Assembly (NCBI GenBank): GCA_021234155.1
Contig: JAJEKV010000053.1
Coordinates: 5,176,488 to 5,240,487 of the forward strand
Length of the DNA: 64,000 nt
Source: Isoetes taiwanensis
Lineage: Eukaryota > Streptophyta > Lycopodiopsida > Isoetales > Isoetaceae
Reading direction: 5' to 3'
The notes beneath the pieces were generated by a model. The model saw only the letters and a program-made list of their open reading frames with translations, ran no database searches and was not told the DNA's origin. The translations under genes were made by a program, and so were the position numbers. Of this stretch, positions 1-64,000 are shown in pieces (position 1 is the stretch's first letter; each line of letters starts with the position of its first letter).

Positions 1-159
1 ACATTAATTTACAATCACATATACTTAGAGCATGTTACAATGCACATGCCAACATTACTTTAAGTTGAATTTGCAATTTAGAGGGGAATAAATTATATTG
101 GTCATTTAGCAAACAACAGTTGCACACACACTTTAATTTACTATAGTGGTAAATTAATT

Positions 160-290
160 TGCATCTGGGTGTTTGTGCTAGTGGTAACACACTAGTTACA
201 GCAACTATAGGTCTCGAGTTCAAGATCGCCCAAAATCGCACTCTGAATTGTTGGGCGTCAAATCCCAGATGCAATGTAAAGTGGTTGGGG
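160..290 (+). repeat. tRNA-derived SINE-like head (candidate)
   Basis: An A-box-like stretch (GCTAGTGGTAACAC, about 177-190) is followed after about 30 nt by a B-box-like stretch (CTCGAGTTCAAGATC, about 213-227). This spacing is typical of tRNA-derived RNA polymerase III promoters. No cloverleaf can be drawn, so it is not an intact tRNA. No second copy was seen in the window, so family membership is unproven. Confidence 0.35.
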
Positions 291-379
291 GCATGGCCCA
301 AACGAGCAATGTAGTGTGGTGTGTGGTCACATGTCTAATTGGATGCTGCCTAGTGGCATGACATTAAAACAACAATCTA

Positions 380-632
380 TCTATATGGTGCATTATACTC
401 TTATTATAATCCCTTCATGTCGTACATGTATTGGGTGCATCATCAATTCCTTCAATAAATTACAATGGCCTAATGGAGTGTATAGTTTCATCTTTCTTTA
501 TGAAGAGCTCTACCTATTTATACGGTGCATTATACTCTTATTATAATTCCATATATCGGGTGCATCGTCAATTCCGTCAATAAATTACAATGGCCTAATG
601 GAGTGTATAGTTTGGTCTTTCTTTATGAAGAG
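380..632 (+). repeat. Tandem duplication of a ~130-bp unit
   Basis: Two adjacent units (about 380-507 and 516-632) share the blocks GGTGCATTATACTCTTATTA and TACAATGGCCTAATGGAGTG and end in TCTTTCTTTATGAAGAG. They differ at several scattered positions, so the duplication is not recent. Short open frames over it simply repeat each other and look non-coding. Nothing further is recognised from 633 to about 1000. Confidence 0.8.
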
Positions 633-999
633 AATAAGCTCCATGTGTATTTCTTTCCGCGAGTTGTAAATTTGGTGAATTCGTGTTTTTTTCCAGAATA
701 TTCCAAGTATTTTCTATTAGTATTTTGCTCTGTAGGACTATGTATACAGATTCAGTGTGATAGATTATGTGCTAGTGACAGAGCAAGACCTACATCTTGT
801 CACGCATGTGCATATGGGAATAGATATTGAAATAGAATGGCAACCTATATAGATCCATTGTCAAACTATTCCCAGATGCCTTAGTTTTGTCTAGATTATG
901 ATCCGGCATATGCTTATGCTCAGCTGCTAACGGAAAATCTACTGGAAATTCTGTGCATCTTTCCATATTGGAACAAAAGCTTAACAAGCTGGTAATAGT

Positions 1000-2300
1000 G
1001 TTTCTGAGGGAATAGAGCGATGTTTTGGGAGAAGATGTGCAAGAGGACCTTGACATCCACAAGTGGTTTGATGCTTAGTAGAAAGAGCTTAAACTCCAAC
1101 TTAGGCTGGTAATTGGTCCATGCCGGCAGTCAAACAATATAAAGCTTTTGTCAAGGGCAAGAAGGCACCATACGTTGCAGAGCATCACAAAAAATGTTTC
1201 ACCTCCTTGATAGTCGATCGAGAACATTCAAACGAGAGTAATGTAGAAACCTATGCAACCTATTAGTAACATATCTTCAGAACAATGGATACAGTACTTG
1301 ATGCAGCTTTATGATCTTAATAGGGTTGGCAATAATATGCCAATGTAGATAGGCATAACATCGGCTATAATTGAAGTAGACGCCGCCAAAGGCTTACAAC
1401 TTTTCACTAATGGCAAGGTTGCAAATTTGGATGGCATGTAAGCTGAACTGTTAAAGTGGGTTGGACCTTCGATTGTCCTTGCTTGGCTAGTTTGTTCAAT
1501 ATGACCCTCTAGAAAGGTTTCCCCTCATAATGAACTGTCAGTATAGTGGTCCCAATCTATAAGGCAGAATGTCCTCATAATCTTGCTAACCATCGCACAA
1601 AAGTTCATCCTATTGTTGGCAAAACTGTTGGCCAGAGTTCTTGAGCAGCAATTAACAACATGGGTAGAGGAAATGGGATTAAGTGCACTTGCATAAACAT
1701 AGTTTAGGTCTAAACACTCTACTATAGACCATATTTTCCCTTGTATGCCTTTTTAGAGCAAAATAACGGTAGGATACTTAAGAGTTGAAAAGTGTAGTAT
1801 ACAAACTATATGAAACACGCTCCGCTCAAGTGCCACCCTTAGGCCACCTTATCAAAACTAGTGTCAAAGTCCGGTAAGAGTGTCCACTCTCTACCACACT
1901 GCTTGGACTATACATTGATCAGGTTGAGAACTAGCTTGCTCAGGAAGGGTCCCAGCTTGCTGAGCATATCATATGGCATCTGATATATACAAATGATGTG
2001 GATCTCTTAGCACACACCCAGGCACGTATGCAGCAACATTTGAATGCATTAAATGTCATCTGCAAGCACCCTGGAATGCGCATGAATTTGGCCAAGATTA
2101 AGCTACTCCTAATATTATCTTCAAGGTAATATAGACAACTTTACTTCACTTACTATAGACAACTTTACTTCACTTACTAAGATACTTGTATTTAAAAACG
2201 GGCAATGGTAAGTGGAAAGGCTTTCTATGCAATGCAAAATAATTACCACAAATAATTGTCCATATCAATCACACTTGTTTTGGATTTTGGTAGAGTCGGT
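1000..2300 (+). pseudogene. Decayed LINE ORF2 (reverse transcriptase) relic
   Basis: Broken translation across all three forward frames follows the ORF2 of the LINEs at 50.9-64 kb in order. A WFDA motif (about 1055) is followed by a segment like NGKVANLDGM then AELLKWVG (about 1405-1465), then WVEEMGL and a STIDH-like block (about 1660-1730). A degenerate catalytic box YTNDVDLL (normally YADD) lies near 1990-2010 and a KAFYAMQ segment near 2220. Many stops and indels rule out function. A 24-bp tandem duplication sits inside at about 2130-2179. This is an old copy of the same or a related family. Confidence 0.75.
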
Positions 2301-2314
2301 CCTTCTATATGGAA

Positions 2315-2341
2315 CTAGTAAATTGCCCACCTTCGATGGGC
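2315..2341 (-). mobile_element. Helitron-like 3' terminus, copy 1
   Basis: Read on the minus strand, a short hairpin (GCCCATCGAAGGTGGGC) is followed by six A/T-rich bases and CTAG, then a T. This matches the 3' end of plant Helitrons: a hairpin just upstream of CTRR, inserted between A and T. A second copy lies at 23,635-23,660. The element would extend to higher coordinates. Its 5' TC end was not found, and the hairpin-to-CTAG spacing is shorter than the usual 10-12 nt. Confidence 0.45.
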
Positions 2342-2509
2342 AGTCTATGTGCCTTATGTAAAGAGGAATGCAACAACACGTTGTTTCAAAGGATGTATAA
2401 GAGCTTGCATACAGTTTGCCTTTGAAAGCCATCCATAAAAAGAAATTGGTAATCCAAAGCCACAATGATCGTTTTGAGCCATAACTGATTATATGGCACT
2501 ATATCCACT

Positions 2510-3060
2510 TCTATTGGAAGCTTAAGAAGGCTTCTCATTCTTGATCTGTGTGGAAAGATGTTTGCCGGATCTATTCCGGCGATTTTATACGGGCTTCCAA
2601 AGCTCCAAAAATTGGATTTGAGCTTCAATGTCTTACAAGCAGCATTTCTGATGAATTGGGCGGATTGAAAACTTTTAAATTTATGAATATGAGCCATAAT
2701 AATCTCACAGGGCAGATTCCGCAAGGATTAGGCAGTTTAACAGAGATGCAGAGCTTGATTTTAGGAAATAATTGGGCGGCCAGCTTCCTGATATTTTTGG
2801 TGGATTAAAGAGCTTGATGATTGTGGGTTTATCGCAATCCTTCTACAGAGGAAACATTCCGGATTCGTTAGGAAGCTTAAATATTACGGCCAATCCGGGC
2901 AATATGGCAACATTTATCATATGAATCTGAGCTCTAATTCTCTGTCCGGCTTTAATCGTGAAAAATAACGCAGGGTTGTGCCATGAAAAAGGGCTTCAAA
3001 ATACAGGCACTGGATCCCTGGGCATATCCACTTGTCCGCCACTGTTGCATCTTCGCCTTT
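2510..3060 (+). pseudogene. LRR receptor-like protein relic
   Basis: Frame-broken translation contains successive leucine-rich repeats, for example SHNNLTGQIPQGLGSLTEM (about 2690-2755), GNIPDSLGSL (about 2850-2880) and LSSNSLSG (about 2930-2955). A NAGLCH-like segment follows, as after the last repeat of many plant LRR receptor proteins. Start, signal peptide, transmembrane segment and kinase are absent, and there are several frameshifts. It lies just beyond a Helitron-like 3' end, so it may be a captured gene fragment, but this is inference. Which LRR subfamily it came from cannot be decided. Confidence 0.7.
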
Positions 3061-3320
3061 TGTTTCAAATTTAAGCTTCCAAATCTCCCTAGCCAGGTCT
3101 TAAATCGCCGATGAATTTCTACTCTTCAACAATCTTTAATCCATAGTTTCCCTTATTTGATCTTATTTATGGCTTCGTGCATAATAATCTTCATAATCCT
3201 GGCTATGGCGGCAGCATCTGGTGCAGAGCAGCAGAGTTCGTCGTTGATTTTATCTGGTTGGCCAAATTAATCTACATTTGCATCTCTACAGAAGTGGCGA
3301 AAGAAATCGACGGAAGATCA

Positions 3321-3606
3321 TGTTGGAATATATGACGTGGAGGAGAGCCGTTACATCGTTACTCATTGTTCCTATATTTGGCCAGATCTCCACCGACTTC
3401 GACTTCATGCACTATATAAAGGCCTTCTTGGATCAGTAGTAGACACCTTCTTCCGCTGTTTTCCTGCGCCTATCATGATGTGAGCTCTTGTTCTCCAGTC
3501 TGGGCGTGGTCCCGAGCCCTATTCGGGACATGACTTCTGAGATGCTTGACTCCTTCTCTCTCTGATGCATCTGCATGATTCTCCTATATTTGCTATATTT
3601 GCAACA
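3321..3606 (+). repeat. 5' LTR of the FLA-inserted element
   Basis: The LTR is 286 bp with TG...CA ends. A TATA-like box (CACTATATAAAGG, about 3410-3422) marks the likely U3/R promoter. It is shorter than the 3' LTR because the latter contains an internal duplication. Confidence 0.85.
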
Positions 3607-4099
3607 GGTTATGGGCCCACGCTCGCCTGAAATCGCCTAAGTCGCATGCACATTGATTCACTCAAACTCCAAGAGCTAGGATTGTCCGCTTGATTCCATT
3701 TCACTCTCAGCCTGATCTGTTAGCTTCTCTAATCGTGATGTGATGTGCTATTCTTGCTGGATCTTTCTTCTCGCTATCATTATTTTGCTATCCATGTTAA
3801 TGTGCCAATCCAAGCAAAGAACTCCTGACCAAACTTGCCAGATTTACAAGAGCTATCGTCACCATTAATTGTTCCAAATCTCCTCCAAGAGGAAAGAGAT
3901 GGGTCGATTTTCTATGGTTACATTTGTTTGCAAACTGATTCTTCACCAAGATTTTAAGGATGCTAAAGGTTTCGGCAGATTGGTGGAACAACAGGCTTTT
4001 GATGGCCAAAGAATCAGGATTTCTCGGTAGCCTATGGATGTTATCTAACATTCGATACTATGGTTACGTTTGTTAAGATGTGACAAGATCAAGATCTTG

Positions 4100-5628
4100 C
4101 AAGGCGCTATGAAGCTTGAATGCGCCCACTTTATTGGCTCCCGAAATTGGGTCAAACCGCCAAGCGAGGTTAAGCCAAGCGACCCCTGGATTCGCCTTCA
4201 GGCGAACCCATTATGTTGACGTATACCGAGGTGGGTAACGCTACCCACCGGGGAACGCTTAAGAACCGGTTAAGTCGAGTGAGGCGAACACCGGGCGAGT
4301 CGGATCGCGAGGCGGGGTGATCAGTAAGGCTCACGTTCGCAAAAGCCAACAAAAGCTTAACCCTCAAAGCTAACTAGGTTCTTATGTCTCGTGACCTATC
4401 ATCACAGGCTGACCTATCCGCGGGCATACGCCATAAATTGTTGATGTCCTTTTGCGGTACATCACCTTAATCGCCATCGTAGATCCATCATCGCTGCCAA
4501 TGTTCCTTTATAAACAAAGTTTAATGCACCCTTTCCTGCATTTCCCTTCTCGCTAAACCGCCTTTGTGGTTGCACTTAGATCGAGAATAGCGGAATTGGG
4601 AGAACCCGATTGAACCGGTTGAGATTCCCGGTTGTTCACGGATCGTGTATTCTTCAAGGGATTTCTTGAGGCAAAATGGCCAAGCAAACGATGGCGCCTA
4701 TGATGGTTATGAACATGAAGCTTATTACCACAATTACGATTATCAAAATAGTGCTTACTGGGCTTCGATCCGGAAGGTGGAGCAGGGATGTGGGTAATGC
4801 TAAAATTCCGGGAGTAAATTTGGTAGAGGTCACCTCAGAGTCCCATGTTGCGTGAGAGAATCCGGACATACAAGGAGTCCTTGTTTGGGAAAAGGTGCTT
4901 AGTTTAACCCAAAGCGGCCCATTTATCCCTCCGAATTTGTACAACGGCCGCTAATCGAAGTAGATTGGATAAATTTTGCGTCAAACAATTCTTCCGGATC
5001 GATTGATAAGTTTTTTTAAACCAATCGCCCAACCGATCTTTGGAGTAGATTGGAAAAGGTAGTTCAAACTGGAGCTATGGCTAAAATGCGTAATTGAGAT
5101 CTAAAAAGGGTTTTAAGATTGAAAAGCCCTGTTTGCGGTCGAAGTCGTTTGATGAATAACGAGCCTTGAGCTTTTTGATGATGCTTAAAAATGCTCGCAA
5201 ACACAAATTTTCTCTCAATCGAAGGATTGTAAACAAAATCCATGTCGGGGAAAAATTTACCGCGAGCATTTGGCCCTTTCCTTCGAAAAAATGCTTCAAT
5301 TTGCTCGAAAATCTGTTTCAACCCCATCCGTTTTAAGAATTTTGATCGCCTTCCGCGCCTTGCCGTCAGGCATGCCACCCACTTTTGGGTTCGGCAGCCC
5401 GAACCGCCCCGCCTCGCTGATCCACCCGCGCCAGCCGCTGCGGTGCTTAACCCTGGTTCGGGTTCAATGGCGAACCGATGGTAGCGCCACCTCGGTCACC
5501 GTCAACATAGCGGGTCGGGCCTAGGGAGAATCCGTAATTTTCTGGGTTCGCTTGGGCGAACCCGGCTGGCTCCCGAACTCAATTTCGGGAGCCGATCGAA
5601 GCACCGCGAATGTGGCTAGAGCGCCTTG
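4100..5628. mobile_element. Non-autonomous element with long terminal inverted repeats, nested in the LTR element
   Basis: Both ends begin CAAGGCGCT. The end regions (about 4100-4270 and 5460-5628) are imperfect inverted repeats sharing GGCTCCCGAAATTG, a GGCGAACCC block, TATGTTGACG and ACCGAGGTGG. The right arm also contains a local hairpin, GGCTCCCGAA...TTCGGGAGCC (about 5568-5593). The whole stretch is more GC-rich than its surroundings. No transposase was found, and no matching target duplication could be read next to CAAGGCGCT, so the superfamily (MULE, hAT or foldback) is undecided. Confidence 0.65.
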
Positions 5629-7396
5629 ATGTGAACTTGGGAGATTCTTCGCTAGTTTCACAAATTCTAACAGTTACCCTTTCTGCAGCTTGCATGCCCG
5701 TACATACACTCCACCCATGTCTGATTCTCATGCTTCCATATTTGCCTAATGTTTCTTTCTTTCCCATTCTTCTTGCTCTAGCCATTCTAAATCTACACTG
5801 TATTTGTCCTTGTTCTGAGTTCCCAATTTGCAGTTTGCTTATTCCTTTCATGGAAGCTAATTTATCCAGCTGGATGCTAGTTATCATTTCGGTTCATATC
5901 TTCTTGCACCATATTTATTTTTTAGTCCACCTTGGCAGCCAATTACATGTCTGTTGCCTCGCATTGCCTGTTATTATCGAGCTATCTTCTGTTCTTTCAT
6001 TTTTTCTTTTGTTTCTGGTCAGAAACCTTCTTTTGTAGTGTGGAGGAAGGAAAATGTTGCAGATCATTTGTTATGCAGCTCTGTATTTGCTGATTGTAGC
6101 ATTCTCAAACGCTGCCATAAGATGAAGATAGCTTCACGTTTGTGTGAAGCATTGGAGTACTCCTTGCAATCTCACTACCAGTACAAGTCAGACTTGGAAT
6201 GACACCTTGTGTGTTTGTTTTCTTGAGCATTCTTGCCAGAAAAAGCTTCGAAGACCTCTCTGATTTGTGTTGTAGTAAGCAACCCCAGCATGTGGCACTC
6301 TCTTGCTAATCTGGAGAACACTGCCTGTGCCATAGATTTATTAGCAGAGGCAATGGCCTTGCCTTATGTTTGTGAATTTTGGCATCCTTCCAACAGGGAA
6401 AGGGGTGTCGTTTACTCTAAAAAGGGTCCTGGTGATAAAGCCTTCATGGTGATATAAACCTCATCAAGGGTCAGGGCTTGCATGACATCCTGTGATTATG
6501 ATGGCAGTGCTAGTGCTACTGAGGGCATGATGATGGTTTTTTCATTTATGCTAAGACTGGAATCCATTACGTTGAATGTTCCTGCCAGTATGTGACTGTA
6601 CTAGAGGATGTCGTTCTGATGCATTTGTGCCAGGAAGGAGAACCACCTGTGCAGTAGTCTTGGGGATGCATTCTTGCTATTATGGAGTAGGGTCCCATGC
6701 AAGAAAGCAAGATGGGGTCAGGCCCATTTGCTGAAATTGGAGACACCCAATCTCTTGAGTATGATGATTGTGTTCATTCTATGTGCCGAGACTTGATCTC
6801 TCTCTTAGCCATCTGGTCAATTGAGATGTTGCAATTACGAGAAGATTCCATCCAACGTTCAAAGGGAATCTCCATTTCATTACAGCATCCCTTTGAGTGG
6901 GGGTGTTGAAATATTCTGTCAGCTGAAATTCTTGGAATTCCATATGAGAGCAAGTGGTAAAGATGATCGAGATCATCTGGTTGAAGATATCCAGACTGTG
7001 TAGATTGTCAACGCCAGTATAAGACTGGGTGACATCTTTTGATGGTGGTGCCAGGAACGGCCGAGGGCCAAGCCTGGACTTTAGTGCGTTGGGTGTTCTT
7101 CCTAGCATGTATCATTCTATTGTATCTGGATCGTGGTGATAGTGCCAAGAACGCAGTGGGGAACAAGGAAAGAAGTTTCTCATTTGTGCCAAGCTTGGAC
7201 TTCTCTTGTTGGGTGGATGTCTCTGCCCGTATGAAGATTGGAATGCAGATTGGAAATCATTTCTACATAAGGCCTGCAGTTGGACAGATGGTGAGATGGT
7301 GGAGCAAAGCTAATCAGCTTGATGCTTTTGGCATACTATCGAGTGGGGGCTTGTTGCAGTTGAAGGACTCTTGATTCAAAGGGAGCCTTCATTGCA

Positions 7397-7420
7397 TTTC
7401 GGCATCCCTTTGAGTGGGGG
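7397..7420 (+). other. Polypurine tract of the FLA-inserted LTR element
   Basis: CCCTTTGAGTGGGGG lies immediately before the 3' LTR. The same block, followed by a TGTTGAAATATT that resembles the LTR start, also occurs at about 6888-6922. The 3' part of the interior therefore contains a partial duplication of the interior/LTR junction. Confidence 0.75.
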
Positions 7421-7872
7421 TGTTGGAATATATGACGTGGAGGAGAGAGCCGTTACATCATTACTCATTGTTCCTATATTTGGCCAGATCTCAACTGACT
7501 TCATGGCTCATGCACTATATGAAGGCCTTCTTGGATCAGTAGTAGACACCTTCTTCCCCTGTTTTCCTGCGCCTATCATGATGTGAGCTCTTGTTCTCAG
7601 TGGGCGTGGTCAGGGCCCTATTCGGGACATGACTTCCGAGATGCTTGACTCCTTCTCTCTGATGCATCTGCATGATTCTCCTATTATATTTGCAAATGGA
7701 TCAGTAGTAGACACCTTCTTCCGCTGTTTTCCTGCGCCTATCATGATGTGAGCTCTTGTTCTCCAGTCTGGGCGTGGTCCCGAGCCCTATTCGGGACATG
7801 ACTTCTGAGATGCTTGACTCCTTCTCTCTGATGCATCTGCATGATTCTCCTATATTTGCTATATTTGCAACA
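7421..7872 (+). repeat. 3' LTR with internal partial duplication
   Basis: The first ~270 bp correspond to the full LTR with scattered differences from the 5' LTR. The remaining ~177 bp repeat the LTR from GGATCAGTAGTAGACACC to the CAACA end and match the 5' LTR almost perfectly. The 3' LTR is therefore longer (452 versus 286 bp) and mosaic, as after template switching or unequal recombination. Confidence 0.85.
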
Positions 7873-8799
7873 GATCATCACTCACAATTCTTGTGCCGGA
7901 AAATGCTGTTCTTGGTCCCATTTTACAGAGCTTTGGCGGGAATCCTCCTCTGCTTCTTTTTGCCGATATTTTGCGCTTCAATGCCTAGATATCCAAGATA
8001 TGAGGGCTATAACGGATGCTACTCGAATGCTTGTCACTACTCTGTATCAGACCACCGGAAGAGCTTCCTATATGTTAGGGTTTGTAAATGTGAGTGTAGA
8101 AACAGATGGATCTATCCATTTAGGCTTGCCAGTACCTGGATCGCCTTTTAATGCATCGGTCGTGAAAAATATTACTGAGTTTCCATATAATATCAGTTTC
8201 TTGCAGATTGATCATGTTCTTATGCCTCTTGATCTTGAAACTCCGGCGGAGACCATCCTTGCCGTGGATAATATGTTCATCTTTTTTGAAAAGGAGGGAA
8301 ATTTCAAGAATTTGATTGAATTGTTGCACGGTACCGGAGTTATCGCATTCTTTAAATCAATGCATCACTTAACCCTTTTTGCTCCAATGCATGAAGCATT
8401 TGCGGCTGTATCTGTTGATAGATTATTCCAATATTAGAAAACAGAGTTGTTGCAATATCATGCAGTTGGAGGTTATAACTCCTTGGCAGGTCTTTATTCC
8501 GGTGGATTATTTCCAACGCTAAGCACTCAGGACGAAGCGATTATTAATGTTTCTAGCGAAGGGTCTAAAATTAATGTTTTGGTTAGAAATTACCCACGCC
8601 GCTTCCAAACTTAGAGGCGCCTTTTCGTGAAGTGCCTATAGCAACTTTTGGCATTAAAAAAATACGCTTGGTATGCCACGTGGCACAATCTGAGCCCTCT
8701 ATGTTTGATGCATGACATACATACTTATGCTATAATTTTATAATATTAAGAAGATAGAAGTATGGGGATCAGTGATATCACTTGCCACTTGGGAGGGTC

Positions 8800-9049
8800 C
8801 TTGGGGTTTCACCTACTATAAGGGGGATACGCCACGTGCGTTAATGGGGTCAACAAAAAACCCTTCGTATATGCCTTGTCCAACCTTCTAAACACCCCTT
8901 CCCGTATACATATTACACTGGATTCCCCCCCCAAAAAACCCCTTAGCCAAGCCCCTATCCGTATGTATACATACGGTTTAGGGTAAAAAAACAACCCACC
9001 CCATTCACTCACATGTTATATACGCCTTAAACTATATGACATCACCGGG
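8800..9049. mobile_element. hAT-like MITE, ~250 bp
   Basis: It is flanked by the 8-bp direct repeat GGAGGGTC (8792-8799 and 9050-9057). The left end (CTTGGGGTTTCACC) and the right end (reverse complement CCCGGTGATG) align with the two ends of the 1.58-kb element at 21,876-23,457 in inverted order, including the CCGTATG and CATGTG blocks. An 8-bp duplication and short inverted termini fit hAT. No coding capacity. Confidence 0.7.
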
Positions 9050-9057
9050 GGAGGGTC

Positions 9058-9838
9058 TAAAATGGGTCTAGAAAGCCTTTTTTACTCGAGCACTTGGAGT
9101 TTACTCGAGCACTTGGAGTCAAGTCCATGGTCCCATATCAAATTCTTCTACATTTCTTAACGCTTCCATGTGCCACTCCATAACGTGTATAATATTTTAT
9201 TAGAAGGGTAAACATGGGAGACACTCACCTTTCAAACCTCACCTATTAGCCGGGTAAACCTGGGAGACACTCACCTTTCAAACCTCACCTACACAATAGA
9301 CATGGGTCCACAATGCTTTAAAAAATACCAGAAGAGGAAGCGAGCCACTTCGTTCTCAAGATGGACTATGAAGGAACATGAGTACATACAGGTGCAGAAC
9401 AATGAGGATCACAATTACATAACGCAGTATCTAGACACATGGTTTCTTACTAAGCTAAATGATGCCAATGCTTAGACTTGATAAAGACATCACATTACAA
9501 AGATTAATCCCACATTTGCTAAGGTTCCACGACGGTATCTGTTAACACAGTCGGCCATGAATAAGCGTAGAACAATTGCATCCATTCAAACTAGGCATAC
9601 CACCTCATAATTGAGATGGACATGAAGAGCGAGAAAACATGATTTTCTATTGCTGCCAAATGGGCCTAGCTTTAACTTGCAGTATTTTCTGTAGCTTCTT
9701 GTTTGATCATATCATTAAGAAGAGCATGTCCTTAACGACTGATCAGTTTGGGAGCTTGACTGGCTGGCAACTTTTACAATTGATCCAGTTGGGTGGCAAA
9801 TCGAGGATCCTGTGATGTTTCACTTTCTATAAACTTGA
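9058..9838. other. Intergenic, with two short tandem duplications
   Basis: A 20-bp unit TTTACTCGAGCACTTGGAGT is duplicated at about 9089-9119. A unit of about 41 bp beginning GGGTAAAC and containing GGGAGACACTCACC is duplicated at about 9207-9290. No gene is recognised in the rest of this stretch. Confidence 0.6.
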
Positions 9839-9839
9839 T

Positions 9840-10420
9840 GTTTTGCAGGTTAAGATCCTTATTGTTATCAACTTGAAGCAAGAGAATCTAGCAGATGAGA
9901 TCAAAAAATTGCATGCAGAGAATGGGTTGCTCGGGAAAAATATCATCGTTATGAGGACAAAAGTTGATGTTCTAAAAAAGAAATGAATGATATGAAGTAG
10001 AAATTGGGTACTCTGCAACATACAATAGTATCAATTGGGCCCTTTAACGAAATGGATGCACTGAAATCCCAATTCCAACAATATGTTGAAGAGCAAGATA
10101 AAAAGAAACAATTTTTAAATCTCAGAATTGTTGGTTTAACTGAGAATTTCAATGAGAATACAAAGGCCTCACTACAGAAATTCTTCGCAAGATAAATTGC
10201 AGTTAACTTCCAACAAAAGAGAGATGCCCGATCTGTTGTTCTGAAAAATAGATATAAATTGGAAGGAAAGCTCATTTAGATAAACAATGACTTAACCAAA
10301 GAGCGGTCAATTGAAAAAAAAAAACAATAGCTTCAGAAAGTGAAAGAGGCTAAAGCAAATAATCAAAATGTACGATGGAAGGGAGAGATATAATTGAAGC
10401 ATAGGAAGAATACTTAAAAT
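9840..10420 (+). pseudogene. LINE ORF1 relic
   Basis: The translation carries a coiled-coil-like stretch (LKQENLADEIKKLHAENGLL). It is followed by LNLRIVGLTENFNENTK, a degraded middle, INNDLTKERS and VKEAKANNQNVRWKGEI. These align in order with the RRM-like and C-terminal parts of the LINE ORF1 proteins at 51.9-52.2 and 56.4-56.8 kb. Several stops are present, one at about 10,193. ORF2 does not follow. Confidence 0.75.
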
Positions 10421-10429
10421 GAAGAAGGT

Positions 10430-11500
10430 CTAGCATATACTGAGAGTATAGGGTAGAGGGGTAGGAAGTGAATAAAGTAAGATTGAATAGATGTTTTAAC
10501 ATCCAAAAAGACCAACAGGCCATGTGACCCATACAATGGGCTAGCATAACCATTACTACTAGGATGAAAAAAACCCTGCGTTGAAAGTTTGTCCTAGTAG
10601 GCATCTTGGCTTACATATGTTGCTTGTCCATTTATGGAATGCCTGCACAGATAATTTCAAATTTAAAGTTGTATGTTTGCCAAAATACAAGCTAAGAATG
10701 CAATACATGAGTCTGTTGCAATACCCATCTTATCAAACAGGAAATAAGCTTGCCAAAAACATGCTGTAAACAGTCGTAATGAGAGACAGGAGGATATTTC
10801 ACCCAATTTTACATCTAGATTAAATGCTCTAACGACCTCCCCCTTTTGTCCTAAGATTAGGAAATTGGCACATGGCCTCATCACGGTTACTCAAATTTAA
10901 CAAATATTCTCACCTTCCCTCTATTGCAAAGGGTGAATGTACCCTTGCAGGATATTTCTTAGGATGCGGGATCGTCTCGCCCAAATATGCTCACCAAGCC
11001 CTTATCCCAAGAAATGTCTTGCAGGGAACAATACCAATATTGAAACTGCCATCAACATCTATTCTTTTAACTTTGCAAATGAAGACCTCATATTTTGGTC
11101 ATTAAAGGGGCATCTAATAATTTTATGCCTACTTAAGGGTATTTTTGAACTTTAGAAAACTCGTCAAAGCATTTAAAATGCTGACCAATGGTACCTCGTT
11201 AAAATGAATAAACATATAGACAGGTCGTAAAATAACGCAAAATGTAAAAGGTGCTTTTTAGTTTTTATTTGAATTGAATTGTATGGTTTTTATCGTCCAT
11301 GGAGACTAATAAGCCTACGGGACCCAATAGAGGAGCACAATAGACGTATTACTGCTCGTAGTCTGAATGGTTTCCAAGGGAAAAACTGTGGCAGTAATAA
11401 AAATACTGACAAACTATACAAATATACATCATCAAATATATACATCCTAGCAATTGCAATAAAGCCATGCTCAATATCACATGTAGCAGCTGATCGTACC
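10430..11500. other. No recognisable feature
   Basis: AT-rich sequence with only short open frames, none of which resembles a known protein or carries convincing splice structure. No repeat of the types found elsewhere in the window was seen. Confidence 0.4.
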
Positions 11501-13610
11501 TGACCAACTCAGCATAGCATTTTTTGATTTGATCATCAGCTCAGCTGGACAGCTCTAAAGAGTGTGACATTCATCTTCAACGGCTCCCACTTGGCAGCAC
11601 TGACAAATCCTGTCTGGCGTGGCTCCCCAATCCATCTGCCTATCTCAATTCGAAGGCAGTGTGCACCTGTGTGAATCGAGAGTCGATGCCTTCTCATGAA
11701 CAAATGGGTATGCAAGTAGCATTGCAAGCCTTGTGCCGGTGTGAGATTTATCTACTGCTGGTAATGTGTTGTCTTAACTTGTTCAAGGGCATTATCTAAA
11801 GTTTGCTGAGGAAGCAAGCGTCAAAGTACTGTTTCAAGCTATGGCAATTTGCTTCAATTTGCACCTGTGCTCTTGGGGCTAGCCACTGAGCTCGTTTTTC
11901 CTTCAAGCAAGCCTTGAGTCACTACAACCCTGTTGCGACGGGCAGTCTGGGAGGACACGCATTGTCCATATTCTGAAAGTAGGCGATGTGGCAATCAAGG
12001 GCAGTCATCTGAAGAGGCAAGAAACTGATTTGAGCAGGATTTCATGTGGGACAGTGGATTTCACTTCCGATGCCCATGCTGAGAAGGCTTTCTGCACCTG
12101 CTTCAAGTCATTCCAGGTAGCAGAGGACATTTTGGGCCCCAGACTTCAATTCTGTATAGAAGAACGAATTCCATTAAGACCCTAAACAGGTGCGACTAAT
12201 CACACAACTCCGATCTATGACTCTTGTTTTGCATTGCGTACAATTCTTTCTGGTCTGCTTCCACACGTAACTAGATAAAAATGTCCTATTACATTGTAAA
12301 AGGAAACTCCACTCTTAAATACTTGTAGATGAGTGTCGCCTCCACGTTTTGCCCTCGATAAGTAATGAGGGGGGTCTTGATTGACATGAAGATGAGATGT
12401 GGACCACCTTAGTCTTGGCTACAATGACGCGCATTTCAGTGGCCTAGCAGAATGCGTTCAAGCCATTCAAATGGCACAGCATGTCCTCCACACTGTAAGC
12501 TAGGAGGTCTACATCATCAATGTATATGAGCTCCTGGGTGATCTGATGCAGAAATTGAGCTCTGTCGCCCCCATTATCAATAAACCAGCTCTCCAACTGA
12601 TCAATGTAAAGCTCAAATGGTGTTGGGAACCTGGCAGACCAAGATGATGTTGTTGAATGGTTGACATCCCGGCTACAACCATTCTGAGCATGTCTCATAT
12701 AGCTTGTGCACTGCATTATGCAGATCCACAGGGACCCCCATCTATCAATCTTGCACACAGTTTTTCCTAAGGCACAGTGTCAAAAGCCATGACGAAGTCA
12801 ACGAAGCAACAATAAAGTTCTTGCCGTTGGTTTTTACTTGTCTTCAATCAAAGTCCGCAATGCGAAGATAGGATCAATGGTTGAGTGTCGGGACCTGAAT
12901 CCTGCTTACGTGAGGACTCGTACCTCTGCCCCTTTATCCATCCTGTCAATTGCTGCTCCAGAATGCTAGTTAGCAGTTTTCAAATACCGAACTGACTATG
13001 ATTGTTTGATGATTGGCTTGGCAGTGCGGGTCACCTGCCTCGTAGATGGAAACAACCCTGCTAGTGGTCCACTGCGGGGGAAAGCCTTCCTGTAACGCCT
13101 TGTTGAACAAGGCAGTTAGGACTGGTACTGTAGAAGACTATGCCCACTTGAGCAACTCTGCCTGCATACCATCTAAGTCTCCTGCTTTTCCATTGGCAAG
13201 GAGTTGTAAGCCTTGGATGACATCCGCCTCTGTGATTTCTAGCGCTGAGCCTTCTTGCATGGTACTGATGCTCGTGCACCCTAAGGATTGTAGAGCTGCT
13301 ACAAGTATTGATCCCATTGCTCAGAAGTGATGTTCCTTGCAAGCTGTACTAGCTTTTTGAGCATCCTTTACCAGGAGGTTCTGGGATGACGGTCCAAGAG
13401 GTAAAACATCTCTCTTTGACGCCTCGCAATGTACCTGGATTTCTTAGCCTTGCAAAGAGTGCAATACTGTCTGGTCGTGTGTGGGCATGGGGGGAATCTA
13501 TTACCTGGTGGAGCCAGCATTTGAGTTCCTTACACTCAGCATCAAACCACTGGTTACGTGGGAAGGTTGTGGCATGTTTTCCACAGCTCTAAAAATTTGC
13601 ACAATTCGTT
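11500..13610 (-). pseudogene. Decayed LINE ORF2, reverse orientation
   Basis: Minus-strand translation follows the ORF2 order from high to low coordinates. It shows NQWFDAECKELK (about 13,550), a region like LLANGKAGDLDGMQAELLKWA (about 13,200-13,130), then LYIDQLESWFIDNGGD (about 12,610-12,560), a degenerate YADD box as YIDDVDLL (about 12,520-12,500), and RLSIHTGAHCLRIEIGRW near 11,680-11,620. A C-terminal cysteine segment follows. Many stops and indels are present. The endonuclease half is missing, consistent with 5' truncation. Confidence 0.78.
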
Positions 13611-14872
13611 TCTAAGCCTTTTAAGCAAACAACAAATCTATACCTTAAAAGGTATATTTCCTACATAATTTAAAATTAGCAAAAAAAATCATACAAAAAC
13701 CTAGTTTTCAGCTTGTGAATGCCATGGTTTTTTACCAGGACACTTTCCAAGAAATTCTTTCTATATCAAAAATTATTGACCTCAATAGATAAGCTGCAAG
13801 GGTTTCGAGAATTTGTCGCACACTAGGAAAGGTCATGAAACCTTACAACACTGATGCTGGCATTCTTGTTTCAGAAGTTGTTGACATGTTAGGGTTAGGT
13901 CACATGTAGCTGGTAACAGGGATTCTTTGCCGTTGACAGGAACCCAATTTTTTTGCTCGGGTCACATGATCCTGTCGAAGCAAGGATTCCACGTTGCAAA
14001 GAAAGATCGGAAGCAAGAAAATTTGGCGCGCCTGCCTGTGAATCGGCAGAAGGATTGCTGCCAAGTGTTAGAAAATCTTCCAGTTGTCCTCATCTCTGAA
14101 ATCCCTGTTGACGGCAATGCTTCCACCGATGCAAAAGCCCGTTGAACAGATTGCTATCAACATGGCTTCTTCCCTGTCAAAATTAGGCATGTGACTCCTT
14201 CAATTTCTATAATTGACGGCTTGGGAATCCTATTGACATCATCATGTGACCAGACCCTTAAAATGCTTTTGTCCTTGTTTTTATCCGTCAGATATTGTCA
14301 AAATCTGCTATTTTTTAGGGCGTGGATAAGAATGAATGCTGCTTTCTTTTCTTGGTGGCTGAGACTTAGGGTTGTGGTTTGGACCGTGGCTTGATTCCAT
14401 AGAAAACCAGATTTGTGAGAGCAGATTTGCTTGATATGGCAGCTATTTCGACCTAGTGCTTGGACAAAAACAGGTCACCTTTTAAAGTTGGGCGGAAATG
14501 TAGCATTGGCAGCACATGCTCAAAACCTTCTATTGGGGATAGAGCTTCGAAGATGTGATCTAGAGACAACTGTAATGTTCAAGAAATTACACAAATTTGT
14601 AGGTCCAAATCTGAAGCATCTGGTGGAGCAGTCGGCATTGGAAGGACCATTCACAACCTGGGCGATATTGTTTTGGGTTGCACAAGCAACGTGTGTATTA
14701 TGTAAGCAAATCCCTTTTAAAAAGGGCCACCAATATAATATTTCTCATGAGAAGCTTGTCGGACTCGGGCTCTTGAATTGAAATCCGGTCAGTTCTACTC
14801 CGGTAAGTTCCATCGATGCTTTTTGGCCATCTAAACTTTTTGAGAAAATATTTTTCTTAATAAAGCTATTAA
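13611..14872. other. No recognisable gene
   Basis: There are moderately long open frames at 13,927-14,145 and 14,431-14,781 on the plus strand. Their translations resemble no family I know, have no strong initiation context and show no repeat support. They could be decayed host exons. The stretch ends at the CACTA-like element. Confidence 0.35.
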
Positions 14873-17533
14873 CACTAGAGTGGTCAGGTGATGGACCAGA
14901 AATGGTCCATTTGCAATGTTCACTTTAAAATTCATATAAAATCAATGGTACAAAATCTATTCGAACCCTTCCTAGGAGTTCATATATGGCAGTCATGGTC
15001 CACGAGAAAAATACCTAAAAATATATACACCTCCATTCGTGTAAGTTGTACTCTAGCAAACTCAGGGGGGTCAAGTACAAAAACCTTCATGTTTACATAA
15101 AGTAAAACTGTCTCGACAAAACGATTTTTTCAAATTTTTTGACTACCACGATATTTTTCTACACAAGATAAGGAAAATGATACAAAAAACCACATGTCAA
15201 TCCGAAGTCTGTGAAGAAAGATAGGGCCATTCAAACATGACAGGGTCAAAACTGCTTTCTGCCTCCCCAGAACCAATTATGGTTCCCAGAAGGCAGTTGT
15301 AGTTTAAATACAACAACTTTTACAAGAAAATGCATTTTGAGCTAATATTTGACATATAAGCAATTGACAAGTTTCTTCATCCCATAAAAATGTTGGCTGG
15401 CCTTGAATTTGACGTTTGGACTTTCACTTTTGATCTCAATTTTAGGTAACTTGTAACAATGACTAATATTTCCCCATATAGAGCAAAACTTACTCTATGA
15501 TGTCCTCCAAAAAATCATAGTATAAAAGTTCAAAATGATACAAAACCAATACAAAAACAAGCTCATTAAAAAAGCAAGGGACATGGTCACAAGAAATCAA
15601 GAAAGGTTTCTGTACCTGAGCCCATTATTGGTCCATAGGTCCATCTAAAATCAATAACTTCCTTATATTAATTAATCTGAAGTTGAATTTTGGGATATGA
15701 ATAGCTTCTGATTTACTTTGGTAATGAAAATATTTGTTGATCATAACCTTGAGATTTGGACTAAATTTTATAGCATCAAATTCAAATATATCTTCTATGT
15801 TTATTCTAGATTTATGCCTCGAGATGTGACTTTGAAAAAACACATTCTCAAAATGTCCCATGTCATGAAAACAATGCAAAAAAATTCAAAGAAAAATATG
15901 GAAGTTTATGACTATAAAAGTCAAGTTAGGCTGCTATATGTGCGGCTCCACTTGCGAGACCATTATTGGTCCACAGGACTGCAAGTTTAAAAATTAATAG
16001 AGGCAACATCTTGATCAGTTTTGATCTCAACTTTAGAATCTAGTTTATGTGTACAGTTGTCTATGGGGTAAAATTAATTGGTTAGACGAGCTTGCATAAT
16101 TTGAGGGCAATGTTTAAGCACAAACAATTGTGAATTTATGGGGTATTTATTCGCCAATTGAATCTACATGCACTTCCACTTACACCTTTCAAAAATTATA
16201 TTATTAAAGGTAAGAAACCATGGTATCATTATGGGGACAAAATGGATCGGGCTAGTGAGAGATATATGCTCTATACAATTGGTCTAGTTATGGACCATAA
16301 ATGGTTCATGCTTAATTATATTCGTATCTTTCAAATGGTATGTTATTTCAATATGAAAATAGAGAGTTATATTGCAAAGGAAGGCCCGCATTCATGAAAA
16401 ATATAATGTACATAAAAGATGACCTACTTGTAACATTATCCTACTAAAACTCTAATGCTTTGTAGCAGCAATGGATATACCAGTTTTATACTAGTAAAAA
16501 ATAACCATGCTTCTCCGTATTTTTTTGCAAGAAAGCCACACAACCTACATAGGGGACCTATATGTCATATTTTGAACTATTTGAAAGGCTTATTTGGAGA
16601 AATATAGTGTGTTCTCTACAAAGCTGAGAAAGACGCATCAAAGGTCATATGGTTTAATTTTTTATTCTTATACTTAAACTTCACGATCTTCAATTTCATT
16701 CATCAATAAACATCATTAGCTAGTAAATGATGAGTTTTCAGCCTATAATTTTGGAATTAACTCAAATTTTTAACCTCTAATGTGTTAATCTTATGGTTCT
16801 ATATCATCTTTAAATCTAGTTAATTGCATGGTTAAACCCTAATTACACTATATGCAAGTTGATAGAGTAATTTTCTATGTAGATATAAGAAGAATGCATC
16901 ATTCATTACCCTCATGATACTTATAGGTGGTAATTTTGGAGCATTTTAACATATAATTTTGTCCTAAATTCTGTATAGGAAATTCTCTATTAGATTTTGA
17001 AGTTGATATAACTTATGAACACTCCAAAAAAACACAAGCTTGTACTTCATATAGTTAAGAATCCATGGCCACAAGAATTAACCCAAAACTTGTAATAATA
17101 AGAGAGAAATAATTCCTAAACCGCACGCAGCATTTTTGAACAAAATAGGGTTTGCCGGCTTCCACGGACGTTAGATGATAGCAACCAAAGCTAAAAACAT
17201 ACAAATCAATGTGTTCTATCATAAATAGACAAATACTTCCAATTTTAGCAAGGTTTAGGCCTGTTTATGATAGGAAAACCCAAGAATGCAGTTCTGGACT
17301 GTTGCAGAAACTATCAAATTCTCTAATATTTGAACAATCACTACATCATATAGGTGAGTTCATTGGCCTTGGAATTCTCGAAGATCATTAAGAATCAAGT
17401 AAAGATTTATATGGTGGTGCTATATCGCGAAATTGAAACTTCTATTCTCAGATATATTGGTTTAAGTGGCAGTGGGTCAACTGGACCAATTCTGGTCCAT
17501 GGACCAGGAATGGTCCCCGGGACCACTCTAGTG
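14873..17533. mobile_element. CACTA-like non-autonomous transposon, ~2.66 kb
   Basis: The left end CACTAGAGTGGTC and the right end GACCACTCTAGTG are perfect 13-bp inverted repeats. Subterminal and internal copies of GGACCA/TGGTCC recur (about 14,890, 14,993, 15,628, 15,967, 16,290, 17,475-17,515), as expected for En/Spm-type transposase binding sites. The outside flanks are TTAA on both sides. CACTA elements normally make a 3-bp duplication, so TTAA is atypical and could instead reflect a TA- or TTAA-targeting element. The interior is AT-rich and no transposase was seen. Confidence 0.65.
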
Positions 17534-18458
17534 TTAAGGAGGTATTTTTCTTATTTTGCTGTGCTCTTGAGGCCTCCATGTTTTTTACCTTTTGTTGAGA
17601 AGCTTTGGATGGAGGCCACTTGGCACGAGGGGTTCAATTCCTCTCAAATTGTTCTCTCTTTTTCGTGGTAAATTTTAATAACGATGATTGTAATGGATTG
17701 TACAAGGGAGTTTCTTACAGGTCGGCCAAGCAGGCTGCACCTACATTCATTCAGTGCAGTCAATGGTTTGTGTGCACCGTGCACCATGATTTGGGCAGGC
17801 ATTTTCAAAAAACACAAAAAGCACCTTATTAGATGTGGAGGATTCCAAAGATTGGCAAGCTCGAGTCATCAAATGATATGGTCGTAGAGACATCCACCTA
17901 TTAACATGCACAACGGATAAACCTTTTTATGTCCAACTCACTGAACCAGAAGTCTTTGCTGGTACTTCTTTGAGATGTGAAATTGTTACAAATACAATGC
18001 TGTAGTTTAAACAGCTTTCGACTTGTCTTTTTGCATCTTGAGACATAACTTTTTTGGCCATGGAAGCTCATTAGCATAAATGCATCTCACTGTTGGTCTA
18101 AAATTTGAAAAGTGAAAAGTCAATTTACATAAACACGTGAAAATATAACAATGACTAGAAACGGCACCACATGCTTCAAATTTCTGTAGATCTTCATAAG
18201 CTCTGTTAGTGAATCTCCACCTGCAAGCTTTCAATTGTACCATTACCCAGAATGGAAACTATGCCATTACACCCTTGTAATTTTTCAGCCCATCATAGCA
18301 GACACAAATGCCTTTCTTTGATGTACTAAAGAAGCAACACAAATGCTCTGCAAACATTTCACTGCAAGACCTTTGTAGTAACAACAATCTGTGCCCACAG
18401 AGTCTTATTACCTCCATATAACCATTTTGCTCATCTCAAAGGCCACATACAGTGTGAC
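17534..18458. other. Intergenic / 3' flank of the HPPD-like gene
   Basis: No gene recognised. GAGGGGTTCAATTCCTCTC at about 17,627-17,645 looks like a tRNA T-arm or B-box but has no matching acceptor or D arm. An open frame at 18,007-18,107 (minus) follows a splice-acceptor-like AG but does not resemble the HPPD C-terminus. Confidence 0.4.
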
Positions 18459-20124
18459 TTAGATGCCAAACGACTTGCATAACATCAAGAGATTGTTCTT
18501 ACCAAACAAAGTAAGAGGATTTGTACTATCCTTTGTAGAGGGGCAGATAACTTGATTGATTTCAAGAAATAATGTCGGCCTGCAGAAAGAACATCATATA
18601 AAGTACTTTTCAGTCTTTAACATCAAAGCATGTTTATTAGTCCACATTGACACTCCATATTTTTTTTGCAGTTCATATCCTGCAAGACTCATCTTTTAAC
18701 CTTTTTTCAAAAGCTATAGCTCTAAGACAACCCTAACTGCAAAGAAGATGAAAAAGAAAAGACAGACGATATCATCAATTGAGTGTCAGCTCCAATTAAG
18801 TTCATTGACAAACTGGAATCTTTGGGAGAAAGAACACTCGCAGAGGCAGAAGAGTGCTAAAGAAGAAAAGGCCATAAGAAAAACTAAATGAGCGACCAAG
18901 AGACAACTGTAAGGCTACTTCAACCTAGCCATTGTACATTAATAACATTGCAAATGTCCATCATAGAACAAGATATGCATACCTATCACCTACGGGCCTG
19001 GTGAAAAGCTGCAACAAGACACCATGATCAGTTTTCTCCACCCAAATTCCAAGTTCCTCGCAAGCTTGTAGTTGCTTCTCAGTCAAAACAGATCGAACTT
19101 CACTTGGTAAGTTACTATAGTAGCTTGGCCCTGGCTTCGGTAACAAGTCAAATCCCCCAGACTCAAATCTCGTTCTCATGTCATTTCCAGTCCAGAATAT
19201 GTCAATGCTTGTAAAAGCTAGGCATTGAATCCCTGGGCCTTCATTGTGCTGAAGGAATTTCAATCTGTGTTTTAAAGAACCAACTGCCTGGTTTAAGCAA
19301 AAGAGAACTGATTCACTATTATTTGCAAAAACTGCCATGTTTAATCCATTTCCCTCTGTTCCAAATTCTCCATCTGTGAACTCTGCAACCTCATGAAAAC
19401 CTGTAAACTTGGCAATATAAGATGCAGAATCCAAAAGATTTTCTACATTTGCAGTAACATGGCTTAACGTTTGCAGCCCTGAAGTAAGTGGTAAAGAATT
19501 GACATGCTGATAGTTAGGAAGAAAAGGTCCCTGAAAACCATCTGAGCTCATATATCTAAGCACAACGTCTCCATAAAGTTTGACCTCCGCCAGAACCATC
19601 TTTTCTCCTGTAACGTCATCTGTGAGAACTCTTGGTTCCAGTACCACAGAGGCTCCTCTCTGTACACTCTTTTTAAATGCCTCGCCAGCATCATCAACAA
19701 GCAACCCAATAGCTCGTACCGCTAAACCATGTAAATTGAAGAACCGTCTTGCATCAGCAGCAACAAACCCAGGATGCGGGACTCGTGTATTATTTTGATC
19801 TGTTCTGGATGAATACGGAGCTGTAAATGCTAAAGCAATGTCATTGGATTTGATAACATAGCTGCAATAGGTCTGATTTCCTGTACTTTGATCAGATTTT
19901 GCAATCAAGTGCATTCCCAATCCCCAAGAAAAGCGGCGCCAAGTATTAGACGCATCACCACACCAGATTTCTACATGATGAAATTTCTTCACACAAAATC
20001 GATCTGAGAAAGGGTTATGTTTTAACAACTTGTTGTATCCAACCAAACCTGTTTTATCAACATCAACATAATCATGTTGAGAATCTTTTCCTCCTGTAGA
20101 AGATGTCTTCTTCCAGTCCTCCAA
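18459..20124 (-). CDS. 4-hydroxyphenylpyruvate dioxygenase-like protein, two exons, altered active site
   Basis: HPPD converts 4-hydroxyphenylpyruvate to homogentisate in tyrosine breakdown and in tocopherol/plastoquinone synthesis. Exon 1 (18,983 up to about 20,124) encodes plant HPPD blocks in order: FHHVEIWCGDASNT, RRFSWGLGM, AFTAPYS, GLAVRAIGLLVDDA, AEVKLYGDVVLRYMS, FTGFHEVAEFT, FLQHNEGPGIQCLAF, CEELGIWVEKTDHG and LLQLFTRPVGD. A GT donor at 18,982 and an AG acceptor at 18,580 bound a 403-bp intron. Exon 2 (18,579-18,459) continues RPTLFLEINQ and ends KSFGI, stop. The intron sits where I recall the plant HPPD intron. The first iron-ligand His (LSHVTANV) and the Glu (LFLEI) are present, but the middle ligand His is Cys (IQCLAF). 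Other pocket positions and the C-terminal FGKNNLL segment also diverge. There is no ATG at 20,124 (the codon is TTG), so the true start lies upstream. It may be an inactive or changed paralogue. Confidence 0.85.
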
Positions 20125-20460
20125 TGCATATTCTTCTTCATCATCTGTATCTGTAGTGGAGAGAGTAACACATGACGTACGTTCTAAGGATGCAAAAAAT
20201 GCGGAGGCTAGGCTGCCCCCAACCCAACCTGCAACCCTATCCAGCTTGATAGTTGATGGATCAAATTAGAAAACATACACAGCCAACGGACTTCCAACCA
20301 GAAAAGCGCCCACAGAAATTTTAAAGTAGAGGTCACAAGCGCCAACCCAAATGGATAGCAAAGTAAGGTAAAAATAAGCCTAGAACCAGTGTGATCTATA
20401 CTTATTTGTGGTTTAAAGACGTTTCTCAATTCTTGACCAAGATAGTGCTCAAGAAAGATC
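20125..20460 (-). pseudogene. Upstream coding-like segment with transmembrane stretch, in frame with the HPPD-like exon
   Basis: Minus-strand sequence stays open into the HPPD-like exon for about 50 codons (KLDRVAGWVGGSLASAFF, ASLERTSCVTL, TDTDDEEE) without any ATG. Further upstream, in a different frame, a hydrophobic segment reads LIFTLLCYPFGLALVTSTLK and FLWALFWLEVRWLCMF. A single-base indel near 20,255 would join the two. It may be the fused or captured 3' part of another gene, or the real N-terminal region of this gene with one frameshift. I do not recognise the family with confidence. Confidence 0.4.
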
Positions 20461-20524
20461 GCAAACGGCAGATTTACACAATAAGTACAAAATACAGGCT
20501 ATGGCAAATCCTGGCTAGAGCAGC

Positions 20525-20645
20525 AAACTTACCGGCAGATCTTCAAGATTCGAAAGGGTTTGTGGAGTGGACGAAGAGACGGCTATGGCAGTCCGATCGC
20601 AAGGGCATTGTATTACGACTAGATTATGCCGTTATTTATACGTCG
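20525..20645 (-). promoter_or_regulatory. Candidate promoter and first exon of the HPPD-like gene
   Basis: On the minus strand a TATA box (CGTATAAATAACGG, about 20,629-20,642) is followed about 100 nt downstream by a strong splice donor (CTGCCG then GTAAGT, about 20,533). This suggests a short first exon spliced toward the HPPD-like body. An ATG at 20,608 lies only 25 nt from the TATA box and opens a 21-codon frame, so it is not a convincing start. Confidence 0.35.
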
Positions 20646-20873
20646 TATATCATACGCCGTATTTTAATAATGCATACAATTTTGTGTACGCTGTGTTTAT
20701 GATGAGTTTCCACGTTCAAAACACGTTCCCTATATTTTTCTCACTTGTAGATGCCATAACATTCATCATCTGAGATTACCTAAGATTTCAACCATTTTGT
20801 ATTTCAAGTAGCGTTTGGGTGTAGTTTGTTAATCTGTTACAAAAAAGTTTCTTGCCCTGTTTTTTGTATACAG

Positions 20874-20973
20874 GAATGCTCTTCTTGTGTTGATTCTGGG
20901 GAGGAAACAGGGGACGACGCCGTTAGGCAGAGGCCCCTGTTGACTCCCCAGAATCAACACAAGAAGAGCATTC
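20874..20973. repeat. Perfect 30-bp inverted repeat (foldback hairpin)
   Basis: The arms at 20,874-20,903 and 20,944-20,973 are perfectly complementary over 30 bp. After two mismatches the pairing resumes inward for about 8 bp (AACAGGGG with CCCCTGTT), leaving a loop of about 20 nt. This is a long precursor-like stem on either strand. It could be a young MIRNA-like or siRNA hairpin, or a minimal foldback element. A related AAACAGGGGAC block recurs at about 21,096. Confidence 0.85.
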
Positions 20974-21867
20974 TTGCAACGTGGATGGAGGTTAGGATCA
21001 ATTCTGGCAGTAAAAAAATCAAGAATGTGGAGTGAAATCGCCGGAATCGCAGGTAAAACCCAAGAATGTTGCGTAGAATGAAGGAATGTTGAGTAAAAAC
21101 AGGGGACAACGACGACATAACAATCTCTTAGCATTCCTTAAAAGAAATGATGCCACGTGGCATGGCGTGATTGGCTGACGCGCCTGAATTGATCCTAACC
21201 TACATTTACGTTTGCCTATCAGTGCTGCTCTGTTTGCAAATCTGTTTTGTTTGCAGAGCTGAAAGAGAAAGTTATGGCCCATTAGCGTGGATCAAGGCAA
21301 AATTTTGCCATCACTTTGGCATGGGTTGTATTGTGGCGCCAAATTCAACGGCCAGTGTCCTCGAGCTCTGCAAAATGCCATACCCTGCCAATAAGCAAAT
21401 CCTGAAAATCGAGCACAAAGCTTCCTTGTTCATCCAAAACCTGTATGACCATGTTTAGCCACTTTTGGGCGAGTGCAATTTTTACATCCTCGTATGTTCT
21501 TGGACCTTTGAACTAGTGTTCTTTTAATAAACATTAGGCTTCACAAACATGTACATATTACAATTTAAGCAACATGACACTAGAGTTAACAAAAAAGAAA
21601 AGAAAAAAAGACTTAACTTGTTACCTTGATGTTAGTAGCGTAGTTATTTTCCATCAAAACAAGGTGCCCAGGCATTATGGATTGCCCCAATACCATGTGT
21701 TAGTTGGACAAGGCATTCTTGGGTTTGGTCAAGCTTGGTGCCACTCTAGCCCCTGGAGTGCCCTACCTCAGCCATCATTGTGATTAGTGTTGTGCCTACT
21801 TTCTTTCAAGCCTTAGAATATGTAATACGTCCATGCAATCTTAGCCCTTGTCTATTGGTAGCTCATT
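20974..21867. other. Intergenic, no confident gene
   Basis: An open frame at 21,171-21,458 (+) begins at a non-ATG codon and contains a short hydrophobic stretch (LTYIYVCLSVLLCLQICFVC), but it resembles no family I know. The sequence GTCTATTG occurs at 21,849-21,856 and again at the hAT-like target site. Confidence 0.35.
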
Positions 21868-21875
21868 GTCTATTG

Positions 21876-23457
21876 CCCGGGGGTTTCACCCTTAAAATTC
21901 CGTATCAAACATGTGCGTGACTGGGTAGGGGTTTTTTTTCTCCTTACCCGTCTGCATACGGTCCAATTCGGTTTGTATAATTCAAGAAGGGTTATGTTAA
22001 AAAAAAGGAAGGGTTATGTTATGTACAAATTATGAGCCTGGATTTTAAGTCGTCTGGAACACCTTTATTGCTGGATTCTATATGCTCTACATAGCAAAGG
22101 CTTATGGCCTCTATTTATAGATTAAGCCTGTTAAATGCATAATGATTTATGGTGCTGAAGAAAGCTTTTGCAAACTATCTTTTGAGCACGCTGAACTTAA
22201 AAGCAAGGTGGGTATGGTGCAGAATGCTCACACATGGCAAACAGAAAAAGGAGAGTCTCTTGCTCTATTTTATCTACTGATTTACCATTATGCAAGTTTT
22301 TACTTGATGAATTTATTGTTTAAGGTTGAAGGGCGATAAGCCACGAAATTCTTTTGCTTACTTGTTGGTAGCTTAGCATTTTACCCTTCAAAGGCTAACT
22401 TGCTCTGGTTCTATTGCAGGTAACCGGAGTCTCCTCTGCCTCCTTTTAAGGTTTAAATGCATGGAGCGGTCTAAGTGATACGCAAAAAACTACAGTTCAG
22501 AATTGTTATAGCAGATCAAATTTCATGAACAAAAAATAGTTGTTAAGCTATTCAGGTGCTTTCTATTCCCAAGTTTTGTGTGCTACAAATATAGTATCGG
22601 ATATCATACTGAACCAACTAAGGGGAAGTTTAAATATGAGCCGAATGAACATGCTGATAAGACTTCATTGTCTTTTCATTTCAAAGGGTTTGTCTAAATT
22701 TTAAAGGTAACCTTGGTCTATTATATCTCTTTTTAATGGAAAACTATTTTGGAAATGGTGTATGGATCTGATATGATGTCAAGGTACAATTATAACATGT
22801 TGCTACTGTAATTGTTGCATCACTATGAATGGTGATGTGCTAAATAAGGGCATACAGGTTTGGACATCTGTTATTAATGTATACGTTTAAGTTGCATTTG
22901 GAACACCATGTTGTATTTTTTAGTTACAATTATGGGAAGTTAAAACAAGGATTCATTTTCTTGATTACATCTCTAATAATATGTTCTTGAAACAGTACTT
23001 GGTGGATAAAGTATCTAAATTGGACTACATGGAATCCCTATAAGATTATCCTTAATATAAAACATGGAAGATTATCCTTAATATAAAACATGGAACAATC
23101 CCTATAAGATTATCCTTAATATAAAACATGGAACTGATAAGTCTGGCCAGGCTAAGATATCTTGGTCTGTGCTGGATGTCTGGCACTGGTCTTTGGATCA
23201 GGCCCAGGCTTTTTAGAGTCTCCACAAACCATTTTTTCTCTGAATAAGGCGATGCCACAAACTCAAGTACAAGATCGGGGGGTATGTAAAACGTAACATA
23301 GTCCGGGAGTATATCTACGGTAGGGGGCAGGGAAAATGGGTTTTCCTATTTACGTATGTAGGGGTTTTCGACCTCCAAAAGTCATATACAAGGGGTTTTC
23401 TGGTGACCCCTTGCACGCACATGAGGTATCCCCATGTGCCTAGGTGAAACCCCCGGG
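21876..23457. mobile_element. hAT-like non-autonomous transposon, 1.58 kb
   Basis: The element is flanked by the exact 8-bp duplication GTCTATTG (21,868-21,875 and 23,458-23,465). Its ends are inverted repeats CCCGGGGGTTTCACC, with further imperfect inward similarity (CATGTGCGTG on both arms). The 250-bp MITE at 8,800-9,049 has matching ends. No transposase frame is present. A 31-bp motif (ATTATCCTTAATATAAAACATGG) is repeated three times near the right end (about 23,041-23,133). Confidence 0.78.
23041..23133. repeat. Three copies of a ~31-bp AT-rich motif
   Basis: AGATTATCCTTAATATAAAA then CATGGAA occurs three times in close succession inside the hAT-like element, two copies preceded by CCCTATA. 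This is a local tandem amplification. Confidence 0.85.
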
Positions 23458-23634
23458 GTCTATTGATGGCTCATGGAGCTAAAAGTATTATTGGCTCAAG
23501 GAGCTAAAAGGGTCTCAAGGAGCTAAAGTGGTCTTTTTACCTTTTAATCCCTCATTGTATATAAGAGCATGCTCTCTTCATAAATATTACATTCATTTTG
23601 GGATTATCTCATATCTCTTGATCTTCTTCTAAAA

Positions 23635-23660
23635 CTAGGAAATTTCCCACCTTCGGTGGG
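23635..23660 (-). mobile_element. Helitron-like 3' terminus, copy 2
   Basis: On the minus strand the hairpin CCCACCGAAGGTGGG (six-base-pair stem, three-base loop) is followed by seven A/T-rich bases and CTAG, then T. It matches the motif at 2,315-2,341, including the outer GCATTCTATGTG versus GCAGTCTATGTG. The 5' end was not identified. Confidence 0.5.
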
Positions 23661-24295
23661 CATTCTATGTGGTTGTACAACAAGAATACAATATCAATAA
23701 AATATAATTATGAAACATAATCCTTAAATTATCATATTACAAGTTTGTAGGTAGAGACAATTGACCAAAAAAGAAGGGTGTAAAAAATAGGTATTTTCAA
23801 AACGTCAACGCCACCGCCAGTAACGTTAACCTACGCTATCAACTACCATAAATTTTGCTAGAAAAAATAAGACATGGAAAAGCCCATCATCTTTTCTGAT
23901 TAACTTATATATTTCTTACTGGCGTATGAAGGGATTGCAAATTATAATTCTATCTTGGCATGTGAAGAGATAGCAAATTATAATTCCATCTATCCATTTT
24001 CATTTCTAGAATGATTTTTTTTCTTCCATTCCCTTCTTATCTTCTCTATTGTTGTATCAAGACATGCAGTGCATAGTGCGCAAAGACGGGTTAATGGCGT
24101 TTAATTCTTGCACCATTGTTGAGTAGAGTTCTATACACATAGCATATTTCTATTCTTGTTTATTAGCATCTCCACGAGCCTACCTAATCGTCACATTTTC
24201 CTGATGGGAAAGATCGCTAGCTCTTTTGAAATATATCAGTAAAGTTAGTCTAAAGAACAAATCATAAATGTCTATGGCAGATGGTATTTATGCAT

Positions 24296-26615
<2,320 letters not shown>

Positions 26616-26616
26616 A

Positions 26617-29545
26617 TATACATACAATTACTTAAGCACCTCAAGCTGCCCCCCTGCTGTATAAGAGATTCATCCCGTCCGTCGAAAGTGCGAGATGGAC
26701 GGCCCTGGTGGTGCCACACTGTGATGCCTTGGGTTGGCCCCTTATCTGGGGCTTTTGATCCTGGCCCTCCAAATTCTGAGGTGGCACAATTATGGCCATC
26801 AGATTTGATGGGGCATGCATGGGGGCATGCACCACATTCCCAGACCGTTAGATCGAAAGGGGAGGATAAATCCTGGCCCTTGATTTTTGTGAGGAAGGTG
26901 CAAGGAAGGTGTCAAAAAGTGGATTTGGTGTAGCAGATCTTAACCGTTAGATCAAAAGGTGAGCATAAATCCTAGCCATTAACCTTTTAATATTAAATTG
27001 ATTTTTTTTTTAAAGGGGGTGAGGTGGCATCCTCATTAATAAAAAAAGGTAATGAGGTGGCAAAACATTTTGAATGAACTTTCTAGGAAGCTTCCTTTGG
27101 TTTAATCGCCTTGAAAGGCACGTAGCTTGTATTAGAGGGGTCGGATGAAGGTGGGACCCACGCCATTAGATTCCTCTCATCGAGAGCTTTCCAATGAGTG
27201 TGTTTTGACACTATTTTGTCGCAGCTACAGCCAACGTGATCGAACACTAAGAATCTTTTTGGAATCTTCAAGTTTCAAGGAATCTATGGTAAGTTGAAGG
27301 AATCTAGAAGAATCTTTATAGAATCTTGGGGAATCTAGAGGAGTATCAAGAGAATCTTAGAGAATCTATGGGAATCCCAAGAGAGCATCTTTGAGAATGT
27401 AAGGGAATCTAAGGGAATCTTAATAAAATCTTTAAGAATCTAGAGGAATCTTGGGGAGTTTATAGGAATCTTCATAGAATCTATGGGAACTACAGGAATC
27501 TCAAGCAAATCTATAGGCATCTCAAGCGTTTCTTTGGGACTCTAGGGGAATCTTGATAAAATCTTTAAGATACTTAAGCACCTCAAGCTGCCCCCCTGCT
27601 GTATAAGAGATTCATCTCGTCCGTCGAAAGTGCGAGATGGACGGCCCTGGTGGTGCCACACTGTGATGCCTTGGGTTGGCCCCTTATTTGGTGCTTTTGA
27701 TCCTGGCCCTCCAAATTCTGAGGTGGCACAATTATGGCCATCAGATTTGATGGGGGCATACATGGGGGCATGCACCACATTCCCAGACCGTTAGATCGAA
27801 AGGAGAGGATAAATCCTGGCCCTTGATTTTTGTGAGGAAGGTGCAAGGAAGGTGTCAAAAAGTGAATTTGGTGTAGCAGATCTTAACCGTTACATCAAAA
27901 GGTGAGCATAAATCCTAGCCATTAACCTTTTAATATTAAATTGATTTTTTTTTAAAGGGGGTGAGGTGGCACCCCCATTAATGAGGTGGCAAAACATTTA
28001 TGAATGGACTTTCTAGGAAGCTTCCTTTGGTTTAATCGGTTTGGAAGGCACGTAGCTTGCATTAGAATGGTCGGATGAAGGTGGGACCCACGCCATTAGA
28101 TTCCTCTCATCGAGAGCTTTCCAATGAGTGGTGCTTTGACACTATTTTGTCGCAGCTACAGCCAACGTGATCGAACACTAAGAATCTTTTTGGAATCTTC
28201 AAGTTTCAAGGAATCTATGGTAAGTTGAAGGAATCTAGGAGAATCTTTATACCCTTAGAGAATCTATGGGAATCCCAAGAGAGCATCTTTGAGAATGTAA
28301 GGGAATCTAAGGGAATCTTAATAAAATCTTTAAGAATCTAGGGGAATCTTGATAAAATCTTGGGGAGTCTAGGGGAATCTTCATAGAATCTATGGGAACT
28401 AGAGGAATCTCAAGCATAGAGCATCTTAGGGAGTCTCAAATGGATCTTTGGGAATCTGGGAGAATCTAAAGGAATCTTCATAAAATCTTTAAGAATCTAT
28501 AGGAATCTAGATGGAATTTTGAAGAATCTTGGGGAATCTTAATAAAATCTAGGGGAATCTCTGTAAAATCTTAAGAATCTAAGGGAGTCTTTGTAGAACA
28601 TTAAGAATCTAAGAGAATCTAGGAGAATTTAAGAAAATCTCAGGAGAATCTTTGGAAATCTAGGGGAATCTTCCTAAAATTTGTGAGAATCTAAGGGAAT
28701 CTTGATGGAATATTAGAGAATCTAAGAGAATCTTCATAGAATCTTGAAGAATCTACGAGAATCTTCATAGAATCTTCGGGAACCTGGAGGAATCATGGGA
28801 TAATCTTTGAGAATCTAGGTGAATATTAGGGAATCTTAAGAGAATTCTATGGAAATCTAAGGGAATCTAAGGAAATTGTCATAAAATTTTTAAGAATATA
28901 TTGGAATGTAGATAGAATCTTGGAGAACCTATGGAAATCTTAATAAAATTTAGGGGAATCTCCGTAAAATCTTAAGAATCTAGGGGAATCTTTATAGAAT
29001 CTTAAAGAATCTAAGAGGAAATCTAAGGGTATCTACGAGAATCTTAGTGCAATGGAAAATCTAGGGGAATCTTCATAGGATCTTAGAGAATCTAGAGGAA
29101 TCTCAAGAGAATCTTAGGTATTCTAGGGGAATCTTTATAGAATCTTGGGAAATCTAAGAGAATCTACATGGTTCAAGAGAGAAGCTTTGAGAATGTAAGG
29201 GAATCTTGATAAAATCTTTAAGAACCTAGAGGAATCTAGGGGAATCTTCCTAGGATCTTAGAGAATCTAGAGGAATCTCAAGAGAATCTTAGGGATTCTA
29301 GGAGAATTTTTATAGAATCTTGGGAAATCTAAGAGAATCTGAATGGATTCTTGGAAAATCTAAAGGAATCTTGGGATAATCTTTGAAAACCTAGGGGAAT
29401 CTCAAGAGAATCTAAATCTAGGCTAATCTTCAGAAATCTAGGGGAATCTTTCACGCTGGATCTGTTTTGAAAGGTCGGCTTCATGCAGTCCCTCATATTA
29501 CAAACACTTGTATGAATATATTATTATTAATAAGCTACATAGTCT
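26617..29545 (+). mobile_element. GAATCT-minisatellite element, copy 1 (internally duplicated)
   Basis: A non-repetitive head of about 620 bp starts at about 26,629. It contains ACTTAAGCACCTCAAGCTG, the block TTCTGAGGTGGCACAATTATGG, and CACGTAGCTTG near its end. It is followed by a degenerate array of GAATCT words. Head plus array start are duplicated in tandem at an offset of about 940 bp (second head at about 27,571). The array then runs to about 29,456 and ends in an AT-rich tail (TGAATATATTATTATTAATA). The same head, array and tail recur inverted at 42,945-44,770. No coding capacity was found and the class is unknown. Confidence 0.72.
28177..29456 (+). repeat. GAATCT minisatellite array (+ orientation)
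   Basis: Degenerate short repeats built on GAATCT separated by purine-rich or T-rich spacers, typically GAATCTAGGGGAATCTT then CATAGAATCTT. The unit length varies between about 10 and 17 bp. A shorter stretch of the same array lies at about 27,246-27,570. Strand composition is strongly skewed to A and G on the plus strand. Confidence 0.9.
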
Positions 29546-29832
29546 GTATGGAATAAATTTATATGTTGTATGAAATATGTGTGAATGTTGTACGAAATGT
29601 GTACAAAAATTTAAAAAAACAAAGATGGGCTAGGGGCCTTCTGCATGTCGAGCAATCAGACAATTGCAGTCTCACAGTGGGCATCAGGTATTAATTTCAA
29701 CAACAGAGTCTTTTATTCTATATATGAGCTGGAACGTGAGTGTAGACTTGACCTGCCAAAGGCGCCAAGTTTTGCCAACATATTTTTGGTTTTGGTTTCA
29801 CGATCCAACTGCAGACTTGGACAAGTGGTGGT

Positions 29833-30420
29833 TGTTTGGGGTCTGGGTTCGGGAACTCCTGGAAGACAGCCCTCTGTGAGGACCCGTGGATCTAACAGGA
29901 GAGTCCGGGGGACTATGTCACGCGGGATTTGCAAGAAGAGAAGAAAAAGAAGGAAACAGGACAAATAAGAGAAATATGATAAGCTTCCTTGATATCAATG
30001 ATGAAAATACATGAGCTCTCGCAATAGAGAGAAAACTGAAAGGAGACAAGACTCAAAACTCATCTAAAAACTTATGTGCTAACTCTACTCATATATATAG
30101 TACAATGGCCTTGGGCCCAATATAGACACTGGACCGATCTCGGTCTGGAGCTCTCGGAAGGGAGGCCCGACGGTGAGGAATGTTGGCGGTGCCTCTTGAA
30201 GTGCCTAGAATCCCGGGACGCCGACGAGGCGGTGACGTGCCTTCACTTGTCCGAAGGGCGCCTCTTGTTGGATACCACGTGCTTTGATCGCGTGGTCCGG
30301 CCGCTTGGTCTTCTCAAGGAGTTTTGGATGTCCACCCGACCCGACCGGGAGGATCCTTGAGCTTGACCCGGTCTGTCAGATGCATGAATAGTCCTGCACT
30401 GTGAGGCACAGGGACTAACA
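29833..30420 (-). repeat. 3' LTR of the gypsy element
   Basis: Minus-strand orientation begins TGTTAGTCCC at 30,420 and ends CCCCAAACA at 29,833. A TATATATA box lies near 30,091-30,099. It matches the copy at 40,318-40,904. Confidence 0.92.
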
Positions 30421-30431
30421 CTCCCCCACCA
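30421..30431 (-). other. Polypurine tract
   Basis: Minus-strand TGGTGGGGGAG sits immediately before the TGTTAG start of the 3' LTR, where plus-strand DNA synthesis is primed. Confidence 0.85.
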
Positions 30432-30539
30432 AACGACACTCCCGAGTGAAGAAAAAGGAGGAAGCGTTTGGAGGGGAAGCCATCTGTGCGAAAGTGATCC
30501 TCACGGGAGTGAGGACGGGCACCATTATGGTAACCGGGC

Positions 30540-33403
30540 TTATGAGATCTGGCGTGATTGAAGAGCTTGAGGAGTGTTTTGGCCAAGGGCGGGGATCGGC
30601 ATCAATAAGAAAGCCAGAGCGGACCATGTCTTCAAAGGGCAGCGTGGGGCCTCAAGAAATGTACCGACATTCCATGAGGAGACAGTCCGAATTAAAGGCA
30701 CCGACTGACCGGCATTTGGATTGCGTACGAAAAAAATGGGACGCCGCCGCCGATTTAAGGAGCTTAGCAAAATGCATTTGAGAGCAGCGCAAAATCCCGC
30801 TTTGAGGATGGACAAGGATCGTGTGAGGTGGAGGCATTCGCAAGAAGGTGTCGAGACCATGAAAGCGATCCGCTGGCCGTTGCCAACCACGCCATTAGCA
30901 ATGTAGATCCAATTGGTGGTGTTGTCCGTGAGTGGCACCTTCTTCCCAATGTGAGCGGCGAACAAAACGTGGATCCCACCGAGATCCGGCCGAGATCCGA
31001 GGTGGTGTCCGACCGCATGACCATCCATGACTTTGGTCCAAAAAGGAAGGCGCCAATCGAAGTCAGAACCCGGGCGTGGAGGTGCGCCTGAGGGAAGCAT
31101 AGGGAGAAGGAACCATGCCCGGGTGGGTTGCCGAAGCGGTCTCCCCGACCCGCCCGACAAGATCCGGATCAAGAGCCCGACACCAACGATCCCAAAAGAA
31201 GCAGAGAGCCGAGAGTTGACAGAGGGCTATCCCATCCCGCGGGGACCGTCTTGCTATCCAACGTGAGCTTGTGGCGGTGATTGTAACCCGGTGAGGCTGC
31301 ATATAAATTTGTGCATAGGGAAGATCCCCGGGATGTCCTAGATACTTCGATTTGTTGCAGCTTCGGGCTTGAAGAGAGATAAATGGTTGGCAAGCTCGGG
31401 CATGTACTCCCTCGATGAAGAGTTTGGGTCCGGAAAGCAGGATCCGCAAGATATGGATTGTTATCCTGAAGCACCCATTGCACAGTGGGGTCACCCTGGA
31501 AAAGCTGGCGTGGCCCATTTCCAAAGTGTTCCTGTGTATCACCCAGATAGAAATCATGAAAGATGTAAGCCATGGGCTGAACCACTCTGAAGGTGATAAA
31601 GTCTGGATCGGCACAGTGTATGAGATCAAAGACGACAAGGGCACAACACAACCCTTTGTCTTCAATGGAGAGTTCGCCAACCAGAAGAAAATCCGACCGC
31701 CGGGGAATATCCCCGGGGCCATCGGCCGCATGCCACTTCAAAGGAAGAGGTGGCGCCGAGCAACCACATAATCGTGATAAGCGTGAGGGAACTGAAGTCA
31801 ACGGGCATTCTCAGGAAGAATGGCAAGTATGGGCGCCAAGTTTTGCTTGAGCCTCATCGCCAGATCAATAGCTTCTTTGCGAATTTGTTGTTCGAGATCG
31901 CGGATGGACCGGGTTGTCCCTTTCGAAAGCGGCCGGCGGATCGGGTCACGGACCCGTTTCTGAGAAGTGTTGACCTGGGAGGAAGATTTCCCCGGTGTAT
32001 TGAGACGAAGCACGGCAATCTCCGCGTCATCCAGTATCTTCTGTTTCTGCACCTCTGTAAGCTGATCTTGAAGAGAGGTGAGCTGAGAGGTGCGGTAGAA
32101 AGCCGAGCCGTCAAGGAGGCGAATTTGAGCCGCCCGGGCTGAAAGATTTTGAACTTGAGTGCTGAAATTTTCACACAGTTCGGAGTACAAGGCATTGAGT
32201 TTAGCAATATCTGCGTCCTTGGTACTCAGGAGAGCGGCTTTGGACTTGTTGTGCTCCAATAAAGTCTGAATTTCTGACTGGAGCTGAGCCTGTTGATCTG
32301 CGAGTTGGCTGACTTGAGCTTGTGTACTTTTGAGATCTGCATGAGCCTGTAAGAGAGCTTCATGCTTGACTTGAAGTTTGGCCTCCAAAGTTGCAACTTG
32401 GGCAGTTGCAGCTTGAAGGTCCTGGTGTACCGCATCAGAGGCCTCTAGTGCCCGTTGAACCCCGCTCATAAGAGCGTCTTGGGATTCTTGTAACTTGAGA
32501 GCAGCAGCTTGAGCATCCTGCTGATACTGATACAACAACTGACGAGGGTGTTGTGGTGGTGGAGCTTGCTGTTGCCTGGTTTGGGATGTTTGGGAAAAAT
32601 GGTGTGAAGTGGATGGTGTAGCGGAGGAGGAGACAGTGACATGGGTGTGACTGTGGACATGACCAGTGGAAGACGGGCGTGAAGTGCCAACTTGGTGAGT
32701 GATTGGAAGGGAGCGCTGAGTGGAATTATGAGAATTTGGTGGTGTGGGAGGGAAGTAATGACGGATGAGGGCTTGAAAGTGGCCTCCCACAGAAACTTCA
32801 GAAATGGAAGTGGTACCCCGAAGGCGGTCCATTTCTTGGAGAAGACGATAGAACATCATTTGGGGCCAATCTATGTGGTGTTTGGAGTGTGTAGCAGTGA
32901 GGACCAGGTTATAGAAAGGCTTATTGATATGGGTGTTCTTGATAGAATACCCAAGGAATTTTCGCCACAGAAATTTAACAAAGGTTTCGCGGAGGCTTTG
33001 TCGATATTGGTCCGGCGATGGACATTGGCATGATAAGCAAAGTGCACCAAACTCGCGGACATCGAGATCCCAGATAGCGCACCATGATACACAGGGGGTG
33101 CAAGGGAATATGAAATACCTCAGAAATCAAATGTTGAGTCAACGAAATAGTGGTGCCATCGACTACGTTGGTGTAACCTTGCGGCTATTAACGATATTGG
33201 CGATGAACCGCCTAACTGGGTCGATTTGGAGCCGAAGTTCCATTTGAGAGAATTCGTAAAGCCGGTGTCGCTCAGCCGACTTCTTTATTTGGGCCAACAA
33301 GGGCTTCCGCGGAAAAGTGGGCGCCAAGAAGGATACGATGCAAAAGGGCCGGATCCTTGGGAGCAAAAGTAGCTTGAAGTGTAGAAAATCTTGGGGCAGC
33401 CAT
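30540..33403 (-). pseudogene. Additional sense ORF between integrase and 3' LTR (coiled-coil protein)
   Basis: The likely start is ATG at 33,403 (MAAPRFSTLQATFAPKDPAL). The N-terminal part, over two frameshifts, contains RLQIDPVRRFIANIV, a VVDGTTISLTQHLISEVFHI segment and NFCGENSLGILSRTPIS. A clean 353-codon frame (32,859-31,798) has a Pro/Ser/Thr-rich stretch, then a long Gln/Ala-rich coiled coil (about residues 110-260), then a basic segment. A further frame (31,801 downward) continues with KWHAADGPGDIPRR and a GDTQEHFGNGPRQLF segment to about 30,540. Total capacity is roughly 900 residues. It is neither gag nor pol, and I do not recognise the family. Position matches the env-like or accessory ORFs of some plant LTR elements, but no clear signal peptide or transmembrane segment was seen. 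Confidence 0.6.
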
Positions 33404-34225
33404 GGAAATGATGTGCGTAAACGAAGAGGGATGCCAAAGGCGGAAGACGAAAAAGTCGAGAACCGGAGGATAAAGGCGCAGAGGAACGAAAAATGTTTGT
33501 TTTAGGGCGCACAACCGGAGGCTTAAGAGGTATGAAGAGTGCGAAACCGGAACCGTTGATGGTGCGGGTGTCAAAAGATGTCAAGAAGGGTATTGAGAGG
33601 CAAAATTTGGCTAAGTCCCAAAACGTAAGGGAGAAGCAATGAACGGTGAGGATGAGACGGGAAAGAAAGATCGGATGTGACAGATGGCAAAGGACACCCA
33701 TTAATGTTCGACGGGCGTGAAAAGAAGGAATGGCATTCAATGTGGCAACTCAAGTGGGATATCATTAAAAGGAATGTGTCGAAGGTACCATGGCTAGATA
33801 TGCGGGGGGAGAAAAGATTCTCATTTTAGAAACAAAATTTTGCATTGCAAAAACACGTTGGCGATTTAGGTGATTGGTCCACGCCGACAAGGAGTGCCTC
33901 AGTGGGCTATATAAGACTAACCGAGAGGAACGAAGGCATCCGATGGCGCCGCGATGGCCGCGGCCGGCTTGAACGAAGACCGCACAATGCCCACTAACCG
34001 CCGAGTGGATCACTTGCAAGATGAATTGTTGCGGATCTTCGGCGCTGCCACAACCGTGGCATTCGAATGAGCCGTGGTGTGCCGGGATGGCTGAACATCC
34101 GACCAAGACCAACGGGATGGAGGTGGTTCTCGCACCTTATTTGGGATCGGGGAAAGTAACCTTTACCATCTCCCCGCGCAAGATTACCTCGCCCAACCCG
34201 GAGTAGGGGTTTGGCCTCTTAGGAC

Positions 34226-35498
34226 TTAGTAGATAGGGCTCGAGCCCGTTTTTTTGTATATAGGGCAAAGGCTATATGAAAATAGCTGAATGCGCCCACA
34301 TTTTGTAAAAATCTCCACTATAATATAATATACCGCCTTTCTAGTCACTTTACGTGGTGTTTGCTTCTTGAACTGTCTCATTGTGTTGATGTGCACTTTC
34401 GTGTGATGAAATGCTTTGAGGCGAAAACCATTAACCAATGTAGGTAATGGAGTGCCATCTAACTTCGGCTAGTTGGAAAACGCTTTGGTCTAACCACTTG
34501 AACAATTTGATAAGGGCCAAGCCAACAAAACTTGAGTTTACCCGAAAATTTTTGTACACGGAATCATAAAGAAGAACCAAATCTCCTTCTTTGAATGTTT
34601 TTGTCTTCAAACGTTTGTCATGTAAAGATTTTTGCAACTGTTGTCCATGAAGAACACGAATATAAGCATCCCTTGAAGTTCATCCAACCGTTTCTAATTG
34701 ATAGACCCGTTCTTTGAGTGCGGCGGTGGATTATGAGATTAGCCGGTTGAAAAGCGGAGTGTTGGAAGGATGTATTCAAACGGCATGAGAGCTTCCCGAC
34801 CATAAACCAATTTAAAAGGGCGTGACCAGTAGCAATCTTGAAACAAATATTGTAGGCCCAAAGAACGGTGGGAAGTTTTTGTCCGCCAATCGTGCGGGAA
34901 GCGTCACAAATTTTCTTGAGAATGGTGACCGAGTTTTGTTGGTGCTTTACGCCAACCCATTGCCTTGAGGATAGTAAGGTGTGCTCTTGTGATGATGTAT
35001 CGAGATAATCCGCCGCCTCCTTGATAGTATGATTGATGAAATGAACACCACGGGCCAATCGACCAGCTCAGGTGGGGCACCGAATCGCGTGATAATTTGT
35101 TGATAGAGGACTCTAGCCGTGCTTTTGCTGCGGTGTTATGCGGAAGTGCACAAACTTCCGCCCATTTGGTGGCGTGAAGTCGGTGAGAACGGGAGAATGT
35201 ATCGGCACGAAAGTGTGCCGCGCAGAGATCTATAGGTCCCACAAAGTCCATTCCCCATTTGGTCAAGGGAAGTGGCGCGGTGACCGGCCAAGGGAAGAGC
35301 GCCACGCGTCGGGGCGCCCCACCACCGGGCAAGCGTCACACGTCTTGGCGTGGGCGTGAGCATCTTTGAAGAGCGTGGGCCAATAATACCCTGGGCTAGA
35401 AGGATTTTTCGATGCCGTGGTGTCACCATGAAAATGACCACCACCGAGCCCTTGATGAGCTTCTCGAACAATGTCCGGAACTTCATGAGGTAGAACAT
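34226..35498 (-). pseudogene. Integrase region of the gypsy element
   Basis: An HHCC-type zinc region (GHFHGDTTA, then a C-x2-C-like DACQAVGRP, about 35,430-35,310) is followed by the catalytic-core start PLTKWGMDFVGPID (about 35,270-35,225), then ATKWAEVCAL and LPTVLWAYN. A GPY/F-type end reads FCWLGPYQI (about 34,530-34,500), preceded by FKEGDLVLLYD. No chromodomain was recognised after it. Several frameshifts break the chain. Confidence 0.85.
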
Positions 35499-35499
35499 G

Positions 35500-36984
35500 C
35501 GTCGAAGGATGGTGTCCTTACCCTTTTGTAGAGATGTCCCGCAACCATGGTGTAGTCCACGGACCTCTGAGAAATTGATGGCGACGGGATTGTCGCTTGG
35601 CGGAGAGAGCCGCCTCGCCTTCGGTGGAAGAGCACCGTGAGGAGGTACCGCTGAAAATCATGGAACCAATGTGGTGTTGCAGTGACTAAAAAAGAGCTTG
35701 AGCATCGGGAAAGGCGTCTCGAGACCCCGGGCCATGGATCATCCTGCGGTGGATGCGTGAAAGATAATCGGAACAACATGAGATTTGCCCGCCTTTATGA
35801 ACGATTTCAAAAGGAGCAAATTCTTGGAGAAGAAGGACCCAACGAAAGCAATGCGGCGGTGGCGTGGACTTGTTGATCAAATAGAGGGAGTGCTTGGTGG
35901 TCCACAAAGAACTTGATTTGACTGCCCAAAAGGTAATGACCGGAAGCGTTGGACCACGTAAAATGAGACCCAAAGCTTCACGCTCCGTGGCGAGAATAGT
36001 TATTTCGCCAGAAGTGAGTTTTCTACCGGGTAGCGATTTGGTTTGTCGGTGGCATCATATTCTTGAGAAAGAACAGCTCCAATAGCAAACCGGAGACATC
36101 GACATGAACGCGGAAAGGGCTTGTCCCATTGAGGAGGAACGAGAACCGGTGCACGAGTAAGCAAAAGCTTCAAACCGTTGGAAGCGGCTTCACTGGGAAT
36201 TCCAAGCCCGTGTGGATTAAGATCACCGTGAGTTTATGAATGGGATCCGCAATGGTCGCCCGATCCGTATGAAGGTGGAGTAATAATTGACCTTTCCCAG
36301 GAAAGAGCGTGTCTCCTTGATATTGGCCGGTGCTTGAGCCTTGAGCACCTGGCCCGATTTTGGCGGGATCGGTGGTGATTCCCGCTGGCGACAACATGGC
36401 CTAACAGAACACACGGGTGACCTTAAAAGGTGCATTTCTCGGGATTGAGACTAATCTTGGGACTCATCACATTTCGGAAGACGAGTTCCAATTTATCCAA
36501 ATGGTCAGCCATGGAATCAGAGGCGAGAAGTCATCTTGAAAAATTTGCAAGAAGGGATTCTCCTTCATGAAATCATGAAAAACCGAGAGCATGATGCGTT
36601 GAAACGTTGAAGGAGAGTTGGATAATCCAAAAAGGAACCACCTTTGTAGGCAAAAGTGCCCACGGGGTGGTGAAAGTGGTTTTGAGTTGATCGAGAGTCC
36701 TTGATGGAGATCCGATTGTAGCGGAAAAACCATCCATAAAGGAGTACATCTCATGTCCAGCCACTTCTTCCGAACTTGGTGCGTGAAGGAAGTGGAAAAT
36801 GATCACGCTCCGTGGCTCCGATTGAGTTCCGATAGTCCACACGGACGCGGATCTTACCATTGTGCTTAAGGGCAATGACGATGGGGCTCACCCATTCGTA
36901 ATGTTTGACCTCATAGATCAAAACCCGCGGCAAGGAGTTTGTCAATTTCGCCTTGACGCGATCACGGTAATTAGGGTTGAGCAC
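35500..36984 (-). pseudogene. Reverse transcriptase and RNase H region of the gypsy element
   Basis: RT motifs in order: LNPNYRDRVKA, EVKHYEWVSPIVIALKHNGK, VRVDYRN, MYSFMDGFS, VVPFWIIQLSFNVS-like sequence, and the catalytic box IFQDDF (about 36,540). An RNase H-like end follows with LYLINKST, FEIVHKGGQ and DYLSRIH (about 35,900-35,750). At least four frame changes are needed to read through, so the element cannot encode an active polymerase itself. Confidence 0.85.
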
Positions 36985-37390
36985 AGATCGCTGTCGTTGC
37001 TAATCGGGTCGTGCATCAGATTTGGTAGGAATGGTGAGTTCCCCAAGCTTTTGTTGATTCCCAGAAGATCTTTGTAACTCCAGCGAAGATGTGTTTGAAT
37101 TTTTGAGCGGCTTGGCGGCCCCATTACGATAAGGAGCCGGAAGATTTTGCGGCAATGCGACAGGTTGATTGTTGCCAACGTCCACAATCGACTTCGAGTC
37201 CGAAATATGGGGTATTATTACCCGGTATCCCTGGACAATGTGCGGGAGGTTGGAGCATAACGGATGCGTGGCACTTGCGTGGTGAAAAGAGAGGTTTTCG
37301 GTTTCATCGAGCGCAGGTTGCTTCATGACAGCGTGGACATCAACAGGAGTTGCAGGAGGTTCAAGCATCCGAAAAGTGATCAACGTTGGA

Positions 37391-37940
37391 TCACGATTGC
37401 AAGGAGCCGGTAGGGTCTAGCAAGGCAGCCACACCGGTCCCGATCAAAGAGTCATTTCGCCCAAGGATCACGATATTAGTGGGTGGGATGACGAGGCATA
37501 CTCGTAGGGAGGAGCCCGAACTTGATAAATATTCGAGCTTCTTGAGAATCGGTTCCAGAGAGAGGGTTCGCATTGTCAACGAAATGATCTCGCCTGTTTG
37601 CAAGTCCATGGTGGCATTGAGATGACCATCATTGATGACTAAGCGGTCCGCGGCCCAAGAATGGATACTCTTTGCCCTGGCGGAGAAAAGGTCCGCCTAC
37701 GGCATTTCATAGTCACACGGATCTTCGCCCGACTTTCCAAACTCAAATTCCATGGGAAAGCGGAGATCACCAATGTTGATGTGAAGAATAGGTGTGGCGC
37801 CTTGAGGTCTCGCGTGATATGGCCATTAGCCAATTTGATGTCATATGGGGCACGAAAAGAGTTGTGTGATGCCCATTTGTTTTGCGGAGTTTATCCGTGA
37901 TGAGATTGACCGCGCTACCTCCATCGATTTGAACATGGTT
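37391..37940 (-). pseudogene. Retropepsin (aspartic protease) region
   Basis: VNHVQIDGGSAVNLITDKLR (about 37,945-37,885) has the retroviral-type aspartic protease active-site pattern, here DGGSA where DSGA or DTGA is usual. It is followed in another frame by ANGHITRDLKAP. The placement between gag and RT agrees with Ty3/gypsy. Frameshifted. Confidence 0.75.
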
Positions 37941-38649
37941 GACTTGTCTGATTTCCCACCGTGGCATGGACCGTGGGTGTAGAGGTACAGCCCCAACTAA
38001 AACAGTTGGGAGTGGTAACCGGTCCTTGAGAGCGGGACAGAGTTTTAAAATGGTGGCCAAGCTTAAAGGAATTTTGATCTTGGCGAGCTCCTCTTGGAGT
38101 TCAAGAGGTACATGAGAAAAGGATCTGCTTGGTTCCACCGGGTGCGGAGGCGCGGTGTGGAAGAAAGAACTTCTTTTTGAGTAAGTCAACCTCGCTGCAA
38201 TATTGGGATATGTCCGAGAGCGTGGAGGTTGAGATGTTGAAGGGGTATCTTGTCTTTGTTGAGCTCTAGTGGTGGCATGAACATTTGCCAATGTGCGCCT
38301 TCAGCGGCTTTGCATGAGGTTCAAAATGCTTTGGCTTAACTTTGGGCATGACATGTGGCATGAGCTTTTCCAAAGGTGCAAAGTGAACCTTTTTTCGCCC
38401 TCGTGAGGAATGGTGTCAACCGCAAAGCAAAGGTTGCGTGCCTTCTGAATAATAGTCAAGGGACGTGATGCCTTGGTTCTGGCGTGAAACTAAACCAACC
38501 CAATTTGACTACCGGACTGGAGGATTAAGTGCCCGAAAAAATTTCCTCTTGGGCTTGTTGATCCAGCCGAGGTTGATTTCTGGAGCTGGTTGATAGCGTG
38601 GAGTGCCGAGGGCTCTTGGTGGCTTTTAAGAACTGGTCACGCCTTGTTT

Positions 38650-40174
38650 GCCATTAGCGCAGCCGAGTTGGTAAGCCGTGAAATGGACCCGTGGTCCGAT
38701 TTGTGCCGTGAACTGAACTTGTGGAAGTTGAGGACACTTGGGTGGTATGACCCCATTCTTGCAAAGTGATAACACCGAGCTTTAGAAGGATCAAAAGGAG
38801 GACGTTGGTTGGATCCCCGTGGTTGGTCCCATGCGGCGATAGAGTTGGCGGGTAATGCACCAAGAGGTGGTCAGCGATAGTGCGATTGTTCTTTGAGGTG
38901 TGGTTTGCACTTGATAAACCATTTTGTTGCGAGCAGTTATTGGGATGATCGCGAGTGCACTCTCTTCCCGCGGCATGATTGCACATGTTGCATCGCTTGC
39001 AATGGCGGGCCATTGGTGGAGTTGCACTCATTGGCCAAATGGCCTTGGTATTTGCAAATATGGCACCGCATTTGGACCGCTACCGTGGATTAGCGTGTTG
39101 AGGTTGAAGTACCGTTTGTGGAACCATGACAGGTGGAATGAGCGGGAGCTCTTGAAGAGCCCGCCTCGGAGGAAACATTGACTGAGTGATTGACAACAGT
39201 CGATAGCTTTTGCTCCAAAGTTTTTGGGCCATGTGTATCGATCATGAGTCGAATAGCGGGAGGAAGTCCTTGGAGAAACCAGACCAAAAATGCCTGCATG
39301 TAGGGTACTCCTTGAGCTTACTTAGCAGAATGTGAAGTCGATCCATAAAATCCGGGCAGACTCGTGGGCTCTTGTTGAAGTTCATTGAGTTGTTTGAGAT
39401 GAAGTTGATCATCATCCGTGGTCCCGTAATGAGACGTAAAAGCAGTCGCATTTCGGACCGATCTTTGTTTCCAATGGCTTTTGTTGGACATGAGCCATTG
39501 ATGAGGAGAGCCAACCAGTGGTGGTGGAAAAGATGTGGAATTTCAGTTGAGGTTGCAGCGTGACCATTTAGGATTTAGAGCCTCAAATTCTTCCATATGG
39601 GCCTGAAAGCACTTTGGTCTAACGGTTTGCCTTTCGTGTTGCCAAAGGTGGGATAAGTCGGTTCAGTCCGAAAGGTAGATGTGAAAGTCTTTGGGCTGGG
39701 CGAGAAACGATAGTGAGGATATTGAGGTTGAGGTGGATGTGGCATTGTGCCTGGACCGACCCGATGAAGGGGTGACCAAGGGTTGAGAAACCGGGCGTAG
39801 GCTGGAGCATTGGTTTTGAGATCTCGTGAAGGTTGTAAACGGGAAGAGCAAAGTTGGGAAACGTGGGAAAGGATATTCTGGGTAGGCAAAAAGGAGACAT
39901 GTGGATAGCCGTGCCCACGGGGAGATGATGGTTCCGAAAGGAAGAGGCGATTATGGGGCAAGAATGATGGATGTAGGCATGGTGAGGGTGTGAAAATACG
40001 GGTTGAGAAGGTTGATTCCGATAAGGCCCCGATAGTGATGAGGAGACCGAGGTTGTGAGCAATGTTTGAACGCGGGGCGGGGAACCGGGACGAGATCGAC
40101 ACGAGGGTGGGTGGCGCGGACTGAGCCCTAGACCGAAGATGGCCTCCCTCTATGTCATAAGCAGATCCATACAT
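38650..40174 (-). pseudogene. Gag region of the gypsy element
   Basis: A possible start is ATG at 40,174 (MYGSAYDIEGGHLRSR). The long first part is Pro/Ser-rich (MPHPPQPQYPHYRFSPSP). Capsid-like sequence follows around 39,514-39,242 (DRSEMRLLLRLITGPRMMIN) and 39,299-39,090 (FLVWFLQGLPPAIRLM). A CX2CX4HX4C zinc knuckle (CHICKYQGHLANEC) is encoded at 39,065-39,024. Frameshifts break the frame several times. Confidence 0.8.
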
Positions 40175-40317
40175 GTCACCTAACAGTTTCCCGGACGCCG
40201 ATGGCTTCCCGCGAGGTCGCGTTCGAGAAAGGAGTTCTTCCGGGCGTGGAAATTGAGGAATACGTATTACGGCGATGTAAGAAAGTAGGATAAAATCGTA
40301 GACCGTGATCGGGGCGG

Positions 40318-40904
40318 TGTTTGGGGGTCCGGGTTCGAACTCCCCGAAGACAGCTTCTCCGGGTGGAGGACCCGTGGATCGGTCAGAGAGTCCGGGGACT
40401 ATGTCACGGATTTGCAAGAAGAGAAGAAAAAGAAGGAAATGTGGACAAATAAGAGAAATATGATAAGCTTCCTTGATATCAATGATGAAAATACATGAGC
40501 TCGCAATAGAGAGAAAACCGAAAGGAGACAAGACTCAAAACTCATCTAAAAACTTATGTGCTAACTCTACTCATATATATAGTACAATGGCCTTGGGCCC
40601 CAATATAGACACTCGATCGATCTCTGTGCCTCACTCGGAAGGGAGGCCCCGATTCTGAGGAATGTTGGCGGTGCCTCTTGAAGTGCCTAGAATCACTTAT
40701 TGACGCCCGCCTTGGCGGTGGATTCGCCTTCACTTGTCCGGCAGCGGCCTCTTGTTGATGACCCACCGAGGCTTTGATTGCGTGGTCCGCCGCTTGGTCT
40801 TCTGCGGAGCCTTGGATGTCGATTCGGTCGACCGAGGATCCTTGAGCTTGACCTGGTGCGTGGTATGCATGAATAGTCCTGTACCAGGAGGCACAGGACT
40901 AACA
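40318..40904 (-). repeat. 5' LTR of the gypsy element
   Basis: Minus-strand orientation begins TGTTAGTCC at 40,904 and ends CCCCCAAACA at 40,318. The TATATATA box at about 40,573-40,581 is the likely promoter. It is flanked on the outside by GTGGT. Confidence 0.92.
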
Positions 40905-40909
40905 GTGGT

Positions 40910-41669
40910 CAAGCGAGCATCACTATGTGGATAAGTTCATGGTCTCTCAGGAAAATATAGAATCCTAGAAAGGCGGTAGGTTTATGGAGGATGTGCCTTC
41001 ATTTGATGAAATCAGCACTGATGGTGCTATAGGCTAATACACAAGATTCCTATACGGTCGAGCGTTACCAAATACTTCATTACAAGCTTGGTCGAGGGAG
41101 ATCAGATTGTGTGCGAGTGGCACATGAACGACCTGTTCTCCCAAGAGGCTATGTTATATGGAATGAAGCCAATATTTATGGTTGGGAACAAGGATCTGGT
41201 TGAGACCATTACATCGTACCTAGATTTGCTTCATTACCATTTTCAAAATAGAAAGATGGATGGAAACAGTAAGGACGAAGATGATGGAGATAGAGAAGAG
41301 AAAGACAGCTAAGGTAGACCCTCATATGTCAAAGGCTTGGACGAACTGATAGCGGAACAAATAATGGAGAATTTTCGGGTAGCTCGAATGTCTCAAGTTT
41401 CCGTTGTTTTTTGCTTCGGGGGGGCTTTCAATTGAGAAATCCCCCCAAATCTGAAAGCTTTTCGCTTTCTAACATGGGGCCTTTCTTGACTCGCGAGTCG
41501 AGAAAGCCCTCCCTCCCCCATCCCTTCTCAACATTAGTAACTGATGGCCTTTATGATTTCTCGGACATCTAATGAAATCAATCAGCATCAGTAATCATAG
41601 TCACAGGGATCTGAGCGCGATTATGTTGCATAAGACAACATTGCTTTCAAAAAAGATAGTCCACAAGCA
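40910..41669. other. Decayed coding-like stretch and palindromes
   Basis: An open frame at 41,088-41,312 (+) (EWHMNDLFSQEAMLYGMKPI) ends in an acidic tail and resembles no family I know; it may belong to the FCP1-like relic downstream. Two palindromes follow: GGGGGGGCTTTCAATTGAGA with its pairing half (41,418-41,446) and CTTTCTTGACTCGCGAGTCG with its complement (41,481-41,506). Confidence 0.4.
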
Positions 41670-42290
41670 GTGACTGCTACAAAAACAACTACAAGCCAGG
41701 ACAAAGGACCTGAAAGAATCAAGATCCCAGCTCTGGCTCCTGATCAAGCAATCTCGAACTGGGATCCAGAGCTAAACTCGAACTGGGATCTAGAGGGGCC
41801 CACAAAACTTGTAATTTTTTATGTCAATAGAGTCCTGGCTGTAGTGTACCAAGATGGTCATGTCCCTGAGTTCAAAACCTCATAGAAGCTGTCAAAGACA
41901 CAGAATAAGATCGTCTATCCTCAGCCCCAAGCAAAAGAAATTATTGATTGATGACTGGACTAGGGATTCGAAGGGGTCATATGATCTTGTATGGCGAAGA
42001 GAAATGTTGTCAATGTCCTTGGTGTTCGGCCTACCCCTTTTGAAGTTCAAGTTTGTTTGGGGGAATGATAAGGTCGAGCACGTGAATGACCTCGATCCGG
42101 CCATCACGAAAGGGAAGCCTCTTATGGTGAAAAGGCTGGAAAGAGTTTATGAAGCCTATCAAGATTTCAACAAATACAACACTATTATCATAGACGACGA
42201 CGCCCACAAGCGTTATCATAACTCGGGTAATGCCATTATTGCAAAAAGTTATCAACAAGAAGAGTATGAAACAGATAAGTGATTGTCTTA
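41670..42290 (+). pseudogene. FCP1/NIF-type HAD phosphatase-like relic
   Basis: FCP1-domain proteins are Mg-dependent phosphatases with a DxDx(T/V) nucleophile motif and a later [IL]DD motif. Here the first block reads TKLVIFYVNRVLAVVYQDG, where FDLNGVLAD-like sequence is expected, so the nucleophile aspartates are lost. In the next frame come LKFKFVWGNDKVEH (equivalent of the family's FxWDQ segment), KGKPLMVKRLERVYEAYQ, and YNTIIIDDDAHKRYHNSG followed by AIIAKSY. These keep the order and spacing of plant FCP1-homology proteins. A frameshift near 41,880 and the missing catalytic residues make it a pseudogene or an inactive derivative. Confidence 0.6.
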
Positions 42291-42944
42291 CAATCTCGTT
42301 CTAGTATTGGCTGAGTCCCTATTTTCCATTCTGGTGGAACTATTTGAAGTATAAGGAGGTTGATGCGGAGAGCAGCGTGATCATGAGGGCTATAGACATG
42401 AATATTATGGTATCAAGATCAGTGATTTTTTAATTGCTCCAAGAAAATTGTGAAAAATTGTATTATATTCTGTAATGAAAATACTTGTATATTGTCTTTT
42501 AAGGGCCTTTCTCGACTCGTGAGTCAAGAAAGGCACTACTTGTCCAAATGATGAAGCCAGAGTCCAAATTTTTTTTTGGCCCCTTCGGGGCCTAAGGGTG
42601 GTTCTATATAACACGAGCTCCATACTTAGTGTTGCAATGGAACTACATGGAAAATGGATAATGGGGTATGAAATAATATTAATACAGTAAAGAACATGGC
42701 ATACCGTATGTTATAGAATACAATGAAGTGTAAATATCCCTAGTCGAGCACACCTTCTTCTTTGATAGGTTGCCTTGCAACCTCAAATACCTTAGAAATA
42801 TACCATGGCCTCCCAGACCATTGAAATATGTTTAGAGTCGAAGGCAACCTTGTAGCAAGTAATAAAACAAACAAACAAAGAAAAACAATAACAATCATGA
42901 ATCTTACGCTTACATTACAAATTGACAAATAAATATGTAAATAA
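42291..42944. other. Intergenic with two GC-rich palindromes
   Basis: CTTTCTCGACTCGTGAGTCA plus its pairing half (42,508-42,533) repeats the palindrome at 41,481-41,506 almost exactly. GGCCCCTTCGGGGCC (42,578-42,592) is a separate hairpin. No gene recognised in the remainder. Confidence 0.6.
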
Positions 42945-44770
42945 TAATAAAATGTAGGCCAATATGTATAATAATATTATTATACAAGTGATTGTACTAT
43001 AAGAGAGTACACAAATTCTGAGCTATCCAATGAAGATTCTATAAAGCTTCTCTTAGATTCTCCAAGATTTAGGAAAACGCCCACTAGATTCTCAAAGATT
43101 TAATGAAGATTGCCTTAAATTCTCGTAGTCCCATAGATTACTTAAGATTCCTTTAGATTCTCAAAGATTATCCCAAATTTTCTCTAGATTCTCCAAGATT
43201 CTATATAGATTCTCTTACATTCCCTTTGTTTCTATCAAGATTCTCCTACAAAACACATTTAATATGAAAGATTCTCTTAAATTCTTAAGAATCTACAAAG
43301 ATTCCTCTAGATTTCAAACGTTATCACAAGAATCCTCTAGATTCTCCAAAATTCTATGTATATTCTCCTAGATTTCGTTAGATTTTATGTATATTCCCTT
43401 AGATTCTATGTAGATTCCCTTAGATTCTATAGAGATTCCTCTAGATTCTTAAAGATTCCATCAAGGTTCCCCTAGATTCTGAAAGATTCTATGTAGATGT
43501 ACTCAAATTCTGCTAGATTTTGAGCCATCCAATGAAGATTCTATAAACAATGAAGATTCTATGAAGATTTTCTTATTCAGGAAAAAGTATCCTAGATTCT
43601 CAAAGACCTATTGAAGATTCCCTTAGATTCTCTTAATCCCATAGATTATTTAAGATTCTCTTAAGATTTCCCTAGATTCTCAAAGATCATCCTAATTTTT
43701 CTCTAGATTCTCCAAGATTATATATAGATTCCCTTAGATTCTATCAAGATTCCCCTACTAAACACACTTAGTGTGAAAGATTCTCTAAGATTCCCATAGA
43801 TTTTTAAGAATCTACAAAGATTCCTCTAGATTTCAAACGTTATCACAAGAATCCTCTAGATTCTCCAAAATTCTATGTAGATTCTCCTAGATTTTGTTAG
43901 ATTCTATGTAGATTCCCTAGGATTCTATAGAGATTCCCCTAGATTCTTCAAGATACCATCAAGATTGTCTCAAGATTTCTCTAGATTCTCCATGTTTCTA
44001 TGTAGATTCTCCTAGATCCCCTTAGATTCTATGAAGATTCCTCTACATTCTCAAAGGTTTTATAAAGATTCCCATAGATTCTCAAAGATTTCCTTGAGAT
44101 TCTCATAGATTCCCAAAGATTCTTTTGAGTCTCCTCTACACTCTAAGATTCTATGGAGATTCTCCTAGATTCTCTTAAATTCCTTAAATTCTGTAAAATT
44201 CTAAGTTTCTAAAAAGATTCTTAGTATTCGATCGCATTAGATCTAACTGCGAGGGAACGATGCCAAAGCACTACCCATTGGAAAGCTCTCGACGAAAGCA
44301 ATCCAAGGACGTGGGCCCCACCTTCATCCGACCCCACCGGCCTTTGAAGCCCATTATAGAAAAGAAGCTTCATAGAAAGTGCATCCATTAATGTTGGTGC
44401 CACCTCATTACTTTTTTTATTAAATAAGGGTGCCACCTCACCTCTTTTAATAAAAGAAATTGCAATATAATAAAAAATTTAATGGCCAAGATTTCTCCTC
44501 CCCCTTTTGATCCAACGGTTAAGATTGACTGCACCAAAAATCACCTTTTTAGGGACCTTTCTTGCATCTTCTTTTAAAAAAATCAAGGGCCAAGATTTCT
44601 CACGTGCCCAATCAACGGTCTAGGGATGGGTGCATGCCCTATGCATGTCCCATACATGCCCCCCACTAAATCCAAGGGCCATTGTGGCGCCACCTCACAA
44701 AATGGACAGATGGGATCAATCTCTACATAACTTTCACCCCCCCATAGGCACATCAAATAACAGATATATA
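42945..44770 (-). mobile_element. GAATCT-minisatellite element, copy 2 (inverted)
   Basis: Reading on the minus strand gives the same order as copy 1: a head (about 44,770-44,230) with the shared GGTGGCGCC or GGTGGCACC block, the GATCAAAAGG segment and the GGTGGGGCCCACGTCC equivalent of copy 1's GGTGGGACCCACGCC. The GAATCT array follows (44,226-43,018), then an AT-rich tail (about 43,000-42,945). The head is diverged from copy 1 by substitutions and indels, so the two insertions are not recent sisters. Confidence 0.7.
43018..44226 (-). repeat. GAATCT minisatellite array (read as AGATTC on +)
   Basis: Degenerate AGATTC repeats such as AGATTCCCCTAGATTCT. One internal segment (about 43,225-43,410) is duplicated at about 43,740-43,930, including ACACA(T/C)TTA and TTTCAAACGTTATCACAAGA, which indicates higher-order unequal exchange. 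Confidence 0.9.
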
Positions 44771-45180
44771 TATAACAGATAATAAGTAAGTTTGTCCATT
44801 GGCAACAAATTAGCTTATTAGAACTTGCAACTTTGATCTCCTATTGAATAACCCATGCCCAACACGCAAATCACAACTATACAATCATACAACTTGGCAA
44901 AACTTACTTCAAAGCTTTCTTCAGGTGGATGCACATGACGAAGAGGCTTGCAAATTATGCTTTGAGAGGTATATCCTTCTGTTCTTCTTTGAAGACTAAA
45001 ATACAAGCAAAAGCAACGAGATTCTCAAGACATAGTACTGGACCTTGCTGCTTGCATGAACACAGTATCACAACTTCCTACTTGATCATTATAACCTATA
45101 TATATATGAATAGAGGATTTGTGAATTCTAGCTCTCATACAAACAAAGCTAATCTGCAAATGTCTCTTATATGAAATTAC

Positions 45181-45297
45181 CTTGCATGCACTATATGCAT
45201 GCATTTGCAAAGTGCATGCATTGCATGCACGCATGGTATGCATGCAATGTGTGCATGCATTGGGTGCATGCATACAATGCATGCACGCGTGCATGCC
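45181..45297. repeat. Dense cluster of CATGCA (RY-type) palindromes
   Basis: GCATGCA or ATGCATGCAT cores recur about ten times in roughly 117 bp with short variable spacers. CATGCA is the core RY/Sph element recognised by plant B3 factors of the ABI3/FUS3/LEC2 group. No gene with the right spacing is evident, so it may equally be a simple alternating purine-pyrimidine microsatellite. Confidence 0.8.
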
Positions 45298-45514
45298 AAA
45301 ACCATAGGTTGGGAGCGCAAACTAACAAGAAACACGCACTCTATAAATATTGTTGGCATACTCTCACACAAATACATCAACAAAATCATATGCAAACCAT
45401 AGCAAAATGACCGTATAATTTTTGCGCGAACCATTTTTTGTGATATTCAAGTCAAAAACCTTCGAAACCATACTCCAAAACCATCATGGTGGACCACATC
45501 TTTAAACAAAGACA

Positions 45515-45770
45515 CAAGGGTCTTCCAACACTGGCACAAGGGCCTTCCAACACGAGGATCTTATCACAACAATGTAGCACAAGGCACAAGGATCTTCCAA
45601 CACTGGCATGAGGGTATCACAAGAGAACATGAGGATCTTATCACAACAATGTAGCATAACACACAAGACAGAAGGGTCTTCCAATACTGGCACGAGGGCT
45701 TCCAACACTGGCACGAGGGCCAAGAATCCACAATCTCATAACACAATTGGCACGAGGGCCACATGTCACA
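45515..45770. repeat. Imperfect minisatellite (CTTCCAACACTGGCACGAGGG)
   Basis: Units near CTTCCAACACTGGCACGAGG recur at about 45,513, 45,544, 45,593, 45,678 and 45,699. A longer spacer block, GAGGATCTTATCACAACAAT then GTAGCA, occurs twice. Reverse-strand open frames over it merely repeat a VPVLE or SCQCWK motif and are unlikely to be genes. Confidence 0.75.
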
Positions 45771-46064
45771 ACCAGAATACACTAGAGACCTTCCAGCATA
45801 TCCAAGAGCAACTGAGTAAAAGATAGCCAAAAGTTAGGAGCAAACTGAGTAAAGAATAGCCAAAGCTAGGGTGGACAAGACCAAATACACTGGCATGACG
45901 GCCCTTCCAACACACTTAGTAAGACGAGTAAAGGATAGCAAAATCGTTAGGGTGGGGTGGATGAATGAATAGATCAATATTTGAGCAACATGGCGCAAGA
46001 AACCTAATTAGATTAGGAGCTAGTAGCCGACAAAGTAGAGGGGTAGGTATGGAGAAAGAAGAGA

Positions 46065-47641
46065 TCAGAGAGGTCTACTATACCAGTCGTCACAAATCAA
46101 AAAACCACAAGGACCTTTACAAACATATAAACCATTGCCATAATCTTCCACTTCACAGACTGGTTTTTTCTTTTCTAGATCATTACATTCAATCCAGCCC
46201 CTTTTTGGCATAAACTTTATATTGACCCAGTCTAGTATGCCACAGTTCCATGTCATGTAACAGAATTCTTGTTTGGACAGTTTCTGCCTTTTATTTAAAA
46301 CAAATTTCCACATCTATATGCCAAGAACTTCAATTCATTTCCATGAAAGATCTTACATGCTTTTGAGTCAAATATGACTTTGTACCCTAAATCTACTAAT
46401 TGACTAACAAAAATCAGATTCTTTATGATGCTTGGTACACATAAGACGTTCTCAATATCAATGATGTTCCCTTGCAAGTCTGTAAGCTGTAGCAAACCAC
46501 TCCCTTCTATTGACTGCAATTGACCATTTCCTATTTGGACATCCTTTGAGTTGGTTGCCTTGACGTTTCTGAGCAGATCAGTAGATTGTACTACTGATCT
46601 CTCAGCTCCATTATCAACTACAAATGTTTCACAATTTGTGTTATCTCCATCATTTTTGTCAATAACAGCAAATACGCAACTTACCTCGTCTTCATTCTCA
46701 GCTTCTTTACCTTCTTGATCATTTTCTTGAGTAAGGTTGATCCCAACTGACCTTCTTCCTCCTCGGCCTCTGCTTGCAGAATTTCTTCCTCCTTGAGTTT
46801 CTCTTTCTTTTCCTCTTCCCCTGCCATAAGCCTTCGGGGAAGAGCATTTGACTGCTATATGCCCTTTGCCCCCACAGTTAAAGCAATTTATGTTATTGTC
46901 CTTAAGCTTTGGGAATTCATTCTTAACATGCCCTTGTTCATGACAGTAATAGAAAGATCCTTTTCCTTTCTTTCCTGCATACAATATTTCTGTGGCTTCA
47001 TCCTCACCGTTAATCTTTTTCTGTTCATATTCAGTCCTTAAAACATTTTCTGCATCTTCTCGTGTTTTGCTCATGTTCGTAATGAACAAGGATAATTGAT
47101 CATTATCTATTATAGCCCTAGAAATTTGAACCATTTGGCTCCTTTCAGAGACAATTACCCCAGCTCCAGACAGATCAGCTATGATATTATCAAAATTGAT
47201 AAAGAATTCGGATACATCACCTTCCTCCTGTAGTTTAAGACCTTTAAGTTCTTTTTCCAGAAGATCAACTTGGAAGGATGTTTTTTCTTCATAGTGCTTA
47301 AGCAAGAAATACCACATCTGTCTTGGTGTTTCGTTTCTAAGCTTAAGCCTGATTGTTGGACTCACCTTGCATGAGATATATCCTTGAGCTTCTTTGACTC
47401 TTGCATATTCAGTTCTCCCTGCACCAATGCGTAGAACTGTTCTTGTTGCATTTGCTTCACCTGTGGCATCATTTTCATTAGTAGCAATATTAACTGAACT
47501 TTCAGACCTGTGCATTGCATTCAAGTCTGCATGACTGACTTCAACACCCTCTGGATCAACGAGATCCCAGAGTTCCTCAACCTCCAGTATATGTTTGATG
47601 GAGTCTTTCCATACTTGAAAGCCTCTTGAAGACTTCAACAC
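46065..47641 (-). pseudogene. Ty1/copia gag and 5' pol, truncated
   Basis: A 448-codon frame (47,641-46,295) begins LKSSRGFQVWKDSIKHILE. It contains a Gag core (SPTIRLKLRNETPRQMWYFL, LLEKELKGLKLQEEGDVSEF), a degenerate first and an intact second zinc knuckle (CFNCGGKGHIAVKC, CX2CX4HX4C), and a protease motif FVVDNGAERSVV where DSGA is usual. It ends in a stop after GNLF. In another frame downstream the GAG-pre-integrase region is recognisable (GWIECNDLEKKKPVCEV, about 46,220-46,140). Everything beyond about 46,060 (integrase core, RT, RNase H, 3' LTR) is missing, so the copy is a 5' fragment. Confidence 0.85.
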
Positions 47642-47696
47642 TGCTTAACGGACTAGCACCAAATCAACTAGACATATTAAATGATAAATGTGTCCT

Positions 47697-47708
47697 GCTC
47701 TGATACCA
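47697..47708 (-). other. Primer-binding site of the copia fragment
   Basis: Minus-strand TGGTATCAGAGC is the classical complement of the initiator-methionine tRNA 3' region used by many plant copia elements. It lies 55 nt upstream of the gag frame. The LTR should end one base away, at TGATAATACGG on the plus strand (47,710 onward). Its far end could not be located because no partner LTR is in the window. Confidence 0.88.
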
Positions 47709-47709
47709 A

Positions 47710-50700
47710 TGATAATACGGTTCAAACTTTTGATTTCAAGAAGCTACTGACGTTATTGTACTACTAGGCAATAGGAAGATAAGACCTCCTTAACTATTCA
47801 AAACCATTGATATAATAATGAAAATACCACTGTAGCAGAACTATTGAAATTTATTCAATAGACATCAGTCGTGCAACAAATTCCGAAAACCCAAGCATTT
47901 GCATATGAAAGGTTACCACCAAAACTTGATACGATCACCTTTTCTCTGTGTCCGACCTTTGTGCATGCTTCTTGATTTATTTACAGGCAATCCGACCAAC
48001 ATGGAATCGGTGTTCGACGCCCATAGACCTGTCACGTTTAAACTGGTTTTGGCTCCCATTTTAAAGCCTTAACCTCCTCATAATATTATATCTATACAAG
48101 AATTTAGCGCTGGCGGAGCCAACGCCATATGCACTGCTAGTAGTTGAACCCAATTGTGATCTTCAGTTTGGATCTATGATGTATGCCCCCATGGCAGTCG
48201 GACCCAAATGCGATCTCCAATTTGGATCTAGAACTTTTATTCTAATAGTGGCACGATGCCTCCTACCGGAAAACAAAATCAGGTTCCAAATATAAACATT
48301 TTCATTTTGGAATTTATTTGTTTAATTTTGGAAGCTGGAGCGATAATGATATATGTAAGAAGACAAAAATTTGGCACCCGTGGGGGTCGAACCCAAGTGA
48401 TGAACCCAATTGCTGTTTCTGCAAAAAAATCAAGCTCTGATCTGAATTGGGTTATGGCAGGGGAAAAAAAAAAGGGAAAAACGAAAACAGTATTTGGGTC
48501 ACAAATGGCGGTGATGGGTTCCAGCAAGGAGAGATTTTTACGCTCTGCGATCGCCATAGCAATACCTTTAAGAGAAAGGAAAACTCTATGCTTTTTGCTT
48601 TGGTCGTAGCCATGGCTTCTGTTTTCTGATAACCGGCTTCTTATGCCATTGGGTTATAGATAACCATATTTGGCAATGGGATTTTAGTTTGCTTTCAGCA
48701 TTTTCTTTAGATTAACCTGGCCCATCGACTCAGAAACACATGCACTTTGTTTTAGTTTTTGAATCCTGCATCAGATTTGATGGCTTGAATTAAAGCTGGG
48801 TCATCTGAGCAAGCTAAAGATGAGTTTTCCTGAAGAAGCTATCCCATCAATGTCCATGGTTCAGGTCTGCCCTTTGTAACCCCGGTGGAAGAATAATAAG
48901 CAGCATATAGAAGAGATTATTAAAACCTGTGTTACTTTTAATCTAGGCCCGCAGAATATTAGAGTTTGAGATCAAAACGTTTGCCTTATTCAATCTTTTG
49001 CTCGAAACAACCAATTGAATACTCAAAAGAAGACGGCTGTTTGCTTCTCTCGGGCCAGAAGACTGAGCTTAAAAGAGGCTTTGATTCTAAACAATTTAAA
49101 TTTCCTCTTAGACAAAGCCTCCACACAAAGATTCAAATACACCCTTTCTTTGTTTTGCTTTCTCTGACGTTTTTATGTTTTTAGAGAACCGGGCATCTTG
49201 GATTAGAGAACCCCGGGTTAAGCTTTCTTAGAGTAGAAGCTTGGCAAGGGTAGCGAATTTCTTGATGCTGGCTTGGCAACGCCCGTGAATTGACCTCCCC
49301 ACAGCTAGGTTCTTTTGCCTTCATGTTCAGAACAAAAAAGACCCCAGCAATCCAAAATCTAGCTCGTGCGAGTGAGCTTCCAGTAGCAGAGTTCGAGCTC
49401 GGATTTAAGAACCCAGCCTGATAATTCAAGAATTCAGAGTCTAAATTTCAGACCCAAATCTGGGTCTATAACCCACAAAAATTGTAGAGTTCAACTTCGG
49501 CTCTAGAAATCCAACACGAGGCGGCGGGCTTGGGAGGGAGGAGTATGCCGGAAATATTTTCTGATTCCAAATGTAATTTATTGGCCTGAAAACTTTTTTT
49601 TTTGGAATTTTTTTGGCCTGAACAGTCCTTTTTATTTTGCTAATAATCATATATATAGGAAGATAAAGACCATTACCTTATAAATATCTCATATAAATAT
49701 CCTTATGCAATGGTCTCTACTAATTTTGTCTCCCATGATCAATACTTCCGACTTCATCCCTTTTTTTTTCTTTCATAAAGAACTCTCTAGCTGGATTCAT
49801 TTATAGTTGTATAATCTTAATAGAGCAGATAGATATGATCATTTTGTCTAGTTACTAACTGAATATGTGATGATCTACCCATTATTTCAACACCATATTT
49901 GGTAGCGGGTTTCTATGCCCCATCCCTCCCCCAAAGTTTTTTCGTTTCTCGAGTATTTTCTATCTAGTGTTGGCTAGTCTTCACTTAGTTTGGGGTTGTT
50001 CATCTAGTTGCTCCGTTGTATCTATGGTCCCTTAATGTCATTTTCTGACTACGCCAGATACTTCCATTCATTTCCTGGTATTCGTTATTCTAGTCTCCAT
50101 ATACTGGTCAGTCCTCTGTATTACTTCATTAGCCTCAAGGTTCCCGATGTGAGTTGTCTTGTATGTTGTTACTATTCTTGAAAGTGGTCCATTATGCGTG
50201 GATAGTATATGTTGGAATTTAGTCTTTCATTTTTACAGTATTTGTCATATGGTTTTTTCCGCTGTCGTTGTTGATGCATTGATTCTCCAATTTGTTTTCA
50301 TGTGCTCGTTGTTGTGGTCGTAGGTCGTAGTTTGTAGTTTGTATTCGGTTTTTTGTGCCTTATTTATTTAATGCATTCCATTTGCCCCATAGTTTTGGCT
50401 TTCTTATTTGTTAATCGAGGTTGGCTCGCATTGAGTCTTCTATGGCGCAGGCTTTCTTTGGCTCTGTCTACTATATATCCATGTTGCTTGCTACCATACC
50501 TCATCAGCGTTTCCTCTGAGCTGAGTTTTATTTGTTCTAAAGTTTCCCTCCCTCCCTCCCTCCTCTCAGTCTAGTCACCTGATATCGGCTCGCCTTAACA
50601 TCTGTTGGTTTTTTCTCATTCCACCTAGCGAGGGCTGGATCGACTCTTCTCTTCTATATCTTTGTAGCTGGTGGCCTCTGCAATTTTCTAGTGTAGCACT

Positions 50701-50745
50701 TGTCGCTTCTGGGGGGCACCTAGGGGCAGACCCCCGCGGTCGGGC
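47710..50745. other. Copia 5' LTR (extent unknown) then intergenic sequence
   Basis: The first few hundred bases must be the copia 5' LTR. At about 48,145-48,232 a unit like TTGAACCCAATTGTGATCTTCAG is repeated with divergence (TCGGACCCAAATGCGATCTCCAA). A TGGGGGTCGAACCCAAGTGA segment at about 48,380 resembles a tRNA B-box. From about 49,700 to 50,745 the sequence is pyrimidine-rich with CCCTCC runs. No gene was recognised. Confidence 0.4.
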
Positions 50746-50747
50746 CT

Positions 50748-50748
50748 A

Positions 50749-50789
<41 letters not shown>

Positions 50790-50839
50790 CCCTAGAATCA
50801 AAGAGAATTTCTTTCCTCCTCCTCCTCCTCCTCCTCCTC

Positions 50840-50916
<77 letters not shown>
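50748..50916. repeat. Compound (CT)n-(CCT)n-(CT)n microsatellite
   Basis: A first (CT)n run (about 50,749-50,786) is followed by CCCCCCTAGAATCAAAGAGA and a short spacer, then a (CCT)n run (about 50,815-50,844), then a second (CT)n run to 50,916. The first LINE starts directly after it. Confidence 0.97.
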
Positions 50917-50920
<4 letters not shown>

Positions 50921-50964
50921 TGAAGGCGCGCGTGAAGGCGGGCGTTTGTGGCGGTCGTGTGCTC

Positions 50965-52246
50965 ATGGCAAAAACAAGGAAAGATACAGAGAAGAAAGAA
51001 GGGTCTTCGAAGGGATCTGATGGTAAGAGTTATCTTCTTTGCGGTTAGTCCCAATAATAAAGAAAGCAAAATCATGCGCAAGAGATGGCGATGGGAATCG
51101 AGGAAGGCCTGAAGGCGAAACCGATGAGACAAGAAAGAATAAAAAAGGGTATAAGGGGCGATTTCGGCGGTGATTCTTCTCGATTCGAATGGGTCTTCCG
51201 CCCGGTGTGCGGATCTAGCAATGATTCGTCACAAACCAGGAGGCTCGGTTCCGGGCCTCTCAAAAAGCAGGGGAAACCTGGCGAGATACGAAAATAGGGG
51301 GTTCGATTCTCGGCAGGTCATTTGCCGTGCTTCTCGAAAAAAGCGAGGTGATAGAGTCTTTGAAAGCAGGAGGGGCTAGAAGGAGCGGAATTTGGGCTGG
51401 GAGTGCAAATGGGTTCTAGTTTTTCCGGAACAGGACTAGGACTGGAAGTTTTGCAGCAAATGGGTTCGGGTTTCTCTGAGAAACCCTCTCTTTTTGCTTC
51501 CGGAACAGAACTAGGAACTTTTCCACATCCTGGGATGCTACAGTAGCAAATGGGTTCTGATTTCACAGCCATGATAAGAACTATCATCAAAGAGTCTGTT
51601 CGTGAAGCAGTACAATCTGCAATCTCTGAAATACATGGTCTTGTGGCAATAGAGGTGAAGAAGAGTCGGGCAACTATAACTCTTGCCCCTTAGAGCAGAG
51701 TACGAACTTTTCAAATCAGAAATGATGGTCACTCTGGAACACAAAGAAGAAGAGACATGTAACAAAGGGAAGGAGGCAGACTGTGACAAAACCGCAAATC
51801 TGAATGAAGAATCAATCTCAGAAATTAAACAACAGCTTGCAAGTTTCATGGAAATGCAAGAACAGAGAAATAGGGCATTAAACCTCAGAATTGTTGGGCT
51901 ACCAGAAGAAGAAGAAAAAGAGAACACTAAACAGAAAGTAGTACAATTTTTCAATGAGCATATGGAGACCGAAGACCATGGCATCACTGATGCTTTTCGA
52001 GTAGGCAGAAAAGGGGACTGGATTCGTCATGTGGTTGTAAAATTTCAAAACAGGGAGTATCGTTCACATATCCTGAGGAAAAGAACAGCATTAAAGGGAC
52101 ATAGTATATGGATAAACGAAGATCTCACTAAGGAACAACTGCAGGAACACAAAGTACAGATGCAAATAATGAGAGAAGCAAGGCAAGCGGGCAAGAAAGC
52201 TTTTTGGAAGAATAGGGAAGTCGTGATCCAGGCAGATGCAGAATAG
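50965..52246 (+). pseudogene. LINE A ORF1 (coiled coil, RRM-like, C-terminal domain)
   Basis: It begins ATG at 50,965 (MAKTRKDTEKKEGSSKGSDG), equivalent to MARKKR in copy B, then loses frame. The clean part (51,683-52,246) has a coiled coil with KQQLASFMEMQEQ, an RRM-like core (ALNLRIVGLPEEEEKENT, DAFRVGRK, RHVVVKFQNREYR), and a C-terminal domain (IWINEDLTKEQLQEHK, REARQAGKKAFWK). This order is that of mammalian-type L1 ORF1 RNA chaperones. It ends at a UAG (52,244-52,246) beyond which ORF2 continues in the same frame. Confidence 0.8.
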
Positions 52247-55200
52247 GGACTTGAGACCATCAGGGTGGGAGCTTGGAACGTTAATACTCTAAAACTCTCT
52301 GATGTAGACACAATGGGCAATGTTTTAGCGGTACTTGATCTGGTATTTTTCTTGGAAACAGGAGAACATGAAGGACGGGGATTGCCATTGATTGCTGGGT
52401 TTACTCTCGTTACCTCAATATGGAATCATAAAGGCTGGAGGCTTAAGGGCTACGGAGGCATCGGGTGCTATATTCGTACAGAATATGTTCATCTGGTTAA
52501 ACATGTAAGTAAGAAAATTTCAAAAAACTATATTTGGATTGAGCTTCCTGGTAGAAGTAAAAGGCTTTTTGTTGCGGGATGTTATTTCCCACCAAGATAT
52601 TCACCAACCTATAATTACGGAGATGTTGACCGCGATGACCCGTTTCATTATTTAGAACAAGATGTGGTGGAATTATCGCAACTGGGTGATACTGTGCTCA
52701 TAGGAGACTTTAATGGACGCATTGCTAATAGACAAGCAGCCATTAGTAGTGATCAAGGGGAAGCATTATGGCTAGAAATGCTAGATGAAGAGGAAGTGAT
52801 GAAATCCGGCTGGGCTAGAGTATCACATGATACGGCTAGATGGGCTAATCCCCAAGGGCTTCATTTGCTAAATATGTGCAGCGGACTAGATCTCTTGATC
52901 TATAATGGCACTAACAGATTTCCCAACACGGGGATTAGCATTACATGTCGAGACGCGGCGTGGTGGATTACGAATTACAAGCGGATTTTGCAAAAGAGGT
53001 TAAGAGCTTCTATGTAGGAGAGGTACGTACCGAATCAGATCATGTCCCTTTGATTATGGAAATTTATGTTAATGGAATGCCACAGCACACTAGCCTTATA
53101 CCTAACCATCGCATTTACATGCGCCAAGATAGAATGGAAAAATTTCAAAAGATGTGTGAAGAAATTGTCAGTAAAACCCATTGGCCATCTGGGGCAAAAG
53201 ACATAAGTGACTTGCTTTCGTCAGTATTGCTAAGTAGTGCTGCACAATCTTTTCAGTCTAAAAGAAGGCAATTGGGGCTCCCTTGCAATTCCTGGTTTGA
53301 TGCAGAGTGTAAAGAGAAGAGACAACGCTATAAGCAAGCCGCAGGTAGCTGTAAGCAAGACCTTAAGAAAGAATACATGAAATTGATTAAACGTAAGAAA
53401 AGGGAACACTTGCTCAAGAAACGTGCAGATATGGTCAAAGAGTTGATTGTTGAACCAAAGAGATTTTGGAATAGACTGAGATTTAAAGGAAGGCATGAGA
53501 TGAAGCTGGACTTAAATGCGCTAATGCAACAAATACGTAAACTTTACTATGTCCCAGGGATAGAGGAGGTACATCTTGTGGAAAAAGATGATGAGATTTT
53601 ACAGTTTTCAGTGGATGATATTTTGGGTGGGCTACAAAAACTCTCTAATGGGAAAGCAGCAGATATTCAGGGGCTAGTTTCAGAAATGGTTAAATGGGCT
53701 GGAATGCCTACAGCGGAGATCCTCACTATAATGTATAATGCAGCTCTACGTGAAGGTTTCCCAACATCTTGGCAGGTGAACAGGGTCATCCCACTACATA
53801 AGACAGGAGATGAGATGGATCCAAACAATTATCGTATGATAATGGTCAGCAGTCTTTTCTCCAAGCTATATGCTACCATTCTTGAGGGTAAAATAAATAA
53901 CTGGGCAGAAGAACATGAGGTCAGAGCACATGGGCAGGCTGGCTTCAGGAAAAAAAGGTCCACGATTGATCACCTGTTGACATTCAGAGGCTTGATAGAT
54001 TGGTAAAGGCACCAAAAACCTATGTTCGCCACTTTTGTGGACTTCACAAAAGCGTTTGACATGAATACAGTGAACTTTTGTGGCATAGATTGGAGGCACT
54101 TGGGGTACCCTCTATCCTGCGCAGGGCCGTGAAGACTCTCTATGAAAAGGTAATGGTTCAACTTTCATTTCCATTATCTCAGCAATGCCCAGATCTAGTG
54201 ACGAGTAACATTGGGGTTAAACAAGGCTGCCCTCTTTCTCCCACATTATTCGGTTTGTTTATAGATGAGTTGGAGGATTGGATGGCCCAATTTGGTGGAG
54301 ACGGTGTTGCATTAGAAGGGTATGTCATTTTGCTGCTATTATATGCTGATGATATTGTATTGTTGTCACGAAGTGTGCAAGGGATGCAGCAACACTTAGA
54401 TGCTTTGGCTTCCTTTTGCGATACCAAATGCATGAAAGTGAATATGACTAAGACGAAAGTGATAGTGTTTGGTGCTAACAAGGTGGATAAATTTGCCTTC
54501 TTCTATAAAGGAGATGACATTGTGGACAGCTATAAATATCTAGGTCTGATAGTGGACAAAAGTCCCAGCTGGAACCAAGCAGTAGAGCAAAAGGTTAATG
54601 GAGGCTTGAAAGCTTTATATGCCATGCAGCGTAAGTGTCATCAAGCAGAAATATGGGATTTCAGCCTGAGGAAGATGCTTTTTATTTCCTTGGTACAAAC
54701 AGTAGTACTATATGGCTGTGAAGTTTGGGGTCCAGGATTATCTGCAGAAAGTTGGAAAAAGATTGAGAAGGTACAAAAGAAATTTTTTCATGCAGAATTG
54801 GGCACTAAAATGCAAACACCTTATGATATGATGCTAGTGGAATGTGGGATGCTACCCCTGGAACTTGAAGCCCTAATCAGACTCTTGGTATATTTGCAAA
54901 AAATACAGACACACGCAGAACACGCTTGTTTGCCTCATTTGGCTCTTGAGAGCAGTGAAGGGAAAGGGTGGTATGCTGACATTGTGCTTTGGCTCAGAAA
55001 ATGGGGGATGAATATTGCGGACTTAGAGTCCAACAAGGATAATATCAAAGGTTGGGTTAGATGGCATGCTATCCACAAAATGTGGAGTGTACCTGAAGTA
55101 AAAAAAGAGCATTACAGATCTATCATGAACCCTGGGTTACGAGAAGCTGAGTATTTAAAAGCTGGATTATCGGTAAAGCTTAGACATACGATAAGCAGGA

Positions 55201-55577
55201 TGAGGCTCAGCTCACATCACTTGGGGGTAGAGATTGGACGCTGGGCAAGAATACCACATACATTGAGATACTGTAAAGTATGTGGATCATCTGAAGTGGA
55301 GGATGAGGTACATGTAATTTTGAGATGTCCGGCTTATCAGTACATACGCACGAAGTTTGGTATACATGTAACAGATTTAGTGGGCTTCTTTGATTTATCT
55401 CCAGCTACAATTGGACGGTTTCTAGTAGAAGTTATGCAAACTAGGGACACCAATATTCAAAACATAAAATCATTGGTAGGAGCTAGCGAGTTTGAGTATG
55501 AGGAGGAGAGCACTAATATGTTCTTACCCGAAGACATATTAGATGATATTATATATGATGTTGAATATGTAAAATGA
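52247..55577 (+). pseudogene. LINE A ORF2 (endonuclease / reverse transcriptase)
   Basis: APE-type endonuclease motifs: WNVNTL, FFLETGEHE, a PPRYSP segment, LIGDFNGRIA (about 52,695-52,725) and SDHVPLI (about 53,036). RT motifs: NGKAADIQGLVSEMVKWAG, NRVIPLHKTGD, QAGFRKKRSTIDHLL, VKQGCPLSPTLFGLFIDEL, LLYADDIVLLS (YADD at 54,342-54,353). A C-terminal cysteine/histidine segment follows (CKVCGSSEVEDEVHVILRC). Frame changes occur near 52,950 and 54,005-54,080, so it is inactive. No RNase H domain is seen. No ATG lies between the ORF1 UAG and the endonuclease WN motif. Confidence 0.85.
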
Positions 55578-55609
55578 ACGTCTTCTAGGCCTGATGGTCT
55601 CACAGACGT
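55578..55609 (+). other. Conserved 3' stem-loop of LINE A
   Basis: The outer stem ACGTC/GACGT and inner stem AGGCC/GGTCT (one G-U pair) enclose the loop TGAT, directly after the ORF2 stop. Copy B has the same structure with a compensated outer base pair. Probably the RNA structure recognised by the reverse transcriptase. Confidence 0.7.
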
Positions 55610-55629
55610 AAAAATAAAGATTTCATTTC

Positions 55630-55632
<3 letters not shown>

Positions 55633-55670
<38 letters not shown>
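55633..55670. repeat. (TC)n tract between LINE A and LINE B
   Basis: About 19 TC dinucleotides. It serves both as the 3' tail of LINE A and as the 5' boundary of LINE B. Confidence 0.97.
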
Positions 55671-55671
<1 letters not shown>

Positions 55672-55753
55672 GAGATCGATTTGCTACAGTGCTTGGGGGT
55701 TTGTTACAGACTGCTACAGTGTTTTGGGAACAGTGCTTTGGGTATCGGGCAGC

Positions 55754-56785
55754 ATGGCACGAAAGAAGAGGACTGCCTCAACAAGTGTTGGAAACAAGAA
55801 AAAAGAAAACCCAGTAACAGAGGAGGATTCGTTGGACTCTGATAGTGTCGGAAATGGTGCCGGAAACTCTGATAGCGCTGGAACAGGGGCCGGAACAGGG
55901 GGAGCAGGGACCAGAACAGGTGGAACTGGCAGTGTTATAGTCGGTAGAGAAACAGGGAGCCCGAGTTCAATCACAAAATTAGAAGCAATTGGTGGTGCAG
56001 ATCTAAGTTTTTCTGAGAAAACAGAGGTTTCGGGCTTTCCTGTTGCAACACCAGATACACTGACCAAGCAAGACCTGCTGCAAGCCATCGGCCAAATGCG
56101 ACAGGCAATGGATCACTCCTTAGTATCCATGAAAATATCCATGGAGATCTCAGTGCAAGGTATGGTTAACGAGCTCAAATCTTTTCTGTTATCCCATGTA
56201 CAGAATGAAATAGATAGATGCAAAGAAGCCATGAAAGTAGAACTGGAAAGCTTCCAGGAACGCATGAAAACTGAAATGGAAACATTCAAGCAGTCAGTTT
56301 TAAGACAGAATAATGATCCCAGTGGATCCACAGGCATGATGGAAACTAATGAAGATATCCTGGAAGTAAGAACTCAGCTTTCTACATATATCGAAGAGCA
56401 AGAAAAGAAAGAAAAGGCATTGAATGTGAGAATTGTGGGCATGCCCGAAGAAACTGGAGAACAGACCAAAGAGCTAGTGGTGGCTTTATGTGAACAGGAC
56501 CTTCAGATTATGGATGCAGGAGTGACTGAAGCATTCCGCATAGGCAAGCCGAACAGTGGCAACCGGCACATTATAGTCCGTTTCAGGTCCAGGGAGGATA
56601 AGATCAATGTTTTGAAAAAGAAAATGCTGCTGAAAGGGAAAAGAAACATATGGATAAATGACGATCTCACCAAAAGCCAGCTGCTAGAGTACAAAGCACA
56701 ACTTCAGATCTTCAAGGAGGCAAGACAGAGTGGCAAAAAAGCATACTGGCGCAGAGGAAAAGTCATAATAGAAGAAGATGCATAG
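55754..56785 (+). CDS. LINE B ORF1, L1-type RNA-binding protein
   Basis: A 343-codon open frame from ATG 55,754 (MARKKRTASTSVGNKKKENP). Domains: a basic N-terminus, a Gly/Ala/Thr-rich linker (about residues 35-70), long helical coiled-coil segments (about residues 110-235, including VELESFQERMKTEMETFKQS), an RRM-like domain (ALNVRIVGMPEETGEQT, TEAFRIGKP, RHIIVRFRSRED) and a C-terminal domain (NIWINDDLTKSQLLEYK, KEARQSGKKAYWRRGK). L1 ORF1 proteins of this layout form trimers and bind element RNA as chaperones. It lacks the CCHC knuckle usual in plant LINE ORF1. The frame ends at UAG 56,783-56,785, with ORF2 in frame behind it. Confidence 0.88.
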   Translation: MARKKRTASTSVGNKKKENPVTEEDSLDSDSVGNGAGNSDSAGTGAGTGGAGTRTGGTGSVIVGRETGSPSSITKLEAIGGADLSFSEKTEVSGFPVATPDTLTKQDLLQAIGQMRQAMDHSLVSMKISMEISVQGMVNELKSFLLSHVQNEIDRCKEAMKVELESFQERMKTEMETFKQSVLRQNNDPSGSTGMMETNEDILEVRTQLSTYIEEQEKKEKALNVRIVGMPEETGEQTKELVVALCEQDLQIMDAGVTEAFRIGKPNSGNRHIIVRFRSREDKINVLKKKMLLKGKRNIWINDDLTKSQLLEYKAQLQIFKEARQSGKKAYWRRGKVIIEEDA

Positions 56786-59700
56786 GAATTAGGGACCATC
56801 AGGATTATGTGTTGGAACATAAACAGCCTGAATTCAACTAAAGTAGCAACTATGAGTGATATTGTTGAACAAGTAGATGTTTTCTTTCTGTTAGAAACTT
56901 GTGAAAATGAGGAAAGAGGGATATTAGACATTCCAGGTTTTATATGTCTTCACTCGGTATGGCATCATAAGCACTGGCGGCTTAAAGGATTCGGTGGGAT
57001 TGCTTGTTACATAAAACAAGAGCTGCGAGGGATGATACAGTTAGTACATGGCATAAAATCTTTGCAATATATATGGATTGAGATATTGGGACCTTTGAAT
57101 AAAATATATATAGCAGGGTGCTACTACCCGCCACGTGAATCACCAGTGTATAACTGGGGGCAAATAGATAGGGATGATCCCTTTTTTGACCTGGAACAAG
57201 ATGTCCTAAAGTTAATGCAACAGGGAGAAGTGATCCTAATGGGTGACTTCAATGGCAGGATAGCACAGAAGCAAGCAGCAATGACTAGTATCGAAGGAGA
57301 TCCTTTGTGGATGGAAATGAATGACGGAAATGAGATGAAGGAACTAGGGTGGCATAGAGAGTCAGCAGATAGAATTAGGTGGCCCACACCACAAGGAAAT
57401 CATGTGCTAAATATGTGTACAGGGCTCGATATGGTCATCTATAATGGTCTCCAAAAATACAGGAATCTGGTAAGCCCACCTGTAGAGGTGCTAGTGTGGT
57501 GGATTTAGTGATAGCTAGCCCAAGATTAATGAGAACCATTTCAGATGTAGATGTTGGTGAAGAAAGGACAGAATCAGATCATGTGCCTATCTTTGTTACC
57601 ATGCATATTAAACCCCAAGAGATTGCAAGAAAAGTAGTAGACAGCTCTAGCAAAAAGATATACATGCGGTATAACAAAGCGGAGGAGTACAACTCCTTAT
57701 GTGAATCCTGTGCCATGTGCAAGGATTGGCCTGAAAAGGTGGAAGAGCTTACTGTGAGCCTTAGTGAATTGGTAATAGAGGCAGCAAAGAAATGTTTTGT
57801 CTCCCAACGCAGGTTAAAAGGGCTCCCGTGCAATAGCTGGTTTGATGAGGAATGCAAAACAAAACGACAAAAATTTAAACATGCAAGAGGGGAGGAGAAA
57901 ATCATGGCTAAAAGGGAATATATGCTACTAGTGAAAGCGAAAAAAGAAAAAGTTCCTATACCAAAAACACATGCGAATGATTGGAGATTTGCTGGTAGAG
58001 CCTAAGAAATTTTGGGCAAGGCTTAAGCCAAGAATGGAACAGGGTGAGTTGCTTGAGGTAGAACCATTACTCAGCCAAGTTAAAAAAATATACAATGTAC
58101 CTGGCATAAAAGACACTGCTCTAGCAGATTTCAATGTAGAATGGGATTTCACAATGGAAGATATACAGGGGGGGTTAAAAACACTGGCAAATGGGAAAGC
58201 TGCAGATAACTTGGGGCTGGTTGCAGAGATGTTTAAGTGGGCAGGAGATGAGATACACAAAACATTGCTGAAATTAATGAATATGGTATTGAGAGAAGGC
58301 TTCCCACGGGAATGGCAAATAAACAGGGTTGTTCCCTTGCATAAAGCGGGTGATAAGTCAGATCCCAGCAACTATAGGATGATTATGATCAGTAGCCTAT
58401 ATGCTAAGCTTTTTGCCACTATGGTTAATAGCAAACTAAGCGGATGGGCAGAAGAAATGGGTGTACAGGATATAGGACAAGCGGGTTTTAGACCCAAACG
58501 GTCCACTACAGATCACTTGGTTACTTTGAGAGCGATGATGGATACAGTTACAGGAACAAGGAAACCACTTTATATGTTATTTGTAGATTTTACAAAAGCT
58601 TTCGACATGGTGGACAGAGACAATTTATGGGAACGTATGGAAAAACTGGGGGTGCCAAACGAATTAAAGCAAGCAGTCAAAATACTATATGAGAAGGTAC
58701 TTGTGCAGCTATCTTTTCCTTATTTTAGAGAAGGTCAGGAACCAGTAGTAAGCAACATAGGGGTAAAGCAAGGATGTCCCATGTCTCCCACTCTTTTTGG
58801 GTTGTTCATAGACCAACTAGAAGATTGGATGATGCAGAACGGAGGGGATGGTATGGCTCTAGAGAGGTTTGTGGTGTTCTTACTCTTATATGCGGATGAT
58901 GTAGTGCTTTTGTCAAGGTCAATTGCTGGAATACAGAAACATTTAGATGGATTGGCTGAATTTTGTGACCACAAGAGTATGAAAGTGAACATGGGAAAGA
59001 CTAAAATAATTGTGTTTGGGGCAAACAAAGTGGATCACATACACCTTGTTTACAAAGGGGAACCGGTAGAACTGGTGGATTCATATAAATACCTAGGGAT
59101 ACAGGTTGATAAAAGTCCGAGTTGGAACTATGCTGTAGAGCAGAGGATAAATGGTGGGCTAAAAGCATTGTATAGTATGCAGCGCAGCAGTAGAAAAAAT
59201 GAGATTTGGAACTTCCAATTGAAAAAGCAGTTATATGGGGTTCTAGTGCAAACAGTATTGTTATATGGCTGTGAGGTATGGGCTCCAGGTTTGGCTGAGG
59301 AGACTTGGAGGAAAATAGAAAAGGTACAGAAGAAGTTTCTCAGAACAGAGCTCGGTGTTAAATCACAGACACCATATGACATGCTATTGGCCGAGTGTGG
59401 GATGACATCATTGCAATCAGAAGCCCTGTGCCGAACGCTTAAGTATGTATGCAAGGTACAGGAAATGCCTGTATCAAGTTTACCACGATTGGCCTTAGAG
59501 GCAACGAAATACAAAGGGTGGTATGCCGATATACAAAATTGGATGAGAAAATGGGATTTAGATGTATCTGGATTGGCCGAACATCATGCGGATATTAGGG
59601 AGTGGGTATTGGAACATGTTATGGAGAAATCATGGAGAGTGCCAAAAGTCAAGAAGGAATATTACAGGCGGAATATCAGCCCACAGCTTCAGGTTCCAAG

Positions 59701-60109
59701 ATATTTGAGAGAAGGTGTGTCATTAAAGTTAAGACATACAATTGGCAGAATGAGACTTAGCTCACATCATCTTGGCGTTGAAGTTGGGCGTTGGAGCAAT
59801 ATTCCCCACGAGCTGAGACTCTGCAAGCTATGCAAGATGGGAGTGGTTGAGGATGAAATGCATGTGCTTCTACAGTGCCCGCAATACAAAAGCATCAGAG
59901 ATACATACGATATTGTTTGTGGTAACTTGATAGCTTTCTTTGATATGCCAGGTAGCACAATCGGTAACTATATTGTTAAAATTTTGGATCATAGGGATAT
60001 AATGTTGAGGAAACTTAACATCCAAGAGATACAAGAGGATGAGTTAGAGGGGTCTAGTAGTGCATTTCTTTCAGAGGATGCACTAGAGGATATATTTTAC
60101 AATCTGTAA
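56786..60109 (+). pseudogene. LINE B ORF2 (APE endonuclease, RT, Cys/His C-terminus)
   Basis: The endonuclease carries WNINSLN, FFLLETCENEE, YYPPRESP, LMGDFNGRIA (about 57,237-57,270) and SDHVPIF. RT carries LANGKAADNLGLVAEMFKWA, HKAGDKSDPSNYRMI, FVDFTKAFDMVDRDNLW, VKQGCPMSPTLFGLF and YADD at 58,889-58,900. The C-terminus has SSHHLGVEVGRW and CKLCKMGVVEDEMHVLLQC. Frameshifts occur near 57,490 and near 57,950 (in an A-rich run). From 57,971 the frame is open for 712 codons to the stop at 60,109. It is in the same frame as ORF1 across one UAG. The only early ATG is at 56,807, just before WNIN. One repaired indel each side would leave a complete ORF2, so the copy may be recent or the indels may be sequencing errors. 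Confidence 0.87.
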
Positions 60110-60121
60110 GTGTATAGTTGA

Positions 60122-60152
60122 GCGTCACATAGACCTGGTGGTCTGCAGACGC
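60122..60152 (+). other. Conserved 3' stem-loop of LINE B
   Basis: The outer stem GCGTC/GACGC and inner stem AGACC/GGTCT enclose TGGT. Compared with copy A, the outermost pair is G-C instead of A-T, a compensatory change that supports a real RNA structure. Confidence 0.75.
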
Positions 60153-60172
60153 ATATCTATAAACATTTCATT

Positions 60173-60174
<2 letters not shown>

Positions 60175-60261
<87 letters not shown>
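60175..60261. repeat. (TC)n tract between LINE B and LINE C
   Basis: About 43 CT dinucleotides. It is the tail of LINE B and the 5' boundary of LINE C, whose first ATG follows within a few bases. Confidence 0.97.
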
Positions 60262-60263
<2 letters not shown>

Positions 60264-60265
<2 letters not shown>

Positions 60266-61296
60266 GGCTTGATCCACGATTAAGCTCAAAACTAGGGCAC
60301 AAAAAAACAAGGAAAAAATCTCCCAATCAGACCCTGCTGTTCACGAAAAAGGACCCGGTGCTAAATCGGGATCCCAGTCCCATGGTAGCGTGCAGAAGGG
60401 GGCTCCTAAACCAGGAGCCCCAAGAAACAAACAAAAAGCAGCAGCATCCGATGCAGAAGGAGATGAATCAGAGGCAGAATCCGGGAGCATGCATAAGGTT
60501 TCGGCTGATGGAAATCCAGGTACGTGTCCTCCTTTGTGTGGATTTAATATCTGGCTAGGGATGGGCATAGCAGGGATGCAAGGGATGCATGGGATACAGA
60601 ATAGCATAGCAGGGATGCAATCTATAACAGGGCAACAGGTCCCCAACGATTTGATGCCAATGTTAAGCCAGGTTATCAGTGAACTCTCTGCAACAAGAAT
60701 AATGATGATGAAAATGATGGAGCTGATGGAAACATCTCTGAAATCCCTGTCTCTTAACCTGGCAGAGCTCAAAGCAGAAAACCATCCATGAAAAGAGAGT
60801 TAGAAAGTCTGAAAACACAAAGACAAGAAGACTGCTATGAATTTGACAGAAATGATGAAAATGACTCGTTGAAGGAAGTGGTTCAGAAATTGAATCAAAG
60901 ATTTGATGATCTCAAAGAGCAGCAAGACAGGCAAAGCAGGGCCCTTAATCTGCGAGTAGCTGGCTTGCCTGAAAAAGAAGACGAAAATGTTAAGAATGAG
61001 GTTGCTGAATTTCTAGCACAACAGATCAATGGGATAGTAGAGGCTTTCAGAATTGGAAAGCCAAATGGAAAGGACAGGAATATAGTGGTGAAGTTCTCTC
61101 ATAGAGATCATAAAAATGCAGTACTGTCAAAGAGGAAAACTTTGAGTGGAAAGAAGATATGGATCAACGAAGATCTCACACAAAATCAATATATGCAGCA
61201 CAAACTAGAAATACAAAAATGAAAGAGGCCAAGCAAGCAGGAAAACAAGCAAAATGGAGAAAAGGCAAAGTAGTGATAGAAGATGTAGGGGAATAG
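60264..61296 (+). pseudogene. LINE C ORF1
   Basis: ATG at 60,264 is followed by a stop at the third codon; the same frame is then open to about 60,790. The N-terminal part is basic and Ala/Pro/Gly-rich (KPGAPRNKQKAAASDAEGDE), followed by the Met/Gly stretch and helical segments. After a frameshift at about 60,788 come a coiled coil (KLNQRFDDLKEQQDRQ), the RRM-like part (ALNLRVAGLPEKEDENV, EAFRIGKPN, NIVVKFSHRDHK) and KIWINEDLTQNQYMQHK. A second frameshift at about 61,222 leads to KEAKQAGKQAKWRKGK and a UAG at 61,294-61,296 in frame with ORF2. Confidence 0.78.
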
Positions 61297-64000
61297 GAAT
61301 TGCAGGCCATCAGGATTTGTACGTGGAATATCAACGGATTAGATAGCAACAAAGTAGCTTCTGCCGGAGATGTTCTCAATCAATGGGATGTAATCTTCTT
61401 GACCGAAACACATGAACATGAGGAGGCGGGTTTGCCAATCATAACGGGATACCAAGTTCTACATTCAGAGTGCTATGGAGACATAGAGGTTTTGGAGGGG
61501 TAGCGTGCTACGTGAAAGAAGGGCTGGAAATTGTGAAATTGAAGAAAAAACACTGTACAAAACAATTCATTGTGATCGAGATACCAGGGAGGCATAAGGC
61601 AACATATGTAATAGGCTGCTATTTTCCTCCAAGGGAGTCCCCTACGTATGACCGCGCGAACATGGACAGGGATGACCCTTTTCACCACTTGGAACAGGTA
61701 GCTTTGGAATTGATGGAATTGGGGGATATAGTCATAATGGGAGATTTTAATGGAAGAATTGCAGACAAACAAGCATACATAAGCAGTCAATCAGGGGAAC
61801 CCGTCTGGATGGAAAGAATGGATGACGAAGAAATGCGGATAGCAGGTTGGGCCAGGCAAACATCAGATTCATATGAATACATTATGCCACAAGGGAATCA
61901 TCTGCTTAATATGTGTGGCGGCCTAGGAATGCTTATTCTTAATGGGATTCCACGTTTTGCAGACACTCATAAATGCACTTCGAATGGGACAGGGGGAAGA
62001 GGATCTAGTGTAGTGGATGTGGTGATTGCACAGGCTCAGTTCATAGACAAAATATTGGCTTTCACAGTTGGGGAAATAAGACCAGAGTCCGACCATGTGC
62101 CTATTGTAATTAAGCTTGAAACCTGGAAAGGAAATCCTGTACAAAAGAAGGGCCACAAGTATGGAGGAGTGAAAATGAGCTACAAGAAGGCAGACACATA
62201 TATGAAAATGTGCGAAGAAAGGTCGCAAGCTCTAATATGGCCAGATACTGCTGCAGAAATCAGCACAATGCTCACAAACATGCTTCTGGAAACAGTGGAG
62301 AAATGCTTTACTTCTCATAGAAAAATGAAGGGGCTCCTTTTTAACATCTGGTTCGATGCAGAATGCAGGGCAGAAAGAGAGCGATATAAGAAGGCAAGTC
62401 AGCAAGAGAAACCAGCCATAAGGAAAACATATTTCAAGCTGTTGAGGTATAAGAAAAGGGGATTTCTGAGAAAAAAACAGGAAGAGCTAGTTCTAGAACT
62501 CATCGCCAAATCAAAAAGGTTTTGGAATAGACTAAAAGGGACAACAAAGGGACTCACTACCAAGCTAGAGGAGAGAACTTACTTGGACATTTGAATAAGT
62601 TATACCATATTGCAAATGTGGATGATAGCGACATGCGGCAATGACATTATGGAAATACTTGAGAGGAGGATGTAATTCATGGGCTCTGCGAAACTTGCCA
62701 ATGGCAAACCAAAGGGATGCAAGGGGCTGATCAGCGGAAATGCTTAAATGGGCAGGCCCAAACACTACACAAGTCATAGTCAAGATGCTAAATGCAGCAG
62801 CAAGAGAAGGTTTCCCATCCACATGGCAAATAAGCGAGAAGTCTTGGATTCATAAAGCAGGAAGTGAGACCGATCCAGGAAACTATCGAATGATAATGGT
62901 AAGCAATATTTTTTCTAAACTTTTTGCATCCATTGTTGAACAGAAACTAAGTTTATGGGCAGAGATACATGGAGTTAGAGCAAAGGGCCAAGCAGGTTTC
63001 AGATCTAAAAAGTCTACCATAGACCATCTTGTTACTCTCAGAGCAGCCATGGACTCTATAAAAAAATGAAGAAACCTCTGTTTTGCATTATTTGTAGACC
63101 TAACCAAGGCTTTTGACATGGTTAGGAGAAGCAACTTTGTGGGGAAAGAATGGAGCACATAGGGATCCTGTGACCATGAGAAATCAACGGTTGCTTGTTT
63201 GTATGAGAAGGTTCTTATTCAGCTGTCCTCTCCTCTAGTGGAGGAATGCAAAGAGTTTGTACATAGTAATGTTGGGGTTAAACAGGGGTGTCCGCTGTCC
63301 CCAACTCTATTCGGCATTTTCATTGATGAACTGGAATCCTGGATCACACAAAAAGGCGGCGAAGGAACAATAGTAGGTGGCTATGCTCTGTTATTGCTCC
63401 TGTATGCAGATGATATAGTGTTATTATCAAGAAGTAAAAAGGAGACTCTGAGAAACATTTAGATGTGTTAGAGGCATTTTGTGACAGGATGCAAATGAGT
63501 GTAAACTTAAAGAAAACCAAGATCATAGTATTTGATACAAAGACGGATGACTTCACCTTCACATTCAAGGGAGAAAAAGTAGATTTGACAACACAATACA
63601 AATATCTTGGGCTCTTTGGTAGACGAGAATTACAAGTGGAACAAGGCAAGTAGAACAAAAAAGCGGATCTTTGGTTTGAAAGCCTTGTTTTCCATGCAAA
63701 GAAGATGCAAGAAAGCGGAGATTGTAGATTTTGGACTTAAAAAAATGCTATACAAGGCGGCTTGTTCAAGCGGTTGTATTATATGGATCGAAGTGTGGGG
63801 ACTGGTCTATCTCGGGATATGTGGAAAAGGATTGAGAAAATCCAAAAGAAATTCTTGATGTGAGCTAGGAGTTAAACTCCAAGCGCCTTATGAGATGCTC
63901 TTAAGTGAAAGCAGGGGCTGATCCCATTGGAAGGGAGGCAATATGCCATTTCTTGCATTATTACAAATTAAAGTCCGGGAACATGGATGAAAGGCGCGCA
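61297..64000 (+). pseudogene. LINE C ORF2, partial at the window end
   Basis: Endonuclease motifs WNINGLD, FLTETHEHEE, YFPPRESPTY, IMGDFNGRIA (about 61,735-61,765), RGSSVVDVVIAQ and SDHVPIV are present. The region linking endonuclease to RT (about 62,570-62,750) is heavily damaged. RT resumes with MLKWAGPNTTQVIVKMLNAA, NYRMIMVSNIFSKLF, QAGFRSKKSTIDHLV, VKQGCPLSPTLFGIFIDELE and YADD (63,403-63,414), with further frameshifts near 61,490, 63,070 and 63,460. No ATG occurs between the UAG and the WN motif, nor for many codons after it. Confidence 0.82.

Follow-up and report, generated by a model that had tools for sequence, protein, structure and literature searches.

A head-to-tail array of LINEs in Isoetes taiwanensis points to retrotransposition targeted to (TC)n microsatellites

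Introduction

A stretch of 64,000 nucleotides from the lycophyte Isoetes taiwanensis (contig JAJEKV010000053.1, positions 5,176,488 to 5,240,487; hereafter the window) carries near its right end three LINE copies (referred to as A, B and C respectively) that lie head to tail on the plus strand, with a TC tract at every boundary. The question raised by this locus is whether the tracts are the target of the elements, their product, or a by-product of duplication or assembly. LINEs with specific targets are well documented in animals. In openly accessible papers we found no microsatellite-targeting LINE in a land plant. We conclude, with a probability of about 0.92, that these copies belong to non-LTR retrotransposons with an insertion machinery directed at (TC)n/(GA)n microsatellites.

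Organization of the array

The array sits within the TC tract of an interspersed repeat (the host repeat), the right half of which resumes after copy C (locus L069); this tract was the initial insertion target. All features below are on the plus strand.

50561..50750 (+): host repeat, left half (left bound approximate)
50751..50917 (+): TC/CT tract 5' of copy A (TRF and sequence), with about 26 other bases as well as a run of TCC inside it
50918..55632 (+): LINE copy A, with broken frames: an ORF1 remnant, endonuclease, reverse transcriptase (RT), a 3' hairpin and a ATTTCATTTC tail
52265..53017 (+): copy A endonuclease frame, 50% amino acid identity to B
54078..55577 (+): copy A RT, C-terminal part with CX2C..H..C motif (PF00078, E 2.8e-17)
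55578..55609 (+): copy A 3' hairpin of two stacked stems, 5' of the ATTTC tail (-14.3 kcal/mol when a 60-nt segment is folded as RNA)
55633..55669 (+): (TC)18, A-B spacer (TRF)
55670..60175 (+): LINE copy B, near full length
55754..56785 (+): copy B ORF1, with a low-confidence N terminus, coiled coil, RRM and C-terminal domain
56807..57508 (+): copy B endonuclease, APE type (PF03372, E 4.2e-10)
57971..60109 (+): copy B RT with C-terminal CX2CX9HX4C motif (PF00078, E 1.9e-30)
60122..60152 (+): copy B 3' hairpin (-16.1 kcal/mol when a 61-nt segment is folded as RNA)
60176..60261 (+): (TC)43, B-C spacer (TRF)
60262..64000 (+): LINE copy C, extending past the window to the window-equivalent position 64,696, followed by a TC tract and the right half of the host repeat

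The perfect CT/TC tracts span 50,751-50,787, 50,843-50,917, 55,633-55,669 and 60,176-60,261, and frames are broken in all three copies. The start of copy C at 60,262 agrees with the initial annotation, while those of A and B had each been placed 1 bp off (at 50,917 and 55,671). As that annotation had described, the 3' ends of A and B pass via ATTTCATTTC into TC, and no copy has a poly(A) tail, the 3' ends being ATTTC and TC. Copy C has neither ATTTCATTTC nor an ATTTC tail and retains the TC tract 3': its continuation ends in AATAAAAC, followed by (TC)76 at window-equivalent positions 64,697-64,848. Outside the array, the window contains a single further TC tract of 12 bp or longer (24,298-24,437), and GA tracts of such length are absent.

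Element anatomy and affinity

The elements encode an endonuclease and an RT (PF03372 and PF00078 respectively), and no LTR-like element type was matched. ORF1 has the L1-type (type II) layout of coiled coil, RRM and C-terminal domain. A zf-RVT domain after the RT is associated with flowering-plant type L1. Neither an RNase H nor a zf-RVT Pfam match was found in the copy B RT frame (57971-60106) at E 0.01; RNase H is described in association with plant L1 in PMC4640811. The same paper describes an APE-type endonuclease in target-specific Tx1-clade elements, and this feature, which is not specific to Tx1, is present here as PF03372.

In a sequence search the RT showed no greater similarity to human L1 than to R2. 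In a 52-row RT tree A and B fall together, and in a 24-row set (SH-aLRT 98) they group with three Taxus proteins and others that are mostly unnamed; human L1 and R2 form long, distant outgroup branches in this tree, so that L1, Tx1 and other clades are all candidate placements. A protein-database search with ORF1 (7,287 candidates) gave no match at E 0.001, and the endonuclease had two matches among PDB sequences at E up to 1, neither of them a LINE. Covariation in the 3' hairpin is modest, the observed pairing being reached in 11 of 1000 shuffles by a hand-anchored count, with RNAalifold on a gapped alignment giving three pairs only.

TC tracts flank most sampled copies

We sampled further copies by their score relative to B, so that the following sets hold the best-scoring copies rather than a random draw and include the window's own B (L009, L039). 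At the 3' end, a TC tract of at least 12 bp lies within 45 bp of the tail in 41 of 61 copies (22/29, 14/20 and 5/12 tailed copies in three sets), and a GA tract in 0/61. Tailless copies were left out of these sets (L016, and 8 of 20 in the third set: L072, L080, L082, L084, L086-L089); L023 was counted as a match from its true tail, its GA control lying at a mis-anchored place. At the 5' end, 42 of 50 copies have a TC tract of at least 12 bp upstream of ORF1 (24/30 and 18/20), and GA is found in the last 700 bp of 0/50. The 5' test accepted a tract anywhere in the fetched stretch, abutment being judged by eye; three tracts counted in the second set lie farther than 700 bp, and restricting that set to the last 700 bp gives 15/20. 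At L047, L053, L122 and L137 other sequence or repeats separate the tract from the recognisable element.

By chance, about 0.05% of points would have a TC tract within 45 bp, a figure from whole-genome (TC)8 counts in which the background is counted with 16-bp tracts and the test with 12-bp tracts; a second background figure is about 0.28%. Genome-wide, the exact 3' hairpin pattern is followed by (TC)6 within 12-42 bases at 58 of 93 plus-strand sites (the count is given for the plus strand alone, the minus-strand count being inflated by a variable gap), and by (GA)6 at 0 of 183. Most sampled copies have TC at both ends, with a strand asymmetry, and lie beside one microsatellite in one orientation; a majority of copies in non-TC sequence, which the initial annotation had named as contrary evidence, was not what the flanks gave.

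Targeting is not absolute. Eight of the 50 5' ends lack a 12-bp TC tract (L040, L054, L060, L062, L067, L068, L126, L133), as do 20 of the 61 3' ends, among which six have short TC (L015, L022, L026, L073, L081, L085), six are CT-rich (L019, L038, L111, L115, L118, L119), one reads TCTC(AC)n (L077), and seven are neither short TC nor CT-rich (L011, L037, L070, L076, L079, L102, L113). TC is found at neither end in four copies (5'/3' loci L040/L011, L054/L070, L067/L076 and L068/L079), and L060/L077 has no TC 5' and a CA repeat 3'. A search for target duplications in six copies without 5' TC returned shared words of 6-11 bp only, none convincing.

Empty host repeats and truncated copies

The tracts could instead be made by the element itself, through a TC-rich 5' leader and a (TC)n tail produced by slippage, with untargeted insertion. 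Simple-repeat 3' tails are common among LINEs, the transition from ATTTC to TC is gradual, and at L049/L085 a 16-bp word occurs on both sides of the element, lying outside (TC)52 on the 5' side. The host repeats argue against this reading. In the repeat that holds the present array, 7 of 8 other fetched copies (L142-L147, L149) consist of left half, TC and right half, with only the tract and no LINE protein match in between, albeit with a tract of just (TC)5-6 in 3 of the 7; L148 has a LINE-like tail by eye, without protein or profile match. A second host repeat has only (TC)n between both halves in 3 of 12 copies. These empty sites, paralogous rather than orthologous to the occupied ones, indicate that the target microsatellite was there before insertion, and they refute an origin of TC from the element unless the tracts are scars of lost elements.

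Truncated copies point the same way. Within the TC tract of the second host repeat, L092 contains a short 5'-truncated LINE tail, and in L094 and L098 the LINE coding sequence begins about 5 bases or less after the TC tract, despite different internal cut points; in L096 and L100 it begins only past a further CT-rich stretch. Since 5'-truncated copies begin directly after TC, the TC is the target and not part of the element. The same kind of tract is moreover common to SINEs and LINEs with different 5' starts, and taken together we consider it highly improbable that the element makes the tract.

Neighbours in the same tracts

Another possibility is that tandem duplication, or unequal exchange between TC tracts, made the head-to-tail copies. 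TC tracts are recombinogenic, and some tails lie very near each other (C952:16,076,971 and 16,077,094). In the present array, the longest blastn blocks have a DNA identity of 66% (A-B), 65% (B-C) and 64% (A-C), and the proteins of B match those of A and C at 34-59% in endonuclease and RT pieces and at 35-40% in ORF1. With a difference of about 35% in DNA among the three, this array is not a tandem duplication, in line with the sequence difference between copies on which the initial annotation had based its argument against tandem amplification.

Among the sampled copies, TC-preceded 5' ends have a LINE of the same orientation upstream in 12 of 24 cases and of the opposite orientation in 3, and 3' ends have one downstream in 15 of 30 and 3 respectively; both sets include the window's B, and the downstream count leaves aside L029, L030 and L031, where the element matched its own end. 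Compared with the proteins of A or B, 11 of the 12 upstream neighbours match at only 36-63% (one at 95%), which argues for varied lineages. Unrelated elements share one tract, and duplication as a general source of such arrays is, if anything, a little less credible than TC made by the element.

The same TC tracts are also occupied by tRNA-like SINEs. At L031 the same 11-bp word stands on both sides of a SINE, in each case directly 3' of a TC tract, as expected for a target duplication. ARAGORN called no tRNA in L015, L022 and L078, and the tail pattern of SINE1 has 7 exact sites only.

Two further readings have the least in their favour. If insertion were random and only copies in TC tracts survived, insertions there would probably be tolerated, microsatellites being mostly non-coding; selection is blind to orientation, yet GA flanks 0/61 3' and 0/50 5' ends, and TC tracts are a tiny fraction of the genome, so that we regard selective survival as a remote explanation. 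Chimeric contig joins at microsatellites, given that long TC tracts are difficult to assemble (the published assembly is described as using Nanopore, Illumina and Bionano data; PMC8566536), are equally remote, as the host repeat continues with its other half past the three LINEs, the L092 insertion lies whole inside 511 bp with both repeat halves, and the pattern recurs across many contigs.

Proposed mechanism

The flanks of other copies, the paralogous empty sites and the rejection of tandem duplication for this array bear out the proposal of the initial annotation that these LINEs insert into TC microsatellites and leave TC behind. Most likely, the ORF2 endonuclease would first nick the GA strand within the tract. 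The end of the element RNA, with its hairpin and (AUUUC)n, may then be set on the nicked GA end, priming reverse transcription, after which the TC strand would be cut inside or slightly past the tract and the 5' end joined. Copies would have a single orientation relative to the tract because priming uses the GA strand alone. As each insertion leaves TC on both sides, the site would remain a target. Copies of other lineages would later insert on either side of the first, as would SINEs whose tails are linked to TC and which may use the enzymes of this LINE, and head-to-tail arrays would build up; the family may also be active at present.

Comparison with known systems

Kibi, a microsatellite-targeting fish LINE, was reportedly assigned by Kojima and Fujiwara (2004) to the Tx1 clade with TC microsatellites as its target. 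The Isoetes LINE works like Kibi in its TC dinucleotide target, kinship with Tx1 being no part of this likeness; it differs in its lycophyte host and in the serial arrays, empty host repeats and SINE passengers described here. KibiFr1 is named as the closest Repbase sequence to Takifugu rubripes elements in PMC6515669. Togen, with a (TG)n microsatellite target, is grouped with restriction-like-endonuclease elements in PMC4640811; it and similar elements resemble the Isoetes LINE in targeting a microsatellite and differ from its APE-type endonuclease (PF03372).

Zepp and ZeppL, L1 LINEs of green algae, are described as forming clusters with many 5'-truncated copies by nested insertion into existing copies (PMC8226300), and the 3' end of Zepp is given as poly(A) (PMC3747384). 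The likeness, one of working and not of kin, lies in head-to-tail clusters formed by insertion at existing copies. Whereas Zepp has poly(A) and is thought to make up centromeres, the Isoetes LINE has no poly(A), and its landing site is a TC tract that is also free in the genome.

Flowering-plant L1 elements have a two-ORF layout and share with the Isoetes LINE the order of endonuclease and RT and a land-plant host. Their 3' end is (A)n in 224 of 233 families (PMC3747384), whereas the Isoetes LINE has (ATTTC)n and TC at that end and no RNase H or zf-RVT match in its RT frame. It likewise differs from human LINE-1 in having no poly(A) and a strong target preference.

Implications

A plant LINE with strong dinucleotide targeting would mean that the safe-site strategy arises or persists outside animals. 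We give roughly even odds to the broader proposal that a non-Tx1 land-plant LINE lineage evolved TC targeting itself, creates and enlarges the TC sites on which it lands, and brings at least two tRNA-like SINE families along, the TC microsatellites of this genome being largely a LINE/SINE habitat of serial head-to-tail arrays. A TC-targeting LINE would provide a natural endonuclease whose target is a repeat, and would explain where some of the long TC microsatellites, and the sequences beside them, originate; the ordered arrays would allow the succession of LINE lineages to be read.

Structure of the LINE array

All three copies, A, B and C, share a single orientation, and perfect TC tracts separate neighbouring copies in the window sequence, which bears out the arrangement described in the initial annotation. 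Copy C extends 0.7 kb past the window and terminates in AATAAAAC before a (TC)76. From left to right, the whole locus reads host repeat left half, CT/TC tract, A, (TC)18, B, (TC)43, C, (TC)76, and host repeat right half, the host repeat being the interspersed repeat whose TC tract took the array. DNA identity among the three copies is 64-66%, which excludes in-place copying from one another and thus rules out an array formed by tandem copying. The array and other features of the window are as follows.

18961-20121, minus strand: glyoxalase-type open frame (PF00903)
24298-24437: solitary (TC)70, a free target, with no LINE seen adjoining
27299-29440: large array of a GAATCTA-like unit
43134-44202: large array of the reverse complement of that unit, the two forming a minisatellite pair of opposing orientations with some 14 kb between them
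46298-47641, minus strand: Copia-type gag/pol fragment (PF14223, PF22936, zf-CCHC)
50561 (approximate) to 50750: host repeat, left half
50918-55632: LINE copy A
55670-60175: LINE copy B
60262 to beyond the window: LINE copy C

TC tracts at the ends of other copies

The genome searched comprises 1.658 Gb in 1,110 contigs; the published I. taiwanensis assembly is given as 1,658.30 Mb, with 204 scaffolds and 909 contigs (PMC8566536). Copies were sampled as the best-scoring relative to copy B. For 3' ends, the final 275 residues of copy B ORF2 were used as a protein query, which gave 31,864 first-look candidates, 140 of which were scored; 30 loci and then 20 more (ranks 31 and 33-51) were taken from this search, and a third set of 20 from a search with copy B ORF1 (5,181 candidates, 118 scored), which also served for 5' ends. 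The tail could be recognised in 29, 20, and 12 copies of the three sets; in 22, 14, and 5 of these, with L023 counted as a hit, a perfect TC tract 12 bp or longer starts no more than 45 bp from the tail, and a GA tract occurs in the same interval in none of the 61. On the 5' side, a TC tract lay upstream of ORF1 at 24 of 30 loci and at 18 of 20 additional loci, with no GA tract in the last 700 bp before ORF1 at any of the 50. A TC tract thus flanks most of the ends sampled, as the reading in the initial annotation would have it. At five loci (L127, L128, L134, L136, and L141) the element, judged by eye, begins directly after TC, a few bases from the ORF1-like start.

Controls for this enrichment were the GA strand, the pattern read in reverse and the genomic background of TC tracts. 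Tracts of (TC)8 or longer that end in C followed by a base other than T number 6,226 genome-wide (both strands counted), and the chance expectation of a TC tract is ~0.05% in the 3' interval and 0.28% over 700 bp, with a small mismatch in that the background was counted with 16-bp tracts and the test used 12-bp tracts. When sites are not chosen by their flanks, the exact 22-base 3' hairpin occurs genome-wide at 93 plus-strand and 90 minus-strand sites; (TC)6 follows 12-42 bases later at 58 of the 93 plus-strand sites, and (GA)6 follows at none of the 183 sites on both strands. In a separate genome count, ATTTCATTTC(TC)5 was found at 534 sites and the same pattern read backwards at none.

TC targeting is not absolute. 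A 12-bp TC tract is lacking at 8/50 5' ends and 20/61 3' ends. Four copies for which both ends were seen (L040/L011, L054/L070, L067/L076, and L068/L079) have TC at neither. The 3' end of L060 (L077) adjoins TCTC(AC)n, which may represent use of another dinucleotide repeat.

Empty and occupied host repeats

The initial annotation had called for comparison with empty (CT)n alleles in related genomes; here, empty sites were found in paralogous copies of two host repeats. The TC tract and right half of the array's own host repeat occur at 11 exact places in the genome. Seven of the eight fetched consist of left half, (TC)5 to (TC)69, and right half without a LINE, three of them having only (TC)5-6 and one a G interruption; the eighth, L148, carries a LINE-like tail at the TC site, as judged by eye. 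The second host repeat, CATGTGGCCAACGCA(TC)n..GGCCACATGC, has its left word plus TC at 131 exact sites, 12 of which were fetched. It bears inverted words, CATGTGGCC and GGCCACATG, around the central TC tract and is a frequent LINE landing site.

Table. Sites of the second host repeat (L090-L101)
L090, L091, L099: empty (3/12)
L092: short 5'-truncated LINE tail inside the TC tract, both halves present (profile E 8.4e-16)
L094, L098: TC, then directly LINE coding sequence
L096, L100: TC, an additional CT-rich stretch, then LINE coding sequence
L101: short element before (TC)40
L093, L095, L097: placed in no class

Because 5'-truncated copies start at varied internal points and yet meet TC, the tract is the target rather than the 5' end of the element.

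Serial insertion

Upstream of 24 TC-preceded 5' ends, a neighbouring LINE lies in the same orientation in 12 cases and in the opposite one in 3; on the downstream side of 30 3' ends, the corresponding numbers are 15 and 3 (three self matches excluded). Both sets include copy B of the window. The tail of another copy was detected by profile before the 5' tract at 10/30 and 2/20 loci, and more divergent tails were recognised by eye at L128, L137, L138, and L141. Given these neighbouring LINEs and tails at many loci, serial insertion is common, beyond the window's array alone. At L055, an inverted LINE endonuclease fragment is flanked by a long TC tract on one side and, on the other, by a copy whose ORF1 is preceded by (TC)7, possibly reflecting 5' inversion or an opposite insertion.

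SINEs, target duplications and proposed mechanism

Two short elements, SINE1 and SINE2, which we take to be tRNA-like from their box A/B-like words, occupy TC tracts used by the LINEs; ARAGORN called no tRNA at L015, L022, or L078. Members were seen at L015, L022, L031, L058, L078, and L129, with 3' ends GTGACATTAAAATAC(TC)n and GACGTAAAAAATACATCTA(TC)n. They are arranged as LINE-(TC)4-SINE1-(TC)8-LINE at L015, LINE-(TC)4-SINE2-(TC)40 at L022, and LINE-(TC)29-SINE2-(TC)22-host repeat at L078, and the two families are candidate passengers of the LINE machinery.

We propose that insertion would proceed by target-primed reverse transcription from a nick in the GA strand of a TC tract, which would account for the single orientation of the copies, their TC flanks on either side, their truncations, and the head-to-tail arrangement. 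At L031, a 5'-truncated SINE1 is flanked by two copies of ATGCCCTATTG, each immediately following a TC tract. Such a duplication would result from a nick of the GA strand within the tract and a cut of the TC strand 11 bases past its end. At L049/L085, a 16-bp word starting TCTCT stands on both sides.

The 3' hairpin, ACGTCTCATAGACC-TGGT-GGTCTGCAGACGT and variants, has a stable fold in A and B. Across 36 distinct stem sequences, 333/396 cells pair, a level reached by 11 of 1,000 shuffles, so that covariation support is modest. Ohshima (PMC3747384) describes such stem-loops as frequent where 3' ends are recognised stringently, one plant L1 lineage being among the cases.

Relatives of the lineage

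Searches of open papers brought up no description of a TC- or microsatellite-targeting LINE in a plant. The RT tree, with human L1 and R2 as distant outgroups, is not anchored. The nearest named RT relatives are Taxus proteins (39-42% identity), and relatives at 32-42% identity comprise Taxus chinensis P0009, P0016, and P0022 (gymnosperm) and Adiantum P0102 (fern). Judging from these protein similarities, the LINE lineage may extend more widely in land plants.
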